A stretch of DNA of 64,000 nt from Prosthecomicrobium pneumaticum (GTDB lineage: Bacteria; Pseudomonadota; Alphaproteobacteria; Rhizobiales; Kaistiaceae): assembly GCF_014199915.1 (NCBI RefSeq), contig NZ_JACHOO010000008.1:124001-188000 (forward strand), written 5' to 3'. Positions 1 to 64,000 of this stretch are shown here, piece after piece. Position 1 is the first letter of the stretch. Each line of letters opens with the position of its first letter. The position numbers and the translations under genes are program-made. The notes under the pieces were generated by a model. That model worked only from the letters and a program-made list of their open reading frames with translations, had not been told where the DNA came from and searched no databases.

Positions 1-2
1 TT

Positions 3-470
3 GCGGTGGAGCGCGACTATCGCGGCGAGCCGGGTGTCTTCGTCACCCGCATCCGCGCGCCGGAGGCCCTTTCGCTCGGACTGATCGGTGCGGCGATCCG
101 CCATGCCGCGAGCGCGCCGGTCGAGACCATCCGGCCGTTCAGGAAGCTGCTCCTCATCGCCCGGCTGCCCGCGCCGCTGCGCGCCGTGATCTGGTGGATG
201 GCGCTCAATGTCGGGCGCTGGCGGGGGCACCATATCGGCACCTTCGGCATCTCGGTCGTATCCTCGCTCGGCGCGGACGTGACCCATGTGCGCTCGCCGA
301 TGACGGTGCTGCTCAATTACGGGGTGATCGCCCCCGAAGGCCCGACGATCGTGCGCTTCGTCTTCGATCATCGGGTGCTCGACGGCGCGGTGGCGGCCCG
401 CGCCCTCGCCCGGCTCGAGGAAATCCTGACCGGCCCCATCCTCGCCGAGATCGAGGCCGATCGCCGCTGA
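3..470 (+). CDS. 2-oxo acid dehydrogenase E2-like acyltransferase, C-terminal part
   Basis: The gene is cut by the left edge; the frame stays open to the first bases, so the true start lies outside. The visible part resembles the end of the chloramphenicol-acetyltransferase-fold catalytic domain of 2-oxo acid dehydrogenase acyltransferases. The near-C-terminal FDHRVLDGA matches the family's HxxxDG catalytic motif. No lipoyl or subunit-binding domain is visible, and stand-alone single-domain members of this family exist, so the substrate is unknown. A 129-base gap separates it from map, so a shared transcript is possible but not shown. Confidence 0.7.
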   Translation, partial: AVERDYRGEPGVFVTRIRAPEALSLGLIGAAIRHAASAPVETIRPFRKLLLIARLPAPLRAVIWWMALNVGRWRGHHIGTFGISVVSSLGADVTHVRSPMTVLLNYGVIAPEGPTIVRFVFDHRVLDGAVAARALARLEEILTGPILAEIEADRR

Positions 471-599
471 GCGCCGCGCCGGGGTTGCACTTCCCGGCCT
501 GATGCGCCACATCCGCCGAAAACCGGCGGCGACGCGCCGCGCCCCCTTGTTGCCGGACGGCCGGAGTGCTCTGCTGGCCGCACGCGAACCGAGGCCCCG

Positions 600-1433
600 A
601 TGGTCACCTATATCGACGCCGAACTGGCGCCGCCGAAGAACAACGGTCAGATCCGGCTCTATGGCCGGGACGCCTTCGAGGCCATGCACCGCGCCGGCCG
701 GCTCGCCGCGCAGTGCCTCGACGAGCTGACCAGGATCGTCGCGCCAGGCCTGCCGACCGACACGATCGACCGCTTCGTCTACGAGTTCGGCATGGATCAC
801 GGCGCGCTGCCGGCGACGCTCGGCTATCGCGGCTACACCAAGGCGACCTGCACCTCGATCAACCACGTCGTCTGCCACGGCATCCCGAACGACAAGCCGC
901 TGCGCGACGGCGACATCGTCAACATCGACGTCACCTATGTGCTCGACGGCTGGCACGGCGATTCGAGCCGGATGTACCTGGTGGGCGAGGTGAAGCGGGC
1001 GGCAGAGCGGCTCGTCGAGGTGACCTACGAATCGATGATGCGGGGCATCGCCGCCGTGAAGGCCGGGGCGACGCTGGGCGACATCGGCTACGCCATCCAG
1101 TCCTATGCCGAGGCGGAACGCTGCTCGGTGGTGCGGGATTTCTGCGGCCATGGCGTCGGCCGGCTGTTCCACGATGCGCCGAACATCCTGCACTACGGTT
1201 CACCCGGTGAAGGCGCGGTGCTGAAGCCGGGCATGATCTTCACCATCGAGCCGATGATCAATCTCGGCCGGCCGCAGGTGAAGATCCTGTCGGACGGCTG
1301 GACCGCGGTGACGCGCGACCGCTCGCTGTCGGCGCAGTTCGAACACACCGTCGGTGTCACCGAAGAGGGCTGCGAGATCTTCACCCTCTCCCCGGCCGGC
1401 CTCGACAAGCCGCCCTATCCGCCAGCGGCGTGA
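600..1433 (+). CDS. map: Methionine aminopeptidase, type I
   Basis: Removes the initiator methionine from nascent proteins in the cytoplasm. The 277-residue protein has the complete pita-bread metallopeptidase site: His93 (CHGIPND), metal ligands Asp110 (NIDVT), Asp121 (HGDSS), His184 (CGHGVG), Glu217 (TIEPM) and Glu248 (QFEHT). There is no SH3-like N-terminal extension, so it is the short bacterial type I form. The ATG at 600 begins just before conserved sequence. radC follows 22 bases after its stop codon, so the two are probably cotranscribed. Anbu, encoded further along, needs exactly this processing to expose its threonine. Confidence 0.95.
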
Positions 1434-1455
1434 CGACGGAGGCCGGAAGGGGGCG

Positions 1456-2157
1456 ATGAGCGGCTTCGACGACGACGCCAGCCCGCCGCCCCACTTCCTC
1501 GGTCACCGCGAGCGGCTGAAGGAGCGGTTTCGCGAGGCGGGGCCGGACGCCGTCGCGGATTACGAGCTGCTCGAGCTGCTGCTCTTCCCCGCCGTGCCGC
1601 GGCGCGACGTCAAGCCGCTCGCCAAGGGCCTGCTCGCCCGCTTCGGCTCGTTCTCCGACGTGCTCGCCGCGCCCGAGGCGCGGCTGATGGAAGTGAACGG
1701 CATCGGCCCGGCGGTGGCGGCGCATCTGAAGGTCGTGCATGCCGCGGCGCTGCGCTATGCGCGCGAACCGATCAAGGGGCGGCCCCTGCTCTCCTCCTGG
1801 AGCTCGGTGCTCGACTATTGCCGGGCGGCGATGGCCTATGAGGAACGCGAGCAGTTCCGCATCCTCTTCCTCGACCGCAAGAACGCGCTGATCGCCGACG
1901 AGCGGCAGCAGGTCGGCACCGTCGACCACACGCCGGTCTATCCGCGCGAGGTGGTGAAGCGGGCGCTCGAACTCTCCGCCACGGCGGTCATCCTCGTCCA
2001 CAATCACCCCTCGGGCGATCCGACGCCGTCGCGCGCCGATATCGAGATGACGAAGACCATCGTCGACATCGCAGCCCCGCTCGGCATCGTCGTGCACGAC
2101 CACATCATCGTCGGCCGCTCCGGCCATGCGAGCTTCAAGGGTCTGAAGCTGATCTGA
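1456..2157 (+). CDS. radC: RadC family JAB-domain protein
   Basis: A 233-residue RadC/YkfG-family protein. A helix-hairpin-helix segment (about residues 76-95, [14 protein letters not shown]) precedes a JAB1/MPN-like metalloprotease-fold domain whose zinc motif is intact: His182, His184 and Asp195 in [14 protein letters not shown]. Despite the old name its role in DNA repair is not established, and the biochemical function of the family is unclear. The ATG at 1456 is preferred over an in-frame upstream start inside map because an AAGGGGG stretch lies just before it. Its last 23 bases overlap the 3' end of the convergent membrane protein gene. Confidence 0.9.
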
Positions 2158-4855
2158 GATCGCTCCGCAGCAGGGTTCGCACGGCCTCGCAGGCGTCGAT
2201 GAGATCGGCGGTCGCAAGACGCCCTGCGACCACTCCCCCCTCGCCGCTGGGCAGGGCGGAGAGTCGCATCCGCGCGACGAGCGCATCGTCGGCCCGGCGG
2301 CCCGCCTCGAAGTCGCGGCGCACGGCCTCGATCGCCGCCGTGCCGCCACCGGCGGCCGCTGCGACGCCGAGCGCCCGCTCGACCTCCGGAAACGCGCCCT
2401 GCCAGCGATAGCCGGTGCGCCGTTCGAGCGGGATGTCCCGCAGGGCGTGCTTCACACGGCCGTCGCGGCCGATATAGATCGGTCGATCGTCCTCGATCGC
2501 GTAGAGGCGCGACCAGACGCCGGGGGCGATCTGACGGCCGAGCAGCCAGTCGCGCGCCTTGCCGAGAGGGGCGAGGAAGCGCCCCTCCCCCGTCGCTCCG
2601 TAGAGATCCGCGAGCGCGAGCACGGCGAGGCCGGTCTCGAGACTGGCATGCGCCGCCGGCTCGAAGGCCCGCGCCGGGGCGGGTGCGAGCGTCTCGTCAT
2701 ATTGTTGCGCGAAGGCGCCGGTCGCCGGATCCTGGCCACGGATGAGGAAATCGCCGCCCGCTTCTGCAGCGGCACGGTAGCGCTCGTCGCCAAAGACCCG
2801 CCAGCCGCGCAGGAGGATGGCGATCGCCTTCGTCGTCACCCCGTCATTCAGCGTCAGATGGCGCTCGAACTTCTCCTCCGAGGGCGGCACCATCTGCGGC
2901 CAGCCGCCCGAAGGCGCCTGTGCGGCGACATAGAAGTCGAGCCCGCGCCGCGCCGCCGCCTCGAACAGGACGCGATCGTCCGGCGCCGCAATGGCCGTCG
3001 CGTCGAGGAGAAAGGCGATCGCGTCGGCCGGCGCGCCTTCATCGAGCGAGGCGCGCGGCAGCTTCGGCGGCGGAACCGCGGGCGGGCCGCCGGCCGCGCA
3101 GCCCGGGCTACCGAAAACGCGCGCCCAACCGCCGCCGGGCAGCTGCGCGCAGGCGACGGCGCGCGCGGTGCGCAGCGCAGCGGCCGAGAGTGCGGCGTTG
3201 CCCGCGCGCGTGCCGACGGCGAGCAGGCACGCGCCGGCCTTCGGCGCCGCATGGGGTGGCCGGGCGACAACCTGGCCCGGCCCAAGCGGCCGGGGGGCGC
3301 GGTCGCGTTCGGTCCTGACACCATCGGCGTCGGCCACGCCGCCGAGCACCGTGCCGCCCATCGCCGCTTCGAGAGCGGTCGTCATGCCTTCGAGCGCACC
3401 GATCGCTGCCGGAAGGTCGACGGGGGGTGCGGTCTGCAGGAGCCGGTCGCGGCGCACGAAGTGCTCGATCCCGGCCATGTCGGCAAGCGCGACATAGCCG
3501 GGCCGCAGCGCCGAGCGGAGCGCCGGCTCGACGATGCCGTTGCGGAAGACGAGCTGCGCTGGGGCGCGCCGTTCGAGCATACGGATCAGCAGGTCCTCCG
3601 GCAGATTACCGGCGGTGACGCGCTTGCCGGAATTGACAACCGTCTCCGGCGGCACGAGCGCGCCGACGCGGAAGCAGTCGATCGCGCGGTCGCAATAGGT
3701 CCAGTCGCCGGCGCGCCAGAGGCGGCGGATCGCTTCCGTGTCGACCGATGCGGCGAGCGCCGCGCGAGCGCCCCCCCGCCAGGTTTCGACCTGCACCACG
3801 ACGATGTGCACGAGGCCGGCGAGAGCGAGCGCAGCCGACACACCCTTCACCCGAGGGGGCGCCGTCCGGAGTTCCTGCCGGGCGGCGTCGAGGAGGATGG
3901 CCGCGCACCACGTTCCGGGAACGACCAGGAGGAGGAACTGATGGGTCCAGAGGGGCGTGTGCAGCACCAGCACGAGGAACGCCGGGAGAAGCCAGAGCAC
4001 CGGAATCCAGTCCGCCCCACCGCGGCGGCGGGCCACGATCCAGGCGCAGGCCGCAAGCGCGACGAGCATGAGGAGCGCGACATCACTAAGCCCGCGGACG
4101 AACTGACGGAGATTGGCGGCGAAGGAATAGGTCGCGCGAAGCGCCGGGGTCACATGCGGCCCGACGAGCGCTCCGCCGATCGGAATGTCGAGGATCAGCG
4201 CGATCAGCCCATAGACCGCGCCCGTCGCCGCGAGGAAGGTGGCGAGCCGGGCACGACGCCCTTCGCCCGCTGCGGCGATCCAGGCCGCGAGGGCGAGGGC
4301 CGGCAGGATCGGCAGCACGAAGAGCTTGGTGTGGAGGGCCACGGCGTAGATGCCGCCGGCGACGAGTCCGTCGCGCCACGGCCGGATGGACCGCCGCGTC
4401 AGGAGATCGAGGGCGACGACGGTGAGCGCGATCGCCGGCAGGCCGATCATCACCGAGACGGCGAGATCCTGGAACAGCGCGGCCGAGGCGAGCAGAAGCG
4501 TGGCGATCCAGGCGACACCGGACCCCTGCAGCCGCCGCGTGACGCGGAACAACGCGGCGAGGAGCAGGACCGCCATGACGAGCACGAGCGTCCGGCCCGC
4601 AGCGACGCTGTCGGGAAAGACCCTTTGCAGCGCGGCGAGCAGCACCGTCAGAATCGGCGGCTGATCGTTCCAGACGTCGCGATAGAGATCGAAACCGGCA
4701 TTGTAGAGGGCCGCCTTGCCGAGATTGAATCCCTCGTCGACATTGTAGTCGAGGACACGCCACCAGGTGCCCGGCGCGCTGACGAGGAGGACGAGGAGGA
4801 GGCCCGGGACGAGGGGCGCCAAATGGCGGGCGGCCCTCCGCGTGATGAGGGGCAT
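2135..4855 (-). CDS. GT39-like membrane protein fused to a pectate-lyase-10-like domain
   Basis: A 906-residue two-part protein. Residues 1 to about 470 look like a GT39/ArnT-type polyprenyl-phosphate-sugar glycosyltransferase: a first membrane segment, then VDEGFN (acidic pair at 40-41), NDQPP (64-67) and about ten hydrophobic segments. Residues about 500-840 resemble the alpha/alpha-toroid pectate lyase family 10: GGWPQ (650-654), LND (669-671), QQYDE (near 718), ARAFEPA (728-734), IGRDG (near 797) and ERRTGYRW (811-818). The ATG at 4855 follows GAGAGAG; a longer start at 4933 would add 26 charged residues before the membrane segment. The C-terminal half might bind or cleave an acidic glycan, but that activity is inferred. 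It is convergent with radC. Confidence 0.75.
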
Positions 4856-5152
4856 ACGTCTCTCTCGTTCGCGCATGGCGACCTGTGCGCCGTGATTCCG
4901 TCGATGACCGATCCCGCTCCCCGCCGGCTTCATAGGAGAACCGCGGGCGGCCCGGCAAGCTTCCGCGGTCGGGTTGCCGGGACGGCGTCACGCGAGGCGG
5001 GCCTCGAGCCTCCCCTGCCCAAGTTTTGGCCGCGGAGCGGCGCGAAATTTCTCTCTTTCCAAGCCTGCCCGCTTCGTATGCAATGAGCGCGCGCAGCGTC
5101 TTGCGAGCCGCTGCGTTGGCATGGGCCTTGCCGGGAGAAGCAGGGACCGGAA

Positions 5153-6589
5153 ATGGGGATCGGCGCGCCGATGGTGGTCGCTTTCGACGAAATGAGCGGG
5201 ACGGACACGGCGTGCCGCCCCGGATACGAAGTTCTGAAACGCTGGCTCGACGGAACGACACCCGAACTGCTGGGCCACCGCCGCGCCGAGGCCGAGCTGC
5301 TCTTCCGCCGGATGGGCATTACCTTCGCGGTCTATGGCGAAGCCGAAGCGGAAGAACGGCTGATCCCGTTCGACATCATTCCGCGCATCATCACCGGCTC
5401 GGAATGGACGCATCTCGCCCGCGGCCTCGAACAGCGCGTCAAGGCGCTCAACGCCTTCCTGAGCGACGTTTATTCGAGAGGTGAGATCATGAAGGCCGGG
5501 ATCGTCCCGGAAGATCTCGTCTATCGGAACCCCTATTACCGGCCCGAAATGGCGGGGCTTCGCCTGCCGCACGACATCTATGTGATGATCGGCGGCATCG
5601 ACATCGTCCGCGTCGACCCGGACACCTTTTACGTGCTCGAAGACAATGCGCGCACGCCGTCCGGCGTCTCCTATATGCTCGAAAACCGGGAGGTGATGAT
5701 GCGCCTCTTCCCGGATCTCTTCGCCGAGCACCGCATTGCGCCGGTCGACAACTATCCCGACGCGCTGCTCGCAACGCTGAAGTCAGTGGCGCCGAAGACC
5801 GCGCCCGGCGACCCGACCGTCGCGCTGCTGACGCCCGGCCCGTTCAACTCGGCCTATTACGAGCACTCCTTCCTCGCCGACAAGCTCGGCGTCGAGCTCG
5901 TCGAGGGGCGCGACCTGATGGTGCGCGACAATGTCGTCTACATGCGCACCACCGAAGGGCCGAAGCGCGTCGACGTCATCTATCGCCGGCTCGACGACGA
6001 CTTCCTCGATCCGCTGTCCTTCCGGCCCGATTCGATGCTCGGCTGTCCCGGCCTGATGAACGCCTATCGCGCCGGCACGGTGTCGCTCGCCAATGCGGTC
6101 GGCACCGGCGTCGCGGACGACAAGGCGGTCTATTCCTACATGCCCGAGATCGTGAAGTTCTATCTGGGCGAGGAGCCGATCCTCAAGAACGTGCCGACCT
6201 ATCGCTGCCGCGAGGCCGATTCGCTCAGATATGTGCTCGAGCATCTCGAGGAGCTGGTGGTGAAGGAAGTCGCCGGCTCGGGCGGCTACGGCATGCTGAT
6301 CGGCCCGGCGTCGGACAAGAAGACGCGGGACCTCTTCGCCGAGAAGCTGAAGGCCGATCCCGACAACTTCATCGCCCAGCCGACGCTCGCCCTCTCCACA
6401 TCGCCGACCTTCGTCGATGCCGGGATCGCGCCGCGCCATGTCGATCTGCGCCCCTTCGTGCTGACCGGCGCCGACCGGGTGCGCATCGTGCCGGGCGGCC
6501 TCACCCGCGTGGCGCTGAAGGAAGGGTCGCTGATCGTCAATTCGAGCCAGGGCGGCGGCACCAAGGACACCTGGGTGCTCGATGCCTGA
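5153..6589 (+). CDS. Circularly permuted ATP-grasp protein (DUF404/DUF407 type)
   Basis: A 478-residue predicted ATP-dependent carboxylate-amine ligase of the circularly permuted ATP-grasp group. Typical family features are the segment IYVMIGGIDIVRVDP, the acidic EDNARTPSG and the glycine-rich nucleotide loop GSGGYGMLIGP. Family members are found with alpha-E, transglutaminase-like and Anbu genes, as here, and have been proposed to make or attach peptides; no substrate is proven. AGGGA precedes the ATG at 5153 by a normal distance; an ATG six codons later is possible. It is the first gene of the cluster, with a 117-base gap to the alpha-E gene. Confidence 0.9.
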   Translation: MGIGAPMVVAFDEMSGTDTACRPGYEVLKRWLDGTTPELLGHRRAEAELLFRRMGITFAVYGEAEAEERLIPFDIIPRIITGSEWTHLARGLEQRVKALNAFLSDVYSRGEIMKAGIVPEDLVYRNPYYRPEMAGLRLPHDIYVMIGGIDIVRVDPDTFYVLEDNARTPSGVSYMLENREVMMRLFPDLFAEHRIAPVDNYPDALLATLKSVAPKTAPGDPTVALLTPGPFNSAYYEHSFLADKLGVELVEGRDLMVRDNVVYMRTTEGPKRVDVIYRRLDDDFLDPLSFRPDSMLGCPGLMNAYRAGTVSLANAVGTGVADDKAVYSYMPEIVKFYLGEEPILKNVPTYRCREADSLRYVLEHLEELVVKEVAGSGGYGMLIGPASDKKTRDLFAEKLKADPDNFIAQPTLALSTSPTFVDAGIAPRHVDLRPFVLTGADRVRIVPGGLTRVALKEGSLIVNSSQGGGTKDTWVLDA

Positions 6590-6706
6590 GACCGCCACGA
6601 TCGTCCTCGCCCTTTCCGCCGCTCGCGGCCGGAAGCGTCCGAGGCCTGCCTGCGCCGGCGCGGGCAGATCGGACGCGGGTCTTCTTCAACTCCGGAGCAC
6701 CCGTCC

Positions 6707-7648
6707 GTGCTGAGCCGCACCGCCGAAAACCTCTTCTGGCTCGCCCGCTATGTGGAGCGTGCCGAGAACACCGCGCGCATTCTCGACGCCGCCAACCGGC
6801 TCGCCGCCATCCCGATCTCCTATGCCGGCGGTTCGAACGAGTGGGAATCCGCCGTCGCCGCGACCGGATCGGCCGCCGGCTTCCAGAGCCTGCACGCCGA
6901 GGCGACGCCCGAGGCGGTGGTCGATTTCCTCGCCTTCTCGCCGGACAACCCCTCCTCGATCCGCAGCTGTCTGGAGCGGGCACGGGCCAATGCGCGCGCC
7001 GTGCGCACCGCGCTGACCGGCGAGATGTGGGACTCGATCAACGGCGCCTGGCTCGGGCTGAAGCGCTTCGACGGCGTGCGGCGCGACCGCATCCGGCTCA
7101 ACGAATTCCTCTCCTTCGTGAAGGAGGCATCGCTGCGCTTCGACGGCTCCGCCTATCGGACGATGCTGCGGAACGACGCCTTCTGCTTCTCGAGCCTCGG
7201 CAGCTTCATCGAGCGGGCGGACAACACCGCCCGCATCCTCGACGTGAAGTATCACGTGCTGCTGCCCGCGGAGAGCAATGTCGGCGGTGGCCTCGACTAT
7301 TTCCAGTGGTCGTCGATCCTGCGCTCTGTCTCGGCCAACACGGCCTATCACTGGGTCTACCGCGAGAGCCTGAAACCCTGGCTCGTCGCCGACCTGCTCG
7401 TCCTCAACGATCAGCTGCCGCGCTCGCTCGCGAGCTGCTACGACAACATCGCCGCCTTCCTCGACGAGCTGTCGCAGGCCTATGGCAGGCAGGGTCCGGC
7501 GCAGCGCATCGCCCGATCGACGCGCAACCGGCTGCAGAACGCGACCATGGAAGGCATCTTCCAGTCCGGCCTGCACGAGTTCCTGACCGAGTTCATCGGC
7601 GAGAACGGCCGGCTCGGCCAGGCGATCACCGACCAGTATCTCGTCTGA
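6707..7648 (+). CDS. Alpha-E domain protein (DUF403)
   Basis: A 313-residue, mostly helical alpha-E protein. The family's opening signature LSRTAENLFWLARYVERAEN is at residues 2-21, and a related segment (FIERADNTARIL) recurs near residue 170, which suggests an internal duplication. The start is GTG at 6707, supported by the signature beginning at once. Alpha-E proteins are almost always encoded beside circularly permuted ATP-grasp proteins, as here, and are thought to work with them in an uncharacterised peptide-forming reaction. The transglutaminase-like gene follows 12 bases downstream. Confidence 0.92.
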   Translation: MLSRTAENLFWLARYVERAENTARILDAANRLAAIPISYAGGSNEWESAVAATGSAAGFQSLHAEATPEAVVDFLAFSPDNPSSIRSCLERARANARAVRTALTGEMWDSINGAWLGLKRFDGVRRDRIRLNEFLSFVKEASLRFDGSAYRTMLRNDAFCFSSLGSFIERADNTARILDVKYHVLLPAESNVGGGLDYFQWSSILRSVSANTAYHWVYRESLKPWLVADLLVLNDQLPRSLASCYDNIAAFLDELSQAYGRQGPAQRIARSTRNRLQNATMEGIFQSGLHEFLTEFIGENGRLGQAITDQYLV

Positions 7649-7660
7649 GGGGCCGGAGCG

Positions 7661-8494
7661 GTGCGTCTGCGGATCGTCCACGAACTCGTCTATCGCTACG
7701 ACCCGCCCGCCAAATGGGCGATCAACGCGCTGCGCCTGACGCCGCGCGGCCATGACGGCCAGTTCGTCACCGGCTGGCGAATCGAGGTCGACCAGGATTG
7801 CCGGCTGGAGGGCTCGTCCGACCCGTTCGGCAATCTCGTCCAGGCCTTCACCATCGCCGGGCCGATCGACACGCTGACCGTCACGGCGCTCGGCGAGATC
7901 GAGACGCAGGACCTCGCCGGGCTGGTGCGCGGCACGCGCGAACGCTTCCAGCCGACCGTCTTCCTGCGCGACACACCCCTCACCGAGCCCTCGGCCGCGC
8001 TCGCCCGCCTCGCCCGCGGCGCGGCAGAGGCGGCCGGTCCCGAGCCGCTCGCCCGGCTGCACCGGCTGATGGCGTCGATCCGCGAGCGCTGCGCGCGGGC
8101 CGCGGCCGAAGACGAGACTGCCGCAGCCACGGTCGCCGCGGGCGCCGGGACGGCGCGCGGCATCGCCCACGCCTTCATTGCCGGTGCACGGCTGATCGGC
8201 ATCCCGGCCCGCTATGTGAGCGGCTATCTCTACGAGCCGGCAGCGGACAAGGCAGCCGCGGGCGAGCACGGCTGGGCCGAGGCACACGTGCCCTCGATCG
8301 GCTGGATCGGCTTCGACCCGAGCGCCAATCTCTGCCCGACCGACCGCTATGTCCGCCTCGCCGTCGGTCTCGATGCGCTCGGCGCGGCGCCGGCCCGCGG
8401 CGCGGCGGACGGCGTCGTCGTGGCGCCGTCGGTCCGCGTCAGCGTCGCCGACGCGGCTGCGTCAAAGAGGCAGGGGACGGACCGGCCCGCTTAG
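7661..8494 (+). CDS. Transglutaminase-like protein, catalytic cysteine replaced
   Basis: A 277-residue protein of the transglutaminase-like family usually linked to alpha-E and ATP-grasp genes. The N-terminal beta domain (HELVYRYDPPA onward) and core (GIPARYVSGYL at 180-190, HGWAEAHVP with His203, GFDPSAN with Asp219) are clear. Where active relatives have G-V-C-Q-D-F-A-H, this protein reads GTARGIAH (163-170), so the nucleophile is Ala165. A thiol-type reaction is therefore not expected, although the fold and His/Asp pair are kept. The start is GTG at 7661, twelve bases after the alpha-E stop. It may act as a binding or scaffold subunit; that is inference. Confidence 0.85.
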   Translation: MRLRIVHELVYRYDPPAKWAINALRLTPRGHDGQFVTGWRIEVDQDCRLEGSSDPFGNLVQAFTIAGPIDTLTVTALGEIETQDLAGLVRGTRERFQPTVFLRDTPLTEPSAALARLARGAAEAAGPEPLARLHRLMASIRERCARAAAEDETAAATVAAGAGTARGIAHAFIAGARLIGIPARYVSGYLYEPAADKAAAGEHGWAEAHVPSIGWIGFDPSANLCPTDRYVRLAVGLDALGAAPARGAADGVVVAPSVRVSVADAAASKRQGTDRPA

Positions 8495-8556
8495 TTGCAT
8501 ACAATCGACGAAACCCCGAGACTCCCGCGCCGGTTGCCGCGGGCTGGAATAGAACC

Positions 8557-9318
8557 ATGACTTACTGCGTAGGCCTCTTGGTGCGGAACGGTCTGGTCGT
8601 GATCGCCGACACGCGGACCAATGCCGGGCTCGACAACATCGCCACCTTCAAGAAGCTGCACCTCTTCGAGCGGCCGGGCGAGCGCGTCATCACGGTGGCG
8701 ACGGCGGGCAATCTCGGCATCAGCCAGTCGGTGATCAACCTGCTGCAGGAAGGCATGGAGCACCCCGAGACGGGCGAGGTCGAGACGATCTTCTCCTTCC
8801 CGACCATGTTCAAGGTGGCGCAGTTCGTCGGCCGCGCGATCCGCGAAGTCTATCGGCTGCACGGCAAGGCGATGGAGCACAGCCAGGCGAGCTTCGACGT
8901 CACCCTGCTCGTCGCCGGACAGGTCAAGGGCGGCAGGCTCCGCCTCTTCATGGTCTATTCGGCCGGCAACTTCATCGAGGCGACGGCCGACACGCCCTAT
9001 CTGCAGATCGGCGAGCACAAATACGGCAAGCCGATCCTCGACCGCGCCGTGACCTTCGACACCGATCTGCCCGAGGCGCTGAAGCTCGGCCTGATCTCGA
9101 TGGATTCGACCATACGGTCGAATCTCGGCGTCGGCATGCCGATCGACATCGCCGTCATCCGGCGCGACGGCATCACCGTCGAGATCGCGCACCGGATCGA
9201 CCGGACAGACGGCTATTTCCTCGACCTGCGGGAGCGCTGGTCGGCGGCGCTGCGCGCCGCCCACCAGGCGATCCCGGCGCCGCCCTACGGACTGCCGGCT
9301 GCTACGCCCCTCAATTGA
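8557..9318 (+). CDS. Anbu, ancestral beta-subunit proteasome-like peptidase
   Basis: A 253-residue Ntn-hydrolase of the Anbu family, a bacterial relative of proteasome beta subunits. After methionine removal Thr2 would be the N-terminal nucleophile; Asp18 (ADTRTN) and Lys33 (TFKK) match the other catalytic positions. SAGN and MDSTIRSNLGVG also fit the family. The ATG at 8557 is chosen because it puts threonine at position 2; the reading frame is open much further upstream. Anbu proteins form open helical or ring-like assemblies, and their substrates are unknown. It lies 62 bases after the transglutaminase-like gene and its stop overlaps the convergent usg by 8 bases. Confidence 0.92.
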   Translation: MTYCVGLLVRNGLVVIADTRTNAGLDNIATFKKLHLFERPGERVITVATAGNLGISQSVINLLQEGMEHPETGEVETIFSFPTMFKVAQFVGRAIREVYRLHGKAMEHSQASFDVTLLVAGQVKGGRLRLFMVYSAGNFIEATADTPYLQIGEHKYGKPILDRAVTFDTDLPEALKLGLISMDSTIRSNLGVGMPIDIAVIRRDGITVEIAHRIDRTDGYFLDLRERWSAALRAAHQAIPAPPYGLPAATPLN

Positions 9319-9580
9319 TCGCGAATTCCTGCGCCACCATGCGGCATTCGGCTGCGCCGATCAGCCGGTTGTGCGCGACGCGCACGGAATGGAGCGGCCC
9401 TTCCAGCTCGCGGCGCCAGAAAGCGAGAAACCGCTTCAGCTCGGGGAAGTGCGGGAAGAGATCATAGTCCTGCCACGTATAGCTCTGCAGGAACTCGGGA
9501 TGGTCGGGAAGGCGGTAGAGGATCTCGGCGGTGGTGAGGCCGTAGCCCTCGAGCTGACGCGACAGGACGATGGACGCCAT
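9311..9580 (-). CDS. usg: Usg family protein
   Basis: An 89-residue protein matching the alphaproteobacterial Usg family, named from a small gene near the trp operon in some species. The core GYGLTTAEILYRLPDHPEFL, the aromatic TWQDYDLFPHFPEL and GPLHSVRVAHNRLIG are typical. The function is unknown; an early suggestion of a phosphoribosylanthranilate-isomerase-linked role has not been confirmed. The ATG at 9580 is preferred because GAGG lies about nine bases upstream and the family starts close to this point; an in-frame start 26 codons earlier lacks conserved sequence. It overlaps the end of the Anbu gene, tail to tail. Confidence 0.88.
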   Translation of the reverse strand: MASIVLSRQLEGYGLTTAEILYRLPDHPEFLQSYTWQDYDLFPHFPELKRFLAFWRRELEGPLHSVRVAHNRLIGAAECRMVAQEFAIN

Positions 9581-9786
9581 GCTGAACCTCGCGGTCGGTT
9601 GCGCTCCGGTCCCCGCGGGGACCATGGAAATGGTCTCCGGAAGAGGCCTTGATTTCAACGCCCAAATCGCAGATTGTTCAGCGCTTCCAATACTTTAGCA
9701 GCATAGCCGGCGGACTGCTGCCAAGCCGGGCGGGAAGCCTGCCCCGGCGGGTGCTCCGCCTGCCGCGATGGCCCGCGCCTTCGGGC

Positions 9787-11400
9787 TTAATCGGACAGCA
9801 TTCCGCCGGCCGCCGCGAGGGCCTCCGGCGTGTCGATGTCGAGCGCCGCGGCGGCGCCGATCTCGACCTCCGCGACCGCATCGGCATGGGCTCCGATCAG
9901 ATGGCGCGCGCCGGTATCCCCCTGGATGGCGAGGAGATCGGGAAAGAACGACCGGCTCCACAGCACCGGATTGCCGCGCCGTCCCTCCGCGGTAGGCAGG
10001 ACGATCATCCGGCCTGCGGCCGGGTCGAAGGCGGCGATCAGCCGGTCGATCACCTCCGCCGAGATCGCCGGCATGTCGGCGAGCATGACGAGCGCCCCGT
10101 CCGCCGCGCCGCCGGCGAGCGCGGCGATGCCGGCCCGCAGCGATGTCGAGAGGCCGGCGGCATAATCGGGGTTGTCGGCGAAGCGCACGGCGAGCCCGCC
10201 GAGCGCCGCCCGCACCGCCTCGCCGCGATGGCCGAGCACGACGACGATTTCGTCGACACCGCTCGCCCGCGCCGCCTCCGCCGCCCGGCGCACGAGCGGC
10301 ACGCCGCCGATCGTCGCGAGCTGCTTGGTCGGCCCGCCCATCCGGCTGCCGAGCCCGGCGGCGAGGATGACTGCGGCGACCCGCCGGCCGGGCGCCGGCC
10401 GCTCCTCGCGCGGCTGCGGCCGCGACACGATCTCCATCAGGAGGCCGCCGACGCCGAGGCCGGTGATCTCGTCGGGTCCGACCGGCAGGCCGGCGAGCAG
10501 CCGGTCGAGCACCCAGTCGAAGCCGTTCTCCTTCGGGCTGCGGGCGCAGCCCGGCGCACCGACCACCGGCCGGCCGGCGACCTCGCCGAGCACGAGGAGG
10601 TTGCCGGGATCGACCGGCATGCCGAGATGGATGACGCGGCCGCCCGCCGCGGCGATGCCGGCGGGGATCACATCCTCCGCATCGACGACGGCCGATGCCC
10701 CGAAGACGATCGAGAGATCGGCCCCCTCCGCGGCGAGCCCGGCGAGCGCGGCACCGACCGCCGCCGCGTCGTGCGGCACGCGGCGCTCGGCGAGCAGGGT
10801 CGCCCCGGCGGGTGCGAGCCGCGCAGCGGTGATGCGCGCGGTCTTCTCCATCACGCTCGGCTTGAGGCTCGGCAGCCTGGTGGCAACGAGGCCGACGCGC
10901 ATCGGCCGGAACGGCGCGATCCGTACCGGCGGTGCGGCCCGCACCGCGGCCTCGGCCCGCGCGAGGCTCGCCTGCGGCACGGAAAACGGGATGATCTTGA
11001 CGGTCGCCACCATCCGTCCCGCCTCGACGCGGGCGAATTCCGGAAGGGTGGCGAGGGTGATCGCCGGATCGATCCGGTTGAAGGCGTCGATCGCGGCCCG
11101 GTCGACGACGAGGAGCCCGGCCGACGACGCGTGCAGGTTCGAGCGGCCGGTGAAGGGCGCGGCGACGGCGACCCCCTCCCCTGCCACCACGGCGGCGAGC
11201 CGGCCGGCCGCCTCGTCCTCGTGCACATCCTCGGGAGCGAGCCGCGCCGCGATGACGCCGTCGAGCCCCGCAGCGGCGAGCCGCTCGACCAGCGCGGCCG
11301 TCAGCCGCGTGCCCTTCTTCAGCGTGCGGCCGCCCGCCTCGACCGAATGGGCGAGAATCGCGCCTTCGGCCTCGGAGAGCGCGATTCGGCCGAACTTCAC
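9787..11400 (-). CDS. Molybdopterin-binding / MocA-like nucleotidyltransferase fusion
   Basis: A 537-residue fusion. Residues 1 to about 325 resemble the MoeA/MogA-like molybdopterin-binding domain (KPSVMEKTARI near 180, GASAVVDAEDVIPAGI near 234). Residues 340-537 are a MobA/MocA-type nucleotidyltransferase with LAAGLGSRMGG (346-356) and Lys359. MocA adds CMP to molybdopterin for the xanthine dehydrogenase enzyme family; the choice of CTP over GTP is inferred from context. The start is GTG at 11400, overlapping the stop of the XdhC gene by four bases, so the two are translationally coupled and probably act in the same cofactor pathway. Confidence 0.88.
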   Translation of the reverse strand: MKFGRIALSEAEGAILAHSVEAGGRTLKKGTRLTAALVERLAAAGLDGVIAARLAPEDVHEDEAAGRLAAVVAGEGVAVAAPFTGRSNLHASSAGLLVVDRAAIDAFNRIDPAITLATLPEFARVEAGRMVATVKIIPFSVPQASLARAEAAVRAAPPVRIAPFRPMRVGLVATRLPSLKPSVMEKTARITAARLAPAGATLLAERRVPHDAAAVGAALAGLAAEGADLSIVFGASAVVDAEDVIPAGIAAAGGRVIHLGMPVDPGNLLVLGEVAGRPVVGAPGCARSPKENGFDWVLDRLLAGLPVGPDEITGLGVGGLLMEIVSRPQPREERPAPGRRVAAVILAAGLGSRMGGPTKQLATIGGVPLVRRAAEAARASGVDEIVVVLGHRGEAVRAALGGLAVRFADNPDYAAGLSTSLRAGIAALAGGAADGALVMLADMPAISAEVIDRLIAAFDPAAGRMIVLPTAEGRRGNPVLWSRSFFPDLLAIQGDTGARHLIGAHADAVAEVEIGAAAALDIDTPEALAAAGGMLSD

Positions 11401-12098
11401 GCCGCCTTCTCCCGTGCCACGGCGCCGCGCTTGCGGAGCGCCTCGATCACCTCGGCGAGGACGGCGACGGCGATCTCGGCCGGGGATTGCGCGGCGATCG
11501 GCAGGCCGATCGGGGCGCGGATGCGGCCGAGCGCCTCGGCCGGGACGCCCATGGCGGCGAGCCGCTCGAGGCGCTTCGCATGCGTCTTGCGGCTGCCCAG
11601 CGCGCCGACATAGAAGGCGCCGGCCGAAAGCGCCGCGGCGATCGGGTGGTCGTCGATCTTCGGATCGTGGGTGACGGCGGCGAGCGCGGTGAAGGGGTCG
11701 AGCGGCATCCGCGCCAGCACGTCCTGCGGCCATTCCGCGAAGAGCGGAATGTCGGGAAAGCGCTCCGGCGTCGCGAAGGCGGTGCGCGGATCGATGATCG
11801 CGACGTCGAAGCCGGCGATCCGCGCCATCGGCGCGAGCGCTTGGCTGATATGGACCGCGCCGACGACGACGAGGCGGGGCGGCGGCACATGGACGGTGAG
11901 GAACACCTGCGCCGCGCTCTCGGCGAGGCCCGACTTGCCCGACCGGAAGCGGGCGAGAAGCTCCTCGGCGAGCGGGTCGGCGGCGGCCGCCTCCTCGCGC
12001 ACCAGCCGGCCGGCGCCGGTCGAGAGATCGGTGACGACGATTGCGGCGCGGCGGGCGGCGCGGATCGCGTTCAGTTCCGCGAGCAGGGAGAGGTCCAT
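11397..12098 (-). CDS. XdhC family protein, Rossmann (C-terminal) half
   Basis: A 233-residue protein with the C-terminal XdhC Rossmann domain: RLVVVGAVHISQAL (about 93-107), the acidic strand end AIIDPRTAF and the C-terminal FYVGALGSRKTHAKR. XdhC proteins bind molybdenum cofactor and insert the sulfurated form into xanthine dehydrogenase-type enzymes. The usual N-terminal XdhC/CoxI segment is missing and is encoded separately at 12730-13068. The gene overlaps the downstream MocA-like gene by four bases and starts one base after the LysE-type gene ends. Confidence 0.88.
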   Translation of the reverse strand: MDLSLLAELNAIRAARRAAIVVTDLSTGAGRLVREEAAAADPLAEELLARFRSGKSGLAESAAQVFLTVHVPPPRLVVVGAVHISQALAPMARIAGFDVAIIDPRTAFATPERFPDIPLFAEWPQDVLARMPLDPFTALAAVTHDPKIDDHPIAAALSAGAFYVGALGSRKTHAKRLERLAAMGVPAEALGRIRAPIGLPIAAQSPAEIAVAVLAEVIEALRKRGAVAREKAA

Positions 12099-12099
12099 C

Positions 12100-12726
12100 C
12101 TAGCGCTCCATGGCGAGCCGGGCGCCGAGCGCGACGAGCACCGAGCCGCCGAGATAGCGCACCGCCCGCATCGCCCGGCCGGACCGCCGCAGCCGGCCGG
12201 TGATCGTCGAGGCGGCGAAGACGGTGACGATGTCGGCGAAGGAGAAGGTCAGGTTGACGACGACGCCGAGGATCAGGAACTGCGCCCAGACCGGCAGGCC
12301 GGCGGCAGGGTCGACGAACTGCGGCAGGAAAGCGACGAAGAACAGCGCCGCCTTCGGATTGAGCAACTCGACGAGCACGCTCTCGACGAAGGCGCGCCGC
12401 GCCGATTTCACCGCGACCTGCGGCGCCGCGGCGCCCTCCGCCTTGCTGCGGATCATCTGCACGCCCATCCAGCAGAGATAGACGGCGCCGGCGAGCTTCA
12501 GCGCCAGATAGGCCTCCGGCACATGGGTCAACACCGCCGAGAGGCCGAGCGTGGCGGCGAGCACATGTGCATAGCAGCCGGTGTGGATGCCGAGCACCGC
12601 CATCAGACCGGCACGGCGACCGCGGGCGAGCGTCTGCGCCGCCGTATAGAGGAGCGCCGGGCCGGGGAAGAAGGCGAAGAGGAGGGTCGCCGCCGCGAAG
12701 GCGGCGAGCAGTTCGAGCGAGGGCAT
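12100..12726 (-). CDS. LysE/RhtB family exporter
   Basis: A 208-residue inner-membrane protein of the LysE/RhtB amino acid exporter family. The family N-terminus is clear (FAFFPGPALLYTAAQTLARGRR near residue 17, then GIHTGCYAHVLAATLGLSA), and about six hydrophobic segments span the protein; ELLNPKAALFFVAFLPQF is the usual mid-protein motif. The exported substrate cannot be deduced. Its position is odd: it sits between the two XdhC-type halves with gaps of only 1 and 3 bases, so it is transcribed with molybdenum-cofactor maturation genes. Confidence 0.88.
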   Translation of the reverse strand: MPSLELLAAFAAATLLFAFFPGPALLYTAAQTLARGRRAGLMAVLGIHTGCYAHVLAATLGLSAVLTHVPEAYLALKLAGAVYLCWMGVQMIRSKAEGAAAPQVAVKSARRAFVESVLVELLNPKAALFFVAFLPQFVDPAAGLPVWAQFLILGVVVNLTFSFADIVTVFAASTITGRLRRSGRAMRAVRYLGGSVLVALGARLAMER

Positions 12727-12729
12727 CGG

Positions 12730-13068
12730 TCAGGCGACCTTCTCGACATAGACGCGGATACGGCCGCCGCAGGAGAGGCCGACCCGCCACGCCGTCTCGT
12801 CGGCGACGCCGAACTCGAGCATGCGCGGCCGGCCCTCGCCGATCACCTCGATCGCCTCGCCGACCACCGCGCCCTCGACGCAGCCGCCGGACACCGAGCC
12901 CTCGAAATTCCCCTCGCCATCGATCACCAGATGGCTGCCGACCGGCCGCGGTGCCGAGCCCCAGGTCTCGACGACGGTCGCGAGCGCGACCCCTCGCCCG
13001 GCCCGCGCCCAGCCTTCCGCCGTGGCGAGCACATCATGGTCGATGACCGCAGTGGTGGCGTCGCTCAT
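12730..13068 (-). CDS. XdhC/CoxF-type N-terminal domain protein
   Basis: A 112-residue protein consisting only of the XdhC/CoxI N-terminal domain. VALATVVETWGSAPRPVGSHL (about 27-47), GSVSGGCVEGAVVGEA and the C-terminal GLSCGGRIRVYVE are diagnostic, including the SGGC and CGG cysteine motifs. A strong GGAGGA lies six bases before the ATG at 13068. It is the physical partner of the Rossmann half at 11397-12098, so one XdhC function is probably split over two polypeptides, as in Cox-type clusters. It is followed by the LysE-type gene three bases later. Confidence 0.88.
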   Translation of the reverse strand: MSDATTAVIDHDVLATAEGWARAGRGVALATVVETWGSAPRPVGSHLVIDGEGNFEGSVSGGCVEGAVVGEAIEVIGEGRPRMLEFGVADETAWRVGLSCGGRIRVYVEKVA

Positions 13069-13125
13069 CGCTTCCTCCGGATTGCGGCCAATGATGAGCC
13101 GGTTTCCGGCCGTGGGCAACACGCC

Positions 13126-14052
13126 TCATCCGGCCTCCGCCGGATGGAGATCGAGCGCCCAGGTCTGGCCGACGAGATCCTTGCCGAAGGAATGATGCGG
13201 CGCCTCCTCGACGAGCCGGAAGCCGGCCGTCTGGTAGAGGCGGCGGGCGGCGACGAGCACGTCGTTCGTCCACAGGACGAGGCGGCGATAGCCGAGCTCG
13301 GTGGCGCGGGCAATGCAGCGCTCGACGAGACGCCGGCCGACGCCGAGGCCGCGCGCCGAGGGCTCGACATAGAGGAGCCGCAGCTTCGCCTCGCCCGGCC
13401 GGTCGCCATGGACGAGGAAGACGGAGCCGACGATCGCGCCGCCGCGCGTCGCCACCCACGCATCGTCGCGGGCCGGATCGAATGTCTCGACGAAGCGGCC
13501 GAGGATCGTCGAGACGAGCCCCTCATAGGTCCAGTCCCAGCCATATTCGCGGGTATAGAGCACCGCCTGGCGGTGCGTGATCCAGCCGAGATCGCCCGGC
13601 TCGAGGCCGCGGAGCGCGACCTGCTTCTCCGCATCCTCGCCGAGGGCAGTCCTGATCGCGGCCATCGCCTCGACCATGCGCGCCTGCGCCGCGCCGTCGA
13701 CGGGGGCGAGCAGGGTCTCGAGCTGCGCCCGCGTGCCGGACTCGAGCCGGGCGAAGGTGGCGCGGCCGGCTTGCGTCAGCGAGAGCGGCTTCTGCCGGCC
13801 GTGGTCCGGGCTGACGCGGCTTTCGACGAGGCCGCGGGCGCGGAGCCGGCCGGCGATGCGGCTCAGATGCGCCTTGTCCATGCCGAGCCGGCGGCCGAGC
13901 GCGGCAGCGGTCTGCTCACCGGCCGTCGCGAGCTCATAGACGACGCGCGCCTCGGCGAGGGTGAGGTCGCTCGCCGGCAGACGGGGGCGCAGGAGCCCGA
14001 TCTCGCGGGTGTAGAAGCGGTTGAAGCTGCGGACTTCCTCGACCGTGTCCAT
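13126..14052 (-). CDS. MarR-type regulator fused to a GNAT acetyltransferase
   Basis: A 308-residue fusion. Residues about 1-140 are a MarR-type winged helix (LTLAEARVVYELA, then the recognition region LGMDKAHLSRIAGRL and the basic wing SPDHGRQKPLSLT). Residues about 148-305 are a GNAT domain with the acetyl-CoA loop RGLGVGRRL and the typical end RRLYQTAGFRLVEE. Such fusions combine DNA binding with N-acetylation of an unknown small molecule or protein. A perfect palindrome sits 15 bases upstream of the start and suggests autoregulation. The XdhC-type gene begins 57 bases downstream. Confidence 0.9.
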   Translation of the reverse strand: MDTVEEVRSFNRFYTREIGLLRPRLPASDLTLAEARVVYELATAGEQTAAALGRRLGMDKAHLSRIAGRLRARGLVESRVSPDHGRQKPLSLTQAGRATFARLESGTRAQLETLLAPVDGAAQARMVEAMAAIRTALGEDAEKQVALRGLEPGDLGWITHRQAVLYTREYGWDWTYEGLVSTILGRFVETFDPARDDAWVATRGGAIVGSVFLVHGDRPGEAKLRLLYVEPSARGLGVGRRLVERCIARATELGYRRLVLWTNDVLVAARRLYQTAGFRLVEEAPHHSFGKDLVGQTWALDLHPAEAG

Positions 14053-14066
14053 CGGCGCCCCCGTTC

Positions 14067-14085
14067 ATGTTGTCGGTGACAACAT
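14067..14085. promoter_or_regulatory. Palindromic operator upstream of the MarR-GNAT gene
   Basis: The sequence ATGTTGTCGGTGACAACAT has perfect 8-base arms around a GGT spacer. It lies just before the MarR-GNAT start and after the end of the zinc alcohol dehydrogenase gene. MarR proteins bind palindromes of this size, so autorepression is the simplest reading. Binding itself is inferred. Confidence 0.65.
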
Positions 14086-14118
14086 TAGACCCGGCCGAGA
14101 TCGAAGAGAAGAGCCGCG

Positions 14119-15102
14119 TCAGGGCACGAGAACGGCGGCGCCCTGGAAGCGGCCGGCGCGCAGATCGGCGAGCGCTTCGTTTGCCGCGGCGAGCGGATAG
14201 GTGTGGGTCGTCGTCCGCACCCCGGCCCGGGGCGCAAGCGCGAGGAACTCGGAGGCGTCGGCCCGCGTCAGATTGGCGACCGACAGCACCTGCCGCTCCT
14301 CCCAGAGCAGCCGATAGGGAAACGGCGGAATGTCGCTCATGTGAATGCCGCCGCACACCACGCGGCCGCCCTTCGCGACCGCGGCGAGCGCCGCCGGCAC
14401 CAGCGCCCCGACCGGCGCGAAGAGGATCGCCGCGTCGAGCGGCTCGGGCGGCTTCTCCTCCGACGCCCCGGCCCAGCGGGCACCGAGGGAGAGCGCCATC
14501 GCCTGCGCCGCCGTGTCGCCGGCGCGGGTGAAAGCATAGACCTCGCGCCCCTCGAAGCGGCAGACCTGCGCGATGATGTGGGCCGCGGCGCCGAAGCCGT
14601 AGAGCCCGATCCGCGCCGCCGGCCCCGCCATCTTGAGCGAGCGCCAGCCGATCAGCCCGGCGCACATCAGAGGCGCGGCAGCGACCGGATCGTCGAAGCC
14701 GTCGAGCGGGAAGGAGAAGGCTGCGTCGGCGACGACATGGGTGGCGAAGCCGCCGTCGCGCGTATAGCCGGTGAAGAGCGGATCGTCGCAGAGGTTCTCC
14801 CGGCCGCTGCCGCAATAGGCGCAGTGGCCGCAGGCATGACCGAGCCAGGGCACGCCGACCCGCGTGCCGACCGCCGGCAGCGCGACGCCCGGACCGACCG
14901 CATCGACGATGCCGACGATCTCGTGCCCCGGCACGACCGGCAGCTTGGGGTTCGGCAGTTCGCCGTCGACGACATGGAGATCGGTGCGGCAGACGGCGCA
15001 GGCCTCGACCCGCACGCGGATCTCGCCCGGTCCGGGCTGCGGCTCGGGCCGTTCCTCGGCGACGAGCGGCGCGCCGATCGCCCGCAGCACCATCGCCCTC
15101 AT
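14119..15102 (-). CDS. Zinc-dependent alcohol dehydrogenase
   Basis: A 327-residue medium-chain dehydrogenase. Catalytic zinc residues Cys38 (CAVCRTDLH) and His60 (GHE) and the four structural-zinc cysteines at 91, 94, 97 and 105 are present. The Rossmann region starts at IGLYGFGAAAH, where the loop is GxGAAA rather than the usual GxGGLG. That variant and the sequence LGHACGHCAYC fit the group annotated as zinc-binding alcohol dehydrogenase family proteins; the substrate is unknown. It lies between the VWA/CoxE-type gene and the MarR-GNAT gene on the same strand. Confidence 0.88.
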   Translation of the reverse strand: MRAMVLRAIGAPLVAEERPEPQPGPGEIRVRVEACAVCRTDLHVVDGELPNPKLPVVPGHEIVGIVDAVGPGVALPAVGTRVGVPWLGHACGHCAYCGSGRENLCDDPLFTGYTRDGGFATHVVADAAFSFPLDGFDDPVAAAPLMCAGLIGWRSLKMAGPAARIGLYGFGAAAHIIAQVCRFEGREVYAFTRAGDTAAQAMALSLGARWAGASEEKPPEPLDAAILFAPVGALVPAALAAVAKGGRVVCGGIHMSDIPPFPYRLLWEERQVLSVANLTRADASEFLALAPRAGVRTTTHTYPLAAANEALADLRAGRFQGAAVLVP

Positions 15103-15126
15103 GCCGGCCCCCTCATGCCTGCCGCC

Positions 15127-16332
15127 TCACGCCGCCGCCTCGCGGAAGCGGCGCGGATCGGCTCGGCGCCCATCGCCCGACAGGGCGGTGACGAGATCGG
15201 CCACGGCGTCGAGATTGTGCACGGCGCGGAACTCGTCGACATGCGGCAGCAGCGCCCGGATGCCGCGTGCCTTCGCCTCGAAGCCGTCGAAGCGCAGCAG
15301 CGGATTGAGCCAGATCAGCCGGCGGCAGGAGCGGTGCAGCCGGTCTGCCTCGCGCGCCAGTTCCTCGCCGCCCTCGCGCTCCAGCCCGTCGGTGACGAGG
15401 AGCACGATCGCCCCCTCGCCGAGCACGCGGCGCGACCAGTCGCGGTTGAAGGCGGCGAGCGCGGCGGCGATGCGCGTGCCGCCCGACCAGTCGGCGACAG
15501 CGCCGGAGCAGGCGGCGAGCGCGGCGTCGGGATCCTTCATACGGAGCGAGCGGGTGACATTGGTGAGCCGCGTGCCGAACAGGAAGACGTGCACGCGCCG
15601 CCGGGCCGACAGGGCGTGCAGGAAATGCAGGAGCACCCGGCTGTAGCGGCTCATCGAGCCGGAGATGTCGACAAGCGCGACGATCGGCGGATGCCGCTCG
15701 CGACGCTGCCGGAATTTCGGCAGGACGAGCCGGCCACCGCTCCGCATCGCGGCGCGCAGTGTCCGGCGCGCGTCGATCCGGCCGCGCGGCGCGGCGGTGA
15801 AGCGGCGGGTCGGCACGGTGTCGAGCGGCATGGCGAGCCGGGCGAGCCGGCGTTCGGCGGCGGCGAGCTCCTCGGCCGTCATCTGCGCGAAATCGCGCGT
15901 CTTCAGCACCTCCTCGCCCGACACCGTCAGACGCGCGTCGAGCTCGACCTCCTCGACGGGCGGACGCTCGCGGTTCTGCTCGGCGAACAGCGCCTGCGCG
16001 ACACGCGATGCCGCGGCGCGCGGCGGCTCTTTCGGCCGTTTCGTCGCCGCGGGCGACAGCATGGCGAGCATCTTCTCGACGAGCTGCCGGCTGCGCCAGA
16101 ACAGGCGGAACGCCTCGTCGAACACCGCCCGCTCCTCGCGCTTCTTCACGAGCACGGCGTGCAGCGTCCAGTAGAAATCGTCGCGCGAGGCGATGCCGGA
16201 AACCTCGACGGCGCGGATCGCCTCGACGATCGCCGCCGGCCCGACCGGCAGCCCGGCCCGCCGCAGCACCCGGCCGAACTGCACGATGTTCTCGTCGAGC
16301 CGCCCGCCCGAGCCCTGCGCGCTGTCGTTCAT
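15127..16332 (-). CDS. VWA domain protein, CoxE type
   Basis: A 401-residue CoxE-like protein with a C-terminal von Willebrand A domain. The metal-ion-dependent adhesion motif is intact: Asp222, Ser224 and Ser226 in VALVDISGSMSRYS, followed by LFGTRLTNVT and LLVTDGLERE. In carbon monoxide dehydrogenase clusters, CoxE works with the MoxR-type ATPase CoxD to finish the active-site metal centre. The partner ATPase gene here ends seven bases before this start, so the pair is cotranscribed. No target enzyme is encoded in the window. Confidence 0.9.
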   Translation of the reverse strand: MNDSAQGSGGRLDENIVQFGRVLRRAGLPVGPAAIVEAIRAVEVSGIASRDDFYWTLHAVLVKKREERAVFDEAFRLFWRSRQLVEKMLAMLSPAATKRPKEPPRAAASRVAQALFAEQNRERPPVEEVELDARLTVSGEEVLKTRDFAQMTAEELAAAERRLARLAMPLDTVPTRRFTAAPRGRIDARRTLRAAMRSGGRLVLPKFRQRRERHPPIVALVDISGSMSRYSRVLLHFLHALSARRRVHVFLFGTRLTNVTRSLRMKDPDAALAACSGAVADWSGGTRIAAALAAFNRDWSRRVLGEGAIVLLVTDGLEREGGEELAREADRLHRSCRRLIWLNPLLRFDGFEAKARGIRALLPHVDEFRAVHNLDAVADLVTALSGDGRRADPRRFREAAA

Positions 16333-16339
16333 CGCCCGC

Positions 16340-17254
16340 TCACGCCGCCGCGCCGAGGCCGGCGCGCGTCTCCTCGATCAGCCGCTTGACGGCGCTCGCC
16401 TCGATCTTGGCGATGTCGTCCTGATATTTGAGGAGCACGCCGAGCGTATCCGACACCACGGTCGGATCGAGCGCCACCTGGTCGAGTTCGGCGAGCGCCG
16501 TCGCCCAGTCGAGCGTTTCGGCGACGCCGGGGTTCTTGAACAGCTCCATCCGCCGCAGCCGCTGCACGAAGCCGACAACCTCCGCCGACAGCCGCGCGCC
16601 GGCGCCCGGCACCTTCTGGTGAACGATCGCGAGCTCGCGCGCCGCATCGGGATAATCGACCCAGTGATAGAGGCAGCGGCGCTTCAGCGCGTCATGGATC
16701 TCGCGCGTCCGGTTGGTGGTGACGACGACGATCGGCGCGGCCGCAGCGCGGATCGTGCCGAGTTCCGGCACGGTCACCTGATGGTCGGCGAGCACTTCGA
16801 GCAGATAGGCCTCGAAGGCCTCGTCGGCCCGGTCGAGCTCGTCGATCAGCAGCACCGGCGGACCGGCGGTGTCGGGCTCGAGCGCCTGCAGGAGCGGCCG
16901 GCGGATCAGGAAGCGATCGGAGAAGACGTCCTCGACGAGCGTCGCCCGGTCGACGGAACCGGTCGCCTCGGCGGCGCGGATCTCGACCATCTGCGCCGCA
17001 TAGTTCCATTCATAGACGGCCGAGCCGACGTCGAGCCCCTCATAGCACTGCAGCCGGATCAGCTTGCGGCCGAGGCCGGCGGCGAGCACCTTGGCGATCT
17101 CGGTCTTGCCGACGCCCGCCTCGCCCTCGAGGAAAAGCGGCCGCTCGAGCCGGAGCGCCAGGAACAGCACGGTCGCGAGCGACCGGTCCGGCACATAGCC
17201 GCCCGCCTCGAGGAGCGCGAGCGTGGCGTCGATCGATTGCGGCAGGGCGATCAT
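16340..17254 (-). CDS. MoxR/CoxD-type AAA+ ATPase
   Basis: A 304-residue MoxR-family ATPase. Walker A is GEAGVGKT (44-51), Walker B VLLIDELD (134-141), and the sensor region PIVVVTTNRTREIHDALKRR follows. MoxR proteins act with VWA proteins as metal-centre or complex-assembly chaperones; this protein resembles the CoxD subgroup. The ATG at 17254 follows AAGGA; the longer in-frame start lacks conserved sequence. It begins a minus-strand operon with the CoxE-type gene and is divergent from the HAD hydrolase gene. Confidence 0.9.
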   Translation of the reverse strand: MIALPQSIDATLALLEAGGYVPDRSLATVLFLALRLERPLFLEGEAGVGKTEIAKVLAAGLGRKLIRLQCYEGLDVGSAVYEWNYAAQMVEIRAAEATGSVDRATLVEDVFSDRFLIRRPLLQALEPDTAGPPVLLIDELDRADEAFEAYLLEVLADHQVTVPELGTIRAAAAPIVVVTTNRTREIHDALKRRCLYHWVDYPDAARELAIVHQKVPGAGARLSAEVVGFVQRLRRMELFKNPGVAETLDWATALAELDQVALDPTVVSDTLGVLLKYQDDIAKIEASAVKRLIEETRAGLGAAA

Positions 17255-17457
17255 GGCATGTCCTTCGGAGGCGGCGGGCTTCCGGCCGGGCCGGACGCAC
17301 CGCATTATAGAGATGCCGCACCGCCCGCAAAGAGCGCGAAGGCGCTTCGGCGGGCGGGAAAGATGGCGGTCGGTCATGCCTGCCGCGGCGACGGCTTGGC
17401 GCGGCGGCCGTTTCGGCGCAGGCTCCGCAGACAAAGGCCAGCGCGAGGAGGAATGGC

Positions 17458-18186
17458 ATGGGCGAGCGGCTCGCCGCGATCGGCTTCGACGCCGACGACA
17501 CGCTGTGGCAGAACGAGCGCTATTACCGGCTCACCGAGGCACGCTTCGGCGAGCTTCTCGCCGACCACGCCGCCGCCGAGATGACGAGCGCCCGCCTGCT
17601 CGAGGCGGAGCGCCGCAACCTCGCGCTCTACGGCTTCGGCATCAAGGGTTTCACGCTCTCGATGATCGAGACGGCGATCGAGATCACCGAGGGCCGGGTG
17701 CCCGCCGAGGTGATCGGCCGCATCCTCGATTTCGGCCGCGAGCTGCTCGCCCATCCGATCGAGCCGCTGCCGGATGCCGAGACCGTGCTCGAACGGCTCG
17801 CCGGCAGCCACCGTCTGGTGCTCGTCACCAAGGGCGACCTCTTCGACCAGGAGCGGAAGCTCGCCCAGTCGGGCCTCGGCGGCTATTTCCACGCCATCGA
17901 GATCGTCAGCGACAAGACCGAGGCAACCTACCGCACCGTCTTCTCGCGCCACGGCGCCGGGCCGGAGCGGGCGCTGATGATCGGCAACTCGCTGCGCTCC
18001 GACGTCCTCCCGGCGCTCGCCGCCGGCGCCTTCGCAGCCCATGTGCCGCACGAGCTGACCTTCGCGCTCGAACACGCCGAGCCGCCGGAGAACGCCGCGC
18101 GCTTTCACCGTCTCGACCGGCTCGCCGAAGCGGTCGACCTCGTCCGGGCGATCGAGGCCGGAGAGGCGGCGGCGCCCGAAGGCTGA
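17458..18186 (+). CDS. HAD family hydrolase
   Basis: A 242-residue haloacid dehalogenase-type hydrolase, probably a small-molecule phosphatase. Motif I is FDADDTLW with the nucleophile Asp11 and Asp13, the mid-protein VLVTKGDLFDQE carries the motif II threonine, Lys lies in VSDKTEATY, and motif IV is GNSLRSD. The long helical segment between motif I and the core is a type C1 cap. The ATG follows a GAGGA sequence. The substrate is unknown. It is divergent from the MoxR-type gene, across about 200 bases with no recognisable signal. Confidence 0.88.
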   Translation: MGERLAAIGFDADDTLWQNERYYRLTEARFGELLADHAAAEMTSARLLEAERRNLALYGFGIKGFTLSMIETAIEITEGRVPAEVIGRILDFGRELLAHPIEPLPDAETVLERLAGSHRLVLVTKGDLFDQERKLAQSGLGGYFHAIEIVSDKTEATYRTVFSRHGAGPERALMIGNSLRSDVLPALAAGAFAAHVPHELTFALEHAEPPENAARFHRLDRLAEAVDLVRAIEAGEAAAPEG

Positions 18187-18261
18187 GCAGGGCCAGCCGC
18201 CGCGGCCGGCCGGTCTATTGCGGGCGGTCGAGCGTCATGACCCGTTCGGCGCGCTGCACGC

Positions 18262-18960
18262 CTACAGCCGGGTGGTCACGGCGATGTAGCGGCCGTCGGG
18301 GCCTTCGAAACCGTAGACGAGCATCATCACGAGGGTGACGAGCACGGGCCGGCCGGAGCGGGGATAATAGGCGACGACGTCGGAGATCCGGTATTCGGTC
18401 GGGAAGCCACGGCTCTGCGGGATTTCGCTGTCCTCGTGCAGCAGCCGCTCGCCGGCATTGCTCGACAGGGTGAGCCGGAAGCCCTTGATCTCCTGGCCCT
18501 CCGGCGCGTCGGCCACGGCGAGGGGGTATTCCTCGATCGCCAGCTCGAGCGGCTGGTCGATCGGCGGCACGGCGGGCCGTGGCACGAAGCGCAGATGGTG
18601 CGGATCGCTCGACAGCTCCGTCACCGGGCTCGAGGCGACGAGCCGCCCGCCGGGGACGATGCCGGTCAGGATGGCGGACGCCTTCTCCTCGGCCGCCTTG
18701 CGCGCCTCGGCGACGGTCGCCCCGTCCTGATCGAGCTGCACCCGGACCGGCGAGCCGGGGATCCATGCATCGGCGTGCGTGTCGATCACGAAGACGCTCG
18801 CATAGGGGAAACCCGAACCGTCCTGGACGCCGAACTCCTCGAAGGCGAAGCGGCTGCCGTCGGGCGAGAAGCCGAGGAAGGCGCGGTCGGCGATATCGCC
18901 GGCCCGCGCCGGCCATGCGGCGAGGAGGGCGAGCACCGCCGCCGAAAGAACCGCACGCAT
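18262..18960 (-). CDS. Secreted DUF2259 protein
   Basis: A 232-residue predicted periplasmic protein of the DUF2259 family, which is common in alphaproteobacteria. A signal peptide covers about residues 1-20 (hydrophobic stretch ending AWPARAG). The mature start ADRAFLGFSPDGSRFAFEEFGVQDGSGFPY and the C-terminal sequence with YYPRSGRPVLVTLVMM are typical. The function is unknown. AAGGAGG lies eight bases before the ATG at 18960 and fixes the start. It follows rpe by 28 bases on the same strand and may be cotranscribed with it. Confidence 0.85.
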   Translation of the reverse strand: MRAVLSAAVLALLAAWPARAGDIADRAFLGFSPDGSRFAFEEFGVQDGSGFPYASVFVIDTHADAWIPGSPVRVQLDQDGATVAEARKAAEEKASAILTGIVPGGRLVASSPVTELSSDPHHLRFVPRPAVPPIDQPLELAIEEYPLAVADAPEGQEIKGFRLTLSSNAGERLLHEDSEIPQSRGFPTEYRISDVVAYYPRSGRPVLVTLVMMLVYGFEGPDGRYIAVTTRL

Positions 18961-18988
18961 CCTGTCCTCCTTCATCGGAGCGCGGGGG

Positions 18989-19642
18989 TCAGGCCGCCGC
19001 GTTCCGGATCGCCTCGATGGCGGAGACATAGGTCGCCGGGCCGCCCTTGAACACCGCCGAGCCGGCGACGAGCGCATCGGCGCCGGCGCGGATCAGCGGC
19101 GCGGCCGTCTCCGCGGTCACCCCGCCATCGACCTCGATCAGCACGTCGCGCGCCCCGATCATCGCCTTCACCCGTGACACCTTGTCGACGGCCTCCGGAA
19201 TGAAGGCCTGGCCGCCGAAGCCGGGATTGACACTCATCACGAGCACGAGGTCGACGAGGTCGAGCGCGTAGCCGATCGCCGCTTCCGGCGTCGCCGGGTT
19301 GAGCGCGACGCCGGCGCGCAGCCCGAGCGCCCGGATCGCCTGCAGCGTGCGATGGAGATGCGGACCGGCTTCGGCGTGGACGGTGATACGGTCGGCGCCG
19401 GCGGCGGCGAAGGCCGGCAGATAGGGATCGACCGGCGCGATCATCAGATGGACGTCGAACAGCTTCGCCGTCGCCGGCCGCAGCGCCTTCACGATGTCGG
19501 CGCCGAACGAGATGTTGGGGACGAAATGGCCGTCCATCACGTCGAGATGGATCCAGTCGGCGCCGGCTGCGTCGATGGCGCGCACCTCCTCGCCGAGCCG
19601 GCTGAAATCCGCAGCAAGGATCGAGGGGGCGATGATCGTCAT
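18989..19642 (-). CDS. rpe: Ribulose-phosphate 3-epimerase
   Basis: Interconverts D-ribulose 5-phosphate and D-xylulose 5-phosphate in the pentose phosphate and Calvin pathways. The 217-residue TIM barrel has Ser7 (APSILAADF), the metal-binding HLDVMDG (His32, Asp34), DVHLMI, the phosphate-binding VNPGFGGQ, and the second catalytic aspartate in EVDGGV. The ATG at 19642 begins right before the conserved IIAPSILAADF; an upstream extension is not conserved. The gene is divergent from the FAD oxidoreductase gene. Confidence 0.95.
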   Translation of the reverse strand: MTIIAPSILAADFSRLGEEVRAIDAAGADWIHLDVMDGHFVPNISFGADIVKALRPATAKLFDVHLMIAPVDPYLPAFAAAGADRITVHAEAGPHLHRTLQAIRALGLRAGVALNPATPEAAIGYALDLVDLVLVMSVNPGFGGQAFIPEAVDKVSRVKAMIGARDVLIEVDGGVTAETAAPLIRAGADALVAGSAVFKGGPATYVSAIEAIRNAAA

Positions 19643-19745
19643 GGCGTTCCCGATGCGAGGCTCGGGCGCCCCTAGCACGCGCCCGCGGAGGAGGCAATTG
19701 CCTCGACCGGCCGGGATCGGCACACTCCGCCGCCGGAGGCCCCCT

Positions 19746-21008
19746 TTGTCCGCGATTCCCGAAGCCCGGCGCTATGACGCCATCGTCCTCGGCGCCGGAA
19801 TCGTCGGCGTCTCGGCGGCCTATCATCTGTTCCGGCGGCACAGGAGCGTGCTGCTCGTCGACCGCGCCGAGCCGGGCGAGGCGACCTCCTACGGCAATTC
19901 CGGCGTCGTCGAGCGGGAGGGCTTCCATCCGATCGTCTTCCCGCGCCGGCTCGGGGCGCTGATGCGCTATGCCCGCAATGACGAGCCGGCGCTGCATTAT
20001 CATCTCGGCCATTTGCCGGCCGTGTCGGGCTTTCTCTGGAAGCTGCGCGCCCAATCGGCGCCCGCCCGCCTCGCCGAATATGGCGAGGCGATGAACCCGA
20101 TCCTGTCGCACGCCGCCGCCGAGCACGGCCAGATGGCCGCGAAGGCCCGCGCCGTCGAGTATTTCCGCGGCACGGGCTGGCTGCGCGGCTGGCGCTCGCG
20201 CGAGGCCTTCGCGACCGAGGCGGCGCCGCTGATCGCCGCCTGCGAGCGCTACGGCGTCAAATATGAGGTGCTCGACGGCCACGACGTGACCGATCTCGAG
20301 CCCGACCTCGCCCCGGTGTTCGCCCGCGCGCTCTTCCTGCCCGAGACGGTGTCGGTATCGAGCCCGGGCGGCGTCACAAAATCCTATGCGCGCCTCTTCG
20401 AGGCGATGGGCGGCGCGTTCGCGCACGGCGACGCGCTCACCCTGCGGCACGAACGCGAGCTGTGGCGGGTCGAACTCGCCGACGGTGCGGCGACCGCCCC
20501 CGACGTGATCGTCGCGCTCGGCCCGTGGTCGATGGACCTGTTGCGGCCGCTCGGCTACCGCTTTCCCTTCGCGGTCAAGCGCGGCTACCACCAGCATTTC
20601 CGCGCCCGCGGCGATGCCGCGCTCGCCCGCCCGGTGGTCGACATGGCGCACGGCTATGTGCTGACGCCGATGCGCCAGGGTTACCGCATCACCACGGGCA
20701 TAGAATTCGCCCGCCGCGACGCGCCGCCGACGCCGGTGCAGATCGCCCGGGTCGTGCCGCAGGCCCGCGCGCTCTTCCCGCTCGGCGAGCCGGTCGAGCC
20801 GGAACCCTGGATGGGCGCCCGCCCCTGCCTGCCCGATTCGCTGCCGATCGTCGGGCCGGCGCCGCGCCATCCGGGCCTGTGGCTCGATTTCGGCCACGGC
20901 CATCTCGGCTTCACGCTCGGGCCGGCGACCGGACGGTTGCTCGCCGAGCTGATCACCCGCGAAATGCCCTTCGTCGACCCCGCCCCTTTTTCCGCGGTCC
21001 GGTTCTGA
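19746..21008 (+). CDS. FAD-dependent oxidoreductase (DadA-like)
   Basis: A 420-residue flavoprotein of the D-amino acid dehydrogenase/glycine oxidase superfamily. The N-terminal FAD-binding GAGIVGVSAAYHL and the C-terminal GLWLDFGHGHLGFTLGPATGRLLAEL are typical of DadA-like proteins that oxidise an amine and pass electrons to the respiratory chain. TTG at 19746 is proposed as start because GGAGG lies seven bases upstream and the dinucleotide fold follows within 15 residues; no ATG is suitably placed. The substrate is unknown. It is divergent from rpe. Confidence 0.85.
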   Translation: MSAIPEARRYDAIVLGAGIVGVSAAYHLFRRHRSVLLVDRAEPGEATSYGNSGVVEREGFHPIVFPRRLGALMRYARNDEPALHYHLGHLPAVSGFLWKLRAQSAPARLAEYGEAMNPILSHAAAEHGQMAAKARAVEYFRGTGWLRGWRSREAFATEAAPLIAACERYGVKYEVLDGHDVTDLEPDLAPVFARALFLPETVSVSSPGGVTKSYARLFEAMGGAFAHGDALTLRHERELWRVELADGAATAPDVIVALGPWSMDLLRPLGYRFPFAVKRGYHQHFRARGDAALARPVVDMAHGYVLTPMRQGYRITTGIEFARRDAPPTPVQIARVVPQARALFPLGEPVEPEPWMGARPCLPDSLPIVGPAPRHPGLWLDFGHGHLGFTLGPATGRLLAELITREMPFVDPAPFSAVRF

Positions 21009-21025
21009 AAGCCGGGCGGCCGCGG

Positions 21026-21832
21026 CTATCCTCCGTCGAGCGCCGCCTTGACGGCGAGCAGATCGCGCCAGGCGAGGCGCTTCTGCAGCGGCTGGCGGAG
21101 CAGATAGGCGGGGTGGAGCGTCGCCACCGCACGAATGGTCCGCCGGCCGGTCGGAAAATCGAACCAGCGCCCCCGCAGGCTCAATATGCCTTCCCGGACG
21201 CCGAGGATCTCCTTCGCCGCCGCGTCGCCGAGGCAGACGAGGACATCGGGATCGACGAGCTCGATCTGCCGCTCGAGGAAGGGCTTGCAGAGCGTCGTCT
21301 CTTCGGGCGTCGGCTTGCGGTTGGCGGGAGGCCGCCAAGGCACGACATTGGCGATGTAGACCGCCTCGCGCGACAGGCCGATCGCCGCGAGCATCCGTTC
21401 GAGCAGCCGGCCGGACGGCCCGACGAAGGGCAGGCCCTGCAGGTCCTCCTCGCGGCCCGGCGCCTCGCCGACCAGCATGAGCCGCGCGCCCGGCGCACCG
21501 TCGCCGAAGACCAGCCGGTTCGCCGTCTTCGAAAGGCCGCAGCCCTCGAAGGCTTCGAGCGCCGCCCGAAGCGCGGAAAGCGTCGGCGCGGAGCGGGCGA
21601 GCGCCCGCACGGTCTCGACATCCACCGCTGCGGTCGCTGCCGCTTCCAAGGTCCGCGGCGGGATGGCCGGCGCGGGTGCCGTCGGGACCGGCGGCGGCAC
21701 GGCGACGGGAACGGCCGCCGCGGCCGCGAAGCGGTCGACCGCCTCCTCCTCGATCGCCGCGTCGACGCCCATCGCCTGATACCAGGCGATGAGGGCGGCG
21801 AGCGCCTCGCGGGTCGGCGGTTCGGGGGTCAT
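21026..21832 (-). CDS. Uracil-DNA glycosylase, family 4/UdgA type
   Basis: A 268-residue DNA repair enzyme that excises uracil from DNA. The core matches the family: GEAPGREEDLQGLPFVGPSGRL, YIANVVPWRPPANRKPTPEE, VCLGDAAAKEILG and the catalytic-loop ATLHPAYLLR. Cys99-type GCGLSKT and the later TTLCKPFL could supply iron-sulfur ligands, though the first canonical CxxC is not complete. The first 80 or so residues are a low-complexity alanine/proline extension, as in other alphaproteobacterial members. It converges on the FAD oxidoreductase gene and is divergent from the ETF-QO gene. Confidence 0.9.
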   Translation of the reverse strand: MTPEPPTREALAALIAWYQAMGVDAAIEEEAVDRFAAAAAVPVAVPPPVPTAPAPAIPPRTLEAAATAAVDVETVRALARSAPTLSALRAALEAFEGCGLSKTANRLVFGDGAPGARLMLVGEAPGREEDLQGLPFVGPSGRLLERMLAAIGLSREAVYIANVVPWRPPANRKPTPEETTLCKPFLERQIELVDPDVLVCLGDAAAKEILGVREGILSLRGRWFDFPTGRRTIRAVATLHPAYLLRQPLQKRLAWRDLLAVKAALDGG

Positions 21833-21936
21833 CTCAGGCGGTTGCCGCGGCTTGTTGAGAAACGGTCTTGAAAGCGAGGGGTCGAATGTAACAGATGAGC
21901 CGGCGCGGCGCGAACGGGGGGCGAGGCGGAGGCGGC

Positions 21937-23574
21937 ATGAGCGGGACCGAACGCGAGGCGATGGAATGCGACGTGGTGATCGTCGGTGCCGGCCCGGCGG
22001 GCCTCGCCGCGGCGATCCGGCTCAAGCAGCGTGCGCCCGACCTCTCCGTCGTGGTGCTGGAGAAAGGGGCCGAAGTCGGCGCCCACATCCTCTCCGGCGC
22101 GGTGATCGACCCCTCCGCGCTCGACCGGCTGCTGCCGGAGTGGCGGCGCGAGGAGACCCCGATCCGGACGAGGGTGACGGAGGACCATTTCCTCTATCTC
22201 GGGCCCGCCGGGGCGGTGCGGCTGCCGAATGTCCTGATGCCGCCCTTGATGTCGAACCACGGCAATTACATCGTCTCGCTCGGCAAGGTCTGCCGCTGGC
22301 TGGCCGAGAAGGCGGAGGCGCTCGGCGTCGAGATATATCCCGGCTTCGCCGCAGCCGAACTGCTCTTCGAGGGCGACCGTGTCGCCGGCGTCGCGACCGG
22401 CGACATGGGCGTGCGGCGCGACGGAAGCCCGGGCGCGAACTTCACGCCCGGCATGGAGCTTCGGGCGCGGCTCACTTTGCTCGCGGAAGGGGCGCGCGGC
22501 TCGCTGTCGAAGCAGGCGATCGCCCGCTACCGCCTGTCGGAAGGCCGCTCGCCGCAGAAATTCGGCATCGGCCTCAAGGAGCTCTGGCGCGTCGCCCCCG
22601 CGAAGCACCGGCCGGGCCTCGTGCAGCACTCCTTCGGCTGGCCGCTCGGCGCGTCGACCGGCGGCGGCTCCTTCCTCTACCACCTCGAGGACGGCCAGGT
22701 CGTTGTCGGCTTCGTCGTCCATCTCGACTACCGCAACCCGCATCTCTCGCCCTTCGAGGAGTTCCAGCGCTTCAAGACCCATCCGGCGATCGCCCCGGTG
22801 TTCGAGGGCGGCACGCGGCTCTCCTATGGCGCGCGCGCGATCACCGAGGGCGGCTGGCAGTCCGTGCCGCGGCTCGATTTTCCGGGCGGCGCGCTCGTCG
22901 GCTGCGCGGCCGGCTTCGTCAACGTGCCGCGCATCAAGGGCAGCCACAACGCGATGCAGTCCGGCATCGAGGCGGCGGATGCCGCGGTCGAGGCGCTCGC
23001 CGGCGCGGCGCCGCCGAGCCTCTCCGCCTATGAGGCCGGATGGCGCTCCGGGCCGATCGGCCGCGACCTCGCGCCGGTGCGCAACGTCAAGCCGCTATGG
23101 TCGCGGCTCGGCACGCTCCTCGGCATCCCGCTCGGCGGCGCCGCGATGTGGCTCGAGACGCTCGGCCTGCGGCTCGGCACGCTCGCTCACAGGAAGACCG
23201 ACGCCGCGGCGACCGAACCGGCCGACCGCCACAAGGCGCCCGCCTACCCGAAGCCGGACGGCGTGCTCACCTTCGACCGACTGTCCTCGGTGTTCATCTC
23301 GAACACCGCGCACGAGGAGGACCAGCCGGTCCATCTGAAGGTCGCCGATCCGGACTTGCAGCGCCGCTCCGAGCTCGGCGTCTATGGCGGACCGTCCGCC
23401 CGCTATTGCCCGGCCGGCGTCTATGAATGGCTCGAGACGCCCGAGGGACCGCGCTATCAGATCAACGCGGCGAACTGCGTCCACTGCAAGACCTGCGACA
23501 TCAAGGATCCGAACGGCAACATCACCTGGGTGCCGCCCGAAGGCGGCGGCGGGCCGAACTATCCGGGCATGTGA
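21937..23574 (+). CDS. Electron transfer flavoprotein-ubiquinone oxidoreductase
   Basis: A 545-residue membrane-associated enzyme that passes electrons from electron transfer flavoprotein to ubiquinone in fatty acid and amino acid oxidation. It has an N-terminal FAD fold (GAGPAGLAAAIRL), the quinone-site region GAHILSGAVIDP, a mid-protein HLDYRNPHLSPFEEFQ, and a C-terminal 4Fe-4S domain with the cysteines in YCPAGVYEW and CVHCKTCDIKDP. The ATG at 21937 is chosen because GGAGG lies just upstream; an ATG at 21895 lacks a ribosome site. The adjacent divergent gene is a uracil-DNA glycosylase. Confidence 0.95.
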   Translation: MSGTEREAMECDVVIVGAGPAGLAAAIRLKQRAPDLSVVVLEKGAEVGAHILSGAVIDPSALDRLLPEWRREETPIRTRVTEDHFLYLGPAGAVRLPNVLMPPLMSNHGNYIVSLGKVCRWLAEKAEALGVEIYPGFAAAELLFEGDRVAGVATGDMGVRRDGSPGANFTPGMELRARLTLLAEGARGSLSKQAIARYRLSEGRSPQKFGIGLKELWRVAPAKHRPGLVQHSFGWPLGASTGGGSFLYHLEDGQVVVGFVVHLDYRNPHLSPFEEFQRFKTHPAIAPVFEGGTRLSYGARAITEGGWQSVPRLDFPGGALVGCAAGFVNVPRIKGSHNAMQSGIEAADAAVEALAGAAPPSLSAYEAGWRSGPIGRDLAPVRNVKPLWSRLGTLLGIPLGGAAMWLETLGLRLGTLAHRKTDAAATEPADRHKAPAYPKPDGVLTFDRLSSVFISNTAHEEDQPVHLKVADPDLQRRSELGVYGGPSARYCPAGVYEWLETPEGPRYQINAANCVHCKTCDIKDPNGNITWVPPEGGGGPNYPGM

Positions 23575-23676
23575 CCGGCCGCCCGACCGGCCCGGGAGGG
23601 CGGCGGCGGCTCACTTTGTCGCGAGCCGTCGCGGCCGGCCCTCGACGGGGACGATCGCGGCGCCCACTTGCCGGCG

Positions 23677-24684
23677 ATGCACAGACCGATCAGCCGCCGC
23701 GCCCTCCTCGCAGCCCCCGCCCTTCTGGCCCTGCCGGCGATCGCGCGGGCGCAAGAACCGGCGGACCTCGACGCCGTGCTCGACCGCGCCGCGGCGCTCG
23801 GCCCCCTCGAAACCGTGCTCGTCGCGAAGGATGGCGCGCGGCTCGCCGAGCGCGGCTATCGCGGCCACCGGCCCGGCGACCCGACCAACATCAAATCGGC
23901 CTCGAAATCGATCGTCTCGGCGCTGGTCGGCATCGCGATCGACAAGGGCGTGCTGGACGGCACCGAGCAGCCGATCGCGCCGCTCCTCGCCGCCGACCTG
24001 CCGGAGGACCCCGATCCGCTTCTCGCCACCGTGACCATCGGCCATCTCCTGTCGATGCAGGCCGGCCTCGCCCGCACGTCCGGCCCGAATTACGGCCGCT
24101 GGGTGGCGAGCCGCAACTGGGTGCGTGCCGCGCTCGCGCAGCCCTTCGTCGATGCGCCCGGCGGCGGCATGCTCTATTCGACCGGCTCGACCCACCTCCT
24201 CTCGGCGATCCTGACGCGGACGGCCGGCCGCTCGACGCTCGCGCTCGCCCGCGACTGGCTCGGGGCCCTCGAAGGGTTTTCCATCGCGAGCTGGGACCGC
24301 GACCCGCAGGGCATCTATTTCGGCGGCAACCAGATGGCGATGAGCCCGCGCGCGCTCGCCGCCTTCGGCGAGCTCTATCGGCGCGGCGGCACGACGGAAG
24401 CGGGCGTCCGGCTGGTGTCCGAAGCCTGGATCGCGCAATCCTGGACGCCGCGCACCCGCTCCGTCTTCAACGGCGACGGCTATGGCTATGGCTGGTTCCT
24501 CACCGAGCTCGGCGGCACGCCGGTGCGCTATGCCTGGGGCTTCGGCGGACAGATGCTCTATATCGCGCCGGAGCGCGGCCTCGTCGTCACCATGACCTCC
24601 TCGACCGACGACCCTTCGGCCCGCACCGGCCACCGCGACGCGCTGCACGCCCTGTTCGCCGCGATCGCCGAGGCGACCGCCTGA
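23677..24684 (+). CDS. Beta-lactamase-family serine hydrolase, exported
   Basis: A 335-residue class C beta-lactamase/penicillin-binding-protein-like hydrolase. The serine-lysine motif is SASKS and the tyrosine motif is YST near the middle (GMLYSTGSTHLLS). The N-terminus SRRALLAAPALLALPAIARAQ has a twin arginine and a signal-peptidase site, so Tat export is plausible. Such proteins hydrolyse esters or amides; a real antibiotic role is unlikely from sequence alone. An alternative TTG start lies three codons earlier. A GC-rich hairpin follows the stop, facing the convergent aldo-keto reductase gene. Confidence 0.85.
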   Translation: MHRPISRRALLAAPALLALPAIARAQEPADLDAVLDRAAALGPLETVLVAKDGARLAERGYRGHRPGDPTNIKSASKSIVSALVGIAIDKGVLDGTEQPIAPLLAADLPEDPDPLLATVTIGHLLSMQAGLARTSGPNYGRWVASRNWVRAALAQPFVDAPGGGMLYSTGSTHLLSAILTRTAGRSTLALARDWLGALEGFSIASWDRDPQGIYFGGNQMAMSPRALAAFGELYRRGGTTEAGVRLVSEAWIAQSWTPRTRSVFNGDGYGYGWFLTELGGTPVRYAWGFGGQMLYIAPERGLVVTMTSSTDDPSARTGHRDALHALFAAIAEATA

Positions 24685-24689
24685 GCGGC

Positions 24690-24716
24690 CCCTCCCCCGC
24701 TTCGCGCGCGGGAGGG
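24690..24716. terminator. GC-rich hairpin between convergent genes
   Basis: CCCTCCCCCGC and GCGGGAGGG can pair around a TTCGCGC loop between the stops of the serine hydrolase and aldo-keto reductase genes. There is no T-run, so intrinsic termination is uncertain; a similar short palindrome near 59295 (CTCCCGCGCTCGCGGGA) hints at a dispersed intergenic repeat. Confidence 0.35.
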
Positions 24717-24736
24717 TCCGGGTCGGCTCGCTCGGG

Positions 24737-25732
24737 TCAGCGCTCGCTGTCGAGCGTCGCCATGCCGTGCGCGTTGTAGCGGTCGCCGGCCGCCGCATCC
24801 TTCGGCACCGCCGCCTCGATGGCGGCCATGTCCTCGGCCGTGAGCACGATGTCGAGCGCGCCGAGCGCCTCGGCGAGGCGCGGCCGGGTGCGTGCGCCGA
24901 CGAGCGGCACGATGTCGGCCCCTTGTGCCGCCACCCAGGCGATGGCGAGTTGCGCCGTCGTCACCCCCTTCTCCGCCGCGAGCCGGCCGAGCGCCTCGGC
25001 GAGGGCGAGGTTCCTGTCGAGATTCTCGCCCTGGAAGCGCGGGCTGTGATCGCGGAAATCGCCGCCCGCGCCGCCGCGCGCCTTCGACCAGTGGCCCGAG
25101 ATCAGCCCGCGCGACAGCACGCCATAGGCCGTGACGCCGACGCCGAGATCGCGCAGCCGCGGCAGGATGCGGTCCTCGAGCCCGCGCGAGACGAGCGAAT
25201 ATTCGATCTGCAGGTCGACGATCGGCGCCACCGCGGCGGCGCGGGCGACCGTCTCGGCCGACACCTCGGAGAGGCCGACATGGCGCACATAGCCGGCCGC
25301 CACCATCTCGGCGATCGCCCCCACCGTCTCCTCGATCGGCACGTCCGGGTCGAGCCGCGCCGGGCGGTAGATGTCGACATAATCCGTGCCGAGCTTCTGC
25401 AGCGTCTGCGCGAGCGCGTTCTTGACATGGCCCGGGCGCGCGTCGAACCCCGCCCAGCCGCCGGCGGGATCGCGCAGCGCGCCGAACTTCACCGACAGCA
25501 CGACCTCGTCGCGGCGCCGGCCGGCGAGCGCCTCGCGGATCAGCAGTTCATTGTGGCCCGCGCCGTAGAAATCGCCGGTGTCGATGAGGTCGATGCCGGC
25601 GTCGAGCGCGGCATGGATCGTGGCGATCGATTCCGCCCGGTCGGACGGCCCGTACATGCCCGACATGCCCATCGCGCCGAGGCCGATCGCCGAGACCTCC
25701 GGTCCGGTCTTCCCCAGTCTGCGTCGTTCCAT
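24737..25732 (-). CDS. Aldo/keto reductase, catalytic His replaced
   Basis: A 331-residue (beta/alpha)8 NADPH-dependent oxidoreductase. Asp51, Tyr56 (DTGDFYG) and Lys82 (SVKFG) of the catalytic tetrad are present. The fourth residue, normally histidine in a segment like YYQHRVDP, aligns with Ala125 in IYRPARLDP. I recall the YRPARLD form as common to a subgroup, so it is probably not a mutation of this gene alone. The substrate is unknown. The gene is divergent from a LysR-type regulator, which likely controls it. Confidence 0.88.
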   Translation of the reverse strand: MERRRLGKTGPEVSAIGLGAMGMSGMYGPSDRAESIATIHAALDAGIDLIDTGDFYGAGHNELLIREALAGRRRDEVVLSVKFGALRDPAGGWAGFDARPGHVKNALAQTLQKLGTDYVDIYRPARLDPDVPIEETVGAIAEMVAAGYVRHVGLSEVSAETVARAAAVAPIVDLQIEYSLVSRGLEDRILPRLRDLGVGVTAYGVLSRGLISGHWSKARGGAGGDFRDHSPRFQGENLDRNLALAEALGRLAAEKGVTTAQLAIAWVAAQGADIVPLVGARTRPRLAEALGALDIVLTAEDMAAIEAAVPKDAAAGDRYNAHGMATLDSER

Positions 25733-25831
25733 GATCGTCTTCCTTCGCCTTGCGCGCCGGCCGGAGCCCCGAGAGACGCTCGGGGTCCGTGCCGCCGCCG
25801 ATGACGTGGAAACTAGGCGCTCGCTCTGTTA

Positions 25832-25851
25832 GGATTAATCCCGATAATCCC
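25832..25851. promoter_or_regulatory. Candidate LysR operator
   Basis: The palindrome GGATTAATCC (25832-25841) is followed by a second TAATCCC nine bases after the first, in the divergent gap between the aldo-keto reductase and LysR genes. This A/T-rich symmetric site in a GC-rich gap, about 30 bases before the LysR start, is a plausible regulator site. Binding is not shown. Confidence 0.4.
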
Positions 25852-25878
25852 GCATGGCTCATTCGGCCGAGGCGAACA

Positions 25879-26766
25879 ATGCGTGTCGACGATCTCGACG
25901 GGCTGCAGCTCTTCGCCGTGGTGGCGCGGCATCTCAACTTCCGCCGCGCGGCGCATCAGCTCGGCCTCTCCGCACCGGCGCTGTCGGAGCGCATCCGCGC
26001 GCTCGAGGCCCGGCTCGGCGTCCGCCTCTTCAACCGGACGACGCGCAGCGTCGCGCTCACCGAGGCGGGCCGCGCATTGCTCGATGCCGTCGGCCCGGCG
26101 CTCGCGGCGATCGGCGATGCGGTCGCCGCGGTGGGCGCGCATTCCGCCGCGCCGAAGGGGACGCTCCGCATCAACGCGCCGCGCCCGGCGCTCGAACACC
26201 GGCTGATGCCCTATGTGCTCGGCTTCCTCGCCGAACAGCCGGAGATGCGCGTGGAAGTGGTCGCCGACGAATCCTTCGTCGACATCGTCGGCGCCGGCTT
26301 CGACGCCGGGGTGCGCTATGGCGAGCATCTCGACCAGGACATGATCGCCGTGCCGCTCGGCGGGCCGCAGCGTTTCCGCATCGTCGGCGCGCCGGCCTAT
26401 TTCGCCGCCCATGGCCGGCCGCAGACGCCCGCCGATCTCGCCCGCCACCGCTGCTTCAACCACATCTTTCCGCGCGGCAACCTGGCGGCCTGGCTGCTCG
26501 AGCGCGACGGCCGCGCCGTGACGCTCGACCCGCGCGGCGGCCCCTTCGCGACGACGGAGCCCGCCGCCGCCCGCGCCGCCTGCCTCGCCGGCCTCGGCCT
26601 GTGGTTCACCTTCGAGGATTACGTCCTCGAAGACCTCGCCGCCGCCCGCCTCGAAACCACGCTCGACGCCTGGAGCGAACCGTTCCCGGGACCGTATCTC
26701 TATTATCCGGAACGCCGGCTGATGCCGGCGGGGTTGAGGGCGTTTGTCGATTTTGTGAGGGGGTGA
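25879..26766 (+). CDS. LysR family transcriptional regulator
   Basis: A 295-residue LysR-type regulator. The N-terminal helix-turn-helix ([36 protein letters not shown]) is diagnostic, and the rest is the periplasmic-binding-protein-like effector domain. The ATG at 25879 follows GAGG by a normal distance and opens directly into the DNA-binding domain. Its divergent neighbour is an aldo-keto reductase gene 146 bases away, the typical arrangement for a LysR target. The effector is unknown. The base composition drops sharply just after its stop. Confidence 0.92.
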
Positions 26767-26773
26767 ATAGACG

Positions 26774-27922
26774 CTACTCACCGTCCTCGTCGTGGTCTGT
26801 AGAAATCAGCCGAATAACTGAAACACGGCTAAGTTGCCAACGTTCACCCACCCGCTCCAGATCGCCTGTCAAGATGACAGGCGCCTTCTTTTCGTGAGCT
26901 TGAACTGCAATCCTATAATTCTCCTGATCGAGAACGGCCTTCACGGATTGCGTTTTATCATTGACAATCGCTTTCAGGGTTACAATACCCTCCACTTCAT
27001 CATGATCGCGCTTCAGCTTATGAACAGTTCCATAGAGAGTAACGTCTGGCTCAGGCACACGGAGGCGAAACGTCCTGCTGGCCTCTCTTAGAATTTCCGC
27101 ATCGTTCTGTGAAAAGCGAACCTTGCGCTGAGGCTCGGGCACAGGTCGCGTTCGAGCCCACGCTACGCTGACATCAAGCCCCTGCGATAAATCAATCAGA
27201 TCGGCAACGGCCTCGCAAAGGTTCGCACTCACTCCAGCGGCAACCGCTTCTTCAAATGCCAAAGGGTTTCCGGCGGCGGCCAGTTCCGCCGCATTCCGGG
27301 AGGCTTCCAGAGCGTTGACAAGCCGCCGGGTTACCTGCCGCTCAATGGGCTCCTCCTCGATCGGGGTCCACTCGGAATTAAAGGCCAGCTGAGTTTGGCC
27401 TAGTTTTGGAGGCACGGGAGAGAGTAAAGTCACAATAAAACTCCCATGCTCCGTCTGGCCCAGCTTTACCCTCCGCATGTACTCCGTTGCTTCTCGATTT
27501 GCGCCGGCCCTATAGAGCGGCTGAGGCGCTCGAACAGCGCACGCTGCTGCGAGCAGCATGTCACGGGCCCTCTCGATGAGCTTCACGCCAGTATCTAGCG
27601 GTAGGGAGCCATCATCATCCGCGCCCAAAGCACGCACTCTAATGATATCTCGGTCGGCCCCGACCAAGTCCCTATAGGTCGAAATTTCGTCCTTCTCTGT
27701 GTCCTCAGAAAATATATGTATCAGCCTAGAAACAATTGACGCATAATCTGCGAGCCGATCGGTTCTTGGAAGAATGATATCTGGCTTCAGATTCGCGCTA
27801 TAGACATCGGCATGCATTCCGTAGGGCTCCGCCTTCTGCCACCCTTCGGCGCGAGCGAATGCGGCTAACGCCGCAGGCGATATGGCCCGCAGAGACTCTC
27901 CGTCTAGAATTTGTGCTTTCAT
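26774..27922 (-). CDS. Unrecognised 382-residue protein of low-GC island
   Basis: I do not recognise this protein. Residues 1-130 are mixed alpha/beta (GMHADVYSANLKPDIILPRTD, then RDLVGADRDIIRVRALG), the middle (about 135-250) is helical and alanine-rich, and the last 100 residues (GTVHKLKRDHDEVEGIVTL to the end) alternate short strands like a small beta-barrel, possibly OB-like. No signal peptide or membrane segment is visible. Its codons and composition (near 52-55 % GC by eye) differ strongly from both neighbours. Its start overlaps the DUF4365 stop by four bases, so the two are coupled. A defence or DNA-handling role is only a guess from the partner and the transfer-like composition. Confidence 0.8.
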   Translation of the reverse strand: MKAQILDGESLRAISPAALAAFARAEGWQKAEPYGMHADVYSANLKPDIILPRTDRLADYASIVSRLIHIFSEDTEKDEISTYRDLVGADRDIIRVRALGADDDGSLPLDTGVKLIERARDMLLAAACAVRAPQPLYRAGANREATEYMRRVKLGQTEHGSFIVTLLSPVPPKLGQTQLAFNSEWTPIEEEPIERQVTRRLVNALEASRNAAELAAAGNPLAFEEAVAAGVSANLCEAVADLIDLSQGLDVSVAWARTRPVPEPQRKVRFSQNDAEILREASRTFRLRVPEPDVTLYGTVHKLKRDHDEVEGIVTLKAIVNDKTQSVKAVLDQENYRIAVQAHEKKAPVILTGDLERVGERWQLSRVSVIRLISTDHDEDGE

Positions 27923-28419
27923 ATTGGCGTACCCACGCGGGCCAGATCCATCAATCGACGCAAACCCTCGATATCGAAGCGATTCTGATGGCTAATTGGA
28001 ATGGTAACAGTTCCCGCGTTCTCCGTCTCGGGCGCACCGAGAAGGCTTGTCCAATAAGCGCACCGGCGGAGAATCAGTTCGGTTGGCGTAATGGTCAGCC
28101 ACTGAACCTCATCGCGCGGGAGATCCAAGACGACCAAGATACGGGGCACTAAAGTCTGTTCTCGCAAAAAATCATAGTTCCGCCGCTTCAAAGCATACCG
28201 AAATACACCGCCATTCGGACGACCGAGGTTTATGGTTGCCTTCAGCTGGACATCCAAGGACGGACGCATTGGGGCGCCAGCCCGAATCTGGACATCGACA
28301 CCATCTCTGTCGAAGTCCTGCTTCGCAACAACGTAGCCAGCAGCCGCCGCAACAGCGTCGACATAGATCCTAGAGAGCTGCTCCTCTCGATCTGTGGTCG
28401 TTATGAGCCTATCATTCAT
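27919..28419 (-). CDS. DUF4365-type nuclease-like protein
   Basis: A 166-residue protein resembling DUF4365, a PD-(D/E)XK-fold family. The predicted active-site pattern is DRDGVDVQI followed by LDVQLKAT, giving the acidic residue and Q-x-K of the fold. Members are often found in accessory or defence-type loci; most are uncharacterised. GGAGGGGG before the ATG at 28419 fixes the start; an upstream in-frame ATG would add an unlikely hydrophobic leader. It is the first gene of a low-GC pair and overlaps the second gene by four bases. Confidence 0.75.
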   Translation of the reverse strand: MNDRLITTTDREEQLSRIYVDAVAAAAGYVVAKQDFDRDGVDVQIRAGAPMRPSLDVQLKATINLGRPNGGVFRYALKRRNYDFLREQTLVPRILVVLDLPRDEVQWLTITPTELILRRCAYWTSLLGAPETENAGTVTIPISHQNRFDIEGLRRLMDLARVGTPI

Positions 28420-28438
28420 CGCCCCCTCCAGCGCGACG

Positions 28439-28468
28439 ATTATGGAGAAGAAGGCAATCCCCGCGCAA
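28439..28468 (-). promoter_or_regulatory. Candidate promoter of the low-GC island
   Basis: On the minus strand TTGCGC (28463-28468) and CATAAT (28439-28444) are separated by 18 bases and end about 20 bases before the DUF4365 start. The match to a sigma-70 promoter is moderate. Confidence 0.4.
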
Positions 28469-28530
28469 CATATGCTGTATCGGGACGCCGCCACACGTCG
28501 AGGTTACGTCCCGCCTTGACCACACACCCC

Positions 28531-29070
28531 TCAGCTCCGATACGCCCGGTCGACATAGAAGAGCGGCGGGGTGAGGCCGCCGACGCGGACGGCTTCCACA
28601 CGGCCGAAGAAAACGGCATGGGAGCCCGCCTCGACGATCCGCTCGACCCGGCAGTCGAGGCTCGCGCGCGCCCGTTCGAGCGCCGGCGCGCCGGTCGCGA
28701 GGGTCAGCCAGGCGGCGGCGGAAAAGCGCTCGTCCATCGACGCGCCGCCCTTGCCGGCGAACAGATCGGCGAGCGCGGTGTCGGCCGCCGACAGCGTGTT
28801 GACGCAGAACACCGGATTGGCGGCGAAGACGGCGTGCGACCGGCTCGTCCGGTTGAGGCAGACGAGCACGAGCGGCGGCCGGTCGGACACCGAGGTGACC
28901 GCCGAGACGGTGACGCCGATCCGCCCGCCCGGGCCGGCGGTCGTCACGATGTGCACCGAGGCGCCGACCCGGCTCATCGCCTCGCGAAAGATGCCGGGAT
29001 CGAGATCGGCGTCCTCCGCCTCATCGTTCGGAGCGCCGCCGCGGGCGTCTGTTCGGTTGTCGACCGGCAA
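28531..29070 (-). CDS. Flavin reductase family protein (HpaC-like)
   Basis: A 179-residue flavin reductase domain protein. FREAMSRVGASVHIVTTAGPGGR, VTVSAVTSVSDRPPLVLVCLNR and FCVNTLSAADTALADLFAGK match the NAD(P)H:FMN reductase components of two-component monooxygenases. No oxygenase gene is near, so its partner is elsewhere or it acts alone. TTG at 29070 is used; the region before residue 25 is not conserved and the true start may be later. GGAGAG lies a little far upstream. Confidence 0.85.
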   Translation of the reverse strand: MPVDNRTDARGGAPNDEAEDADLDPGIFREAMSRVGASVHIVTTAGPGGRIGVTVSAVTSVSDRPPLVLVCLNRTSRSHAVFAANPVFCVNTLSAADTALADLFAGKGGASMDERFSAAAWLTLATGAPALERARASLDCRVERIVEAGSHAVFFGRVEAVRVGGLTPPLFYVDRAYRS

Positions 29071-29349
29071 GGCCTGCTTCTCTCCTCAGGCGGCCCGGCC
29101 GCGTCGGGGGAACGCGACCGGCGGCCGCGGCCGCGCAAGGGGACGCGACGCGGCCCCGCCGACCCCTAGATAGGCGCCGGCGGACCGGCGGGGAAGCGGC
29201 GATGCCGACGGCCCCGCCGGCCCCTCCGACTTTCGATGCTGTTGTTTTGTGCGTGGCGACTTGCTAAGCCAGAGGTTCAAACTAGGAGCCGAACAAAAAG
29301 CGGGCTCCGGGGTAAGCGGCGCAAAGCCACCGCTTCGTGGGGATCTTGA

Positions 29350-30267
29350 ATGGAAATCTTTCTCCAGCAATTGATCAATGGGGTCACGCTGGGCTCGATC
29401 TATGGCCTGATCGCCATCGGCTACACGATGGTGTTCGGCATCATCGGCATGGTGAATTTCTCCCATGGCGATGTGTTCATGGTCTCGGCCTTCTTCGCGC
29501 TGATCTTCTTCCTCCTGTTCATGACGATCCTGGGGATCGGCACGCCGATCATCGCGCTTCTGCTGGCGATGATCCTCGCCATGGTGCTGACCGGCCTGCT
29601 CTCCTGGACCATCGAGCGGGTTGCCTACCGGCCCTTGCGCGGTTCGTTCCGGCTCGCCCCGCTGATCTCGGCGATCGGCATGTCGATCGTGCTGTCGAAC
29701 TTCATCCAGGTGGCGCAGGGCCCGCGCAACAAGCCGGTCCCGCCGATGGTGAACGGCACGATCGACCTGATGGAGCGCGACGGCTTCGCGGTCACGGTCT
29801 CGTACAAGCAGATCATCATCGTGCTCGTCACCGCCGTGCTGCTCGCCGCCTTCTGGTATGTGGTGCAGAAGACGCCGCTCGGCCGGGCGCAGCGCGCCTG
29901 CGAGCAGGACCGCAAGATGGCGGCGCTGCTCGGCGTCAATGTCGACCGGACGATCTCGCTCACCTTCGTGATGGGCGCCTCGCTCGCCGCCGTCGCCGGC
30001 TCCATGTATCTGATGTATTACGGCGTCGTGCATTTCGCCGACGGCTTCGTTCCCGGCGTCAAGGCGTTCACGGCGGCGGTGCTCGGCGGCATCGGCTCGC
30101 TGCCCGGCGCTGTGCTCGGCGGCCTGCTGATCGGCCTCATCGAGACCTTCTGGTCGGGCTATTTCTCGATCGATTACAAGGATGTCGCGGCTTTCTCGAT
30201 CCTCGCGATCGTGCTGATCTTCATGCCGCAGGGCATTCTCGGGCGACCCGAAGTCGAGAAGGTGTGA
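29350..30267 (+). CDS. livH: Branched-chain amino acid-type ABC permease LivH
   Basis: A 305-residue inner-membrane permease of the hydrophobic amino acid ABC family. The opening [39 protein letters not shown] is diagnostic of LivH, and [28 protein letters not shown] is the cytoplasmic coupling-loop region. About eight hydrophobic segments are visible. It heads an operon livH-livM-livG-livF with the next gene starting one base after its stop. The transported substrate could be branched-chain amino acids, other amino acids or amides. Confidence 0.93.
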
Positions 30268-30268
30268 G

Positions 30269-31654
30269 ATGAGCGCCCCCTCTCGTGCCACGGCCGGCTC
30301 CGACATCGGCGCCGCCGTCAAGGACGCTTTGCTCGCAGGCGTCATCGCCCTCGGCCTGTTCGGCCCGCTGGTCGGCCTCAGGACCGAGCAGAACATGCGC
30401 AACGAGGTCGTGCTCGAGCTGCATTGGGTGACGGTGGCGGTCATCGTCGGCATCGTCGTCGTCGGCCGCTTCCTGTTGCGCACCGTGATCTGGCCGGCGC
30501 TCGCCGACCGCAAGCTGCGCGACCGGCCGGCGGCCGGCGAGCCCGGCGCGCTGCGCCAGACGGTCGGCCGCTTCCTGCCGCCCGCCGGCCTCGTCTTCCT
30601 CATCGTCTATCCGGCCCTGATGCTGAGCCTCTTCGGCCTGCAGGGCTCGCTGAAATGGGTCGACAATTTCGGCATCCAGATCCTCATCTATGTGATGCTC
30701 GGCTGGGGCCTCAACATCGTCGTAGGCCTCGCCGGCCTGCTCGATCTCGGCTATGTCGCCTTCTATGCCGTGGGCGCCTATGCCTATGCGCTCCTCGCGA
30801 CGCATTTCGGCCTGTCCTTCTGGCTGCTGCTGCCGCTCGCCGGAATTCTCGCTGCGCTCTGGGGCATCATTCTCGGCTTCCCGGTCCTGCGGCTCCGCGG
30901 CGACTATCTCGCCATCGTGACGCTCGCCTTCGGTGAGATCATCCGCCTCGTGCTCATCAATTTCCGCGAGCTGACCAATGGCTCCGCGGGCATCTCCTCG
31001 ATCCCGAAGGTGACCCTGTTCGGCCTCTATTCCTTCGACGTCAGCGCGCCGAACAATTTCGCGAAGTCCTTCGGATTGCCGATGTCGGGCACGCACTACA
31101 AGATCTTCCTCTATTATCTGATCCTGGCGCTCGCTCTGTTGACCGCCTTCGTCACCATCCGGCTGCGGCGGCTGCCGATCGGCCGGGCCTGGGAGGCGCT
31201 CCGCGAGGATGAGATCGCCTGCCGCTCGCTCGGCATCAACACCACCATCACCAAGCTGACCGCCTTCGCGATCGGCGCCATGTTCGGCGGCTTCGCCGGC
31301 TCCTTCTTCGCCGCCCGCCAGGGCTTCGTCAGCCCCGAATCCTTCATCTTCATGGAATCGGCGATCATCGTGGCGATCGTCGTGCTCGGCGGCATGGGCT
31401 CCCTGATCGGCGTCGCCGTCGCCGCGGTGGCGATGATCGGCGGCTCGGAGATGCTGCGCGAGCTCACCTTCCTGAAGGCGGTGTTCGGCAACGACTTCAA
31501 CCCCGATCAATTCCGCATGCTGATCTTCGGCCTCGCCATGGTCTCCATCATGATCTGGCGCCCGCGCGGCTTCGTCTCCGCCCGCCAGCCGACCGTCTTC
31601 CTCACCGAGCGCAGGGCGATCTCCGGCTCGCTCGTGAAGGAGGGGCACGGCTGA
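30269..31654 (+). CDS. livM: Branched-chain amino acid-type ABC permease LivM
   Basis: A 461-residue permease, longer than LivH because of an N-terminal extension of about 120 residues with extra hydrophobic segments, as in E. coli LivM. The core has [28 protein letters not shown] and [32 protein letters not shown]. The coupling region is [32 protein letters not shown]. Its stop codon overlaps the livG ATG by one base, so translation is coupled. Confidence 0.93.
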
Positions 31655-32553
31655 TGGCTCACGCCCTCGCGACCGCCCCCGTGGGCGGCAGGACATGGCA
31701 GGCCGACCCCGTGCTCAGGGTCGACCACGTCTCGATGCGCTTCGGCGGCCTCGTCGCCGTGCGCGATCTCTCCTTCGAGGCGGGCCGCGGCGAGATCACC
31801 GCGCTGATCGGCCCGAACGGCGCCGGCAAGACCACGGTCTTCAACTGCATCACCGGCTTCTATAAGCCGACGCAGGGCATGCTGACGCTGACCCATGCCG
31901 ACGGCGACCGCTACCTTCTCGAGCGCATGCCGGACTTCAAGATCTCGGCGAAGGCGAAGGTCGCGCGCACGTTCCAGAACATCCGCCTGTTCTCCGGCAT
32001 GACGCTGCTCGAGAACCTCCTCGTCGCGCAGCACAACCGCCTGATGGCCGCCTCGGGCTGGTCGATCCTCGGCATTCTCGGCGTGCCGAGCTTTCACCAA
32101 GCCGAAAAGGCGGCGATCGATCGCGCCCGCTACTGGCTCGACAAGACCGGCCTCACCACCCGCGCCGACGACCCGGCCGGCGACCTGCCCTATGGCGCGC
32201 AGCGTCGGCTCGAGATCGCCCGCGCAATGTGTACCCAGCCCGAACTGCTCTGCCTCGACGAGCCGGCGGCCGGCCTCAATCCGCGGGAATCGGCGGAGCT
32301 GAACGCGCTGCTGCTGTCGATCCGGGAGACCGAGAAGACCTCGATCCTGCTGATCGAGCACGACATGTCGGTGGTGATGGAGATTTCGGATCACGTCGTG
32401 GTGCTCGAATATGGGGTGAAGATCTCGGATGGGGCACCGGCCGAGGTGAAGGCCGATCCGCGCGTCATCGCCGCTTATCTCGGCGTCGACGACGAAGAGG
32501 TCGGGAAGGTCGAGGAGACGCTCGACGAGATCGCCGAGGAGGCGCAGGCGTGA
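31654..32553 (+). CDS. livG: Branched-chain amino acid-type ABC ATPase LivG
   Basis: A 299-residue ATP-binding subunit. Walker A is GPNGAGKTT, the signature region LPYGAQRRLEIARAM is a degenerate LSGGQ as usual in LivG, Walker B is LLCLDEPAAGLNP, and the switch histidine is in LLIEHDMSVVM. About 20 extra residues precede the first strand. It forms the ATPase heterodimer with LivF, whose GTG start overlaps the end of this gene by four bases. Confidence 0.94.
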   Translation: MAHALATAPVGGRTWQADPVLRVDHVSMRFGGLVAVRDLSFEAGRGEITALIGPNGAGKTTVFNCITGFYKPTQGMLTLTHADGDRYLLERMPDFKISAKAKVARTFQNIRLFSGMTLLENLLVAQHNRLMAASGWSILGILGVPSFHQAEKAAIDRARYWLDKTGLTTRADDPAGDLPYGAQRRLEIARAMCTQPELLCLDEPAAGLNPRESAELNALLLSIRETEKTSILLIEHDMSVVMEISDHVVVLEYGVKISDGAPAEVKADPRVIAAYLGVDDEEVGKVEETLDEIAEEAQA

Positions 32554-33287
32554 GCGCGACCATGGAAGGGCCGCTGCTGCAGGTGCGCGGCGTCAAGACC
32601 TATTACGGCAAGATCATCGCGCTGAAGGGCGTCGACGTCGACGTGAAGCGCGGCGAGATCGTCACCCTGATCGGGGCCAACGGCGCCGGCAAGTCGACGC
32701 TGATGATGACGATCTGTGGCAGCCCCCAGGCGCGCGAGGGCTCCATCACCTTCGAGGGCCGCGACATCACGCGCATGCCGACGCACGAGATCGCCCGGCT
32801 CAGGATCGCCCAGTCGCCCGAGGGGCGGCGCATCTTCCCGCGCATGACCGTACTCGAGAACCTGCAGATGGGCGCGGCGCTCGACAAGCTCGCCTATTTC
32901 GACCAGGACGTGGAACGGGTGTTCACCCTCTTCCCGCGGCTCAAGGAGCGCATCGGGCAGCGCGGCGGCACGCTGTCGGGCGGGGAGCAGCAGATGCTCG
33001 CCATCGCCCGGGCGCTCATGACGCGACCGAAGCTGCTGATGCTCGACGAGCCGTCGCTCGGCCTCGCGCCGCTGATCGTCAAGCAGATCTTCGAGGCGAT
33101 CGACGAACTGAACCGGACCGAGGGATTGACGGTCTTTCTCGTCGAGCAGAATGCCTATCATGCGCTCCGCCTCGCCCATCGCGGCTATGTGATGGTGAAC
33201 GGCTTGATCACGATGAGCGGCACGGGGCGGGAACTGCTCGAGAAGCCGGAGATCCGCGCGGCCTATCTCGAAGGGGGGCGGCACTGA
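32550..33287 (+). CDS. livF: Branched-chain amino acid-type ABC ATPase LivF
   Basis: A 245-residue ATP-binding subunit. Walker A is GANGAGKST, the signature LSGGEQQMLAIARAL is intact, Walker B is LLMLDEPSLGLAP and the switch region is VFLVEQNAYHALR. The start is GTG at 32550, overlapping the livG stop by four bases with GAGGAGG upstream; an ATG four codons later is also possible. Its stop overlaps the start of the small membrane protein gene by one base. Confidence 0.93.
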   Translation: MSATMEGPLLQVRGVKTYYGKIIALKGVDVDVKRGEIVTLIGANGAGKSTLMMTICGSPQAREGSITFEGRDITRMPTHEIARLRIAQSPEGRRIFPRMTVLENLQMGAALDKLAYFDQDVERVFTLFPRLKERIGQRGGTLSGGEQQMLAIARALMTRPKLLMLDEPSLGLAPLIVKQIFEAIDELNRTEGLTVFLVEQNAYHALRLAHRGYVMVNGLITMSGTGRELLEKPEIRAAYLEGGRH

Positions 33288-33643
33288 TGCAGGGCGTTCT
33301 CTACGAGGAGGCGTCGTTCGGCGTCTTCCTCTTCGTCACCCTCGTTCTCGGCGGTCTCGGTGCCTGGATGACCGGCCGGGCCTGCGCGCTGACGTGGAGG
33401 CCGCTCGGCTCGCTCCTCGTCTATCTCGTCATCCTCGCCTGCGCGGTGCGATTCATCCATTTCTCGCTGTTCGGCGGAACGTTGATCGCGCCGCAGTACT
33501 TCGTCGTCGACCTCGTCATCCTGCTCGTGATCGGCATCGCCGGCTATCGTTTCACGCGGACGAACCAGATGGTCGACCAGTATTATTGGCTCTACGAAAG
33601 ATCCGGTCCGTTTTCCTGGCGCGATAAGCAGATCGTCGCCTGA
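33287..33643 (+). CDS. Small membrane protein of Liv operon (DUF6867 type)
   Basis: A 118-residue protein with three hydrophobic segments (about 12-28, 42-60 and 70-87) and a conserved tail QYYWLYERSGPFSWRDK. Similar small proteins, DUF6867, occur next to Liv-type ABC genes in related bacteria. The function is unknown; a part in assembly or regulation of the transporter is a fair guess. The start overlaps the livF stop by one base, so it is certainly in the operon. A 147-base gap leads to the binding-protein gene. Confidence 0.85.
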   Translation: MQGVLYEEASFGVFLFVTLVLGGLGAWMTGRACALTWRPLGSLLVYLVILACAVRFIHFSLFGGTLIAPQYFVVDLVILLVIGIAGYRFTRTNQMVDQYYWLYERSGPFSWRDKQIVA

Positions 33644-33790
33644 GCGGAAGATGAGGCCGGGCGACACCATGCGAATCCGGATGACAGCCTCACAGAAATC
33701 GGCAAGATGCCGGACAAGGCGAGCCTGTCATCCGCCGATGGGATCTCGGGGGATCGAGATCCACCTTCCAGTACAAACGGGAGACGATCC

Positions 33791-34909
33791 ATGAAGAAGC
33801 ATCTCTTGTCCGGTCTCGCCCTCGTGGCGGGTCTGGCGATGGCCGGCACGGCCCAGGCCGAGATCAAGCTCGGCGTCGCGGGTCCGCTGACCGGCGCCAA
33901 CGCGGCCTTCGGCGCGCAGCTCCAGAAGGGCGCCGAGCAGGCGATCGCCGACATCAACGCGGCGGGCGGCGTCAATGGCGAGCAGATCTCGCTGTCGCTC
34001 GGCGACGACGTCTCCGATCCGAAGCAGGGCGTTTCGGTCGCCAACAAGTTCGTCGGCGACGGCGTCACCTGGGTGGTCGGCCACTTCAATTCGGGTGTCT
34101 CGATCCCGACTTCGGAAGTCTATGCCGAAAACGGCATTGTCCAGATCACCCCGGCCTCGACCAACCCGACCTACACCGAACGCGGCCTGTGGAACACGTT
34201 CCGCACCTGCGGTCGCGACGACCAGCAGGGCGCGGTCGCCGGCAAATACATCGTCGACAATCTGAAGGGCAAGGCGGTCGCCGTCATCCACGACAAGACC
34301 CCCTACGGCCAGGGCCTCGCCGACGAGACCAAGAAGGCGATGAACGCCGCCGGTGTTACCGAGGCGCTCTATGAAGGCATCAATGTCGGCGAGAAGGACT
34401 TCTCGGCGCTCATCTCGAAGATGAAGGCCGCGAATGTCGAGGTCATCTATTATGGCGGCCTGCACACCGAGGCCGGCCTGATCGTCCGCCAGGCGGCCGA
34501 GCAGGGCCTCAAGGCCGTGCTGATGTCGGGTGACGGCATCACCTCCGACGAGTTCGCCTCGATCGGCGGGCCGGCGACCGAAGGCACGCTGATGACCTTC
34601 GCGCCCGATCCGCGCAGGAACCCGGCCGCCCAGGAGGTCGTCAAGAAGTTCCGTGACGCCGGCTTCGAGCCGGAGGCCTATACGCTCTACTCCTATGCCG
34701 CGGTGCAGATCCTCGCGCAGGCGGCCGCCAAGGCCGGCACCAACGACGCCCAGAAGGTCGCGGAGACCATCAAGTCGGGCGGCCCGTGGTCGACCGTGAT
34801 CGGCGAGATCGGCTATGACGAGAAGGGCGACATCACCCGTCCGGACTATGTGATGTATGTCTGGAAGGCGAACGCCGACGGCAAGATCACCTACACCGAG
34901 CTCGAATAA
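33791..34909 (+). CDS. livJ: Branched-chain amino acid-type ABC binding protein
   Basis: A 372-residue periplasmic binding protein of type I fold. A signal peptide covers residues 1-23 ([23 protein letters not shown]), and the mature protein begins [21 protein letters not shown]. The region [32 protein letters not shown] and [14 protein letters not shown] fits LivJ/LivK-type ligand sites. GGGAG precedes the ATG at 33791; the upstream in-frame extension is not conserved. A strong terminator follows, so this gene ends the liv operon. Confidence 0.92.
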
Positions 34910-34929
34910 GCCCGGACTATCCGGCTGCG

Positions 34930-34968
34930 ACGCCCGCCCCCGTTGCCACGGGGCGGGCGTTCTTTTTT
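34930..34968 (+). terminator. Rho-independent terminator after livJ
   Basis: ACGCCCGCCCC (34930-34940) pairs perfectly with GGGGCGGGCGT (34950-34960) around a nine-base loop and is followed by TCTTTTTT. The 11-base stem and T-run make a strong intrinsic terminator for the liv operon. Confidence 0.92.
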
Positions 34969-35045
34969 CGGCCGGCCGGCGCCGGGCGACAGCGCGGCCC
35001 GGCTCTGCCATGATGGCGCCGCCGTCGAAACCGAAGCCGATCCGC

Positions 35046-36146
35046 ATGCGCCCTGCCCTCGTCCGCCTCCTCCCGCTTCTCGCCCTCTGCGCATCCGGAC
35101 CGGCCGCAGCCGATCTCCGCATCGCCGTCATCGGGCCGATGACGGGTCCCTATGACATACTCGGCGCGCAGCTCCGCGCCGGAGCCGAAAAGGCGGTGGC
35201 GGACATCAATGCCACCGGCGGGATCGGCGGCGATCGGCTGGTGCTCGATGTCGAGGACGACGCCTGCCGGGCGGACGACGCGGTCGCGGCGGCGAACCGG
35301 GCGATCGGCCGCGGCGATGTGTTCGTGCTCGGCCATCTCTGCGCCGGTGCGGCGGAGGCCGCCGCCGCCGTCTATGCGAAGAGCGGAACACTCGCGATCA
35401 CGCCGGGCGTGACGGCGAACGGCCTCAGCGACGAGCGTGCCGGGCCGACCGTCTTCCGCCTCGCCGCGCGCGATGACGGCCAGGGTGCTTTCCTCGGCGC
35501 GGAGCTCGCCCGCCGCTTTGCCGACGGGCGCGTCGCCGTGCTCGACGACGGATCGAGTTACGGCAAGGGGCTCGCGGAGGCGACGCGGGCGGCGATGAAC
35601 GCTGCGGGCAAGCGCGAGGCGCTCGTCGAGACCTATCAGCCCGGCGCGCGCGACTATCGGGCGCTCGCCGGACGCCTCGTCGACGACGCGATCGACGCCG
35701 TCATGATCGGCGGCTGGCACAACGATGTCGCGCTGATCGTGGAAGCGCTGCGGGTCCGCGGCTCGAAGGCGGTGGTGATCGGTGGCGACGCCCTCGCGAC
35801 CAGCGAATACCGGGTGGCGGCCGGCGAAGCGGTCGCCGGCACGCTGTTCTCGTTCTTTAGGGATTGGCGGACCGCGCCGGGCACCGCGGTGACCGCCGCG
35901 GCGATCCGGGCTTCGGGGACAGAGCCGGAAGGTTACGTCCTGCCCGCCTATGCCGCGGTGCAGCTCTTCGCCGCCGCGGCGGCGACCGCGCCGGCGCGCG
36001 ACGGTCCGGCTCTCGCCGCGGCGCTCGCGGCGGGGGAGACGCCGACCCTGATCGGTCCTGTCTCGTTCGACGCCAAGGGCGACGCCCGGCTCGACTTCTA
36101 TGCGCTCTATCGCTGGGACGAACGAGGCTTCGCACCGGCCGATTGA
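35046..36146 (+). CDS. Second Liv-type ABC substrate-binding protein
   Basis: A 366-residue paralogue of the preceding binding protein, clearly diverged. A signal peptide runs to about residue 21 (LLPLLALCASGPAAA), then DLRIAVIGPMTGPYDILGAQLRAGAEKAVADINATGG. The ligand region differs: DACRADDAVAAANRAIGRGDVFVLGHLCAGAAEAA replaces the partner's segment, with an added cysteine pair. No second permease is nearby, so it may feed LivHMGF a different ligand. It lies after the strong terminator and so probably has its own promoter, which I could not identify. Confidence 0.88.
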   Translation: MRPALVRLLPLLALCASGPAAADLRIAVIGPMTGPYDILGAQLRAGAEKAVADINATGGIGGDRLVLDVEDDACRADDAVAAANRAIGRGDVFVLGHLCAGAAEAAAAVYAKSGTLAITPGVTANGLSDERAGPTVFRLAARDDGQGAFLGAELARRFADGRVAVLDDGSSYGKGLAEATRAAMNAAGKREALVETYQPGARDYRALAGRLVDDAIDAVMIGGWHNDVALIVEALRVRGSKAVVIGGDALATSEYRVAAGEAVAGTLFSFFRDWRTAPGTAVTAAAIRASGTEPEGYVLPAYAAVQLFAAAAATAPARDGPALAAALAAGETPTLIGPVSFDAKGDARLDFYALYRWDERGFAPAD

Positions 36147-36195
36147 ACGGCCGGCGCGGCTTCGCGCCCGCCCTTCGAGGCAGGCCGGAACGGCC

Positions 36196-36939
36196 TCAAT
36201 AGGTGGCCCGGCCGCCCGACAGGTCGAAGGTGGCGCCGGTCGTGAAGGAATTCTCCGCCGAGGCGAGGAAGCAGATCATCGAGGCCGCCTCGGTCAGCTC
36301 GAGCATGCGGTTGCGCGGGATCTTGGAGAGGATCATCTTCAGGAACTCCGGCTCCTGGCTCAGCGCCATCGTGGTCTTGGCGACGGCCGGGGTCACCGCA
36401 TTGACCGCGATGTCATAGGCGGCGAGTTCCTTGCCGAGCGACTTCGTAAGCGCGAGCACCGCCGCCTTGGTCGAGGAATAGGCGGGAGCCTTCGGATTGC
36501 CCTCCTTGCCCGCGACCGAGGAGAGATTGACGATGCGGCCGTAATTCTGCGCGATCATGTGGGGCACCACCGCGCGGCAGCAGAAGAACATGCCGACGAG
36601 CCCGATATGGACGACGTCCATGAAGGCCTGCGGCGGGTATTCCCAAGTGTTGGCGTTGGGGCCGACGATCGCCGCATTGTTGACGAGCACGTCGATCTTG
36701 CCGAAACGGTCCTTCACCGCCGCGACGCCGTTCTCGACCGAGGCGAGATCGCCGATGTCGACATTGACGGTCTGCAGGCGGTCCGACTTGCCGGCGAGCG
36801 CATCGAGCAGCGCCTGGTCGCGGTCCCAGACCGAGACGGAGGCGCCGCTCGCGAGCATGCGCTCGGCGACGGCGAGGCCGATGCCCTGGCCGCCGCCGGT
36901 GACGATCGCGACGCGGTTTTCGAAGTCGTAGCTGTTCAT
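36196..36939 (-). CDS. SDR dehydrogenase, sugar module I
   Basis: A 247-residue classical SDR. The cofactor loop is TGGGQGIG, the structural motif NNAAI, and the catalytic Ser is in NLSSVAG with Tyr-Lys in YSSTK. It resembles SDRs annotated as 2-keto-3-deoxy-L-fuconate or -rhamnonate dehydrogenases, which oxidise the 2-keto-3-deoxy acid in non-phosphorylating deoxysugar pathways. That role fits the dehydratase and lactonase of the module; it is inferred from context. It is the last gene of the minus-strand operon, 60 bases after the binding-protein gene. Confidence 0.88.
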   Translation of the reverse strand: MNSYDFENRVAIVTGGGQGIGLAVAERMLASGASVSVWDRDQALLDALAGKSDRLQTVNVDIGDLASVENGVAAVKDRFGKIDVLVNNAAIVGPNANTWEYPPQAFMDVVHIGLVGMFFCCRAVVPHMIAQNYGRIVNLSSVAGKEGNPKAPAYSSTKAAVLALTKSLGKELAAYDIAVNAVTPAVAKTTMALSQEPEFLKMILSKIPRNRMLELTEAASMICFLASAENSFTTGATFDLSGGRATY

Positions 36940-36999
36940 GGTCGGTGTCCGTGCCGCGATTGCAGGAGCGGGGCGCCGACGCGCGGCGCCCCGTCCGGA

Positions 37000-38010
37000 T
37001 CAGAAGTTGAAGTCGTCGATATTGCCGGCGTTGAAGGTGGTCAGCGCGGCCTGGGTGTTGATCGAATTGCCGGGATTGATCGTGATGGTGCCGAGGTCGG
37101 GCACCTCGAAGGTCGAGCCGACCTCGTTCTTGATCGTGCCTTCCTTGACGCCCTTCGCGAAATGGGCGGCGAGCCAGCCCTCGTTATAGGGCGACCAGAG
37201 CTGGAAGGCGGTCACCGTGCCGTCCTTGACGAAGTCGCGCATCTCGCTCGGCAGGCCGAGGCCGGTGACCTTCACCTGCTCGGCGATGCCGCGCGACTGC
37301 ACGACCTGAGCGGCGGCGGCGATGCCGACCGTGGTCGGAGCAATCACGCCCTTCAGGTCCGGATAGTTCGACAGGAGGGCCTCCATCTCCGTCGTCGACT
37401 TCTCCGGCTGGTCGTCGCCATAGACGGTCGCGACGAGCTTCATCTTCGCATATTTGGCGTCGCTGGCGAGGGTCGCCTTCATGCCCTCGATCCACTTGTT
37501 CTGATCGGGCGCCTCGGTGGTCGCCGAGAGGATGGCGATCTCGCCCTCATAGCCGATCAGCGAGCCGACCATCTCGACCTGGTCCTTGCCGACATTGTCG
37601 AAATTGGTCGGCAGGATGGTCGCGTCGCGGTGGCTCTCATTGCCGGTGATGTCGCCGTTCACCGTCAGCACCAGAATGCCCTTCGAGCGGGCATCGTCGA
37701 ACACCTGGTTGAGCGCGTCCGGGCTGTTCGGCGAAATGGCGATCACGTCGACGCCGCGCTGGATCTGCGCCTCGATGAAGGGGATCTGCGAGGTCGCCTC
37801 GGCGGTCGCCGGCGCGACGAACTCGAACTCGCAGCCGAGCGCCTTGCAGCCTTCGACGAAGCCGTTGGTCAGGCTGTCGAAATAGGGATTGCCGGTGTTC
37901 TTGCCGATGAACACCATCTTGAGCGCGTCCTGCGCCATGGCGGCCGATGCGAAGCCGGCGGTCGTCATGGCGACGCCGGCGGCGAGGCCGAGAAGGGTCT
38001 TCCTGAGCAT
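37000..38010 (-). CDS. Rhamnose-type ABC substrate-binding protein (RhaS-like)
   Basis: A 336-residue periplasmic binding protein of the ribose/rhamnose (LsrB/RhaS) type. The signal peptide ends near residue 26 (SAAMA-QD), and the mature part starts KMVFIGKNTGNPYFDSLTNGFVEG. Mid-protein EAQIQRGVDVIAISPNSPDALNQVF and TVNGDITGNESHRDATILPTNF fit the sugar-binding cleft. It is encoded downstream of two permease genes and an ATPase gene on the same strand, completing an importer probably for L-rhamnose or L-fucose. Confidence 0.9.
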   Translation of the reverse strand: MLRKTLLGLAAGVAMTTAGFASAAMAQDALKMVFIGKNTGNPYFDSLTNGFVEGCKALGCEFEFVAPATAEATSQIPFIEAQIQRGVDVIAISPNSPDALNQVFDDARSKGILVLTVNGDITGNESHRDATILPTNFDNVGKDQVEMVGSLIGYEGEIAILSATTEAPDQNKWIEGMKATLASDAKYAKMKLVATVYGDDQPEKSTTEMEALLSNYPDLKGVIAPTTVGIAAAAQVVQSRGIAEQVKVTGLGLPSEMRDFVKDGTVTAFQLWSPYNEGWLAAHFAKGVKEGTIKNEVGSTFEVPDLGTITINPGNSINTQAALTTFNAGNIDDFNF

Positions 38011-38052
38011 TGCTTTCCTCCTGGTTGGTCCGGTCTTCCGGTTGGTTTGCCG

Positions 38053-39051
38053 CTACCTCTGGGCGCGGGAATAGATCGCGTTGGTCGCGATGATCGACAC
38101 GATGAGCAGGATGCCGAGGACGGTGAGCTGCGTCGCCGGCAGGAGATTGGCGACCGTCATGCCGGTCGAGACGATGACGAGCAGCCAGGCGGCGAGGAAC
38201 GTGCCGAGAATGGTGCCGCGGCCGCCGAAGATGTAGGTGCCGCCGAGCATCGCCATCAGCACCATCTGCAATTCCCCGCCGAGCCCGAGATCGTAGCGCA
38301 CCGAACCGAGCCGCGAGGCGGTCATCAGGCCGGCGGCGGCGCTCACGAAGCCGATCAGGATGAAGAGGATCATCTTGATTCGCCGGCTGCGGATGCCGGC
38401 GTGCCGGGCGGCGATCTCATTGGTGCCGATCTGATAGATCTGCCGGCCGAAGACGGTCACCCCGAGCACGAGACCGAGCACGATCGACAGCACGATGAAG
38501 ACGACGACCGGGACCGGCACGCCGACGATGAACACATTGTTGATGCCGATGAACCAGTCCGGCACACGGATCGACTTGTCGCCGGCGATCACCTGCGCGA
38601 CGCCGCGGTAGAAGATCATCGTGCCGATCGTCACGATGATCGAGGGCAGTTGCAGGCCGATGACCATCAGCCCGTTCAGCACACCCATCAGCACGCCGGC
38701 GCCGAGGCCGATCAGGATGGCGAGCGGCATCGGCACGCCGGCCGCCTGCGCATAGGCGAAGAGGCAGGCGGAGAGCGCCATGTTCGCCGCCGGCGACAGG
38801 TCGATCTCGCCGGCAATGATGATCATCGTCAGCACGAGCGCGACGATCGCGAACTCGGCGGAAAGGGTGAAGCTGCGCAGGATGTAGGAGAGATCGAGGA
38901 AATAGGGCGACAGCGCGCTCGCGGCAAAGACCGCGACGACCAGCAGGACGAGCGTCATCGTCTCCGGCCGGACGAGCACGGTGTGCCAGAGCGGCCGGGG
39001 CGGTGCGGATTCGCGGCCCGCGGCGACCGAGCGTCGTTCGACCGTCGTCAT
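38053..39051 (-). CDS. Sugar ABC permease, RbsC/RhaQ type
   Basis: A 332-residue inner-membrane permease of the ribose-type ABC family. An extended N-terminus of about 30 residues precedes eight or more hydrophobic segments. MIIIAGEIDLSPAANMALSACLFAY and MGVLNGLMVIGLQLPSIIVTIGTMIFYRGVAQVIAGD are typical, and the conserved loop FGRQIYQIGTNEIAARHAGI contacts the ATPase. It overlaps the preceding permease gene by four bases. The two permeases differ and so presumably form a heterodimer. Confidence 0.92.
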   Translation of the reverse strand: MTTVERRSVAAGRESAPPRPLWHTVLVRPETMTLVLLVVAVFAASALSPYFLDLSYILRSFTLSAEFAIVALVLTMIIIAGEIDLSPAANMALSACLFAYAQAAGVPMPLAILIGLGAGVLMGVLNGLMVIGLQLPSIIVTIGTMIFYRGVAQVIAGDKSIRVPDWFIGINNVFIVGVPVPVVVFIVLSIVLGLVLGVTVFGRQIYQIGTNEIAARHAGIRSRRIKMILFILIGFVSAAAGLMTASRLGSVRYDLGLGGELQMVLMAMLGGTYIFGGRGTILGTFLAAWLLVIVSTGMTVANLLPATQLTVLGILLIVSIIATNAIYSRAQR

Positions 39052-40034
39052 GCGCGGGCCCTCGCGAGGCTCTTGACGCCCTGTCGGCGCACGGTGCGGT
39101 CGATCAGGAGCGCGACGATGATGACGGCGCCGTAAATCGCATTCTGCGTCGTGCCGGCAATGCCGAGGAGCGGCAACGCCGCGGCGACACAGCCGAGCAG
39201 GATGACGCCGAAGAAGGTGCCGAGCACCGTGCCGACGCCGCCATTGATCGACACGCCACCGATGACGACCGCGGCGATCACCTGGAATTCGAAGCCGGCG
39301 CCGGTGTTCGACGGGTTCACGAAGCCCCAGCGGCTCGCATAGAGGATGCCGGCGAGGCCCGACAGGGCGCCGGAGATGGTGAAGACGAGCAGCGTCACCC
39401 CGGTCACGTCGATGCCGCGCAGCGGCGCCGCCACGGGGTTCGAGCCGAGCGCGTAGATCTGCCGGCCGAGCCGGGTGTGCATCAGGAACCACCAGGTCGC
39501 GAAGACGACGGCGAAGCTGATGAAGATGATCCAGGGGATGCCGAAGATCGGCGAGGTCTGCGACATCGCCTTCAGCGCCGAGGGCACATATTGCCGGTCG
39601 ATCTGCCGCGCGTCGGAGACGATATAGGTGAGGCCGCGATAGAGATTGAGCGTGCCGAGCGTGACGATGATCGCCGGCAGCCGGAAGACCGTCACCAGCA
39701 CGCCGTTGAGGAGACCGAGCCCGGCGCCGATGCCGACCGAGAGCAGGAAACCGAGCGGCCACCAGATCTCCGGGTGGTAGCGGAACATCATGCCCGTCAC
39801 CATGGCGGAGAAGCCGAGCACCGAGCCGATCGACAGATCGACATGGCGGGCGAGGATGACGAGCATCTGGCCCATCGCGCCGATCAGGATCAGCGGCACG
39901 AGCAGCAGCACGATCCTCAGGCTGTTGAGGGTCAGGAACTGCGGCTTGGCGATGCCGACGGCGATCGCGAACAGCACGATCATGACGAAGATGCCGGCTT
40001 CGCGCCGGCCGAGGATGGAACGGATCGTCGTCAT
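39048..40034 (-). CDS. Sugar ABC permease, RbsC/RhaP type
   Basis: A 328-residue partner permease. LVILARHVDLSIGSVLGFSAMVTGMMF, GLLNGVLVTVFRLPAIIVTLGTLNLYRGLTYIVSDARQID and the coupling loop LGRQIYALGSNPVAAPLRGI are family features. It starts four bases before the ATPase gene ends and its own end overlaps the next permease by four bases, showing tight translational coupling. Confidence 0.92.
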   Translation of the reverse strand: MTTIRSILGRREAGIFVMIVLFAIAVGIAKPQFLTLNSLRIVLLLVPLILIGAMGQMLVILARHVDLSIGSVLGFSAMVTGMMFRYHPEIWWPLGFLLSVGIGAGLGLLNGVLVTVFRLPAIIVTLGTLNLYRGLTYIVSDARQIDRQYVPSALKAMSQTSPIFGIPWIIFISFAVVFATWWFLMHTRLGRQIYALGSNPVAAPLRGIDVTGVTLLVFTISGALSGLAGILYASRWGFVNPSNTGAGFEFQVIAAVVIGGVSINGGVGTVLGTFFGVILLGCVAAALPLLGIAGTTQNAIYGAVIIVALLIDRTVRRQGVKSLARARA

Positions 40035-41545
40035 GCGGCGGCCGCCTCCCGCACACGGGGCACCGCCGCCGACATCACCACCTCCTGGCTCGCCTCGGCG
40101 CGCGGGATATCGGCGGTGAGCCTTCCCTCCGCCATGACGAGGATGCGGTCGCACAGCGCGAGCAGTTCGGGAAGTTCGGATGAGATGAGCAGGATGGCGC
40201 GGCCGCTCGCCGCGAGCTCGCCGATCATGTCGTAGAACTCGGCCTTGACGCCGATGTCGATGCCGCGGGTCGGCTCGTCGAGGATCAGCACCTTGGGGTC
40301 GGTGAGCAGCCAGCGGGCGAGGATCGCCTTCTGCTGGTTGCCGCCCGACAGCTCGCCGATCGGCTGGCGGAGCGAGGCGAGCCGGATGCGCAGCCGCTTC
40401 ACCGCGTCCATCGCGAGCGCCCGCTCGACCGAGCGGCGGATCACGCCGCCGGGCGCGATCTTCGCCGGCACAGCGGCCGAAATGTTCTGCTCGACCGAGA
40501 GGCTGCGGAAGATGCCGGCGACCGCCCGATCCTCCGGCACGAAAGCGAGGCCGAGCGCGATCGCGTCGCTCGGCTCGGCGATCGTCACCGGCCTGCCCTC
40601 GACGAGCACGCGGCCGCTCTCGGCCGGCGCGATGCCGAAGATGGCGCGCGCCACATCGGTCCGGCCGGCGCCGACGAGGCCGCCGAGACCGACGATCTCC
40701 CCCGCCCTCACCTCGAAGCTGATGTCGCTGAAATAGCCGGGCAGGGAGAGGTTCTCGACGGCGAGCGCGACCGCGCCGATCGTTGCCTTCTCCTTGTGCA
40801 TGTATTCCTTGAGTGGGCGGCCGATCATCAGGCGGATGATGTCGGCGTCGGAGAGCGCCTCGATCGGCGCGGTCTCGATGCGGGCGCCATCGCGGAAGAT
40901 CGTCACCCGGTCGCAGAGCGCCCTCACCTCCTCCAGCCGATGGCTGATGAAGATGATGGTGCGGCCCTCGTCGCGCAGCCGGCGGGCGATCGTGAACAGC
41001 GTCTCGACCTCCTTGGGGGTGAGCGGCGCCGTCGGCTCGTCCATGATGATGAGCCGGCTGTCGCTCGCCAGCGCCCGCGCGATCTCGACCATCTGCTGGT
41101 CGGCGATCGACAGGCCGCGCATCGGCAGCGTCACATCGATGCGGACCCCGAGCAGGTCCATCAGCCGGCGCGCCTCGCGCGTCATCTCCGCCCAGGGCAC
41201 CCGACCGAGCAGCGACCCGTCGCCCCGGCCGAGCACGAGATTCTCGGCGACCGAGAGATCGGGGAAGGAGATCGGTTCCTGATGGATCAGCGTGATGCCG
41301 CGGCGCTGCGCGGCGTGCGGGCTGGCGAGTTCGATCGGCTCGCCGGCGAGCGCGAGCGTGCCGCGGCTCGGCCGGTGCACGCCGGCGAGGATCTTGGCGA
41401 AGGTCGATTTGCCGGCGCCGTTCTCGCCGAGCAGGGCATGGATCTCGCCCGGAAAGAGGTCGAGATCGACGTCGCGCAGCACCTCGATGGCAGCGAACTG
41501 CTTCGAGATGCCGCGCGCGGCAATGAGCGGAACGGCGTCCGGCAT
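40031..41545 (-). CDS. Sugar ABC ATPase, RbsA/RhaT type
   Basis: A 504-residue tandem-domain ATPase. The first domain has a full Walker A (GENGAGKST) and a signature region SIADQQMVEIARAL, with the second domain degenerate at Walker A (GLVGAGRTD) but an intact signature LSGGNQQKAILARWL and Walker B LILDEPTRGID. This is the normal RbsA pattern. The ATG at 41545 starts MPDAVPLIAARGISKQF; longer in-frame sequence upstream is out of family. It is the first transport gene after the aldose dehydrogenase gene, 11 bases apart. Confidence 0.92.
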   Translation of the reverse strand: MPDAVPLIAARGISKQFAAIEVLRDVDLDLFPGEIHALLGENGAGKSTFAKILAGVHRPSRGTLALAGEPIELASPHAAQRRGITLIHQEPISFPDLSVAENLVLGRGDGSLLGRVPWAEMTREARRLMDLLGVRIDVTLPMRGLSIADQQMVEIARALASDSRLIIMDEPTAPLTPKEVETLFTIARRLRDEGRTIIFISHRLEEVRALCDRVTIFRDGARIETAPIEALSDADIIRLMIGRPLKEYMHKEKATIGAVALAVENLSLPGYFSDISFEVRAGEIVGLGGLVGAGRTDVARAIFGIAPAESGRVLVEGRPVTIAEPSDAIALGLAFVPEDRAVAGIFRSLSVEQNISAAVPAKIAPGGVIRRSVERALAMDAVKRLRIRLASLRQPIGELSGGNQQKAILARWLLTDPKVLILDEPTRGIDIGVKAEFYDMIGELAASGRAILLISSELPELLALCDRILVMAEGRLTADIPRAEASQEVVMSAAVPRVREAAAA

Positions 41546-41556
41546 GGCAGAAGACC

Positions 41557-42588
41557 TCAGGCGCCGGCCGGAACCGGCGCGTCGGGATGGATCAGCCCCT
41601 GCGTCTTCAGGTCGGACCAGAAGGCGGCCGGGATCGGCAGGGCGAGCGCTGCGACATTCTCCTTGACCTCGCTCGGCCGCACCGCGCCGGGGATGGTCGC
41701 GACGACGGCCGGATGGGCGAGCACGAATTGCAGCGCCGCGGCCGAGAGCGGCACGTGATGCGCCTCGGCGACCGCCTCGAGTGCGCGGACCTTCGCCTGC
41801 ACCTCCGGCGGGGCGGAGGCGTAGCCGTATTTGGCGTTGCTCTTCGACCCGGTGACGAGAATGCCGGAGGCAAACGGCGCGCCGATGATCACGCTGACGT
41901 TGCGCTTGACGCAAGTCGCCATGCCGCGCTCGAGGCTCGCCTGATCGAGCAGGGTGTAGGGCATCGCGACGAGCACGAAGTCGAGATCGACCTGGGTCGC
42001 GGTGTTCTCGAGCGCCTCGTCGGTGTTGATGCCCATGCCGTAGGCCTGGATGTCGCCGGAGCGCTTCAGCTCCTCGAGGGCCTTCATGCCGGTGTCGCGC
42101 AGCGCCTTGCGGTGCTCCTCATAGCCGACCGGGTGATACTGGGCGTCGAGATCGTGGATGATCAGGGCGTCTACGGTATCGAGCGCGAGGCGCTGCAGCG
42201 CCTGCTCGTAGGAGCGCATGATGCCGTCATAGGAATAGTCGAAATGAACCTCGAAATTGAGGCCGCCCTTCCACGGGGAGCGGTCGAAATTCTTCGGGTC
42301 CTTCGGACGGTGCAGCGTGCGGCCGACCTTGGTCGTGACGACGAATTCGTCGCGCGGCTTGGTGCGGAGGAGCCCGCCGATGCGGTGCTCGGAAAGACCG
42401 CGGCCATACCAGGGGGCGGTGTCGTAGAGGCGCACGCCGACATCCCAGGCCGCGTCGAGCGTGGCGCGCGAGTCGGCCTCGTCGACCACCGCATACATCT
42501 CGCCGATATGGGCGCTGCCGAAGCCGAAGCCGGGCACGCCGAGCGTGGTGGACCCCACCTTGCGGCGCGTCGAAAGCAGATCGTTCAT
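41557..42588 (-). CDS. Aldo/keto reductase, D-threo-aldose 1-dehydrogenase type
   Basis: A 343-residue aldo-keto reductase closest to D-threo-aldose 1-dehydrogenases (L-fucose dehydrogenases) and related pyridoxal 4-dehydrogenases. FGFGSAHIGEMY, DTAPWYGRGLSEHRIG with Asp-Tyr, TKVGR with the catalytic lysine and DALIIHDLD with the catalytic histidine form a complete tetrad. It would oxidise the sugar to its lactone using NAD(P)+, which is the first step of module I. It is the first gene of the minus-strand operon, reading away from an operator-bearing divergent region. Confidence 0.88.
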   Translation of the reverse strand: MNDLLSTRRKVGSTTLGVPGFGFGSAHIGEMYAVVDEADSRATLDAAWDVGVRLYDTAPWYGRGLSEHRIGGLLRTKPRDEFVVTTKVGRTLHRPKDPKNFDRSPWKGGLNFEVHFDYSYDGIMRSYEQALQRLALDTVDALIIHDLDAQYHPVGYEEHRKALRDTGMKALEELKRSGDIQAYGMGINTDEALENTATQVDLDFVLVAMPYTLLDQASLERGMATCVKRNVSVIIGAPFASGILVTGSKSNAKYGYASAPPEVQAKVRALEAVAEAHHVPLSAAALQFVLAHPAVVATIPGAVRPSEVKENVAALALPIPAAFWSDLKTQGLIHPDAPVPAGA

Positions 42589-42645
42589 GGTCTCGGCTCC
42601 TCCCGGGCTCGTCGGCGTCCCCGCCGCTCTCCTCTTGTCCGGTAG

Positions 42646-42673
42646 CTTGTCAGACAAAAATTAGTTTGACAAG
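42646..42673. promoter_or_regulatory. Candidate FadR-type operator of sugar module I
   Basis: The divergent gap holds TTGTCAGACAA (42647-42657), a perfect palindrome centred on one A, inside a longer CTTGTCA ... TGACAAG inverted repeat. A consensus -35 TTGACA (42666-42671) lies on the plus strand within the site. The TTGTC-N-GACAA form is typical of GntR/FadR-family operators, and such a regulator is encoded at 43745-44542. Confidence 0.7.
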
Positions 42674-42854
42674 TTCCAGCCGCTCCGACCAACTGGCTGA
42701 CGAGCGCCGCGGCAAGACGGCGCCCTTGAGCGGGAGGGAGGTTCTGCGATGCCGGTCGTCGGCCTTCGAGCGGCGGTCCGCGCCAGTCGGCGCGCGAGCC
42801 GGCGGATGGGCCTCGCGCCTCCTCGCGCCGATTGACGCTCGCAGGGAGCCCGCC

Positions 42855-43730
42855 ATGCCCGCCTTCCCGATCATCGACACGCATCTGCACGTCTGGGACC
42901 AGACACGGCTGAAATACAGCGCCTTCGAAGGTCATCCTCTGTTCGGCCATCCCTATCACGTCGAGGACTACCGGCGGGATTGCGGCGGGCTGGAGATCGA
43001 GGCGATGGTGTTCCTCGAATGCTACGCCGATTTCTGGACCGGCGGCGGCCAATACCTGGAAGAGATCGCCTTCGTCGAAGAGGAGGCGCAGCGCGATCCC
43101 CGTATCAAGGCCATCGTGCCGATGGCGCCGCTCGAATGGGGCGCCGCGGTGGAACCGATGCTCGCCGAGATGGTCGAGAAGCACCCGACCGTGAAGGGTA
43201 TCCGCCGCATCGTCGAGTTCGACGCGGACCCACGCGCCCTGACGCTTTCCGAGCGCTTCATCGAGGGCGTCAACACGCTCGGGAAGTTCGGCCTGCACTT
43301 CGAGATCAACGTCAACCACACCCAGATGGACATCGTCCGGGCGTTCGTGAAGCGGATCCCGAACGTGCCGATGATCCTCGACCATTGCGGCAAGCCCGGC
43401 ATCGCCGAGGGCGCGCTCGCCCAGTTCCGCGACGATCTCGCCGAGCTGGCGCAGCATCCCAATCTGTCGATCAAGCTGTCCGACCTGCCGGTCGAGGCGG
43501 ACCACCGCAACTGGACCGAAGCGGATCTGCGGCCCTATATCGACGCGACGCTCGAGAGCTTCGGTGTCGAGCGCACGATCTATGGCGGCGACTATCCGAT
43601 CTGCCTGCAGGCGACGACGATGGAAGGATGGGTTGCGGTGCTCGACCGGGCGCTCGAAGGTCTCTCCGAGACCGAGCTGCGCAAGATCTACCGCGACAAT
43701 GCCAATCGTTTCTATCGCCTCGGTCTGTGA
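42855..43730 (+). CDS. Amidohydrolase-family sugar lactonase
   Basis: A 291-residue amidohydrolase of the COG3618 group, which includes L-fucono- and L-rhamnono-lactonases. DTHLHVWD at the N-terminus supplies the HxH metal motif, ILDHCGKP carries a catalytic histidine and GGDYPIC the C-terminal aspartate. It would open the lactone made by the aldo-keto reductase. AGGGAG precedes the ATG at 42855. It heads the plus-strand operon with the FadR-type regulator, mutarotase and dehydratase, and reads divergently from the aldose dehydrogenase gene. Confidence 0.9.
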   Translation: MPAFPIIDTHLHVWDQTRLKYSAFEGHPLFGHPYHVEDYRRDCGGLEIEAMVFLECYADFWTGGGQYLEEIAFVEEEAQRDPRIKAIVPMAPLEWGAAVEPMLAEMVEKHPTVKGIRRIVEFDADPRALTLSERFIEGVNTLGKFGLHFEINVNHTQMDIVRAFVKRIPNVPMILDHCGKPGIAEGALAQFRDDLAELAQHPNLSIKLSDLPVEADHRNWTEADLRPYIDATLESFGVERTIYGGDYPICLQATTMEGWVAVLDRALEGLSETELRKIYRDNANRFYRLGL

Positions 43731-43744
43731 GCGGGAGGCGCGGC

Positions 43745-44542
43745 GTGGCCAAGGCGGGCGGTCCGGAGACGGGTGCGGGCGAACGCTTCGCCGAGCTGGC
43801 GGCGGGCGGCGAGCCCGGCACACAGCACGATTTCGGCGGCTCGCTCGACCGGCGACCGATCGCCGAGCAGGTCGCCAACCGCATCATGGGCATGATCAAG
43901 AGCGGCAATCTGCGGCCGGGCGACCGCCTGCCGACCGAACAGCAGATGGGCATCGCCTTCTCGATCAGCCGGCCGCCGCTGCGCGAGGCGCTGAAGGCGC
44001 TGACCCTGATGGGCGTGCTCGAAAGCCGCCAGGGCGGCCGCTACACCGTCACCGACCTGTCGCCGAGCCGGCTGATCGCGCCCTTCAACGTCATGCTGTC
44101 GGTGGGCGATTACGAGGTCGACGAGCATTTCGAGGCGCGCGCGGTGGTCGAGCTCGACATCGTGCGGATGTGCACGCTGCGCGCCACGCCCGAGGAGAAG
44201 CGCCGGATCGCCGTGCTCGCCGCGGACGGCCGGGCCTTCCACGAGGATCCGGTCGCCTTCCGCCTGCTCGACATCGAGTTCCACCAGGCGCTCGACGACG
44301 GCGCCCATAACCGCCTGCTCTCGACGATGGCACAGGGGCTCTACGATGTCGGGCTCGACGTGCGCCGGCTTGCGAGCACCTTCCCCGGCGTGATCGAGAC
44401 GAGCGTCGGCCAGCACATCGCGGTCGCCGACGCCGTGCTCGCCGGCGATGCCGAGGCCGCGGCGACGGCCTATCGCCGCCATCTCGAGCATGTCCGCGAC
44501 ACCACGATCCAGGCCATGACCGCGCTCAAGCGGCAGAAGTGA
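43745..44542 (+). CDS. GntR/FadR-type regulator of sugar module I
   Basis: A 265-residue GntR-family regulator. The winged helix is RPIAEQVANRIMGMIKSGNLRPGDRLPTEQQMGIAFSISRPPLREALKALTLMGVLESRQGG, and the C-terminal FCD domain (about 95-260) is helical with the ligand histidines in FHQALDD and HIAVADAV. A metal plus a sugar acid are the usual FCD ligands. The start is GTG at 43745 after GGGAGG. It is 14 bases after the lactonase gene. The nearby TTGTCAGACAA palindrome is its likely target. Confidence 0.9.
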   Translation: MAKAGGPETGAGERFAELAAGGEPGTQHDFGGSLDRRPIAEQVANRIMGMIKSGNLRPGDRLPTEQQMGIAFSISRPPLREALKALTLMGVLESRQGGRYTVTDLSPSRLIAPFNVMLSVGDYEVDEHFEARAVVELDIVRMCTLRATPEEKRRIAVLAADGRAFHEDPVAFRLLDIEFHQALDDGAHNRLLSTMAQGLYDVGLDVRRLASTFPGVIETSVGQHIAVADAVLAGDAEAAATAYRRHLEHVRDTTIQAMTALKRQK

Positions 44543-44556
44543 GTGAGGAGACGCCC

Positions 44557-44874
44557 ATGCCCGAACGGATCGCCTTCCGCATGACGCTCAATCCCGGCGA
44601 GGCCGCGGAATACGAGAAGCGCCACGACGAGATCTTCCCCGATCTGGTGGTCGCGCTCAAGGAGGCCGGCATCTCCGACTATTCGATCTGGCTCGATCCG
44701 CAGACGCACCACCTCTTCGGCATCCTGACCCGCAGCGACGACCACAAGATGGCCGAGCTGCCGCAGCAGGAAGTGATGAAGCGCTGGTGGAAGCACATGG
44801 CCGATATCATGGCAACCGACGAGAACGACGTCCCCGATCAGGTTCCCCTCCAGCGCGTGTTCTACCTCGCATGA
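44557..44874 (+). CDS. rhaM: L-rhamnose mutarotase family protein, copy I
   Basis: A 105-residue protein of the rhamnose mutarotase (DUF718) family, interconverting the anomers of a deoxysugar. RMTLNPGEAAEYEKRHDEIFPDLVVALKEAGI and the C-terminal RWWKHMADIM plus VFYLA match E. coli RhaM closely, including the histidine-bearing first helix and the tryptophans. GAGGAG precedes the ATG at 44557. It ends inside the start of the dehydratase gene with a four-base overlap, so the two are coupled in one operon. Confidence 0.92.
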   Translation: MPERIAFRMTLNPGEAAEYEKRHDEIFPDLVVALKEAGISDYSIWLDPQTHHLFGILTRSDDHKMAELPQQEVMKRWWKHMADIMATDENDVPDQVPLQRVFYLA

Positions 44875-46049
44875 GCCGTTCCTTCACGATCACCGACCTG
44901 CGCGTCTACACGGTCGGCCAGACCGCCAAGGGCGGCGACTATTTCCAGCAGAACGAAGGCCATTGGGTGATCGACAGCCTGATCGCCAATCCGATGTCGG
45001 GCTATCCGAAATATCGCGAGCGGCGGTCGAGCTGGGGGATCGGTGTGCTCGGCTCGCTGGTCGTCGAGGTCGAGACGGCCGAGGGTGTCGTCGGCGTCGC
45101 GACCGGCCATGGCGGCGTGCCGGCGGCCTGGCTGATCAAGAACCACTTCGCCCGTTTCATCGTCGGCGAGGATGCCCGCAACCTCAACAGGATCTGGGAC
45201 GAGCTCTTCCGCGCCTCCCTCCCCTATGGCCGCAAGGGCCTGCCGCTGATGGCGATCAGCGCGGTCGACCTCGCGATCTGGGACCTCGTCGGCAAGGTGC
45301 GCGAGGAGCCGGTCTATAATCTGATCGGCGGCCTGTCGCGCGACGAGATCAGCTTCTACTGCACCGGGCCGGCGCCCGACGCGGTCAAGGCGCTCGGCTT
45401 CTGGGGCGCCAAGGTGCCCCTCCCCTACAGCCATTTCGACGGCGAAGAGGGGTTGAGAAAGAACATCGAATACCTCGCCACGCAGCGCGCCCTCGTCGGC
45501 ACGGCCTATCCGCTGATGGTCGACTGCTACATGGCGCTGACCGCGCCCTATGCGATCCGGCTCGCCGAAGCGGCGAAGCATCTCGACATCTATTGGTGGG
45601 AGGAGGTGCTGGCACCGGACGACGTCGAGGGCTTCCGGCTGATCAAGCAGGCCCATCCGACGGTCAAATGGACCACCGGCGAGCACGAATATTCGCGCTA
45701 CGGCTTCCGCCGGCTGATCGAGGAGCGGACGCTCGACATCCTGCAGCCGGACGTGATGTGGGTCGGCGGACTGACCGAGCTGCTGCGGATCGCCGCGCAC
45801 GCCTCGGCTTACGACATCCCGGTGGTGCCGCACGGCAGCGGGCCGTACTCCTACCACTTCATCGCCAGCCAGACCGGCGCCGCCTTCTGCGAATATGTCG
45901 CGGCGAGCCCGGACGGACGTTCGATCCGCCCGGTGTTCGGCGATCTCTTCGTCGGCGAAGATCTGCCGAAGGAGGGGAAACTCAAGGTTTCCGCGGCCCC
46001 GGGCTTCGGCATGGAGCTCGCGACCCGCGCGACGCTGACGCCCTTCTGA
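44871..46049 (+). CDS. rhmD: L-rhamnonate dehydratase-type enolase superfamily enzyme
   Basis: A 392-residue enolase-superfamily enzyme of the L-rhamnonate dehydratase group, which converts the aldonate to 2-keto-3-deoxy acid. The long N-terminal capping region (GHWVIDSLIANPMSGYPKYRERRSSWG) is characteristic. Metal ligands are in MVDCYMA (Asp), WWEEVL (Glu) and TGEHEYSR (Glu); VVPHGSGPYSYHF carries the catalytic His. Whether the substrate is L-rhamnonate or L-fuconate cannot be settled. It is the last gene of the plus-strand operon and is followed by a hairpin. Confidence 0.9.
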   Translation: MSRSFTITDLRVYTVGQTAKGGDYFQQNEGHWVIDSLIANPMSGYPKYRERRSSWGIGVLGSLVVEVETAEGVVGVATGHGGVPAAWLIKNHFARFIVGEDARNLNRIWDELFRASLPYGRKGLPLMAISAVDLAIWDLVGKVREEPVYNLIGGLSRDEISFYCTGPAPDAVKALGFWGAKVPLPYSHFDGEEGLRKNIEYLATQRALVGTAYPLMVDCYMALTAPYAIRLAEAAKHLDIYWWEEVLAPDDVEGFRLIKQAHPTVKWTTGEHEYSRYGFRRLIEERTLDILQPDVMWVGGLTELLRIAAHASAYDIPVVPHGSGPYSYHFIASQTGAAFCEYVAASPDGRSIRPVFGDLFVGEDLPKEGKLKVSAAPGFGMELATRATLTPF

Positions 46050-46054
46050 GCGGA

Positions 46055-46090
46055 GGGCGCCACTGCCGGTGGCGCCCGTCCGTCCTCTGC
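46055..46090 (+). terminator. Hairpin after the dehydratase gene
   Basis: GGGCGCCAC (46055-46063) pairs perfectly with GTGGCGCCC (46069-46077) around TGCCG, six bases after the dehydratase stop. Only a pyrimidine-rich stretch without a T-run follows at once, so it is a likely but not certain terminator. Confidence 0.55.
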
Positions 46091-46168
46091 CTTTTCCCGT
46101 GCGGCATGCGGGGAAGCCCCGTCTCTGCTAGGCTCTTCCCTGCAGGCGATGCCGGCGGAGGCGCGAGC

Positions 46169-46354
46169 GTGGCGATCCTCAACATACCGCTTCTGTTCGG
46201 CCGGCTGACGGTCCGCCACAAGCGGCGCCTCAGGTCGGCCGAGATCTACGGCAAGGTGCGGGTCTGGCGCCTCGGACCCTATCGCGTCGCCTGGTGGCCG
46301 CGCCGCCTCACAGCGAAACGCTCCGAGGAGCCGGGCGGCGACCCGGACGAATAG
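46169..46354 (+). CDS. Small basic protein, unknown
   Basis: I do not recognise this 61-residue predicted protein. It starts with GTG at 46169, with GGAGG seven bases upstream. It is basic and aromatic (RLTVRHKRRLRSAEIYGKVRVWRLGPYRVAWWPRRL in short segments), with a short acidic end. There is no signal peptide or clear membrane segment. It lies between two convergent operons, so it is not part of either. The good ribosome site supports it, but it could be a chance frame in GC-rich DNA. Confidence 0.45.
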   Translation: MAILNIPLLFGRLTVRHKRRLRSAEIYGKVRVWRLGPYRVAWWPRRLTAKRSEEPGGDPDE

Positions 46355-46357
46355 GCC

Positions 46358-47107
46358 TCAGGCCGGCAGACCGGCGGCACTGCGGAAGGCCGGATCGCGG
46401 ATATCGACCTCCGCCCCCACATAGGAATCCGCCCCGCCTGTGCACAGAAAGACGATCGCGGCGGCCGGCAGGCGCGGGTCGGCGAGCGACTCCCGGGGCA
46501 GCTGACTGACCGGATTGATGCCCGAGGCGCGGATCTCGACCTGCATGCCGGTGTCGACGACGCCGGGCGCGAAGCCGAAGACGCGGATTCCCTTCTCGCC
46601 ATATTCGAGGGCGATCGAGCGCGTCACCATGGCGAGCCCGGCCTTCGCCGCGCAATAGGCGCTCCAGCCTTCGAACGGCCGGTGCGCGGCACCCGAGGAG
46701 AGATTGACGATCGTGCCGCGCCCGGCGGCGAGCATGCCGGGCAGCACGGCGCGCGCGACGCTCGCCGCGCCGGACAAGGTGATGCCGACCGCCGCCGCCC
46801 ATTCCCGCGGATCCGCCTCGTGCAAGGGCCCGATCGGATGGATGACCCCGGCATTGTTGACGAGGATGGTCGCCGGCCCGAGCCGCGCCTCGGTCTCTGC
46901 GACCAGCGCGTCGACGGCATCCGGATCGGCGACGTCGCAGGCGAGCGGCAGTGCGCCCTCGATCCCCGCCGCGACGGCCTCGGCATCGGCGAGCTTGCGC
47001 GCCGAGACGACGACGCGGACGCCCGCTGCGCCGAGCGCCCGGGCGGTGTCCGCACCGATGCCGCGGCCGGCGCCGGTGACGATCGCGATCTGTCCGGAAA
47101 GGCTCAT
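46358..47107 (-). CDS. SDR oxidoreductase, sugar module II
   Basis: A 249-residue classical SDR. The cofactor loop is TGAGRGIG, the structural motif NNAGV, and catalytic Ser and Tyr-Lys are in NLSSGAAH and YCAAK. It is most likely a sugar or sugar-acid dehydrogenase, with the exact substrate unknown. Its start overlaps the mutarotase stop by one base (TGATG), and it is the last gene of a run of overlapping minus-strand genes. The ATG at 47107 is preferred over in-frame starts up to 28 codons earlier, because the fold begins at residue 3. Confidence 0.88.
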   Translation of the reverse strand: MSLSGQIAIVTGAGRGIGADTARALGAAGVRVVVSARKLADAEAVAAGIEGALPLACDVADPDAVDALVAETEARLGPATILVNNAGVIHPIGPLHEADPREWAAAVGITLSGAASVARAVLPGMLAAGRGTIVNLSSGAAHRPFEGWSAYCAAKAGLAMVTRSIALEYGEKGIRVFGFAPGVVDTGMQVEIRASGINPVSQLPRESLADPRLPAAAIVFLCTGGADSYVGAEVDIRDPAFRSAAGLPA

Positions 47108-47421
47108 CAGTCCATCCGCCATTGCAGGGGAAGCAGGAAGGGAAAGCCGCGGCTCGGATCGACCTCGATCTTCATGATCGGGCCCATCCATTCGCCCCAG
47201 CGGGCATTGACCGGATCGTCGCGAAGCGCCGCGATCGTCGCCTCGAGATCGTCGGTCTCGAAATAGCCGAAGAGCGTCAGGCCGTGCCGGAAGATGTTGT
47301 AGTTGCGGATGCCGGCCTTCGTCAGCGCCTCGACCATGTCCGGCCAGATCGCGTCGTGACGGCGCTTGTACTCGTCCTCATAGCCGGGACGGACTTCGAG
47401 CACCCAGGCGTAATGGCCCAT
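47107..47421 (-). CDS. L-rhamnose/L-fucose mutarotase family protein, copy II
   Basis: A 104-residue second member of the mutarotase (DUF718) family. VLEVRPGYEDEYKRRHDAIWPDMVEALTKAGI and RWGEWMGPIM fit the fold, but it is clearly diverged from copy I and has a different C-terminus (FPFLLPLQWRMD). It resembles the bacterial L-fucose mutarotase-like group more than RhaM. GGAGGAG lies just before the ATG at 47421. It is 11 bases after the acetoacetate-decarboxylase-family gene. Two mutarotases within 3 kb suggest two different deoxysugars. Confidence 0.88.
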   Translation of the reverse strand: MGHYAWVLEVRPGYEDEYKRRHDAIWPDMVEALTKAGIRNYNIFRHGLTLFGYFETDDLEATIAALRDDPVNARWGEWMGPIMKIEVDPSRGFPFLLPLQWRMD

Positions 47422-47432
47422 GATCTCCTCCC

Positions 47433-48221
47433 TCACTGCGCTTCGAGATAATCGTGGACGATACGGCCGGCGACGAGGGTGAAGTCGGCCCGCCAATGGA
47501 CGCCGTCGAGCATGTCGACGACCGGCAGGCGGTGCACCGGCGCCTGCGCGTTCGGCCGCAATTCCACCGTGCACGGCCCGCCCCAGCATTCGTGTACGAC
47601 CACATCGGTCAGCCGGCGCGCCGTGAGCTGCCGGATCGCCGGGCGGCCGTCGATATGGTCCGTCGCCTTGAGGTTGATGTTCTCGGCGAAGTCGAAATGC
47701 GCCTTCAGGCTGTCGAGGCCGTCGCGCCGCTGTTTGTAGGGCAGCGTGCCGGTGATGACGTCGATGCCATTCCGCGTCACCGTGCCGACGACGAGATCGC
47801 CGCGATATTCGAGCTTCGGCTCGCCGATCTTCTTCGGCTGGCCGTGAATCTCGCGGCCGTGCACGACGCCCACCTCGGAGGAGAGGAAGAGATAGGGCGA
47901 ATAGGAGCCGGCGAGGTCGGTGCCCGGCAGGCGGCAGCCGATCGACACGTTCGACTCGCCATAGGGGCCGAGCCATTCCGTGTCGTTCATCCTGTAGATG
48001 TGGGCGAGCACGACATCGCTCGTCGGCTCGAGCGGCGGCGGCAGGAGGCGTGCGACCGCCGCCTCCGTCGTCCGCCAGACGAGCGTCAGCACTTCGACAT
48101 TGCGGAAGGTGAAGGGAAAGGGCGGCACGGTCGGCGCGTCCCATGGCGTCGAGAAGCCGCCCTTCAGGATGTCGTCGACTGTCACGCCGGCGAGCCCGCC
48201 GCGGCGCAGATCCTTGCTCAT
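47433..48221 (-). CDS. Acetoacetate decarboxylase family protein, sugar module II
   Basis: A 262-residue member of the acetoacetate decarboxylase superfamily. The segment HGQPKKIGEPKLEYRGD carries the adjacent lysines expected for Schiff-base chemistry, and VWRTTEAAVARLLPPPLEP and VVVHECWGGPCTVEL fit the fold. Members do decarboxylation, and some do aldol or dehydratase chemistry on 2-keto acids. Here it probably acts on a keto-deoxy sugar acid, which is an inference. It overlaps the SDR gene by four bases, between that gene and the mutarotase gene. I know no established sugar pathway with this enzyme. Confidence 0.85.
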   Translation of the reverse strand: MSKDLRRGGLAGVTVDDILKGGFSTPWDAPTVPPFPFTFRNVEVLTLVWRTTEAAVARLLPPPLEPTSDVVLAHIYRMNDTEWLGPYGESNVSIGCRLPGTDLAGSYSPYLFLSSEVGVVHGREIHGQPKKIGEPKLEYRGDLVVGTVTRNGIDVITGTLPYKQRRDGLDSLKAHFDFAENINLKATDHIDGRPAIRQLTARRLTDVVVHECWGGPCTVELRPNAQAPVHRLPVVDMLDGVHWRADFTLVAGRIVHDYLEAQ

Positions 48222-49003
48222 GCGACCGGCTCCTTCCGCGGGGCGATGCCATAGCCGACGAAGCCACCGGTGACGTTGATCAGTTCGCCGGTGACGAAGG
48301 AGGCTTCGGGCGAGACGACATAGGCGACCGCCGCGGCGACGTCGGCCGGCCGGCACCAGCGGCCGACCGGGATCGTCTTCAGGACCTGCGCCTCGAACGC
48401 CTCCCAGGAGAGGCCGAGCTTCTGCGCCTTGTCGCGGAACTGCGCCTCCATGCCGGTGCCGGGGCCGACATGGCCGGGCGCGACGCCGTTGACCGTCACG
48501 CCATAGGAGGCGAGCTCGACCGCAAGGCACTGGGTGAGGCCCCAGACGGCGTTCTTCGAGGCGATATAGGCGCTCGAATAGGGATTGCCGAAGCCGAGCC
48601 GCGTGATGATGTTGACGATGCGGCCGCGCTCGGCCCGCATCATCGGCTTCGCCACCGCCCGGCAGGTGAGGAACGGCCCACGCGCATTGACGCGCTGGAT
48701 GCGGTCCCATTCGTCGACGCTCGTGTCGGCGACGAGCTTCTGGAGATGGATGCCGGCGCAGTTGACGAGGATGTCGATCCGGCCGTGCCTTCCGAGCACG
48801 CCGGCGATCCCCTCGTCGACCGAGCTTTCCTCGGTAACGTCGAGGGCGATCCCCTCGCCGCCGAAGGCCGCCGCGGTCGCGGCGGCCGCTCCTCCGTCGC
48901 GGTCGGCGACGACGACATGCCGCCCGTCGGCGGCGAGCCGGCGCGCGATCTCGGCGCCGATGCCGCCCGCCCCGCCGGTGACGATCGCGATCTCGCCCGT
49001 CAT
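48218..49003 (-). CDS. SDR oxidoreductase 2, sugar module II
   Basis: A 261-residue SDR. The cofactor loop is TGGAGGIG, an NCAGI replaces the usual NNAG, and Tyr-Lys are in YIASK. The catalytic-serine position reads NIITRLG, so Ser may be replaced by Thr. It is probably a sugar dehydrogenase. The ATG at 49003 overlaps the upstream isomerase stop by four bases. It is part of the module II operon, and its substrate is unknown. Confidence 0.86.
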   Translation of the reverse strand: MTGEIAIVTGGAGGIGAEIARRLAADGRHVVVADRDGGAAAATAAAFGGEGIALDVTEESSVDEGIAGVLGRHGRIDILVNCAGIHLQKLVADTSVDEWDRIQRVNARGPFLTCRAVAKPMMRAERGRIVNIITRLGFGNPYSSAYIASKNAVWGLTQCLAVELASYGVTVNGVAPGHVGPGTGMEAQFRDKAQKLGLSWEAFEAQVLKTIPVGRWCRPADVAAAVAYVVSPEASFVTGELINVTGGFVGYGIAPRKEPVA

Positions 49004-49818
49004 GCGCCCGCTCCCCATGTCCGCACCAGGTCGCGCATCCCGATCGTCTCGGTCAGGATGTCGTCGAAGAGCGAGTCCATATAGTCCTGATTGGTGTATT
49101 CGATCGCCAGACGCCCGTCATAACCGGCATCGCGCAGCGTTCCGAGCAACGCGCCGAAATTGATCGTGCCCTTGTCGAGCTTCGTCTGCAGCGCGCCGAT
49201 CTTCGCCTGGCGCAGATGGACATGCGCGGCATGCGGGGCGAGCGGATCGATCTCGTCCTGGCGCCAGCCGAGACAGACGAAATGCGCGTAATCGAGCGTG
49301 AGCTTGAGGCCGGGCACGCGGTCGAGCAGTTCGAGCACCAGCGCCGGGCTCTCGAGATAGGAATGGACGTGCGGCTCGATGGTGAGCGTCACGCCCGCTT
49401 CTCGCGCGATCGGCAGCAGGCCGGCAAGGCTCGCAGCCGACTGGTCGAGCGCGTCGCGCCGGCTCTGGCCGGGATTGACGACGCCCGGCAGCACGAAGAC
49501 CGTCGGCACGCCGGCCGCCCGGCAGAAGCGCACGACCTGACGGAAATCGGCCTCGTTCCGATCGCGGTAGCGTGGGTCGGCGAGATTGCGGTCGGCGAGC
49601 GTGTCGCCGAAGAGGTGGTAGAGATTGGGCAGGTCGACGCCGAGCGACAGCACCCGCTCCGCCGCCCTCTCCGGCTCGGCGAGCAGCGCCGCCTTGTCGA
49701 GCGCCGGGCCGAAGAAATAGCCGATGTCGAGCGCGCCGATGCCGAGTACCTTCGACAGGCCGGCCGCCTCCTCGAGCGAGCAGGCGCGCAGCGACCAGGA
49801 GGTCAGCGACAGCTTCAT
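49000..49818 (-). CDS. Sugar phosphate isomerase/epimerase-type TIM barrel
   Basis: A 272-residue xylose-isomerase-like TIM barrel. The N-terminal MKLSLTSWSLRACSLEEAAG, the metal-binding TIEPHVHSYLESPALVLELLD, LTLDYAHFV and HVHLRQAKIG are typical, and IEYTNQDYM closes the barrel. Such enzymes interconvert keto- and aldo-sugars or epimerise them. Substrate unknown. The start overlaps the Gfo/Idh gene's stop by one base. Confidence 0.88.
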   Translation of the reverse strand: MKLSLTSWSLRACSLEEAAGLSKVLGIGALDIGYFFGPALDKAALLAEPERAAERVLSLGVDLPNLYHLFGDTLADRNLADPRYRDRNEADFRQVVRFCRAAGVPTVFVLPGVVNPGQSRRDALDQSAASLAGLLPIAREAGVTLTIEPHVHSYLESPALVLELLDRVPGLKLTLDYAHFVCLGWRQDEIDPLAPHAAHVHLRQAKIGALQTKLDKGTINFGALLGTLRDAGYDGRLAIEYTNQDYMDSLFDDILTETIGMRDLVRTWGAGA

Positions 49819-50867
49819 CAGACCGCCTCCATCCGCCCGCTCTCGGCCGAGCGATACATGGCGTCGAGCACCTCGACGGCGCGCTGGCCGACGAGGCCGC
49901 AGGCCCGGTTCTCGACCGGCAGGCCGCGGCAGATGTCGATGAAGACGTTGACCGGCTCCTCGCACGCATAGCCGCCCTCGCCCGGCGCGAGCGGCACGAT
50001 GATGTCGCGGCCGTCGCGGCGGCGGATCTCGAGCCGCTCCTCCTCGGTGTTGAGCGTCATCATGCCCTCCGAGCCGAACACCCGCAGATCGATCTGCACC
50101 GAGCGGTGCTTCGGCACGGTCGAGGACCCGGACAGCGAGGCCGTCGCGCCGTTCTCGAAGCGGACGACCGCGGCGTCGTAATAGTCGACGCCCGAAGGCG
50201 AGCGGCCGACCGCGGCGAACACTTCCGCCGGGGCGAGATCGGCGATCCGGAAGAACAGGCCGAGCGCATGGACGAGCTGGCCCCAGCCATAGCCGCCGGC
50301 GCGCTTCGGGTCGGCCCAGGTCGAGGCCGGCGGCCGGAACATCGCGCCCTCGGTCTCCTGCATCGGCTTGCCCGCCATCAGATCGTCGAGCGCCGAGGCC
50401 ATCTGCAGCACGACGTGCTCGATGCGGCCGATCGCGCCCCCGGCAATCAGCCGCCGGGCCTCGTCGGTGAAGGGCTTGAAGTTCCAGCCATAGGGCACGA
50501 CGACTTGTTTGCCGGCCGCCTCCGCCGCGGCGACGATGGCGCGGGCGTCGGCCGCATTCGTCGCGAGCGGCTTCTCGACCAGCACGTGGCAGCCCTTGGC
50601 GAGCGCGGCGAGCGCATGTTCGTGATGGTTGACGTGCGGCGAGGCGATGATCACGCCGTCGAGCCGAACCTTCGCCAGCATCTCGGTATAGTCCTCGAAG
50701 GCGTGCGGCACGTCGAACTCCTGCCGCACCGCCTCGAGCTCCGCGCGCCCCAGCCGGTTGACGGCCGCGAGCATCGCGTTCGGGTTCGCCTTGACGACGG
50801 GGATGTGGTTCACCACCGCCCACCAGCCGGCGCCGATCACGCCGATCCGGGCCTTCCTGTCCGTCAC
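49818..50867 (-). CDS. Gfo/Idh/MocA family oxidoreductase
   Basis: A 349-residue NAD(P)-dependent oxidoreductase. The Rossmann fold starts RIGVIGAGWWAVVNHIPVV, and VLVEKPLATNAADAR carries the EKP motif. The C-terminal domain holds GGYGWGQLVHALGLFF, with the catalytic histidine in this stretch. It likely oxidises a sugar or inositol. The start is GTG at 50867, overlapping the regulator's stop by four bases. The same regulator, isomerase and SDR neighbours indicate one pathway. Confidence 0.9.
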   Translation of the reverse strand: MTDRKARIGVIGAGWWAVVNHIPVVKANPNAMLAAVNRLGRAELEAVRQEFDVPHAFEDYTEMLAKVRLDGVIIASPHVNHHEHALAALAKGCHVLVEKPLATNAADARAIVAAAEAAGKQVVVPYGWNFKPFTDEARRLIAGGAIGRIEHVVLQMASALDDLMAGKPMQETEGAMFRPPASTWADPKRAGGYGWGQLVHALGLFFRIADLAPAEVFAAVGRSPSGVDYYDAAVVRFENGATASLSGSSTVPKHRSVQIDLRVFGSEGMMTLNTEEERLEIRRRDGRDIIVPLAPGEGGYACEEPVNVFIDICRGLPVENRACGLVGQRAVEVLDAMYRSAESGRMEAV

Positions 50868-51610
50868 CCGCTTCCTCCCTCGCCTGATCGTTGCGTCCGC
50901 TCCATCGCCTCGACGGTGGAGCGGTGGACGTTCGTCATGTGGCGTTCCATGGCCCGGCCGGCGGCCTCGGCGTCGCGCGCCTCGAGCGCGGCGACGATGA
51001 CCTCGTGGTCGGCAAAGGATTGCCCGGTGACGCCCGGCGTCTCGGCGGCGATGCGCCGGTATTCCATGCCGAGCACGTAGAGCGAGGAGGAGATCTGGAC
51101 GAGGAAGGGGTTCCCCGTCGTGTCCCAGATGACGCGATGGAACTCGGAATCCGACACCCGGAAGCCGAGCGGATCGTGGATCAGGTCGCGCTGCACGACG
51201 AGCAGCTTCTTCAGCCGCTCGAGATCGGCGGGGCCGATCTTCTCGGCCGCCATCCGGCCGATCCGCCCGTCGATCATCAGCCGCGCCTCATAGAGGGCGT
51301 CGATGTTCTCGGCGTTGAGGGTGATCAGGAATTGCAGCGGCGAGAGGAGGTCGGAGGCGTCGAGCGAGGAGACATAGACGCCGCCGCCCTGCCGGGTCTT
51401 GAGCACGCCGAGGATCTGCAGGCCGCGCAGCGCCTCGCGCACGCTCGGCCGGCTCACCTGCATGAAGGCGGCGAGTTCGCGCTCGGTCGGCAACTGGTCG
51501 CCGGGCTTGAGGTTCTTCGTCCGCACGAGGTCGAGCAACTTGCGGGCCACCTGCTCGGCCACGGAGTGCCGTTCGATCGGTGCAAACCCGCCGCCGCTCG
51601 CCATCGTCAC
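50864..51610 (-). CDS. GntR/FadR-type regulator of sugar module II
   Basis: A 248-residue GntR-family regulator. The winged helix is SVAEQVARKLLDLVRTKNLKPGDQLPTERELAAFMQVSRPSVREALRGLQILGVLKTRQGGGVYV, and the FCD domain follows (FHRVIWDTTGNPFLV near 155, HEVIVAALEARD near 210). GTG at 51610 or ATG at 51604 could be the start; the GTG is better placed to GGAG. It overlaps the Gfo/Idh gene by four bases and lies four bases after the permease gene ends. Its target is probably the palindrome at 55654-55670. Confidence 0.9.
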   Translation of the reverse strand: MTMASGGGFAPIERHSVAEQVARKLLDLVRTKNLKPGDQLPTERELAAFMQVSRPSVREALRGLQILGVLKTRQGGGVYVSSLDASDLLSPLQFLITLNAENIDALYEARLMIDGRIGRMAAEKIGPADLERLKKLLVVQRDLIHDPLGFRVSDSEFHRVIWDTTGNPFLVQISSSLYVLGMEYRRIAAETPGVTGQSFADHEVIVAALEARDAEAAGRAMERHMTNVHRSTVEAMERTQRSGEGGSG

Positions 51611-51614
51611 GATG

Positions 51615-52607
51615 TCAATCTCCGAGCGCGCGCGAGCGGATCTGGTCGAGGCTCACCGCGAGCATCAGCACGACGCCGCGCGTCACATCCTGCCAGAAGC
51701 TCGACACGTTCATCAGCGTCAAGCCGTTGTTGAGCGTGCCGAGGATGAGGATGGCGAGCAGCGTGCCCCAGACGCTGCCGCGTCCGCCATTGAGGCTCGT
51801 ACCGCCGAGAATGATCGCCGCGATGACGGTGAGGAGGTGCTGGCCGGCGGAGTTCGGCGCCGCCGCGCCGAGCATCGCCGCGAGCACGATGCCGGCGACG
51901 GCGCCCGACAGCGCCGAGACGATATAGAGCGTGACGACGGTGCGCTCGACCGGGATGCCGATCAGCCGCGCGGCTTCCGCATTGCCACCCGAGGCATAGA
52001 CATGCCGGCCGAAGCGGGTGCGCGTCAGCACGAGCCAGAGCCCGAGAAAGGTGACGAGCATCAGGATCAAGGGCAGCGGCACGCCGAAGACCCGGCCCTG
52101 GCCGATGACGTTGAAGCCCGGCACCATCAGCGGCCGCGTCAGGCCGCCCGTCATGACGAGCGCGAGGCCCGAGACGATGCTCATCATGCCGAGCGTGACG
52201 ATCAGCGGATTGAGCTTCAGCCTTGTGGTGAAGAGGCCGTTGATCCAGCCGATCGCCGCGGCGACGAAGACGGCGACCGCCACGGCGAGCCAGATGTCGA
52301 GCCCCTGCATGTGGAGGAGCGAGATCACCACGCCGGTCAGCCCGGCGATCGCCGCGACGGAGAGGTCAAGCCCGCCGGCGATGATCAGCGGCGTGCCGGT
52401 CGCCGCCATCAGGCCGATGAAGGCGACGTTCGAGCCGATCGACAGCATGTTGCGCACGCTGAGGAAGAAGGGCGACAGCACCGAGAACACGACGACGAGG
52501 CCGATATAGAAGACGAGCAGCACGGCGACGCCCGACCAGGGGCGGCCGAGAAGGCTCGTCATCCGCCGGCGGGTGGCCGAGATCGTGGCGGGCGTGGCGG
52601 TGGCCAT
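51615..52607 (-). CDS. Sugar ABC permease, sugar module II
   Basis: A 330-residue RbsC-type inner-membrane permease. LIIAGGLDLSVAAIAGLTGVV, GWINGLFTTRLKLNPLIVTLGMMSIVSGLALVMTGG and the coupling loop FGRHVYASGGNAEAARLIGI are family features, and eight or more hydrophobic segments are visible. Unlike module I there is one permease, so it presumably forms a homodimer. It lies nine bases after the ATPase gene. Confidence 0.92.
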   Translation of the reverse strand: MATATPATISATRRRMTSLLGRPWSGVAVLLVFYIGLVVVFSVLSPFFLSVRNMLSIGSNVAFIGLMAATGTPLIIAGGLDLSVAAIAGLTGVVISLLHMQGLDIWLAVAVAVFVAAAIGWINGLFTTRLKLNPLIVTLGMMSIVSGLALVMTGGLTRPLMVPGFNVIGQGRVFGVPLPLILMLVTFLGLWLVLTRTRFGRHVYASGGNAEAARLIGIPVERTVVTLYIVSALSGAVAGIVLAAMLGAAAPNSAGQHLLTVIAAIILGGTSLNGGRGSVWGTLLAILILGTLNNGLTLMNVSSFWQDVTRGVVLMLAVSLDQIRSRALGD

Positions 52608-52616
52608 GGTCGTTCC

Positions 52617-54140
52617 TCAGGCAGCGTGAAAGGCGGGGTCGGCGCTGGTCGCGGCCATCAGTTGCGCCGGCGTGGCGCCGCGCCCGAAGCGGCCGACGAC
52701 GCGGCCACGGTCGAGCACGAGGGCACGGTCGCCGAGGCCGGCGACCTCCTCGACATCGGAAGAGAGCACGAGCACGGCGAAGCCGCGGTCGGCGAGATCG
52801 CGCAGCTTGCCGTAGATCTCCTTGCGGGCGCCGACATCGACGCCGCGCGTCGGCTCCTCGAGGATCAGGAGTTCGACGCCCTCGACCAGCCAGCGGGCGA
52901 TGCAGACCTTCTGCTGATTGCCGCCGGACAGGGTGCGGATGCGCTGCTCCGGGCCGCGCGTGCGGATGCCGAGCCCGTCGATCCATTTCTTCGCGTGGCT
53001 CGTCTCGGCACTCTTCGAGACGAAGAGGCCGCGCTCGAAGCGCTCCTGGAAGGAGAGCGCGATGTTCTCCCGCACGGTGAGGTCGGCGATGATGCCTTCC
53101 TTCTTCCGCTCCGCGGCGACAAAGCCGATGCCGGAGCGCTTGCCGGCGACCGGCGAGGCCGGCCGGTATTCCCGCCCGCCGAGCCGGATGCGGCCGGCCT
53201 TCATCGGCCCGAGCGCGCCATAGATCGCCCGGCCGAGCACCTCGATGCCCGACCCGACCAGGCCGAACACGCCGAGAATCTCGCCGGCCCGGATCGAGAA
53301 GCCGATATCGTCGAGCTTGCCGGGAAGCGACAGCGCCTCGACCGACAGGATCTCCTCGCCCTTCGCCGCTCCACCCTCGGCATAGAGGTCGCCGACCGTA
53401 TTGCCGAGCATGGCGGCGAGCACGTCGGCATGGTTCGTTTCGGCCGTGCGGAAGGTGCCGGCATTCCTGCCGTCGCGCAGCACGGCGATGCGGTCGGAGA
53501 TCTCGAAGACCTCCGAGAGATAATGCGAGATGTAGACGACGGAGACCGACTGCGCCTTCAGCCGGCGGATGATCCTGAAGATCAGCGTCGCCTCCTGCTC
53601 GGTCAGGGCGGCGGTCGGCTCGTCCATGATCAGGATGCGGGCCTGGCCGGCGAGCGCGCGGGCGATCTCGACGATGCGCTGCTCGGCGACGGACAGGCGC
53701 TTCATCACCGTATCCGGGTCGATCGCGCCGAAGCCGAGCTGGTCGAGCAGCTCGCGCGAGCGCCGACGCATCGCCGCGTCGTCGACCGAGCGGAAGAGGA
53801 GGCCCTTCTTCAGGGGCAGGTCGCCGGCGAAGATGTTCTCGGCCACCGTCATATCGGGCATCACCGAGATCTCCTGCGGCAGCAGGCGGACGCCGGCGGC
53901 GACCGCGGCGCTCGGCGCGGCGAAATCGACCGTCTCGCCGTCGACCGCGATCGTTCCCGCATCACGGCCGTAGAGCCCGGTCAGGATCTTCATCAGCGTC
54001 GACTTGCCGGCGCCGTTCGAGCCGAGCAGGGCGACGACCTCGCCGGCCTCGACGGTGAAATCGACGCCGGAAAGCACGGGCACGCCCCCGAAGGACTTTC
54101 CGATCCCCTGCATGTGCAGGCGCGGCGCGGCGGTCGGCAT
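52617..54140 (-). CDS. Sugar ABC ATPase, sugar module II
   Basis: A 507-residue RbsA-type tandem ATPase. Domain 1 has GSNGAGKST and LSVAEQRIVEIARAL; domain 2 has a degenerate Walker A (GLVGSGIEV) but LSGGNQQKVCIARWL and LLILEEPTRGVD, where Walker B Asp is replaced by Glu (LEEP). That D to E change is in the second domain and is unusual. The ATG at 54140 opens straight into the first fold. It powers the importer for the module II substrate. Confidence 0.91.
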   Translation of the reverse strand: MPTAAPRLHMQGIGKSFGGVPVLSGVDFTVEAGEVVALLGSNGAGKSTLMKILTGLYGRDAGTIAVDGETVDFAAPSAAVAAGVRLLPQEISVMPDMTVAENIFAGDLPLKKGLLFRSVDDAAMRRRSRELLDQLGFGAIDPDTVMKRLSVAEQRIVEIARALAGQARILIMDEPTAALTEQEATLIFRIIRRLKAQSVSVVYISHYLSEVFEISDRIAVLRDGRNAGTFRTAETNHADVLAAMLGNTVGDLYAEGGAAKGEEILSVEALSLPGKLDDIGFSIRAGEILGVFGLVGSGIEVLGRAIYGALGPMKAGRIRLGGREYRPASPVAGKRSGIGFVAAERKKEGIIADLTVRENIALSFQERFERGLFVSKSAETSHAKKWIDGLGIRTRGPEQRIRTLSGGNQQKVCIARWLVEGVELLILEEPTRGVDVGARKEIYGKLRDLADRGFAVLVLSSDVEEVAGLGDRALVLDRGRVVGRFGRGATPAQLMAATSADPAFHAA

Positions 54141-54205
54141 GGCGGGCCTCGACTAAGGGAAAGGGAGGTCGGCGGGGAGGAGCGCCCTCCCCGCCGCACG
54201 GTCGA

Positions 54206-55405
54206 TCAGTTCGACGGGATCAGGTTCTCGAAGCCCTTCAGCTCCGGCGACTGGCGCAGCGCCGCGAGATGCTCCTGGAACTTCGCGTCGGGGAACTGGA
54301 AGTCGATCCCCTTGTCGTCGGCGCATTTGAAGTTCGAATAGAACTCGCAGACATTGCCCTTCGTCACGATGACGTGGTTGACGAGCACGGTCGAGGGCGT
54401 CTCCTTGCCGGCGAGCTGGGCGAGCGCGAGCGGCAGCAGATAGTTGCCGTAGCGCTCGGGGAAGTAGCCGACCGAGGCGACGAAGGTCGGCTCGTCCATC
54501 ATGGTCTGGATCTCGTCGGCTCCCATGCCGACGACGACGAGGTCCGCCTCGCGGCCGGCCTGCTTGACGGCGCGCAGCATGCCGGTCGCCGACTGGTCGT
54601 TGATCGCCGTCACCATGATCGGAACGCCGGCCGGGATGCGGCCGAGCACGTTCGTCATCTGGGTGAAGCTCTCCTCGAGCACGTTCTTCGTGTCGATCTT
54701 GATGACGTGATCCGGGCTGAAGCCCTCGACGGCCGCGAGGAAGCCCTCGACCTGGCCGCCGGTGCGCATTGCCGGGATCGCGCCCGACTGCGGCAGCTCG
54801 CCGACGACGAAATAGCCTTCCTTGACCTTGTCGGCGCCGAACTTCGCGATCGCCGCCTGGCCGAGATAGGCACCGCCCATATAGCCGGAGCGGGGATTGT
54901 TGGCGCCGAAGAAGGTGGCGCCCGGCATCGGGATGTCGATCGCCGTCACCTTGGTGCTGGCGTCGTTCATCTGCTGCATGATCGTCGCGCCGAAATTGGC
55001 GTCGGTCTGGAATTCGATCACGTAGTCGACATTGCGCTGCAGGAAGCTCTGCGCGTTGGCGAGCGCGGTGGCGCCGTCGAGCCGGTTGTCGGCGATGACG
55101 AGCTCGACGCCGGCCGCCTCGGCATTCGCCTTCAGGCCTTCCTCGACCTTCAGGCAGAAGGAGACGTCGCGCTGCAGATTGGCGAAGCCGATGACGAGCT
55201 TCTCGCCATTGCGCGGCTTCGACACCGAGGCGGCCTCGGCGACCATCGCCTTGAGGTTCTCGGCGCTGATCATCGAGCCGTCATGGCCCGACAGGTTGAA
55301 GCCGTGGAAATCCTGCGCCTGGGCGGCGGTGCCCAGAAGCAGGGCGAAGGTCGCCGCCGCGGCGCCGCGCGCCAGCGGGCGCAGAGTGTGCTCGAGACGA
55401 GTCAT
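54206..55405 (-). CDS. Sugar ABC substrate-binding protein, sugar module II
   Basis: A 399-residue periplasmic binding protein. A signal peptide covers about residues 1-31 (FALLLGTAAQAQ), then a 40-residue extension precedes the conserved start KLVIGFANLQRDVSFCLKVEEGLKANAEAAG. Cysteines near FCLKVEE and at NVCEFYSNFKCADD could form disulfides. GGAGGAAG precedes the ATG at 55405. It is the first gene of the minus-strand module II operon, whose promoter lies in the 361-base divergent gap. Confidence 0.9.
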   Translation of the reverse strand: MTRLEHTLRPLARGAAAATFALLLGTAAQAQDFHGFNLSGHDGSMISAENLKAMVAEAASVSKPRNGEKLVIGFANLQRDVSFCLKVEEGLKANAEAAGVELVIADNRLDGATALANAQSFLQRNVDYVIEFQTDANFGATIMQQMNDASTKVTAIDIPMPGATFFGANNPRSGYMGGAYLGQAAIAKFGADKVKEGYFVVGELPQSGAIPAMRTGGQVEGFLAAVEGFSPDHVIKIDTKNVLEESFTQMTNVLGRIPAGVPIMVTAINDQSATGMLRAVKQAGREADLVVVGMGADEIQTMMDEPTFVASVGYFPERYGNYLLPLALAQLAGKETPSTVLVNHVIVTKGNVCEFYSNFKCADDKGIDFQFPDAKFQEHLAALRQSPELKGFENLIPSN

Positions 55406-55766
55406 TGGTCCGTCTTCCTCCCTCTTGTGGGCCGGTCGGCCCCTTTTCGGCCGCACCGCCGCGAGGCTCGCGGGCGGCGGCGGCCGGATGATCCTCAAGC
55501 GAACGTCGGCGGACGGAACCGGGTGAGACCTCGGAACGGCGCATCGCAGCCGCCCTCGACAGGCCGGCGGCGCGGCGATCCCCTCTCCTCCCCCGGCGCC
55601 GTCGCGACGGCCGCCTTCCTCATTTCCTCGGCGCCGGTCGGCTCTTCTTGAAAAATTGGCCAGACCAATTATGCGCGTTGTCACCATAATCAGCCTCGCC
55701 TAGCTTGCCAAGAGCTCCGCGCCGAAATCGGCGAGCGACCGAGGACGCCGGAGGAGGAACCGCCCG
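55406..55766. other. Divergent intergenic region, sugar module II
   Basis: This 361-base gap separates the oppositely oriented binding-protein and dehydratase genes. It holds one clear operator-like palindrome (55654-55670) in its right half and a moderate -35-like TTGAAA right before that palindrome. The GC-rich left half shows no motif I can support. Confidence 0.7.
55654..55670. promoter_or_regulatory. Candidate FadR-type operator of sugar module II
   Basis: AATTGGCCAGACCAATT is a 17-base palindrome centred on A55662 with one mismatch (C against A in the inner arm). It has the one-base-centre GNC-A-GAC layout of the module I site, but with TTGG in place of TTGT. It lies in the divergent gap, and the module encodes its own FadR-type regulator at 50864-51610. 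Confidence 0.65.
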
Positions 55767-56891
55767 ATGCGCATCACGAACGCCACCTGCCATGTGCTGA
55801 AATGGCCGGAACCCAATGATTTCGGCCATGACCGGATGACCGTCCTGGTCCGGCTCGATACCGACGCCGGCATCCATGGCTGGGGCGAGGCGATCGCCAT
55901 GTGGCCGGAGGCCTGCAAGGCGACGGTGGCGATCGTCGAGGACGGCATCGCGCCCGTTCTCGCCGGCCGCGACCCGCGCGATCCCGAGGCCTGCTGGCAG
56001 GCGATGAAGGCGCACAGCTGGTGGTATGGCGAGGGCGGTATCGCGGCGCTCGCCATCTCGGCGCTCGACATGGCGATCTGGGACATCGCCGCGAAGGAGG
56101 CCGGCAAGCCGCTCGTCGCGCTTCTCGGCGGCGCGGCGCACGCGGCGCTCCCCGCCTGCGCGAGCCTCCACGTCAACCAGCCGACCATCGAGGATTCGGT
56201 CCGCGAGATCGCCGGACACATCGCCGCCGGCTTCCGTTCGACGAAGCTCGGCCTCGGCAAGCGCGGCCTGTCGAGGGCCGGCCGCGACCCGGATTACGAC
56301 GTCGCGCTCGTCGCGGCGCTGCGCGAAGCGATCGGCCCGCAGGCCGGCATCATGGTCGATGCCGGCAACGGCACGAAATGGGATCGCGAGACGGCGATCC
56401 GCACGGTCCGGCGCATGGAGGAATCGCATATCGCGTGGATCGAAGAGCCCTTCCATCCGAGCGCGGTCGCCGACCACGTCGCGCTCGAGGCCGCGGTCGC
56501 GACGCCGATCGCCGCCGGCGAGCGCGAATGGCAGGCGGCCGGCTACGAGCGCTGGCTCGCCACCGGCGCGGTCGACGTGTTCGGCATCGATCCCGCCCGT
56601 GTCGAGGGCGTCACCGGCTTTCGCCGCGCCGCCGCGGCGATCGAGGCGGCGGGCAAGACCGTCAACGCCCATGCCTGGAGCACCGCCGTCCTGACCGCGG
56701 CGAGCCTCCATCTCTCGCTCGCCTCCCCGGGCGCGGAGCTCTTCGAGCTGAAGCCGCTGCCCGGACCGATGCAGTTCGACCTCGTCGAGACGCCGTTCTG
56801 GCACGACAATGGCCTCGTCACCGCGCCGGATCGCCCGGGCCATGGCGCCGAGCCGATCCCGGCCGTCCTCGAACGCTACCGCGCCGGCTGA
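55767..56891 (+). CDS. Enolase superfamily dehydratase/racemase, sugar module II
   Basis: A 374-residue mandelate-racemase-type enzyme. Metal ligands fit Asp198 (MVDAGNG), Glu226 or Glu227 (WIEEPF) and Glu252 (AGERE). Lys160 (STKLGLGK) is the probable catalytic base; the second lysine of a KxK motif is replaced by Gly. The C-terminal histidine is in NAHAWST. It is most likely an acid-sugar dehydratase, substrate unknown. It heads the plus-strand arm of module II, with the SGNH hydrolase gene following 11 bases later. Confidence 0.88.
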   Translation: MRITNATCHVLKWPEPNDFGHDRMTVLVRLDTDAGIHGWGEAIAMWPEACKATVAIVEDGIAPVLAGRDPRDPEACWQAMKAHSWWYGEGGIAALAISALDMAIWDIAAKEAGKPLVALLGGAAHAALPACASLHVNQPTIEDSVREIAGHIAAGFRSTKLGLGKRGLSRAGRDPDYDVALVAALREAIGPQAGIMVDAGNGTKWDRETAIRTVRRMEESHIAWIEEPFHPSAVADHVALEAAVATPIAAGEREWQAAGYERWLATGAVDVFGIDPARVEGVTGFRRAAAAIEAAGKTVNAHAWSTAVLTAASLHLSLASPGAELFELKPLPGPMQFDLVETPFWHDNGLVTAPDRPGHGAEPIPAVLERYRAG

Positions 56892-56902
56892 AGGAGGCTG
56901 CG

Positions 56903-57550
56903 ATGAAGACGATCGTCTGCTACGGCGATTCGAACACATGGGGTGCCGAGCCGCAGCCCTTCCGCGGCGCCGGCGGCCGTTTCGGGCCGAGCGTGCGCTG
57001 GCCCGGCGTGCTGCGCGCCCGGCTCGGCGAGGGGTTCGCCGTGATCGAGGAGGGCCTCAACGGCCGCACCACATGCGTCGACGATCCGGTCGAGGGCGCG
57101 CACAAGAATGGCGCGCGCTTCCTGCCGGTCTGCCTCGAAACGCACATGCCGCTCGACCTCTTGATCGTGAAGCTCGGCACCAACGACCTGAAGGCGCGCC
57201 TCTCGATGCAGGCCTGCGACATCGCCGCCGGCGCCGGCCTCCTTGCCGACACCGCGCTCCGCTCGGCCACCGGACCCGACGGCCGTCCGCCCAAGGTGCT
57301 CATCGTCGCGCCGGCGCCGCTCGCCCGGCTCGGCTGGCTCGCCGAAATGTTCGAGGGCGGCACGGCGAAGTCGCACCGCCTCGCCGCCGAGATGGCGGTG
57401 GTCGCGGCGGAGCGCGGCGTCGCCTTCTTCGACGCAGGCACAGTGATCGCCTCGAGCGAAGGCGACGGCATCCATCTCGACGGTGCCGCGCATCAGACGC
57501 TCGGCGAGGCGCTCGCGGAGACCGTCCGGAGCCTCTTCGCCGGCCCCTAG
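56903..57550 (+). CDS. SGNH/GDSL hydrolase
   Basis: A 215-residue esterase-type hydrolase. The block I serine motif is CYGDSNTWG, block III LGTNDLK, and block V DGIHLDGAAH. There is no signal peptide, so it acts in the cytoplasm. It would remove an acyl group from a sugar or act as a lactonase-like esterase on the pathway. AAGGAGG lies close before the ATG at 56903. The gene follows the dehydratase by 11 bases and ends 186 bases before the alcohol dehydrogenase gene. Confidence 0.88.
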   Translation: MKTIVCYGDSNTWGAEPQPFRGAGGRFGPSVRWPGVLRARLGEGFAVIEEGLNGRTTCVDDPVEGAHKNGARFLPVCLETHMPLDLLIVKLGTNDLKARLSMQACDIAAGAGLLADTALRSATGPDGRPPKVLIVAPAPLARLGWLAEMFEGGTAKSHRLAAEMAVVAAERGVAFFDAGTVIASSEGDGIHLDGAAHQTLGEALAETVRSLFAGP

Positions 57551-57592
57551 CCGCGTTTGGCGAGGCGGCGGGAAAACACTGGGCCATCTTGT

Positions 57593-57711
57593 CAAGTTGA
57601 TAAATCGGATGGGACCGGCCGCCCGCCGGACCTTGTGGATCAGCCTTGGACCGCATGGAGATAGCCGTTGCGCCCCGTGCGCGCGGCTCTATAACAAGTT
57701 ATCAACTTGTT
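57593..57711. promoter_or_regulatory. Paired operator-like elements before iron alcohol dehydrogenase
   Basis: AACAAGTTATCAACTTGTT (57693-57711) is a perfect palindrome with 8-base arms around ATC, 25 bases before the gene start. TTATCAACTTG inside it (57699-57709) recurs in reverse orientation at 57593-57603. The two copies are about 106 bases apart, close to ten helical turns. This fits a repressor binding two sites, but the regulator is unknown. Confidence 0.6.
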
Positions 57712-57736
57712 GGCTCTCCGCAGCCCGGGAACGATC

Positions 57737-58855
57737 ATGGCAGACCTCCTTCCTCCGATCTCGATCGTCCGGCCCCCCGTCATCGAGATCGGCGCCGGAT
57801 CGCTCGCCAAGGTCGGGTCCTTCGCCGCGGCGCGCGGCGGCACGACGCTGGTGGTCGCCGACGCCTTCAATGCCGGGCGGGTGGATCGCCTCGGCCTCGC
57901 CGGCCCGGTCGTCGTGTTCGGCACGGTGAAGCCGGAGCCGGACATCCCCAATCTCGAGCAGCTCGTCGCGCTCGCCGACAGGGTGCGGCCCTCGGTGGTG
58001 ATCGGCTTCGGCGGCGGCAGCGCGATGGACCTCGCGAAGCTCGCCGTCGTGCTCACGGGCAGCGGCCTCGATGTGCGCGGCATCGCCGGCGTCGGCAAGG
58101 CGCCGGAGCGGAGTGCCGCCCTCGTCCAGGTGCCGACCACGGCCGGCACGGGCAGCGAGGCGGGCATCCGCGCGCTCGTCACCGATCCGGCGACGCGCAA
58201 CAAGGTCGCCGTCGAAAGCCGGTCGATGCTCGCCGATCTCGCCGTGCTCGATCCGGAACTGACCTTCAGCGTGCCGCCCGCGGTGACGGCGGCGACGGGC
58301 GTCGACGCGCTCGCGCACTGCGTCGAGGCCTTCACGAGCCGCCGTGCCCATCCGCTGATCGACGTCTACGCGCTCGAAGGCATCCGCCTCGTCGGGCGTT
58401 TCCTCAAACGCGCCGTCACGGACGGCGACGACGTCGCGGCGCGCACCGGGCTCGCGGTCGCCTCGCTCTATGGCGGCTTCTGCCTCGGCCCGGTCAACAC
58501 CACCGCCGGCCATGCGGTCTCCTATCCGCTCGGCACCCGCCACGGCATCCCGCACGGGCTCGCCAATGCGCTGATCTTCCCGCATGTGCTCGCCTTCAAC
58601 GCACCGGCAGTGCCCGAGAAGACCGCGCTCGTGCTCGAGGCGCTCGGCGTGCCGGATGGTAAGTCGGTGTTCGACGGCGCCTATCGCTTCTGCGAGCGGC
58701 TCGGCATCGACATGCGCCTCTCCGCGGCCGGGGTGCCGGCCGACGATCTCGATGCGATGGCGGCCGAAGCGCACGCCATCCGCCGCCTGCTCGACTTCAA
58801 CCCGCGAGATATCGGCAAGGACGAGATCCGCGCGCTCTATCAGGCGGCCTATTGA
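57737..58855 (+). CDS. Iron-containing alcohol dehydrogenase
   Basis: A 372-residue group III dehydrogenase. The NAD-binding loop is GGGSAMDLAK, and the metal histidines are in GVDALAHCVEA and AVSYPLGTRHGIPHGLAN. It resembles lactaldehyde reductases, maleylacetate reductases and similar enzymes. In this context it could reduce a lactaldehyde-type product of deoxysugar breakdown. The ATG at 57737 follows GGGAA. It has its own promoter region with a palindromic operator, so it may be regulated separately from the module II operon. Confidence 0.88.
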   Translation: MADLLPPISIVRPPVIEIGAGSLAKVGSFAAARGGTTLVVADAFNAGRVDRLGLAGPVVVFGTVKPEPDIPNLEQLVALADRVRPSVVIGFGGGSAMDLAKLAVVLTGSGLDVRGIAGVGKAPERSAALVQVPTTAGTGSEAGIRALVTDPATRNKVAVESRSMLADLAVLDPELTFSVPPAVTAATGVDALAHCVEAFTSRRAHPLIDVYALEGIRLVGRFLKRAVTDGDDVAARTGLAVASLYGGFCLGPVNTTAGHAVSYPLGTRHGIPHGLANALIFPHVLAFNAPAVPEKTALVLEALGVPDGKSVFDGAYRFCERLGIDMRLSAAGVPADDLDAMAAEAHAIRRLLDFNPRDIGKDEIRALYQAAY

Positions 58856-59011
58856 GCGGGGGCGGGTGAATTTCGCCGTTCCCGCGGCCCGCCCTGCCCC
58901 CAATCACCGCCGCCCGGAAGACGCCTCGGCCCAGCCCTCCTCCGGGCGCGGCGGGAACGAACCGGCGGCGGCGGCCGTTCTCGGCGCATCGTTCCTGATG
59001 GGAGATGCGCC

Positions 59012-59254
59012 ATGACGACCTTCCGTTCCGCCGCGGCGACGGCCGCGCTTCTGATCGGCCTCGCCGGCCCGGCCTTCGCGCAGGACATCGAAGTCGCGCC
59101 GCCCCCGGGCGAGCTCGCCCCGCCGCCGGGCTGCGAGCAGACGACGGTGACGACCGATGACGGCGTCGAGACCACGACGCAGACGACCACCAACTGCGCC
59201 GAGCCCTATGACGACGCGCCCGATCCGGACGGCACGACCGTGATCATCCGCTGA
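59012..59254 (+). CDS. Small secreted proline/threonine-rich protein
   Basis: I do not recognise this 80-residue protein. A signal peptide with a signal-peptidase site is clear (hydrophobic region, then GPAFAQD near residue 24). The mature 56 residues are proline-rich (APPPGELAPPPG) and threonine/acidic-rich, with two cysteines (GCEQTT and NCAEP) that could pair. GGGAG precedes the ATG at 59012. A GC-rich hairpin follows. It stands alone between two operons; its function is unknown. Confidence 0.7.
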   Translation: MTTFRSAAATAALLIGLAGPAFAQDIEVAPPPGELAPPPGCEQTTVTTDDGVETTTQTTTNCAEPYDDAPDPDGTTVIIR

Positions 59255-59262
59255 CGCGGACC

Positions 59263-59291
59263 GGCCGCCGGCCTCTCGAGGGCCGGCGGCC
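59263..59291 (+). terminator. GC hairpin after small secreted protein gene
   Basis: GGCCGCCGGCC (59263-59273) pairs perfectly with GGCCGGCGGCC (59281-59291) around TCTCGAG, nine bases after the stop. There is no T-run, so it could be a terminator or merely a GC-rich palindrome. Confidence 0.45.
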
Positions 59292-59367
59292 CGCCCTCTC
59301 CCGCGCTCGCGGGATTGTCCGGCTCCGCCCGCTCTGTTAGACCGCGGCCGAGCGAGAGGGCCCCCTG

Positions 59368-60675
59368 ATGATCCCGCGCTATTCGCGCCCCGAGATGACG
59401 GCGATCTGGTCGCCGGAGACGAAGTTCCGCATCTGGTTCGAGATCGAGGCACACGCCCTCGACGCCATGGCCGAGATCGGCGTGGTGCCGAAGGAAGCGG
59501 CCGTGACGGTCTGGGAAAAGGGTGGCGCGGCGACCTTCGACATCGACCGGATCGACGAGATCGAGCGGACCACCAAACACGACGTCATCGCCTTCCTGAC
59601 CCATCTCGCCGAGATCGTCGGCGAGGACGCCCGCTTCGTGCATCAGGGCATGACCTCGTCGGACGTGCTCGACACCTGCTTCAACGTCCAGCTCGTGCGC
59701 GCCGCCGATCTGCTGATCGCCGACGTCGACGCCCTGCTCGCCGCCCTGAAGCGGCGTGCCTTCGAGCACAAGGACACCGTCACGATCGGCCGCAGCCACG
59801 GCATTCATGCCGAGCCGGTCACCTTCGGCGTCAAGCTCGCCCAGGCCTATGCCGAGTTCGACCGCTGCCGCGCGCGCCTCGTCGCGGCGCGCGCCGAGGT
59901 GGCGACCTGCGCGATCTCGGGCGCGGTCGGCAGCTTCGCCAACATCGATCCGCGCGTCGAGGAGCACGTCGCGGAAAAGCTCGGCCTCGTTCCCGAACCC
60001 GTCTCGACACAGGTCATCCCGCGCGACCGGCATGCGATGTATTTCGCCACCCTCGGCGTCGTCGCCTCCTCGATCGAGCGGCTGGCGACCGAGATCCGCC
60101 ATCTGCAGCGGACCGAGGTGCTCGAGGCGGAGGAGTATTTCTCGCCCGGCCAGAAGGGCTCCTCGGCGATGCCCCACAAGCGCAACCCGGTGCTGACCGA
60201 GAACCTGACCGGCCTCGCCCGGCTGGTGCGCGGCATGGCGCTGCCGGCGATGGAGAATGTCGCGCTCTGGCACGAGCGCGACATCTCGCATTCCTCGGTC
60301 GAGCGGATGATCGGCCCCGATGCCACCGTGACGCTCGACTTCGCGCTCGTCCGGCTCACCGGGGTGATCGACAAGCTCCTCGTCTACCCGCAGAACATGA
60401 AGAAGAATCTCGACCGGCTCGGCGGGCTCGTCCATTCGCAGCGGGTTCTGCTCGCCCTCACCCAGAAGGGCGTTTCGCGCGAGGACGCCTATCGGCTCGT
60501 GCAGCGCAACGCCATGAGGGTGTGGGAACAGGGCGCCGACTTCCTGGCCGAACTGAAGGGCGATCCCGATGTGACGGCGGCCCTCACCGACGCCGAGCTC
60601 GAGGAGAAGTTCGACCTCGGCTATCACACCAAGCACGTCGACACGATCTTCCGCCGGGTGTTCGGCACCGCCTGA
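59368..60675 (+). CDS. purB: Adenylosuccinate lyase
   Basis: A 435-residue enzyme that splits SAICAR and adenylosuccinate in purine synthesis. The superfamily signature GSSAMPHKRNPVLTEN and the substrate-binding SMTSSDVLDT-like MTSSDVLDTCFN are intact, with the catalytic His in GRSHGIHAEPVTFG. Length fits alphaproteobacterial PurB. purC starts about 3 kb downstream, an arrangement conserved in related bacteria, here interrupted by two other genes plus the zeta subunit gene. Confidence 0.96.
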   Translation: MIPRYSRPEMTAIWSPETKFRIWFEIEAHALDAMAEIGVVPKEAAVTVWEKGGAATFDIDRIDEIERTTKHDVIAFLTHLAEIVGEDARFVHQGMTSSDVLDTCFNVQLVRAADLLIADVDALLAALKRRAFEHKDTVTIGRSHGIHAEPVTFGVKLAQAYAEFDRCRARLVAARAEVATCAISGAVGSFANIDPRVEEHVAEKLGLVPEPVSTQVIPRDRHAMYFATLGVVASSIERLATEIRHLQRTEVLEAEEYFSPGQKGSSAMPHKRNPVLTENLTGLARLVRGMALPAMENVALWHERDISHSSVERMIGPDATVTLDFALVRLTGVIDKLLVYPQNMKKNLDRLGGLVHSQRVLLALTQKGVSREDAYRLVQRNAMRVWEQGADFLAELKGDPDVTAALTDAELEEKFDLGYHTKHVDTIFRRVFGTA

Positions 60676-60766
60676 CGCCATGCCGCACCGGATCGCCTTG
60701 AAGGCCGTTGCGCACGATGCGACGGCACCGGCACAGTGTGCGTGCGGAGAGGCCCGAGGCGCGATC

Positions 60767-62347
60767 GTGATCCCGAAGATCATCCACCAGACCTGGAAGA
60801 GCGCCGACGTCCCGGAGGCCTTCCGCGCCTGGCAGGCCGGCTGGCGCGCGCGCCACCCCGACTGGGACTATCGGCTCTGGACGGATCGCGACCTGCTCGT
60901 CTTCGTCGCCGCCCACTATCCGGAGCATCTCGCCAGCTTTACCGCATACCGCAACGGCGTCGAGCGGGCGGATGCGGCGCGCTACATGCTGCTCGAGCAT
61001 TTCGGCGGCGTCTATGCCGATCTCGACGCGGAATGCCTGGCGGCATTCGACCCGCTGCTCACCGAGAGGCGGGTCGTGCTCTGCCGCGAGCCGGGCGAGA
61101 AAGCGCGCGAGATCGGCTCGTCGCGCGGCCTTCCATTCCTCGTGTTCAACGGGGTCATGGCGAGCCCGCCGGGCCATCCCTTCTGGCGCCATGTGCGCAG
61201 CCGGCTCGAGGTGGCGCGGAATGCACCGGACGTGCTCGATTCGACCGGGCCGTGCCTTCTGACGGGGGCCTATCTCTCTTTCGCCGCGCCCGACACGATC
61301 CGCCTCGCCGCCGCCAACCTTTTCAGCCCCGCCGCTCCGGCCGAGGCGACGCCGGACGACGACGACGGCGGCGGCACGTTCGCCCGCCATCACTGGGCCG
61401 GCACCTGGTGGCGACCGCCGCGCGGGGGTCGCTGGCACCGCGCGCGATCGGCCGTGCTCGCGCGGCTCTACAGAGCACGAATCGCGCTCTTCGGCGGAGC
61501 GAGGCTCGACCCGTCGGCAACGCGTGCCGCGGTCTCGCGCGAGGCGCTCGCCCGGCCGCTGCCCGAGGGCGACCGGATCGCCATTCTCGTTCCGGTCCGC
61601 AACGCGGTGGAGCATCTGGCTCGCTTTCTCGACGAGATCGCGGCGCTCGACCTGCCGAAGGACAAGGTGAAGCTCGCCTTTTGCGAGGGAGACAGCACCG
61701 ACGGCACCTATGAGGCGCTCGAACGTCTGGTTGCGCCGCTGCGGCCGCACTACCGAGACATTCTCCTGCTCCGCCACTCCGTCGGCACGCGGTTCCGGCA
61801 CGACCGGCGCTGGCATCCCTCCGTGCAGCGGGCGCGGCGCGCGGGGCTCGCGCGGGCGCGCAACCATCTGGTCGACCATGGCCTCGCCGAAGACGACGAC
61901 TGGGCACTGTGGATCGACGTGGATGTCTGGCGCTTCCCGCCCGACATCGTCGCCACGCTTCGGGCGGCGCGGGCCCGCATCGTCGTGCCCAATTGCGTGC
62001 TGACCCCGGGCGGGCCGAGCTTCGATCTCAACAATTTCCTCACCCGGCCGGAACCGCGCGACCATCGCTATTATCGCGCTGTCAGGCAGGGCATCTACCA
62101 GCCACCGGCGAACACCTGGTCACGGGTGCATCTGAGCGCCTTGCGCGATCTCGACCGCGTGCCGCTCGATTCGGTCGGCGGCACGATGCTGCTGGTCGAC
62201 GCGGCGCTGCACCGCGGTGGCCTGCGCTTTCCCGAGCTCCCCTACGATCACCTTCTCGAGACCGAGGGGTTCGGGCGGCTCGCGCGCGACGTCGGCGTGA
62301 CGCCGATCGGCCTGCCGGGCGTCGAGATCCTTCACGTTCCCTGGTGA
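60767..62347 (+). CDS. GT32-GT62 glycosyltransferase fusion
   Basis: A 526-residue fusion of two glycosyltransferase families. Residues 1 to about 215 are GT32/Och1-like: IPKIIHQTWK at the start and the sugar-nucleotide DxD in YADLDAE (Asp85, Asp87). Residues 270-526 resemble Anp1/GT62: ILVPVRNAVEHL, EGDSTDGTYEAL, ARARNHLV, LWIDVDVW (Asp384, Asp386) and IVVPN. Yeast members of both families build mannan. GTG at 60767 is chosen because GAGG lies seven bases upstream and GT32 proteins start MIPKIIHQ; a start at 60680 would add 29 residues without a ribosome site. Acceptor and donor are unknown. Confidence 0.85.
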   Translation: MIPKIIHQTWKSADVPEAFRAWQAGWRARHPDWDYRLWTDRDLLVFVAAHYPEHLASFTAYRNGVERADAARYMLLEHFGGVYADLDAECLAAFDPLLTERRVVLCREPGEKAREIGSSRGLPFLVFNGVMASPPGHPFWRHVRSRLEVARNAPDVLDSTGPCLLTGAYLSFAAPDTIRLAAANLFSPAAPAEATPDDDDGGGTFARHHWAGTWWRPPRGGRWHRARSAVLARLYRARIALFGGARLDPSATRAAVSREALARPLPEGDRIAILVPVRNAVEHLARFLDEIAALDLPKDKVKLAFCEGDSTDGTYEALERLVAPLRPHYRDILLLRHSVGTRFRHDRRWHPSVQRARRAGLARARNHLVDHGLAEDDDWALWIDVDVWRFPPDIVATLRAARARIVVPNCVLTPGGPSFDLNNFLTRPEPRDHRYYRAVRQGIYQPPANTWSRVHLSALRDLDRVPLDSVGGTMLLVDAALHRGGLRFPELPYDHLLETEGFGRLARDVGVTPIGLPGVEILHVPW

Positions 62348-62359
62348 GCCGGCGGGTCC

Positions 62360-63130
62360 TCAGCCGGCGGGCCGCACCGCGTCGAGCATCGCCGTCATGC
62401 CGAGACGCAGATAGATGCTGTCGGTGCCGAGCGCGACGAAATCATAGCCGAGCGCGCGGTAGTCGATCGCCTGCGCCGGCGTGATGGCGAAGATGCCGGC
62501 CCATTTTCCGGCGGCCCGGACCGCCACCAGGATGTCGCGCGCCGCCTGCTCCATCGCCGGGCTGCGCTGGTCGACGGCCGCACCATGAGCGAGCGTGATC
62601 GAAAGATCGGACGGCCCCACGAAGACGCCGTCTATGCCGTCGACGGCGAGGATGTCGCCGAGCGCGGCGAGCGCCTCGCGCGTCTCGATCATCGCAAAGG
62701 CGACCGTCTCCCGGTTGGCACGGGCGAGATAGGCGTTCGCGTCGGTCTCGCCCGTCAGGGCGAAGGCTCGCGTCGGCCCCCAGCTGCGGGCGCCGAGCGG
62801 CGGGAACTTCATCGCCGCGACAAAGGCCTTCGCATCGGCGACCGAATTGATCATCGGCGCGATGACGCCTTCCGCGCCCATGTCGAGCGCACGGCTCGCC
62901 ATCGCGAAATCACCGACCGGCACGCGCACCAGCGCCGGCTTGCCGAGCGGAACGACGGCGCCGAGGCCGCGCATCACGCCCTCCGGACCCCACAGCCCGT
63001 GCTGCATGTCGAGCGTGACGCAGTCGAAGCCCGCGCGGGCGCTCGCCTCGGCGAGCAGCGGCTCGGGGATGCCGATCCACGAGGTCAGCAGACCCCCACC
63101 GGCAGCAAGGCGCGAAGCGAGAGAAGCCAT
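62360..63130 (-). CDS. HpcH/HpaI-type class II aldolase
   Basis: A 256-residue pyruvate-type aldolase. TLDMQHGLWG carries the catalytic histidine, PALVRVPVGD the arginine, and the metal ligands lie in AMIETREAL (Glu) and GPSDLSITL (Asp). Family members cleave 4-hydroxy-2-oxo-acids, and one group cleaves 2-keto-3-deoxy-L-rhamnonate to pyruvate and L-lactaldehyde. That would suit sugar module I, but the gene is far from it and may serve another pathway. It ends 12 bases from the convergent glycosyltransferase stop. Confidence 0.88.
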   Translation of the reverse strand: MASLASRLAAGGGLLTSWIGIPEPLLAEASARAGFDCVTLDMQHGLWGPEGVMRGLGAVVPLGKPALVRVPVGDFAMASRALDMGAEGVIAPMINSVADAKAFVAAMKFPPLGARSWGPTRAFALTGETDANAYLARANRETVAFAMIETREALAALGDILAVDGIDGVFVGPSDLSITLAHGAAVDQRSPAMEQAARDILVAVRAAGKWAGIFAITPAQAIDYRALGYDFVALGTDSIYLRLGMTAMLDAVRPAG

Positions 63131-63147
63131 CCGTCCGTCGTCTCGGC

Positions 63148-63471
63148 TCAAGCTTCCTTCATCACCTGATCCTTCGCCTTGGCGAGCAGCTCGTCCATGG
63201 TGCGGCGGATCTGGTGGTCGGACTGGGCGACGCCGGCGGCGTCGAGATCGGCGCGGATCTTGCGGAACACGTCCTCGTCGCCGGCCTCCTCGAAATCGGC
63301 CGAGACGACTTCGCGGGCATAGGCGTCCGCGTCGTCGCCCGTCTTGCCGATCAGTTCGGCGGCCCACAGGCCGAGCAGCTTGTTGCGCCGGGCGGTCGCC
63401 TTGAACTGCAGCGCCTCGTCGTGAGCGAACTTCTTCTCGAAGGCGTCCTTGCGGTCGTCGAAGGTCGTCAT
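63148..63471 (-). CDS. ATP synthase zeta subunit (DUF1476)
   Basis: A 107-residue four-helix protein of the DUF1476 family. The family sequence TTFDDRKDAFEKKF, HDEALQFKATARRNKLLGLWAAELIG and the tail IRRTMDELLAKA are clear. In alphaproteobacteria this zeta subunit inhibits F1-ATPase hydrolysis. The neighbouring purC, in opposite orientation, is the conserved arrangement. Two adjacent ATGs exist; 63471 is better spaced from GGGAG, and 63474 would add one Met. Confidence 0.93.
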   Translation of the reverse strand: MTTFDDRKDAFEKKFAHDEALQFKATARRNKLLGLWAAELIGKTGDDADAYAREVVSADFEEAGDEDVFRKIRADLDAAGVAQSDHQIRRTMDELLAKAKDQVMKEA

Positions 63472-63519
63472 CATCCTCTCCCGAAAGGGCCGAGCCTGAC
63501 CGGCGGCCGTACGGGCCCT

Positions 63520-63548
63520 TGCATAGCCCGCGGCAACCCCCAAATCAA
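63520..63548 (-). promoter_or_regulatory. Candidate promoter of the zeta subunit gene
   Basis: On the minus strand TTGATT (63543-63548) and TATGCA (63520-63525) are separated by exactly 17 bases, about 45 bases before the start. The -10 match is moderate. Confidence 0.4.
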
Positions 63549-63589
63549 CGTCGGCTCCCGGCCCACTCAAACGCCGCAATCGGGCGTCA

Positions 63590-63618
63590 TTGTGCATTTG
63601 CGAGCGATCGAGTAGGTT
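63590..63618 (+). promoter_or_regulatory. Candidate promoter of purC
   Basis: TTGTGC (63590-63595) and TAGGTT (63613-63618) are separated by 17 bases, in the divergent gap about 125 bases before purC. The match is moderate and no purine regulatory site was seen. Confidence 0.35.
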
Positions 63619-63742
63619 CTCGCCGCGCGAGAACGGGAAGAGAACTTCGGTCCCGAGTCGCGCGCCCGTTTCGCCGCGGCGAATCCACGTTCACACGGAA
63701 CCCCGGCCCATTATGGATTTCCTCAAACCACGGTATGTGCCC

Positions 63743-64000
63743 ATGAACCGTCGTCGGCGCATCTATGAAGGCAAGGCGAAGATCCTCTTCGAGGGTCCGG
63801 AGCCGGGCACGCTGATCCAGTTCTTCAAGGACGACGCCACCGCGTTCAACAAGAAGAAGCACGAGATCGTCGACGGCAAGGGCGTCCTCAACAACCGGAT
63901 CTCCGAGCACATCTTCAACCACCTGAACCGGATGGGGATTCCGACGCATTTCATCCGCCGGCTCAACATGCGCGAGCAGTTGATCCGCGAGGTCGAGATC
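63743..64000 (+). CDS. purC: SAICAR synthetase, N-terminal part
   Basis: Phosphoribosylaminoimidazole-succinocarboxamide synthase, cut by the right edge after 86 residues. [32 protein letters not shown] is the conserved N-terminal region containing the ATP-binding KAK, and [14 protein letters not shown] follows. In-frame starts at 63713 and 63737 exist, but relatives begin [13 protein letters not shown], so 63743 is chosen. It is divergent from the zeta subunit gene. The remainder, and probably purS/purQ, lie outside. Confidence 0.95.

Follow-up and report, generated by a model that had tools for sequence, protein, structure and literature searches.

What does an enzyme of the acetoacetate decarboxylase (ADC) family do among the genes of a sugar operon, and which sugar does that operon serve? 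The question is raised by a stretch of 64,000 nucleotides from Prosthecomicrobium pneumaticum (here called the window), in which a sequence-only reading had named a set of sugar genes and described them as one regulated unit. The named genes were recovered in place and with the families given to them, ten proteins by a Pfam scan and the permease and ATPase by ORF translation (Table 1), and the ADC-family enzyme is a member of the unit. The minus-strand genes number ten, not nine as first counted, and two further genes lie on the plus strand. Overlaps of 1-4 bases, said to be the rule, were found at five of the nine junctions; at the remaining four, 9-65 bases separate the genes. The start of the SGNH hydrolase was placed at 56903 (the Pfam scan began at 56912).

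Table 1. Features of the unit, in window positions.
Feature	Position	Strand	Evidence
SDR_A, short-chain dehydrogenase	46358..47107	-	Pfam adh_short, 177.7 bits
RhaM-family sugar mutarotase	47107..47421	-	Pfam rhaM, 87.4 bits
ADC-fold enzyme, K130/K131	47433..48221	-	Pfam ADC, 196.4 bits
SDR_B, second short-chain dehydrogenase	48218..49003	-	Pfam
AP_endonuc_2 TIM-barrel isomerase/epimerase	49000..49818	-	Pfam, 92.9 bits
Gfo/Idh/MocA oxidoreductase	49818..50867	-	Pfam
FadR-type (GntR/FCD) regulator	50864..51604	-	Pfam GntR and FCD
ABC permease, ribose-type sugar importer	51615..52607	-	ORF translation; homologs in Kaistia/Bauldia loci
ABC ATPase of importer	52617..54140	-	ORF translation; homologs in Kaistia/Bauldia loci
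Periplasmic sugar-binding protein	54206..55405	-	Pfam Peripla_BP_4, 92 bits
17-bp palindrome AATTGGCCAGACCAATT, predicted operator of FadR-type regulator	55654..55670	no strand	
MR2, enolase-superfamily enzyme	55767..56891	+	Pfam MR_MLE_C/N
SGNH/GDSL hydrolase	56903..57550	+	Pfam Lipase_GDSL_2, 63.3 bits

The gene set is largely conserved and co-inherited, and has a common promoter palindrome. ADC orthologs with 62-90% identity occur at 48 loci; the hosts include Kaistia, Bauldia, Rhodobacterales, Shinella and Advenella. Most of these loci share many neighbours of the unit. Recurrence of much of the arrangement at these loci, together with the palindrome between the two transcription units, makes it more than chance. 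With identity and coverage thresholds of our own choice, the FadR-type regulator was counted at 39 of the 48 loci, SDR_A and the Gfo/Idh oxidoreductase at 38 each, the RhaM mutarotase at 37, the TIM barrel at 34 and MR2 at 33; a hydrolase of the FAH family was present at 12 and the SGNH hydrolase at eight, all Kaistia or Bauldia. SDR_B was found at eight loci and a D-2-hydroxyacid dehydrogenase at 30 (one locus has both); at most other loci this dehydrogenase stands in place of SDR_B. Absences at 19 of the loci may be due to truncation, since these are shorter than 20.7 kb.

Among 297 genomes of the order, 20 carry an ADC ortholog. All genomes with an ortholog of the TIM barrel (15), of MR2 (17) or of the Gfo enzyme (17, at least 48% identity, five weaker matches being set aside) fall inside these 20, as do 15 of the 16 with RhaM (hypergeometric P between 6e-25 and 4e-20, without correction for kinship). 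The 2-hydroxyacid dehydrogenase was found in 11/20 ADC-bearing genomes vs 0/60 others. Independent movement of the ADC gene, which the earlier reading had named as the outcome that would speak against it, does not describe most genomes, given this co-inheritance; there are exceptions. The ADC gene is kept without nearby Gfo, TIM barrel or mutarotase in G004, G055 and G092 (one genus) and at L014, L017, L026, L032 and L035 (L014 and L035 are truncated loci).

The palindrome lies in the divergent promoter, between both transcription units, and we take it to be of the FadR-box type. Its exact core was found 30 times at 25 of the 48 loci; 29 of these sites are upstream of unit genes, at 24 loci. 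As expected, this placement fits the FadR-type regulator of the cluster, and the conserved element supports the description of the genes as one regulated unit. Bound to the palindrome at 55654, the regulator would keep both transcription units repressed, and binding of an intermediate would lift this repression.

The ADC-fold protein lies well inside its family (Pfam cut-off 29.8 bits), and its AlphaFold model (pLDDT 85; residues 123-128, just before the lysines, below 50) matches 3bgt with a Z of 28.3 over 228 residues at 2.1 A. The PKK motif reported from the sequence is present, K130/K131 aligning with K115/K116 of Clostridium ADC. The lysine pair and E76 are kept in 49/49 ADC-ortholog sequences, E61 is replaced by His in all 49, and R29 occurs in none (V, A, I, C, M or T instead); we take these five positions to be ADC active-site residues. 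The alignment with the AlphaFold model comprised 43 of the 49 sequences (L004, L008, L009, L013, L018 and L049 were left out). Three solved ADCs have both R29 and E61, and so do all 11 lysine-bearing proteins among 20 paralogs; these 20 were sampled from 65 non-orthologous matches in the order, mostly high on the list. Because the orthologs lack two residues that the solved ADCs and the lysine-bearing paralogs keep, the protein is probably not an acetoacetate decarboxylase, and the product name "acetoacetate decarboxylase", given to relatives in two plasmid records, has their own active-site residues against it. In a 72-sequence tree the orthologs came out as non-monophyletic under midpoint or distant-paralog rooting, a test that may be disturbed by the nine lysine-less, very distant paralogs included; in the part drawn, the three solved ADCs join the 11 lysine-bearing paralogs on one branch that arises among the orthologs.

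With the true ADCs (Clostridium acetobutylicum 3bh2, Chromobacterium violaceum 3bgt and Legionella 3c8w) the protein shares the fold, 30-37% identity, the lysine pair and E76; it differs from them in the two replaced residues, in carrying His, Gln and Asn residues, all invariant, close to the lysine motif and in its sugar operon context. The aldolase-dehydratases Sbi_00515 of Streptomyces bingchenggensis (6eej, 4zbt) and MppR (4jm3) also have this fold, but only about 20% identity (Z 24, vs 36-37% and Z 28 for the closer true ADCs). Aligned to the profile at a low score (18.8 bits), Sbi_00515 has Gly (beside a gap) at the R29 position and Phe at the E61 position, and keeps PKK and an E76-type glutamate. 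In PDB titles Sbi_00515 appears in Schiff-base form with pyruvate, and MppR is listed both with pyruvate and with a condensation product of pyruvate and an aldehyde. MppR is described as an aldolase in an excerpt of PMC7820114 and is placed in enduracididine biosynthesis in an excerpt of PMC10367076. The window's protein, unlike MppR, sits in a sugar-type operon; it reached 27.2 bits against TIGR04460 (MppR/enduracididine enzyme; cut-off 380).

Among the other enzymes, the window mutarotase (Pfam rhaM cut-off 23.4 bits; H22 kept in 38/38 RhaM sequences) scored 62.4 bits against TIGR02625, L-rhamnose mutarotase, below the cut-off of 99.6; by this comparison it is a member of the RhaM family that has diverged from L-rhamnose mutarotase proper. 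Module I, which adjoins the unit (36196-46049) and looks like an L-rhamnose cluster, carries its own mutarotase (44566-44868), which passes that model with 104.9 bits. In MR2, K160, D198, E226/E227, E252, D275 and H302 are present in 34/34 aligned sequences. Fifteen NCBIfam families matched it, none above cut-off (best, galactonate dehydratase, 145.1 vs 311 bits), and MR2 is probably a sugar-acid dehydratase or cycloisomerase. SDR_A has a conserved YCxxK motif and no PDB relative at E 1e-36 or better. The SGNH hydrolase possibly removes an acyl group from the sugar. The PDB relatives of the binding protein were rejected as a means of naming the substrate, as they comprised four ribose-type or similar proteins only (E 3e-12 to 6e-9).

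The unit as a whole is best explained, tentatively and with somewhat less than even confidence, as a catabolic operon under FadR-type control that serves an uncommon aldose, probably a 6-deoxy-L-sugar or one closely resembling it. The ABC importer would bring the sugar into the cell, the mutarotase would provide the anomer required, Gfo and the TIM barrel would convert it to a sugar acid or lactone, and MR2 would dehydrate this product to a 2-keto-3-deoxy acid. If MR2 is a dehydratase, it would yield the right type of substrate for the ADC-fold enzyme, which may, again as a tentative proposal, be a Schiff-base aldolase or dehydratase; a keto-deoxy sugar acid is, in our view, the most likely of several candidate substrates. 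K130 would form a Schiff base with the 2-keto group, followed by cleavage between C3 and C4 (retro-aldol, with release of pyruvate) or by removal of the 4-hydroxyl, and SDR_A and SDR_B (elsewhere mostly the D-2-hydroxyacid dehydrogenase) would carry out further oxidation or reduction. We infer all of this chemistry. In favour of an aldolase role, the ten scanned unit proteins matched no Pfam aldolase family, and no aldolase was recognised by eye in a compact version of the cluster (G067). Against the proposal, no aldehyde dehydrogenase was found in the unit, and by sequence and fold the protein lies closer to true ADCs than to the aldolase-dehydratases.

The aldolase or dehydratase model gives no firm role to the Gfo enzyme, the TIM barrel or the 2-hydroxyacid dehydrogenase, and loci with Gfo, ADC and RhaM and without a nearby MR2 (L005, L006, L010 and L011) fit it poorly; two genomes with MR2-less loci (G015 and G261) have MR2 relatives of 46-47% elsewhere. 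What may be present, although we hold it short of even odds, is a new class of sugar-acid lyase on the ADC fold, with extra histidines around the lysine, in an undescribed aldose pathway of Alphaproteobacteria and Advenella. If so, an ADC-like enzyme would perform the C-C cleavage or dehydration done elsewhere by DHDPS-, HpcH- or FAH-type enzymes. Being conserved and having a predicted operator, a matching importer and defined enzymes, the operon offers a direct route to a new sugar pathway, and perhaps to a new ADC-fold reaction; the annotation of an entire subfamily would be put right as well. The statement that no described pathway combines these genes agrees with the open-access literature matches listed, among which the gene set was not found, a weak negative; the main text of a sulfofucose pathway paper (PMC12421959) contains "acetoacetate" 0 times.

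Somewhat less likely, and the strongest of the alternatives, is a role for the ADC-fold enzyme in decarboxylating beta-keto sugar acids: SDR_A or Gfo would oxidise a sugar acid at C3 and loss of CO2 would leave a ketose one carbon shorter or, in a variant, oxidation at C2 would be followed by a shift from 2-oxo to 3-oxo by the TIM barrel, in the manner of 2-oxo-tetronate isomerase. Overall the protein is nearest the true ADCs, and the pairing of SDR and ADC recalls oxidation of a 3-hydroxy acid followed by decarboxylation. SDR_A accompanies the ADC gene also where Gfo and TIM barrel are missing; however, it is absent nearby at 10/48 loci (four among the 29 longest). As a discriminator it was rejected as too widespread, with matches in 19/20 ADC-bearing vs 10/60 ADC-less genomes. 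The only two NCBIfam matches of the TIM barrel are 2-oxo-tetronate isomerase (20.0 vs 325 bits) and hydroxypyruvate isomerase (26.0 vs 353), both far under cut-off. The variant follows the logic of the threonate/erythronate route, in which 2-oxo-tetronate isomerase is followed by 3-oxo-tetronate 4-phosphate decarboxylase; the latter enzyme belongs to a different family and has a phosphate substrate, and the window's TIM barrel is far from the isomerase by score. The replacement of R29 and E61 counts against a decarboxylase, MR2 would have no obvious role, and no sugar kinase family was matched in the unit (Pfam, ten scanned proteins).

It is improbable that C4 of the 2-keto-3-deoxy acid is oxidised by SDR_A, on the model of the known non-phosphorylating L-rhamnose/L-fucose routes, and that the resulting 2,4-diketo acid is cleaved by ADC here and by FAH elsewhere to pyruvate and a 2-hydroxy acid, the latter being oxidised by the 2-hydroxyacid dehydrogenase. 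The unit resembles those routes in its mutarotase, enolase-type enzyme, SDRs and ABC importer and in the FAH of the 12 loci; it differs in matching no lactonase or FAH family (Pfam, ten scanned proteins) and in adding ADC, TIM barrel and Gfo. A further likeness is a relative of L-fucose dehydrogenase at four Rhodobacter loci; the one copy scanned scored above its cut-off. At some loci (L026, L040, L045 and Chelativorans) FAH directly follows the 2-hydroxyacid dehydrogenase. The L045 copy scored 422 bits against the 2,4-didehydro-3-deoxy-L-rhamnonate hydrolase model (cut-off 500), so that C-C cleavage could be the task of FAH rather than of the ADC-fold enzyme, and the window's genome has an FAH on another contig. 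Nevertheless, FAH and ADC are present together at the same 12 loci and are thus not simple alternatives. FAH was also rejected as a discriminator: in 80 genomes searched its relatives occur in 20/20 with ADC and 42/60 others, and its presence therefore says little.

Quite improbable is a route in which Gfo and TIM barrel strip the sugar of a glycoside, ether or ester substituent by 3-keto chemistry, with ADC aiding via a Schiff base and ordinary deoxy-sugar catabolism supplying the remaining steps. DgpA-type enzymes use such a 3-keto route, and the PDB matches of Gfo include DgpA as well as a glucuronide 3-dehydrogenase. The SGNH hydrolase of Kaistia/Bauldia-type clusters would suit this chemistry, as would the sulfatase and formylglycine-generating enzyme that adjoin the Chelativorans cluster, but several loci retain ADC without Gfo and TIM barrel, and no glycosidase family was matched in the unit (Pfam, ten scanned proteins).

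An ordinary sugar operon in which the ADC gene is a passenger, or encodes a housekeeping decarboxylase, as the plain product name in the two plasmid records would have it, is made very unlikely by the co-inheritance across 297 genomes, and the residue changes fixed in 49/49 sequences and the correlation of pairwise distances with Gfo (0.89) and TIM barrel (0.87; kinship included) also speak against it.

The unit is carried by contig 8 of a genome of 4.65 Mb and comprises ten genes on the minus strand, where nine had been counted in the sequence-only reading, and two on the plus strand (see table). The gene families had been correctly assigned; the overlaps of 1-4 bases that had been described as prevalent were found at five of the nine minus-strand junctions but not at the other four. 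It encodes an importer and a mutarotase, together with three oxidoreductases, a TIM barrel of isomerase type, an enolase-type enzyme (MR2) and a protein of the acetoacetate decarboxylase (ADC) family. Every part belongs to a known family; what is new is the combination and the changed residues of the ADC protein. No paper on this gene set was found in open-access full texts, among the matches listed. The iron-containing alcohol dehydrogenase gene that follows the unit matched 13 NCBIfam models, lactaldehyde reductase among them, and reached the cut-off of none.

Coordinates of features of the unit and of the adjoining region
Feature	Position in window	Strand	Remark
Module I (neighbouring sugar cluster)	36196-46049		adjoins unit
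L-rhamnose mutarotase, module I	44566-44868		over equivalog cut-off
L-rhamnonate dehydratase, module I	44871-46049		over equivalog cut-off
Unit, minus-strand part	46358-55405	-	ten genes
Palindrome AATTGGCCAGACCAATT, predicted operator	55654-55670		divergent region of unit
Unit, plus-strand part	55767-57550	+	two genes
Iron-containing alcohol dehydrogenase	57707-58855	+	after unit

One scan of a genome collection with the window ADC protein as query gave 48 loci with an ortholog (62-90% identical), in Kaistia, Bauldia, Rhodobacterales (Rhodobacter, Cypionkella, Rubellimicrobium and others), Shinella, Roseibium, two Advenella and further relatives. The family of the window's genome would include Kaistia and Bauldia, judging from coordinates: in two of its genomes, G244 and G015, the record positions of the ADC gene coincide with those at the loci of Kaistia defluvii and Bauldia litoralis. 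Within the flanks covered (19 of the 48 loci are shorter than 20.7 kb) and at identity and coverage thresholds of our choosing, the FadR-type regulator was near ADC at 39 loci, the short-chain dehydrogenase SDR_A and the Gfo/Idh oxidoreductase (Gfo) at 38 each, the RhaM mutarotase at 37, the TIM barrel at 34 and MR2 at 33. Among 297 genomes of the order, 20 had an ADC match of at least 65% identity, and the remaining matches did not exceed 41%. The TIM barrel (15 genomes), MR2 (17) and Gfo at 48% identity or more (17) were confined to these 20; a weaker Gfo match (36-43%) occurred in five genomes without the ADC ortholog. RhaM was present in 16 genomes, 15 of them ADC-bearing, one of these (G087) with RhaM on another contig. 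Hypergeometric P values for co-occurrence with ADC ranged from 6e-25 to 4e-20 over the 297 genomes, kinship being ignored. In the neighbourhood comparison proposed in the sequence-only reading, co-inheritance holds for most genomes; several loci and genomes keep ADC without these partners.

A single genus accounts for three genomes (G092, G004 and G055) that carry ADC but, at the cut-offs used, showed no TIM barrel, Gfo, RhaM or MR2. Near the ADC gene these genomes retain the regulator, SDR_A and also a D-2-hydroxyacid dehydrogenase; the ADC gene of G004, overlooked by the gene caller, was located from the genome scan. Besides the ADC ortholog, this reduced version (L069, L070 and L071) has SDRs, the 2-hydroxyacid dehydrogenase and distant MR-type enzymes, and it shares the palindrome. 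Genes reading like a polar-amino-acid-type ABC importer adjoin it. Gfo, the TIM barrel and RhaM were also not found, within the sequence covered, at L014 and L035 (both truncated), L017, L026 and L032; four of these five loci carry MR2 and four a 2-hydroxyacid dehydrogenase. L032 and L035 are from Advenella, a betaproteobacterium. Their ADC clusters, with no mutarotase, Gfo or TIM barrel nearby and, at L032, an adjoining sugar-type MFS transporter, suggest that the genes were transferred horizontally and that a sugar acid, not a sugar, is taken up. At L005, L006, L010 and L011, Gfo, ADC and RhaM are present and MR2 and the TIM barrel are not nearby; SDR_A is not nearby at 10 of the 48 loci, including 4 among the 29 longest. 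From these exceptions we therefore infer that ADC is shared most widely together with the regulator and SDR_A, no gene accompanying ADC everywhere, and that Gfo, the TIM barrel, RhaM and the importer look like a sugar-level part that is not always present. Three loci share a protein of about 350-380 aa (L043, 13076-15644; L044, 3520-4605; L017, 14042-15082); its L044 copy gave no Pfam match, and a weak arabinose-isomerase-like protein follows it in L043.

A CtBP-like D-2-hydroxyacid dehydrogenase is encoded at 30 of the 48 loci versus 8 for SDR_B, with both at one (L048); four of the 29 longest loci have neither. The window's genome holds no close copy (best match 36%). Over 80 genomes tested, it occurred in 11 of the 20 ADC-bearing and in 0 of the other 60.

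When up to two mismatches to AATTGGCCAGACCAATT were allowed, shuffled versions of the whole window contained 0.17 matches on average, and 4 of 100 reached 2, a palindrome counting twice, once per strand. We take it to resemble the consensus of FadR/PdhR-type boxes. The exact core ATTGGN5CCAAT occurred 30 times at 25 of the 48 loci, against a mean of 1.4 and a maximum of 4 in 20 Markov simulations, and was not found at the other 23. All but one of the sites precede a gene for SDR_A, MR2, the binding protein or ADC by no more than 500 bases (29 sites, 24 loci); the remaining site is intragenic. The motif is also present in the G092, G055, G004, G067 and G205 versions and on a Shinella plasmid, and was not found in the G100 and Chelativorans versions.

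The lysine pair K115/K116 (Clostridium numbering), noted earlier as the expected PKK lysines, is indeed kept with E76 in 49/49 ADC-ortholog sequences. Position E61 is His in all 49, and R29 is replaced by V, A, I, M, T or C (R in 0/49); H126, Q128, N91 and Y76 (window numbering) do not vary, and W83 hardly does. Among 20 ADC paralogs sampled from the order, none has His at position 61, and the 11 that keep K115 all have R29, E61 and E76. The other nine (L085, L087-L089, L095, L097, L098, L100 and L102) likely catalyze a different reaction or none, judged from sequence, because the Schiff-base lysine is absent. An AlphaFold model of the window protein (pLDDT 85, pTM 0.85) matched solved ADCs best (3bgt, Z 28.3), followed by Swit_4259 (24.6), the Streptomyces bingchenggensis aldolase-dehydratase (24.4) and MppR (23.7). 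Loop 123-128, directly before the lysines, is poorly predicted, and therefore no claim is made on active-site geometry. In a low-scoring profile alignment, the S. bingchenggensis enzyme keeps PKK and the E76-type glutamate, like the window protein, and has Gly (beside a gap) at R29 and Phe at E61. PDB titles record a Schiff base with pyruvate for this enzyme and a condensation product for MppR, which is described as an aldolase in an excerpt of PMC7820114.

The ADC protein is the one family in the unit known for C-C chemistry. MR2 residues K160, D198, E226/E227, E252, D275 and H302, typical of metal and base sites, are conserved in 34/34 sequences. As an enolase-type dehydratase MR2 would give a 2-keto-3-deoxy acid, on which the ADC-fold protein would act as a Schiff-base aldolase or dehydratase. 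We tentatively favor this assignment, held with less than even confidence, because such a dehydratase yields a 2-keto-3-deoxy acid and ADC-fold relatives with changed R29/E61 act on 2-keto acids. The main alternative, considered somewhat less likely, is decarboxylation of a 3-oxo sugar acid; it is supported by how often SDR_A and ADC occur as a pair and by a weak similarity between the TIM barrel and 2-oxo-tetronate isomerase. The pathway may instead include a 2,4-diketo route, as FAH hydrolases occur at 12 of the 48 loci.

The substrate of the unit is at best guess a 6-deoxy-L-sugar or close analogue; that of the reduced version perhaps differs. Module I looks like a non-phosphorylating L-rhamnose cluster. 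The RhaM mutarotase of the unit fails the L-rhamnose mutarotase cut-off, and five RhaM-family genes (contigs C2, C4, C5 and C8) exceed the Pfam cut-off in this genome. An SDR adjoins the unit at four Rhodobacter loci, and the single copy scanned exceeds the L-fucose dehydrogenase cut-off. On a Shinella plasmid, a fuconolactonase-like gene (228.8 bits vs a cut-off of 400), a mutarotase and an aldo/keto reductase lie within 13 kb, and the binding protein of the Shinella version is RhaS-like, below cut-off (291.9 vs 342). Right after the Chelativorans cluster (L082, 20659-28232) lie a sulfatase-like gene, a formylglycine-generating enzyme and sugar ABC genes, a hint of a sulfated sugar.
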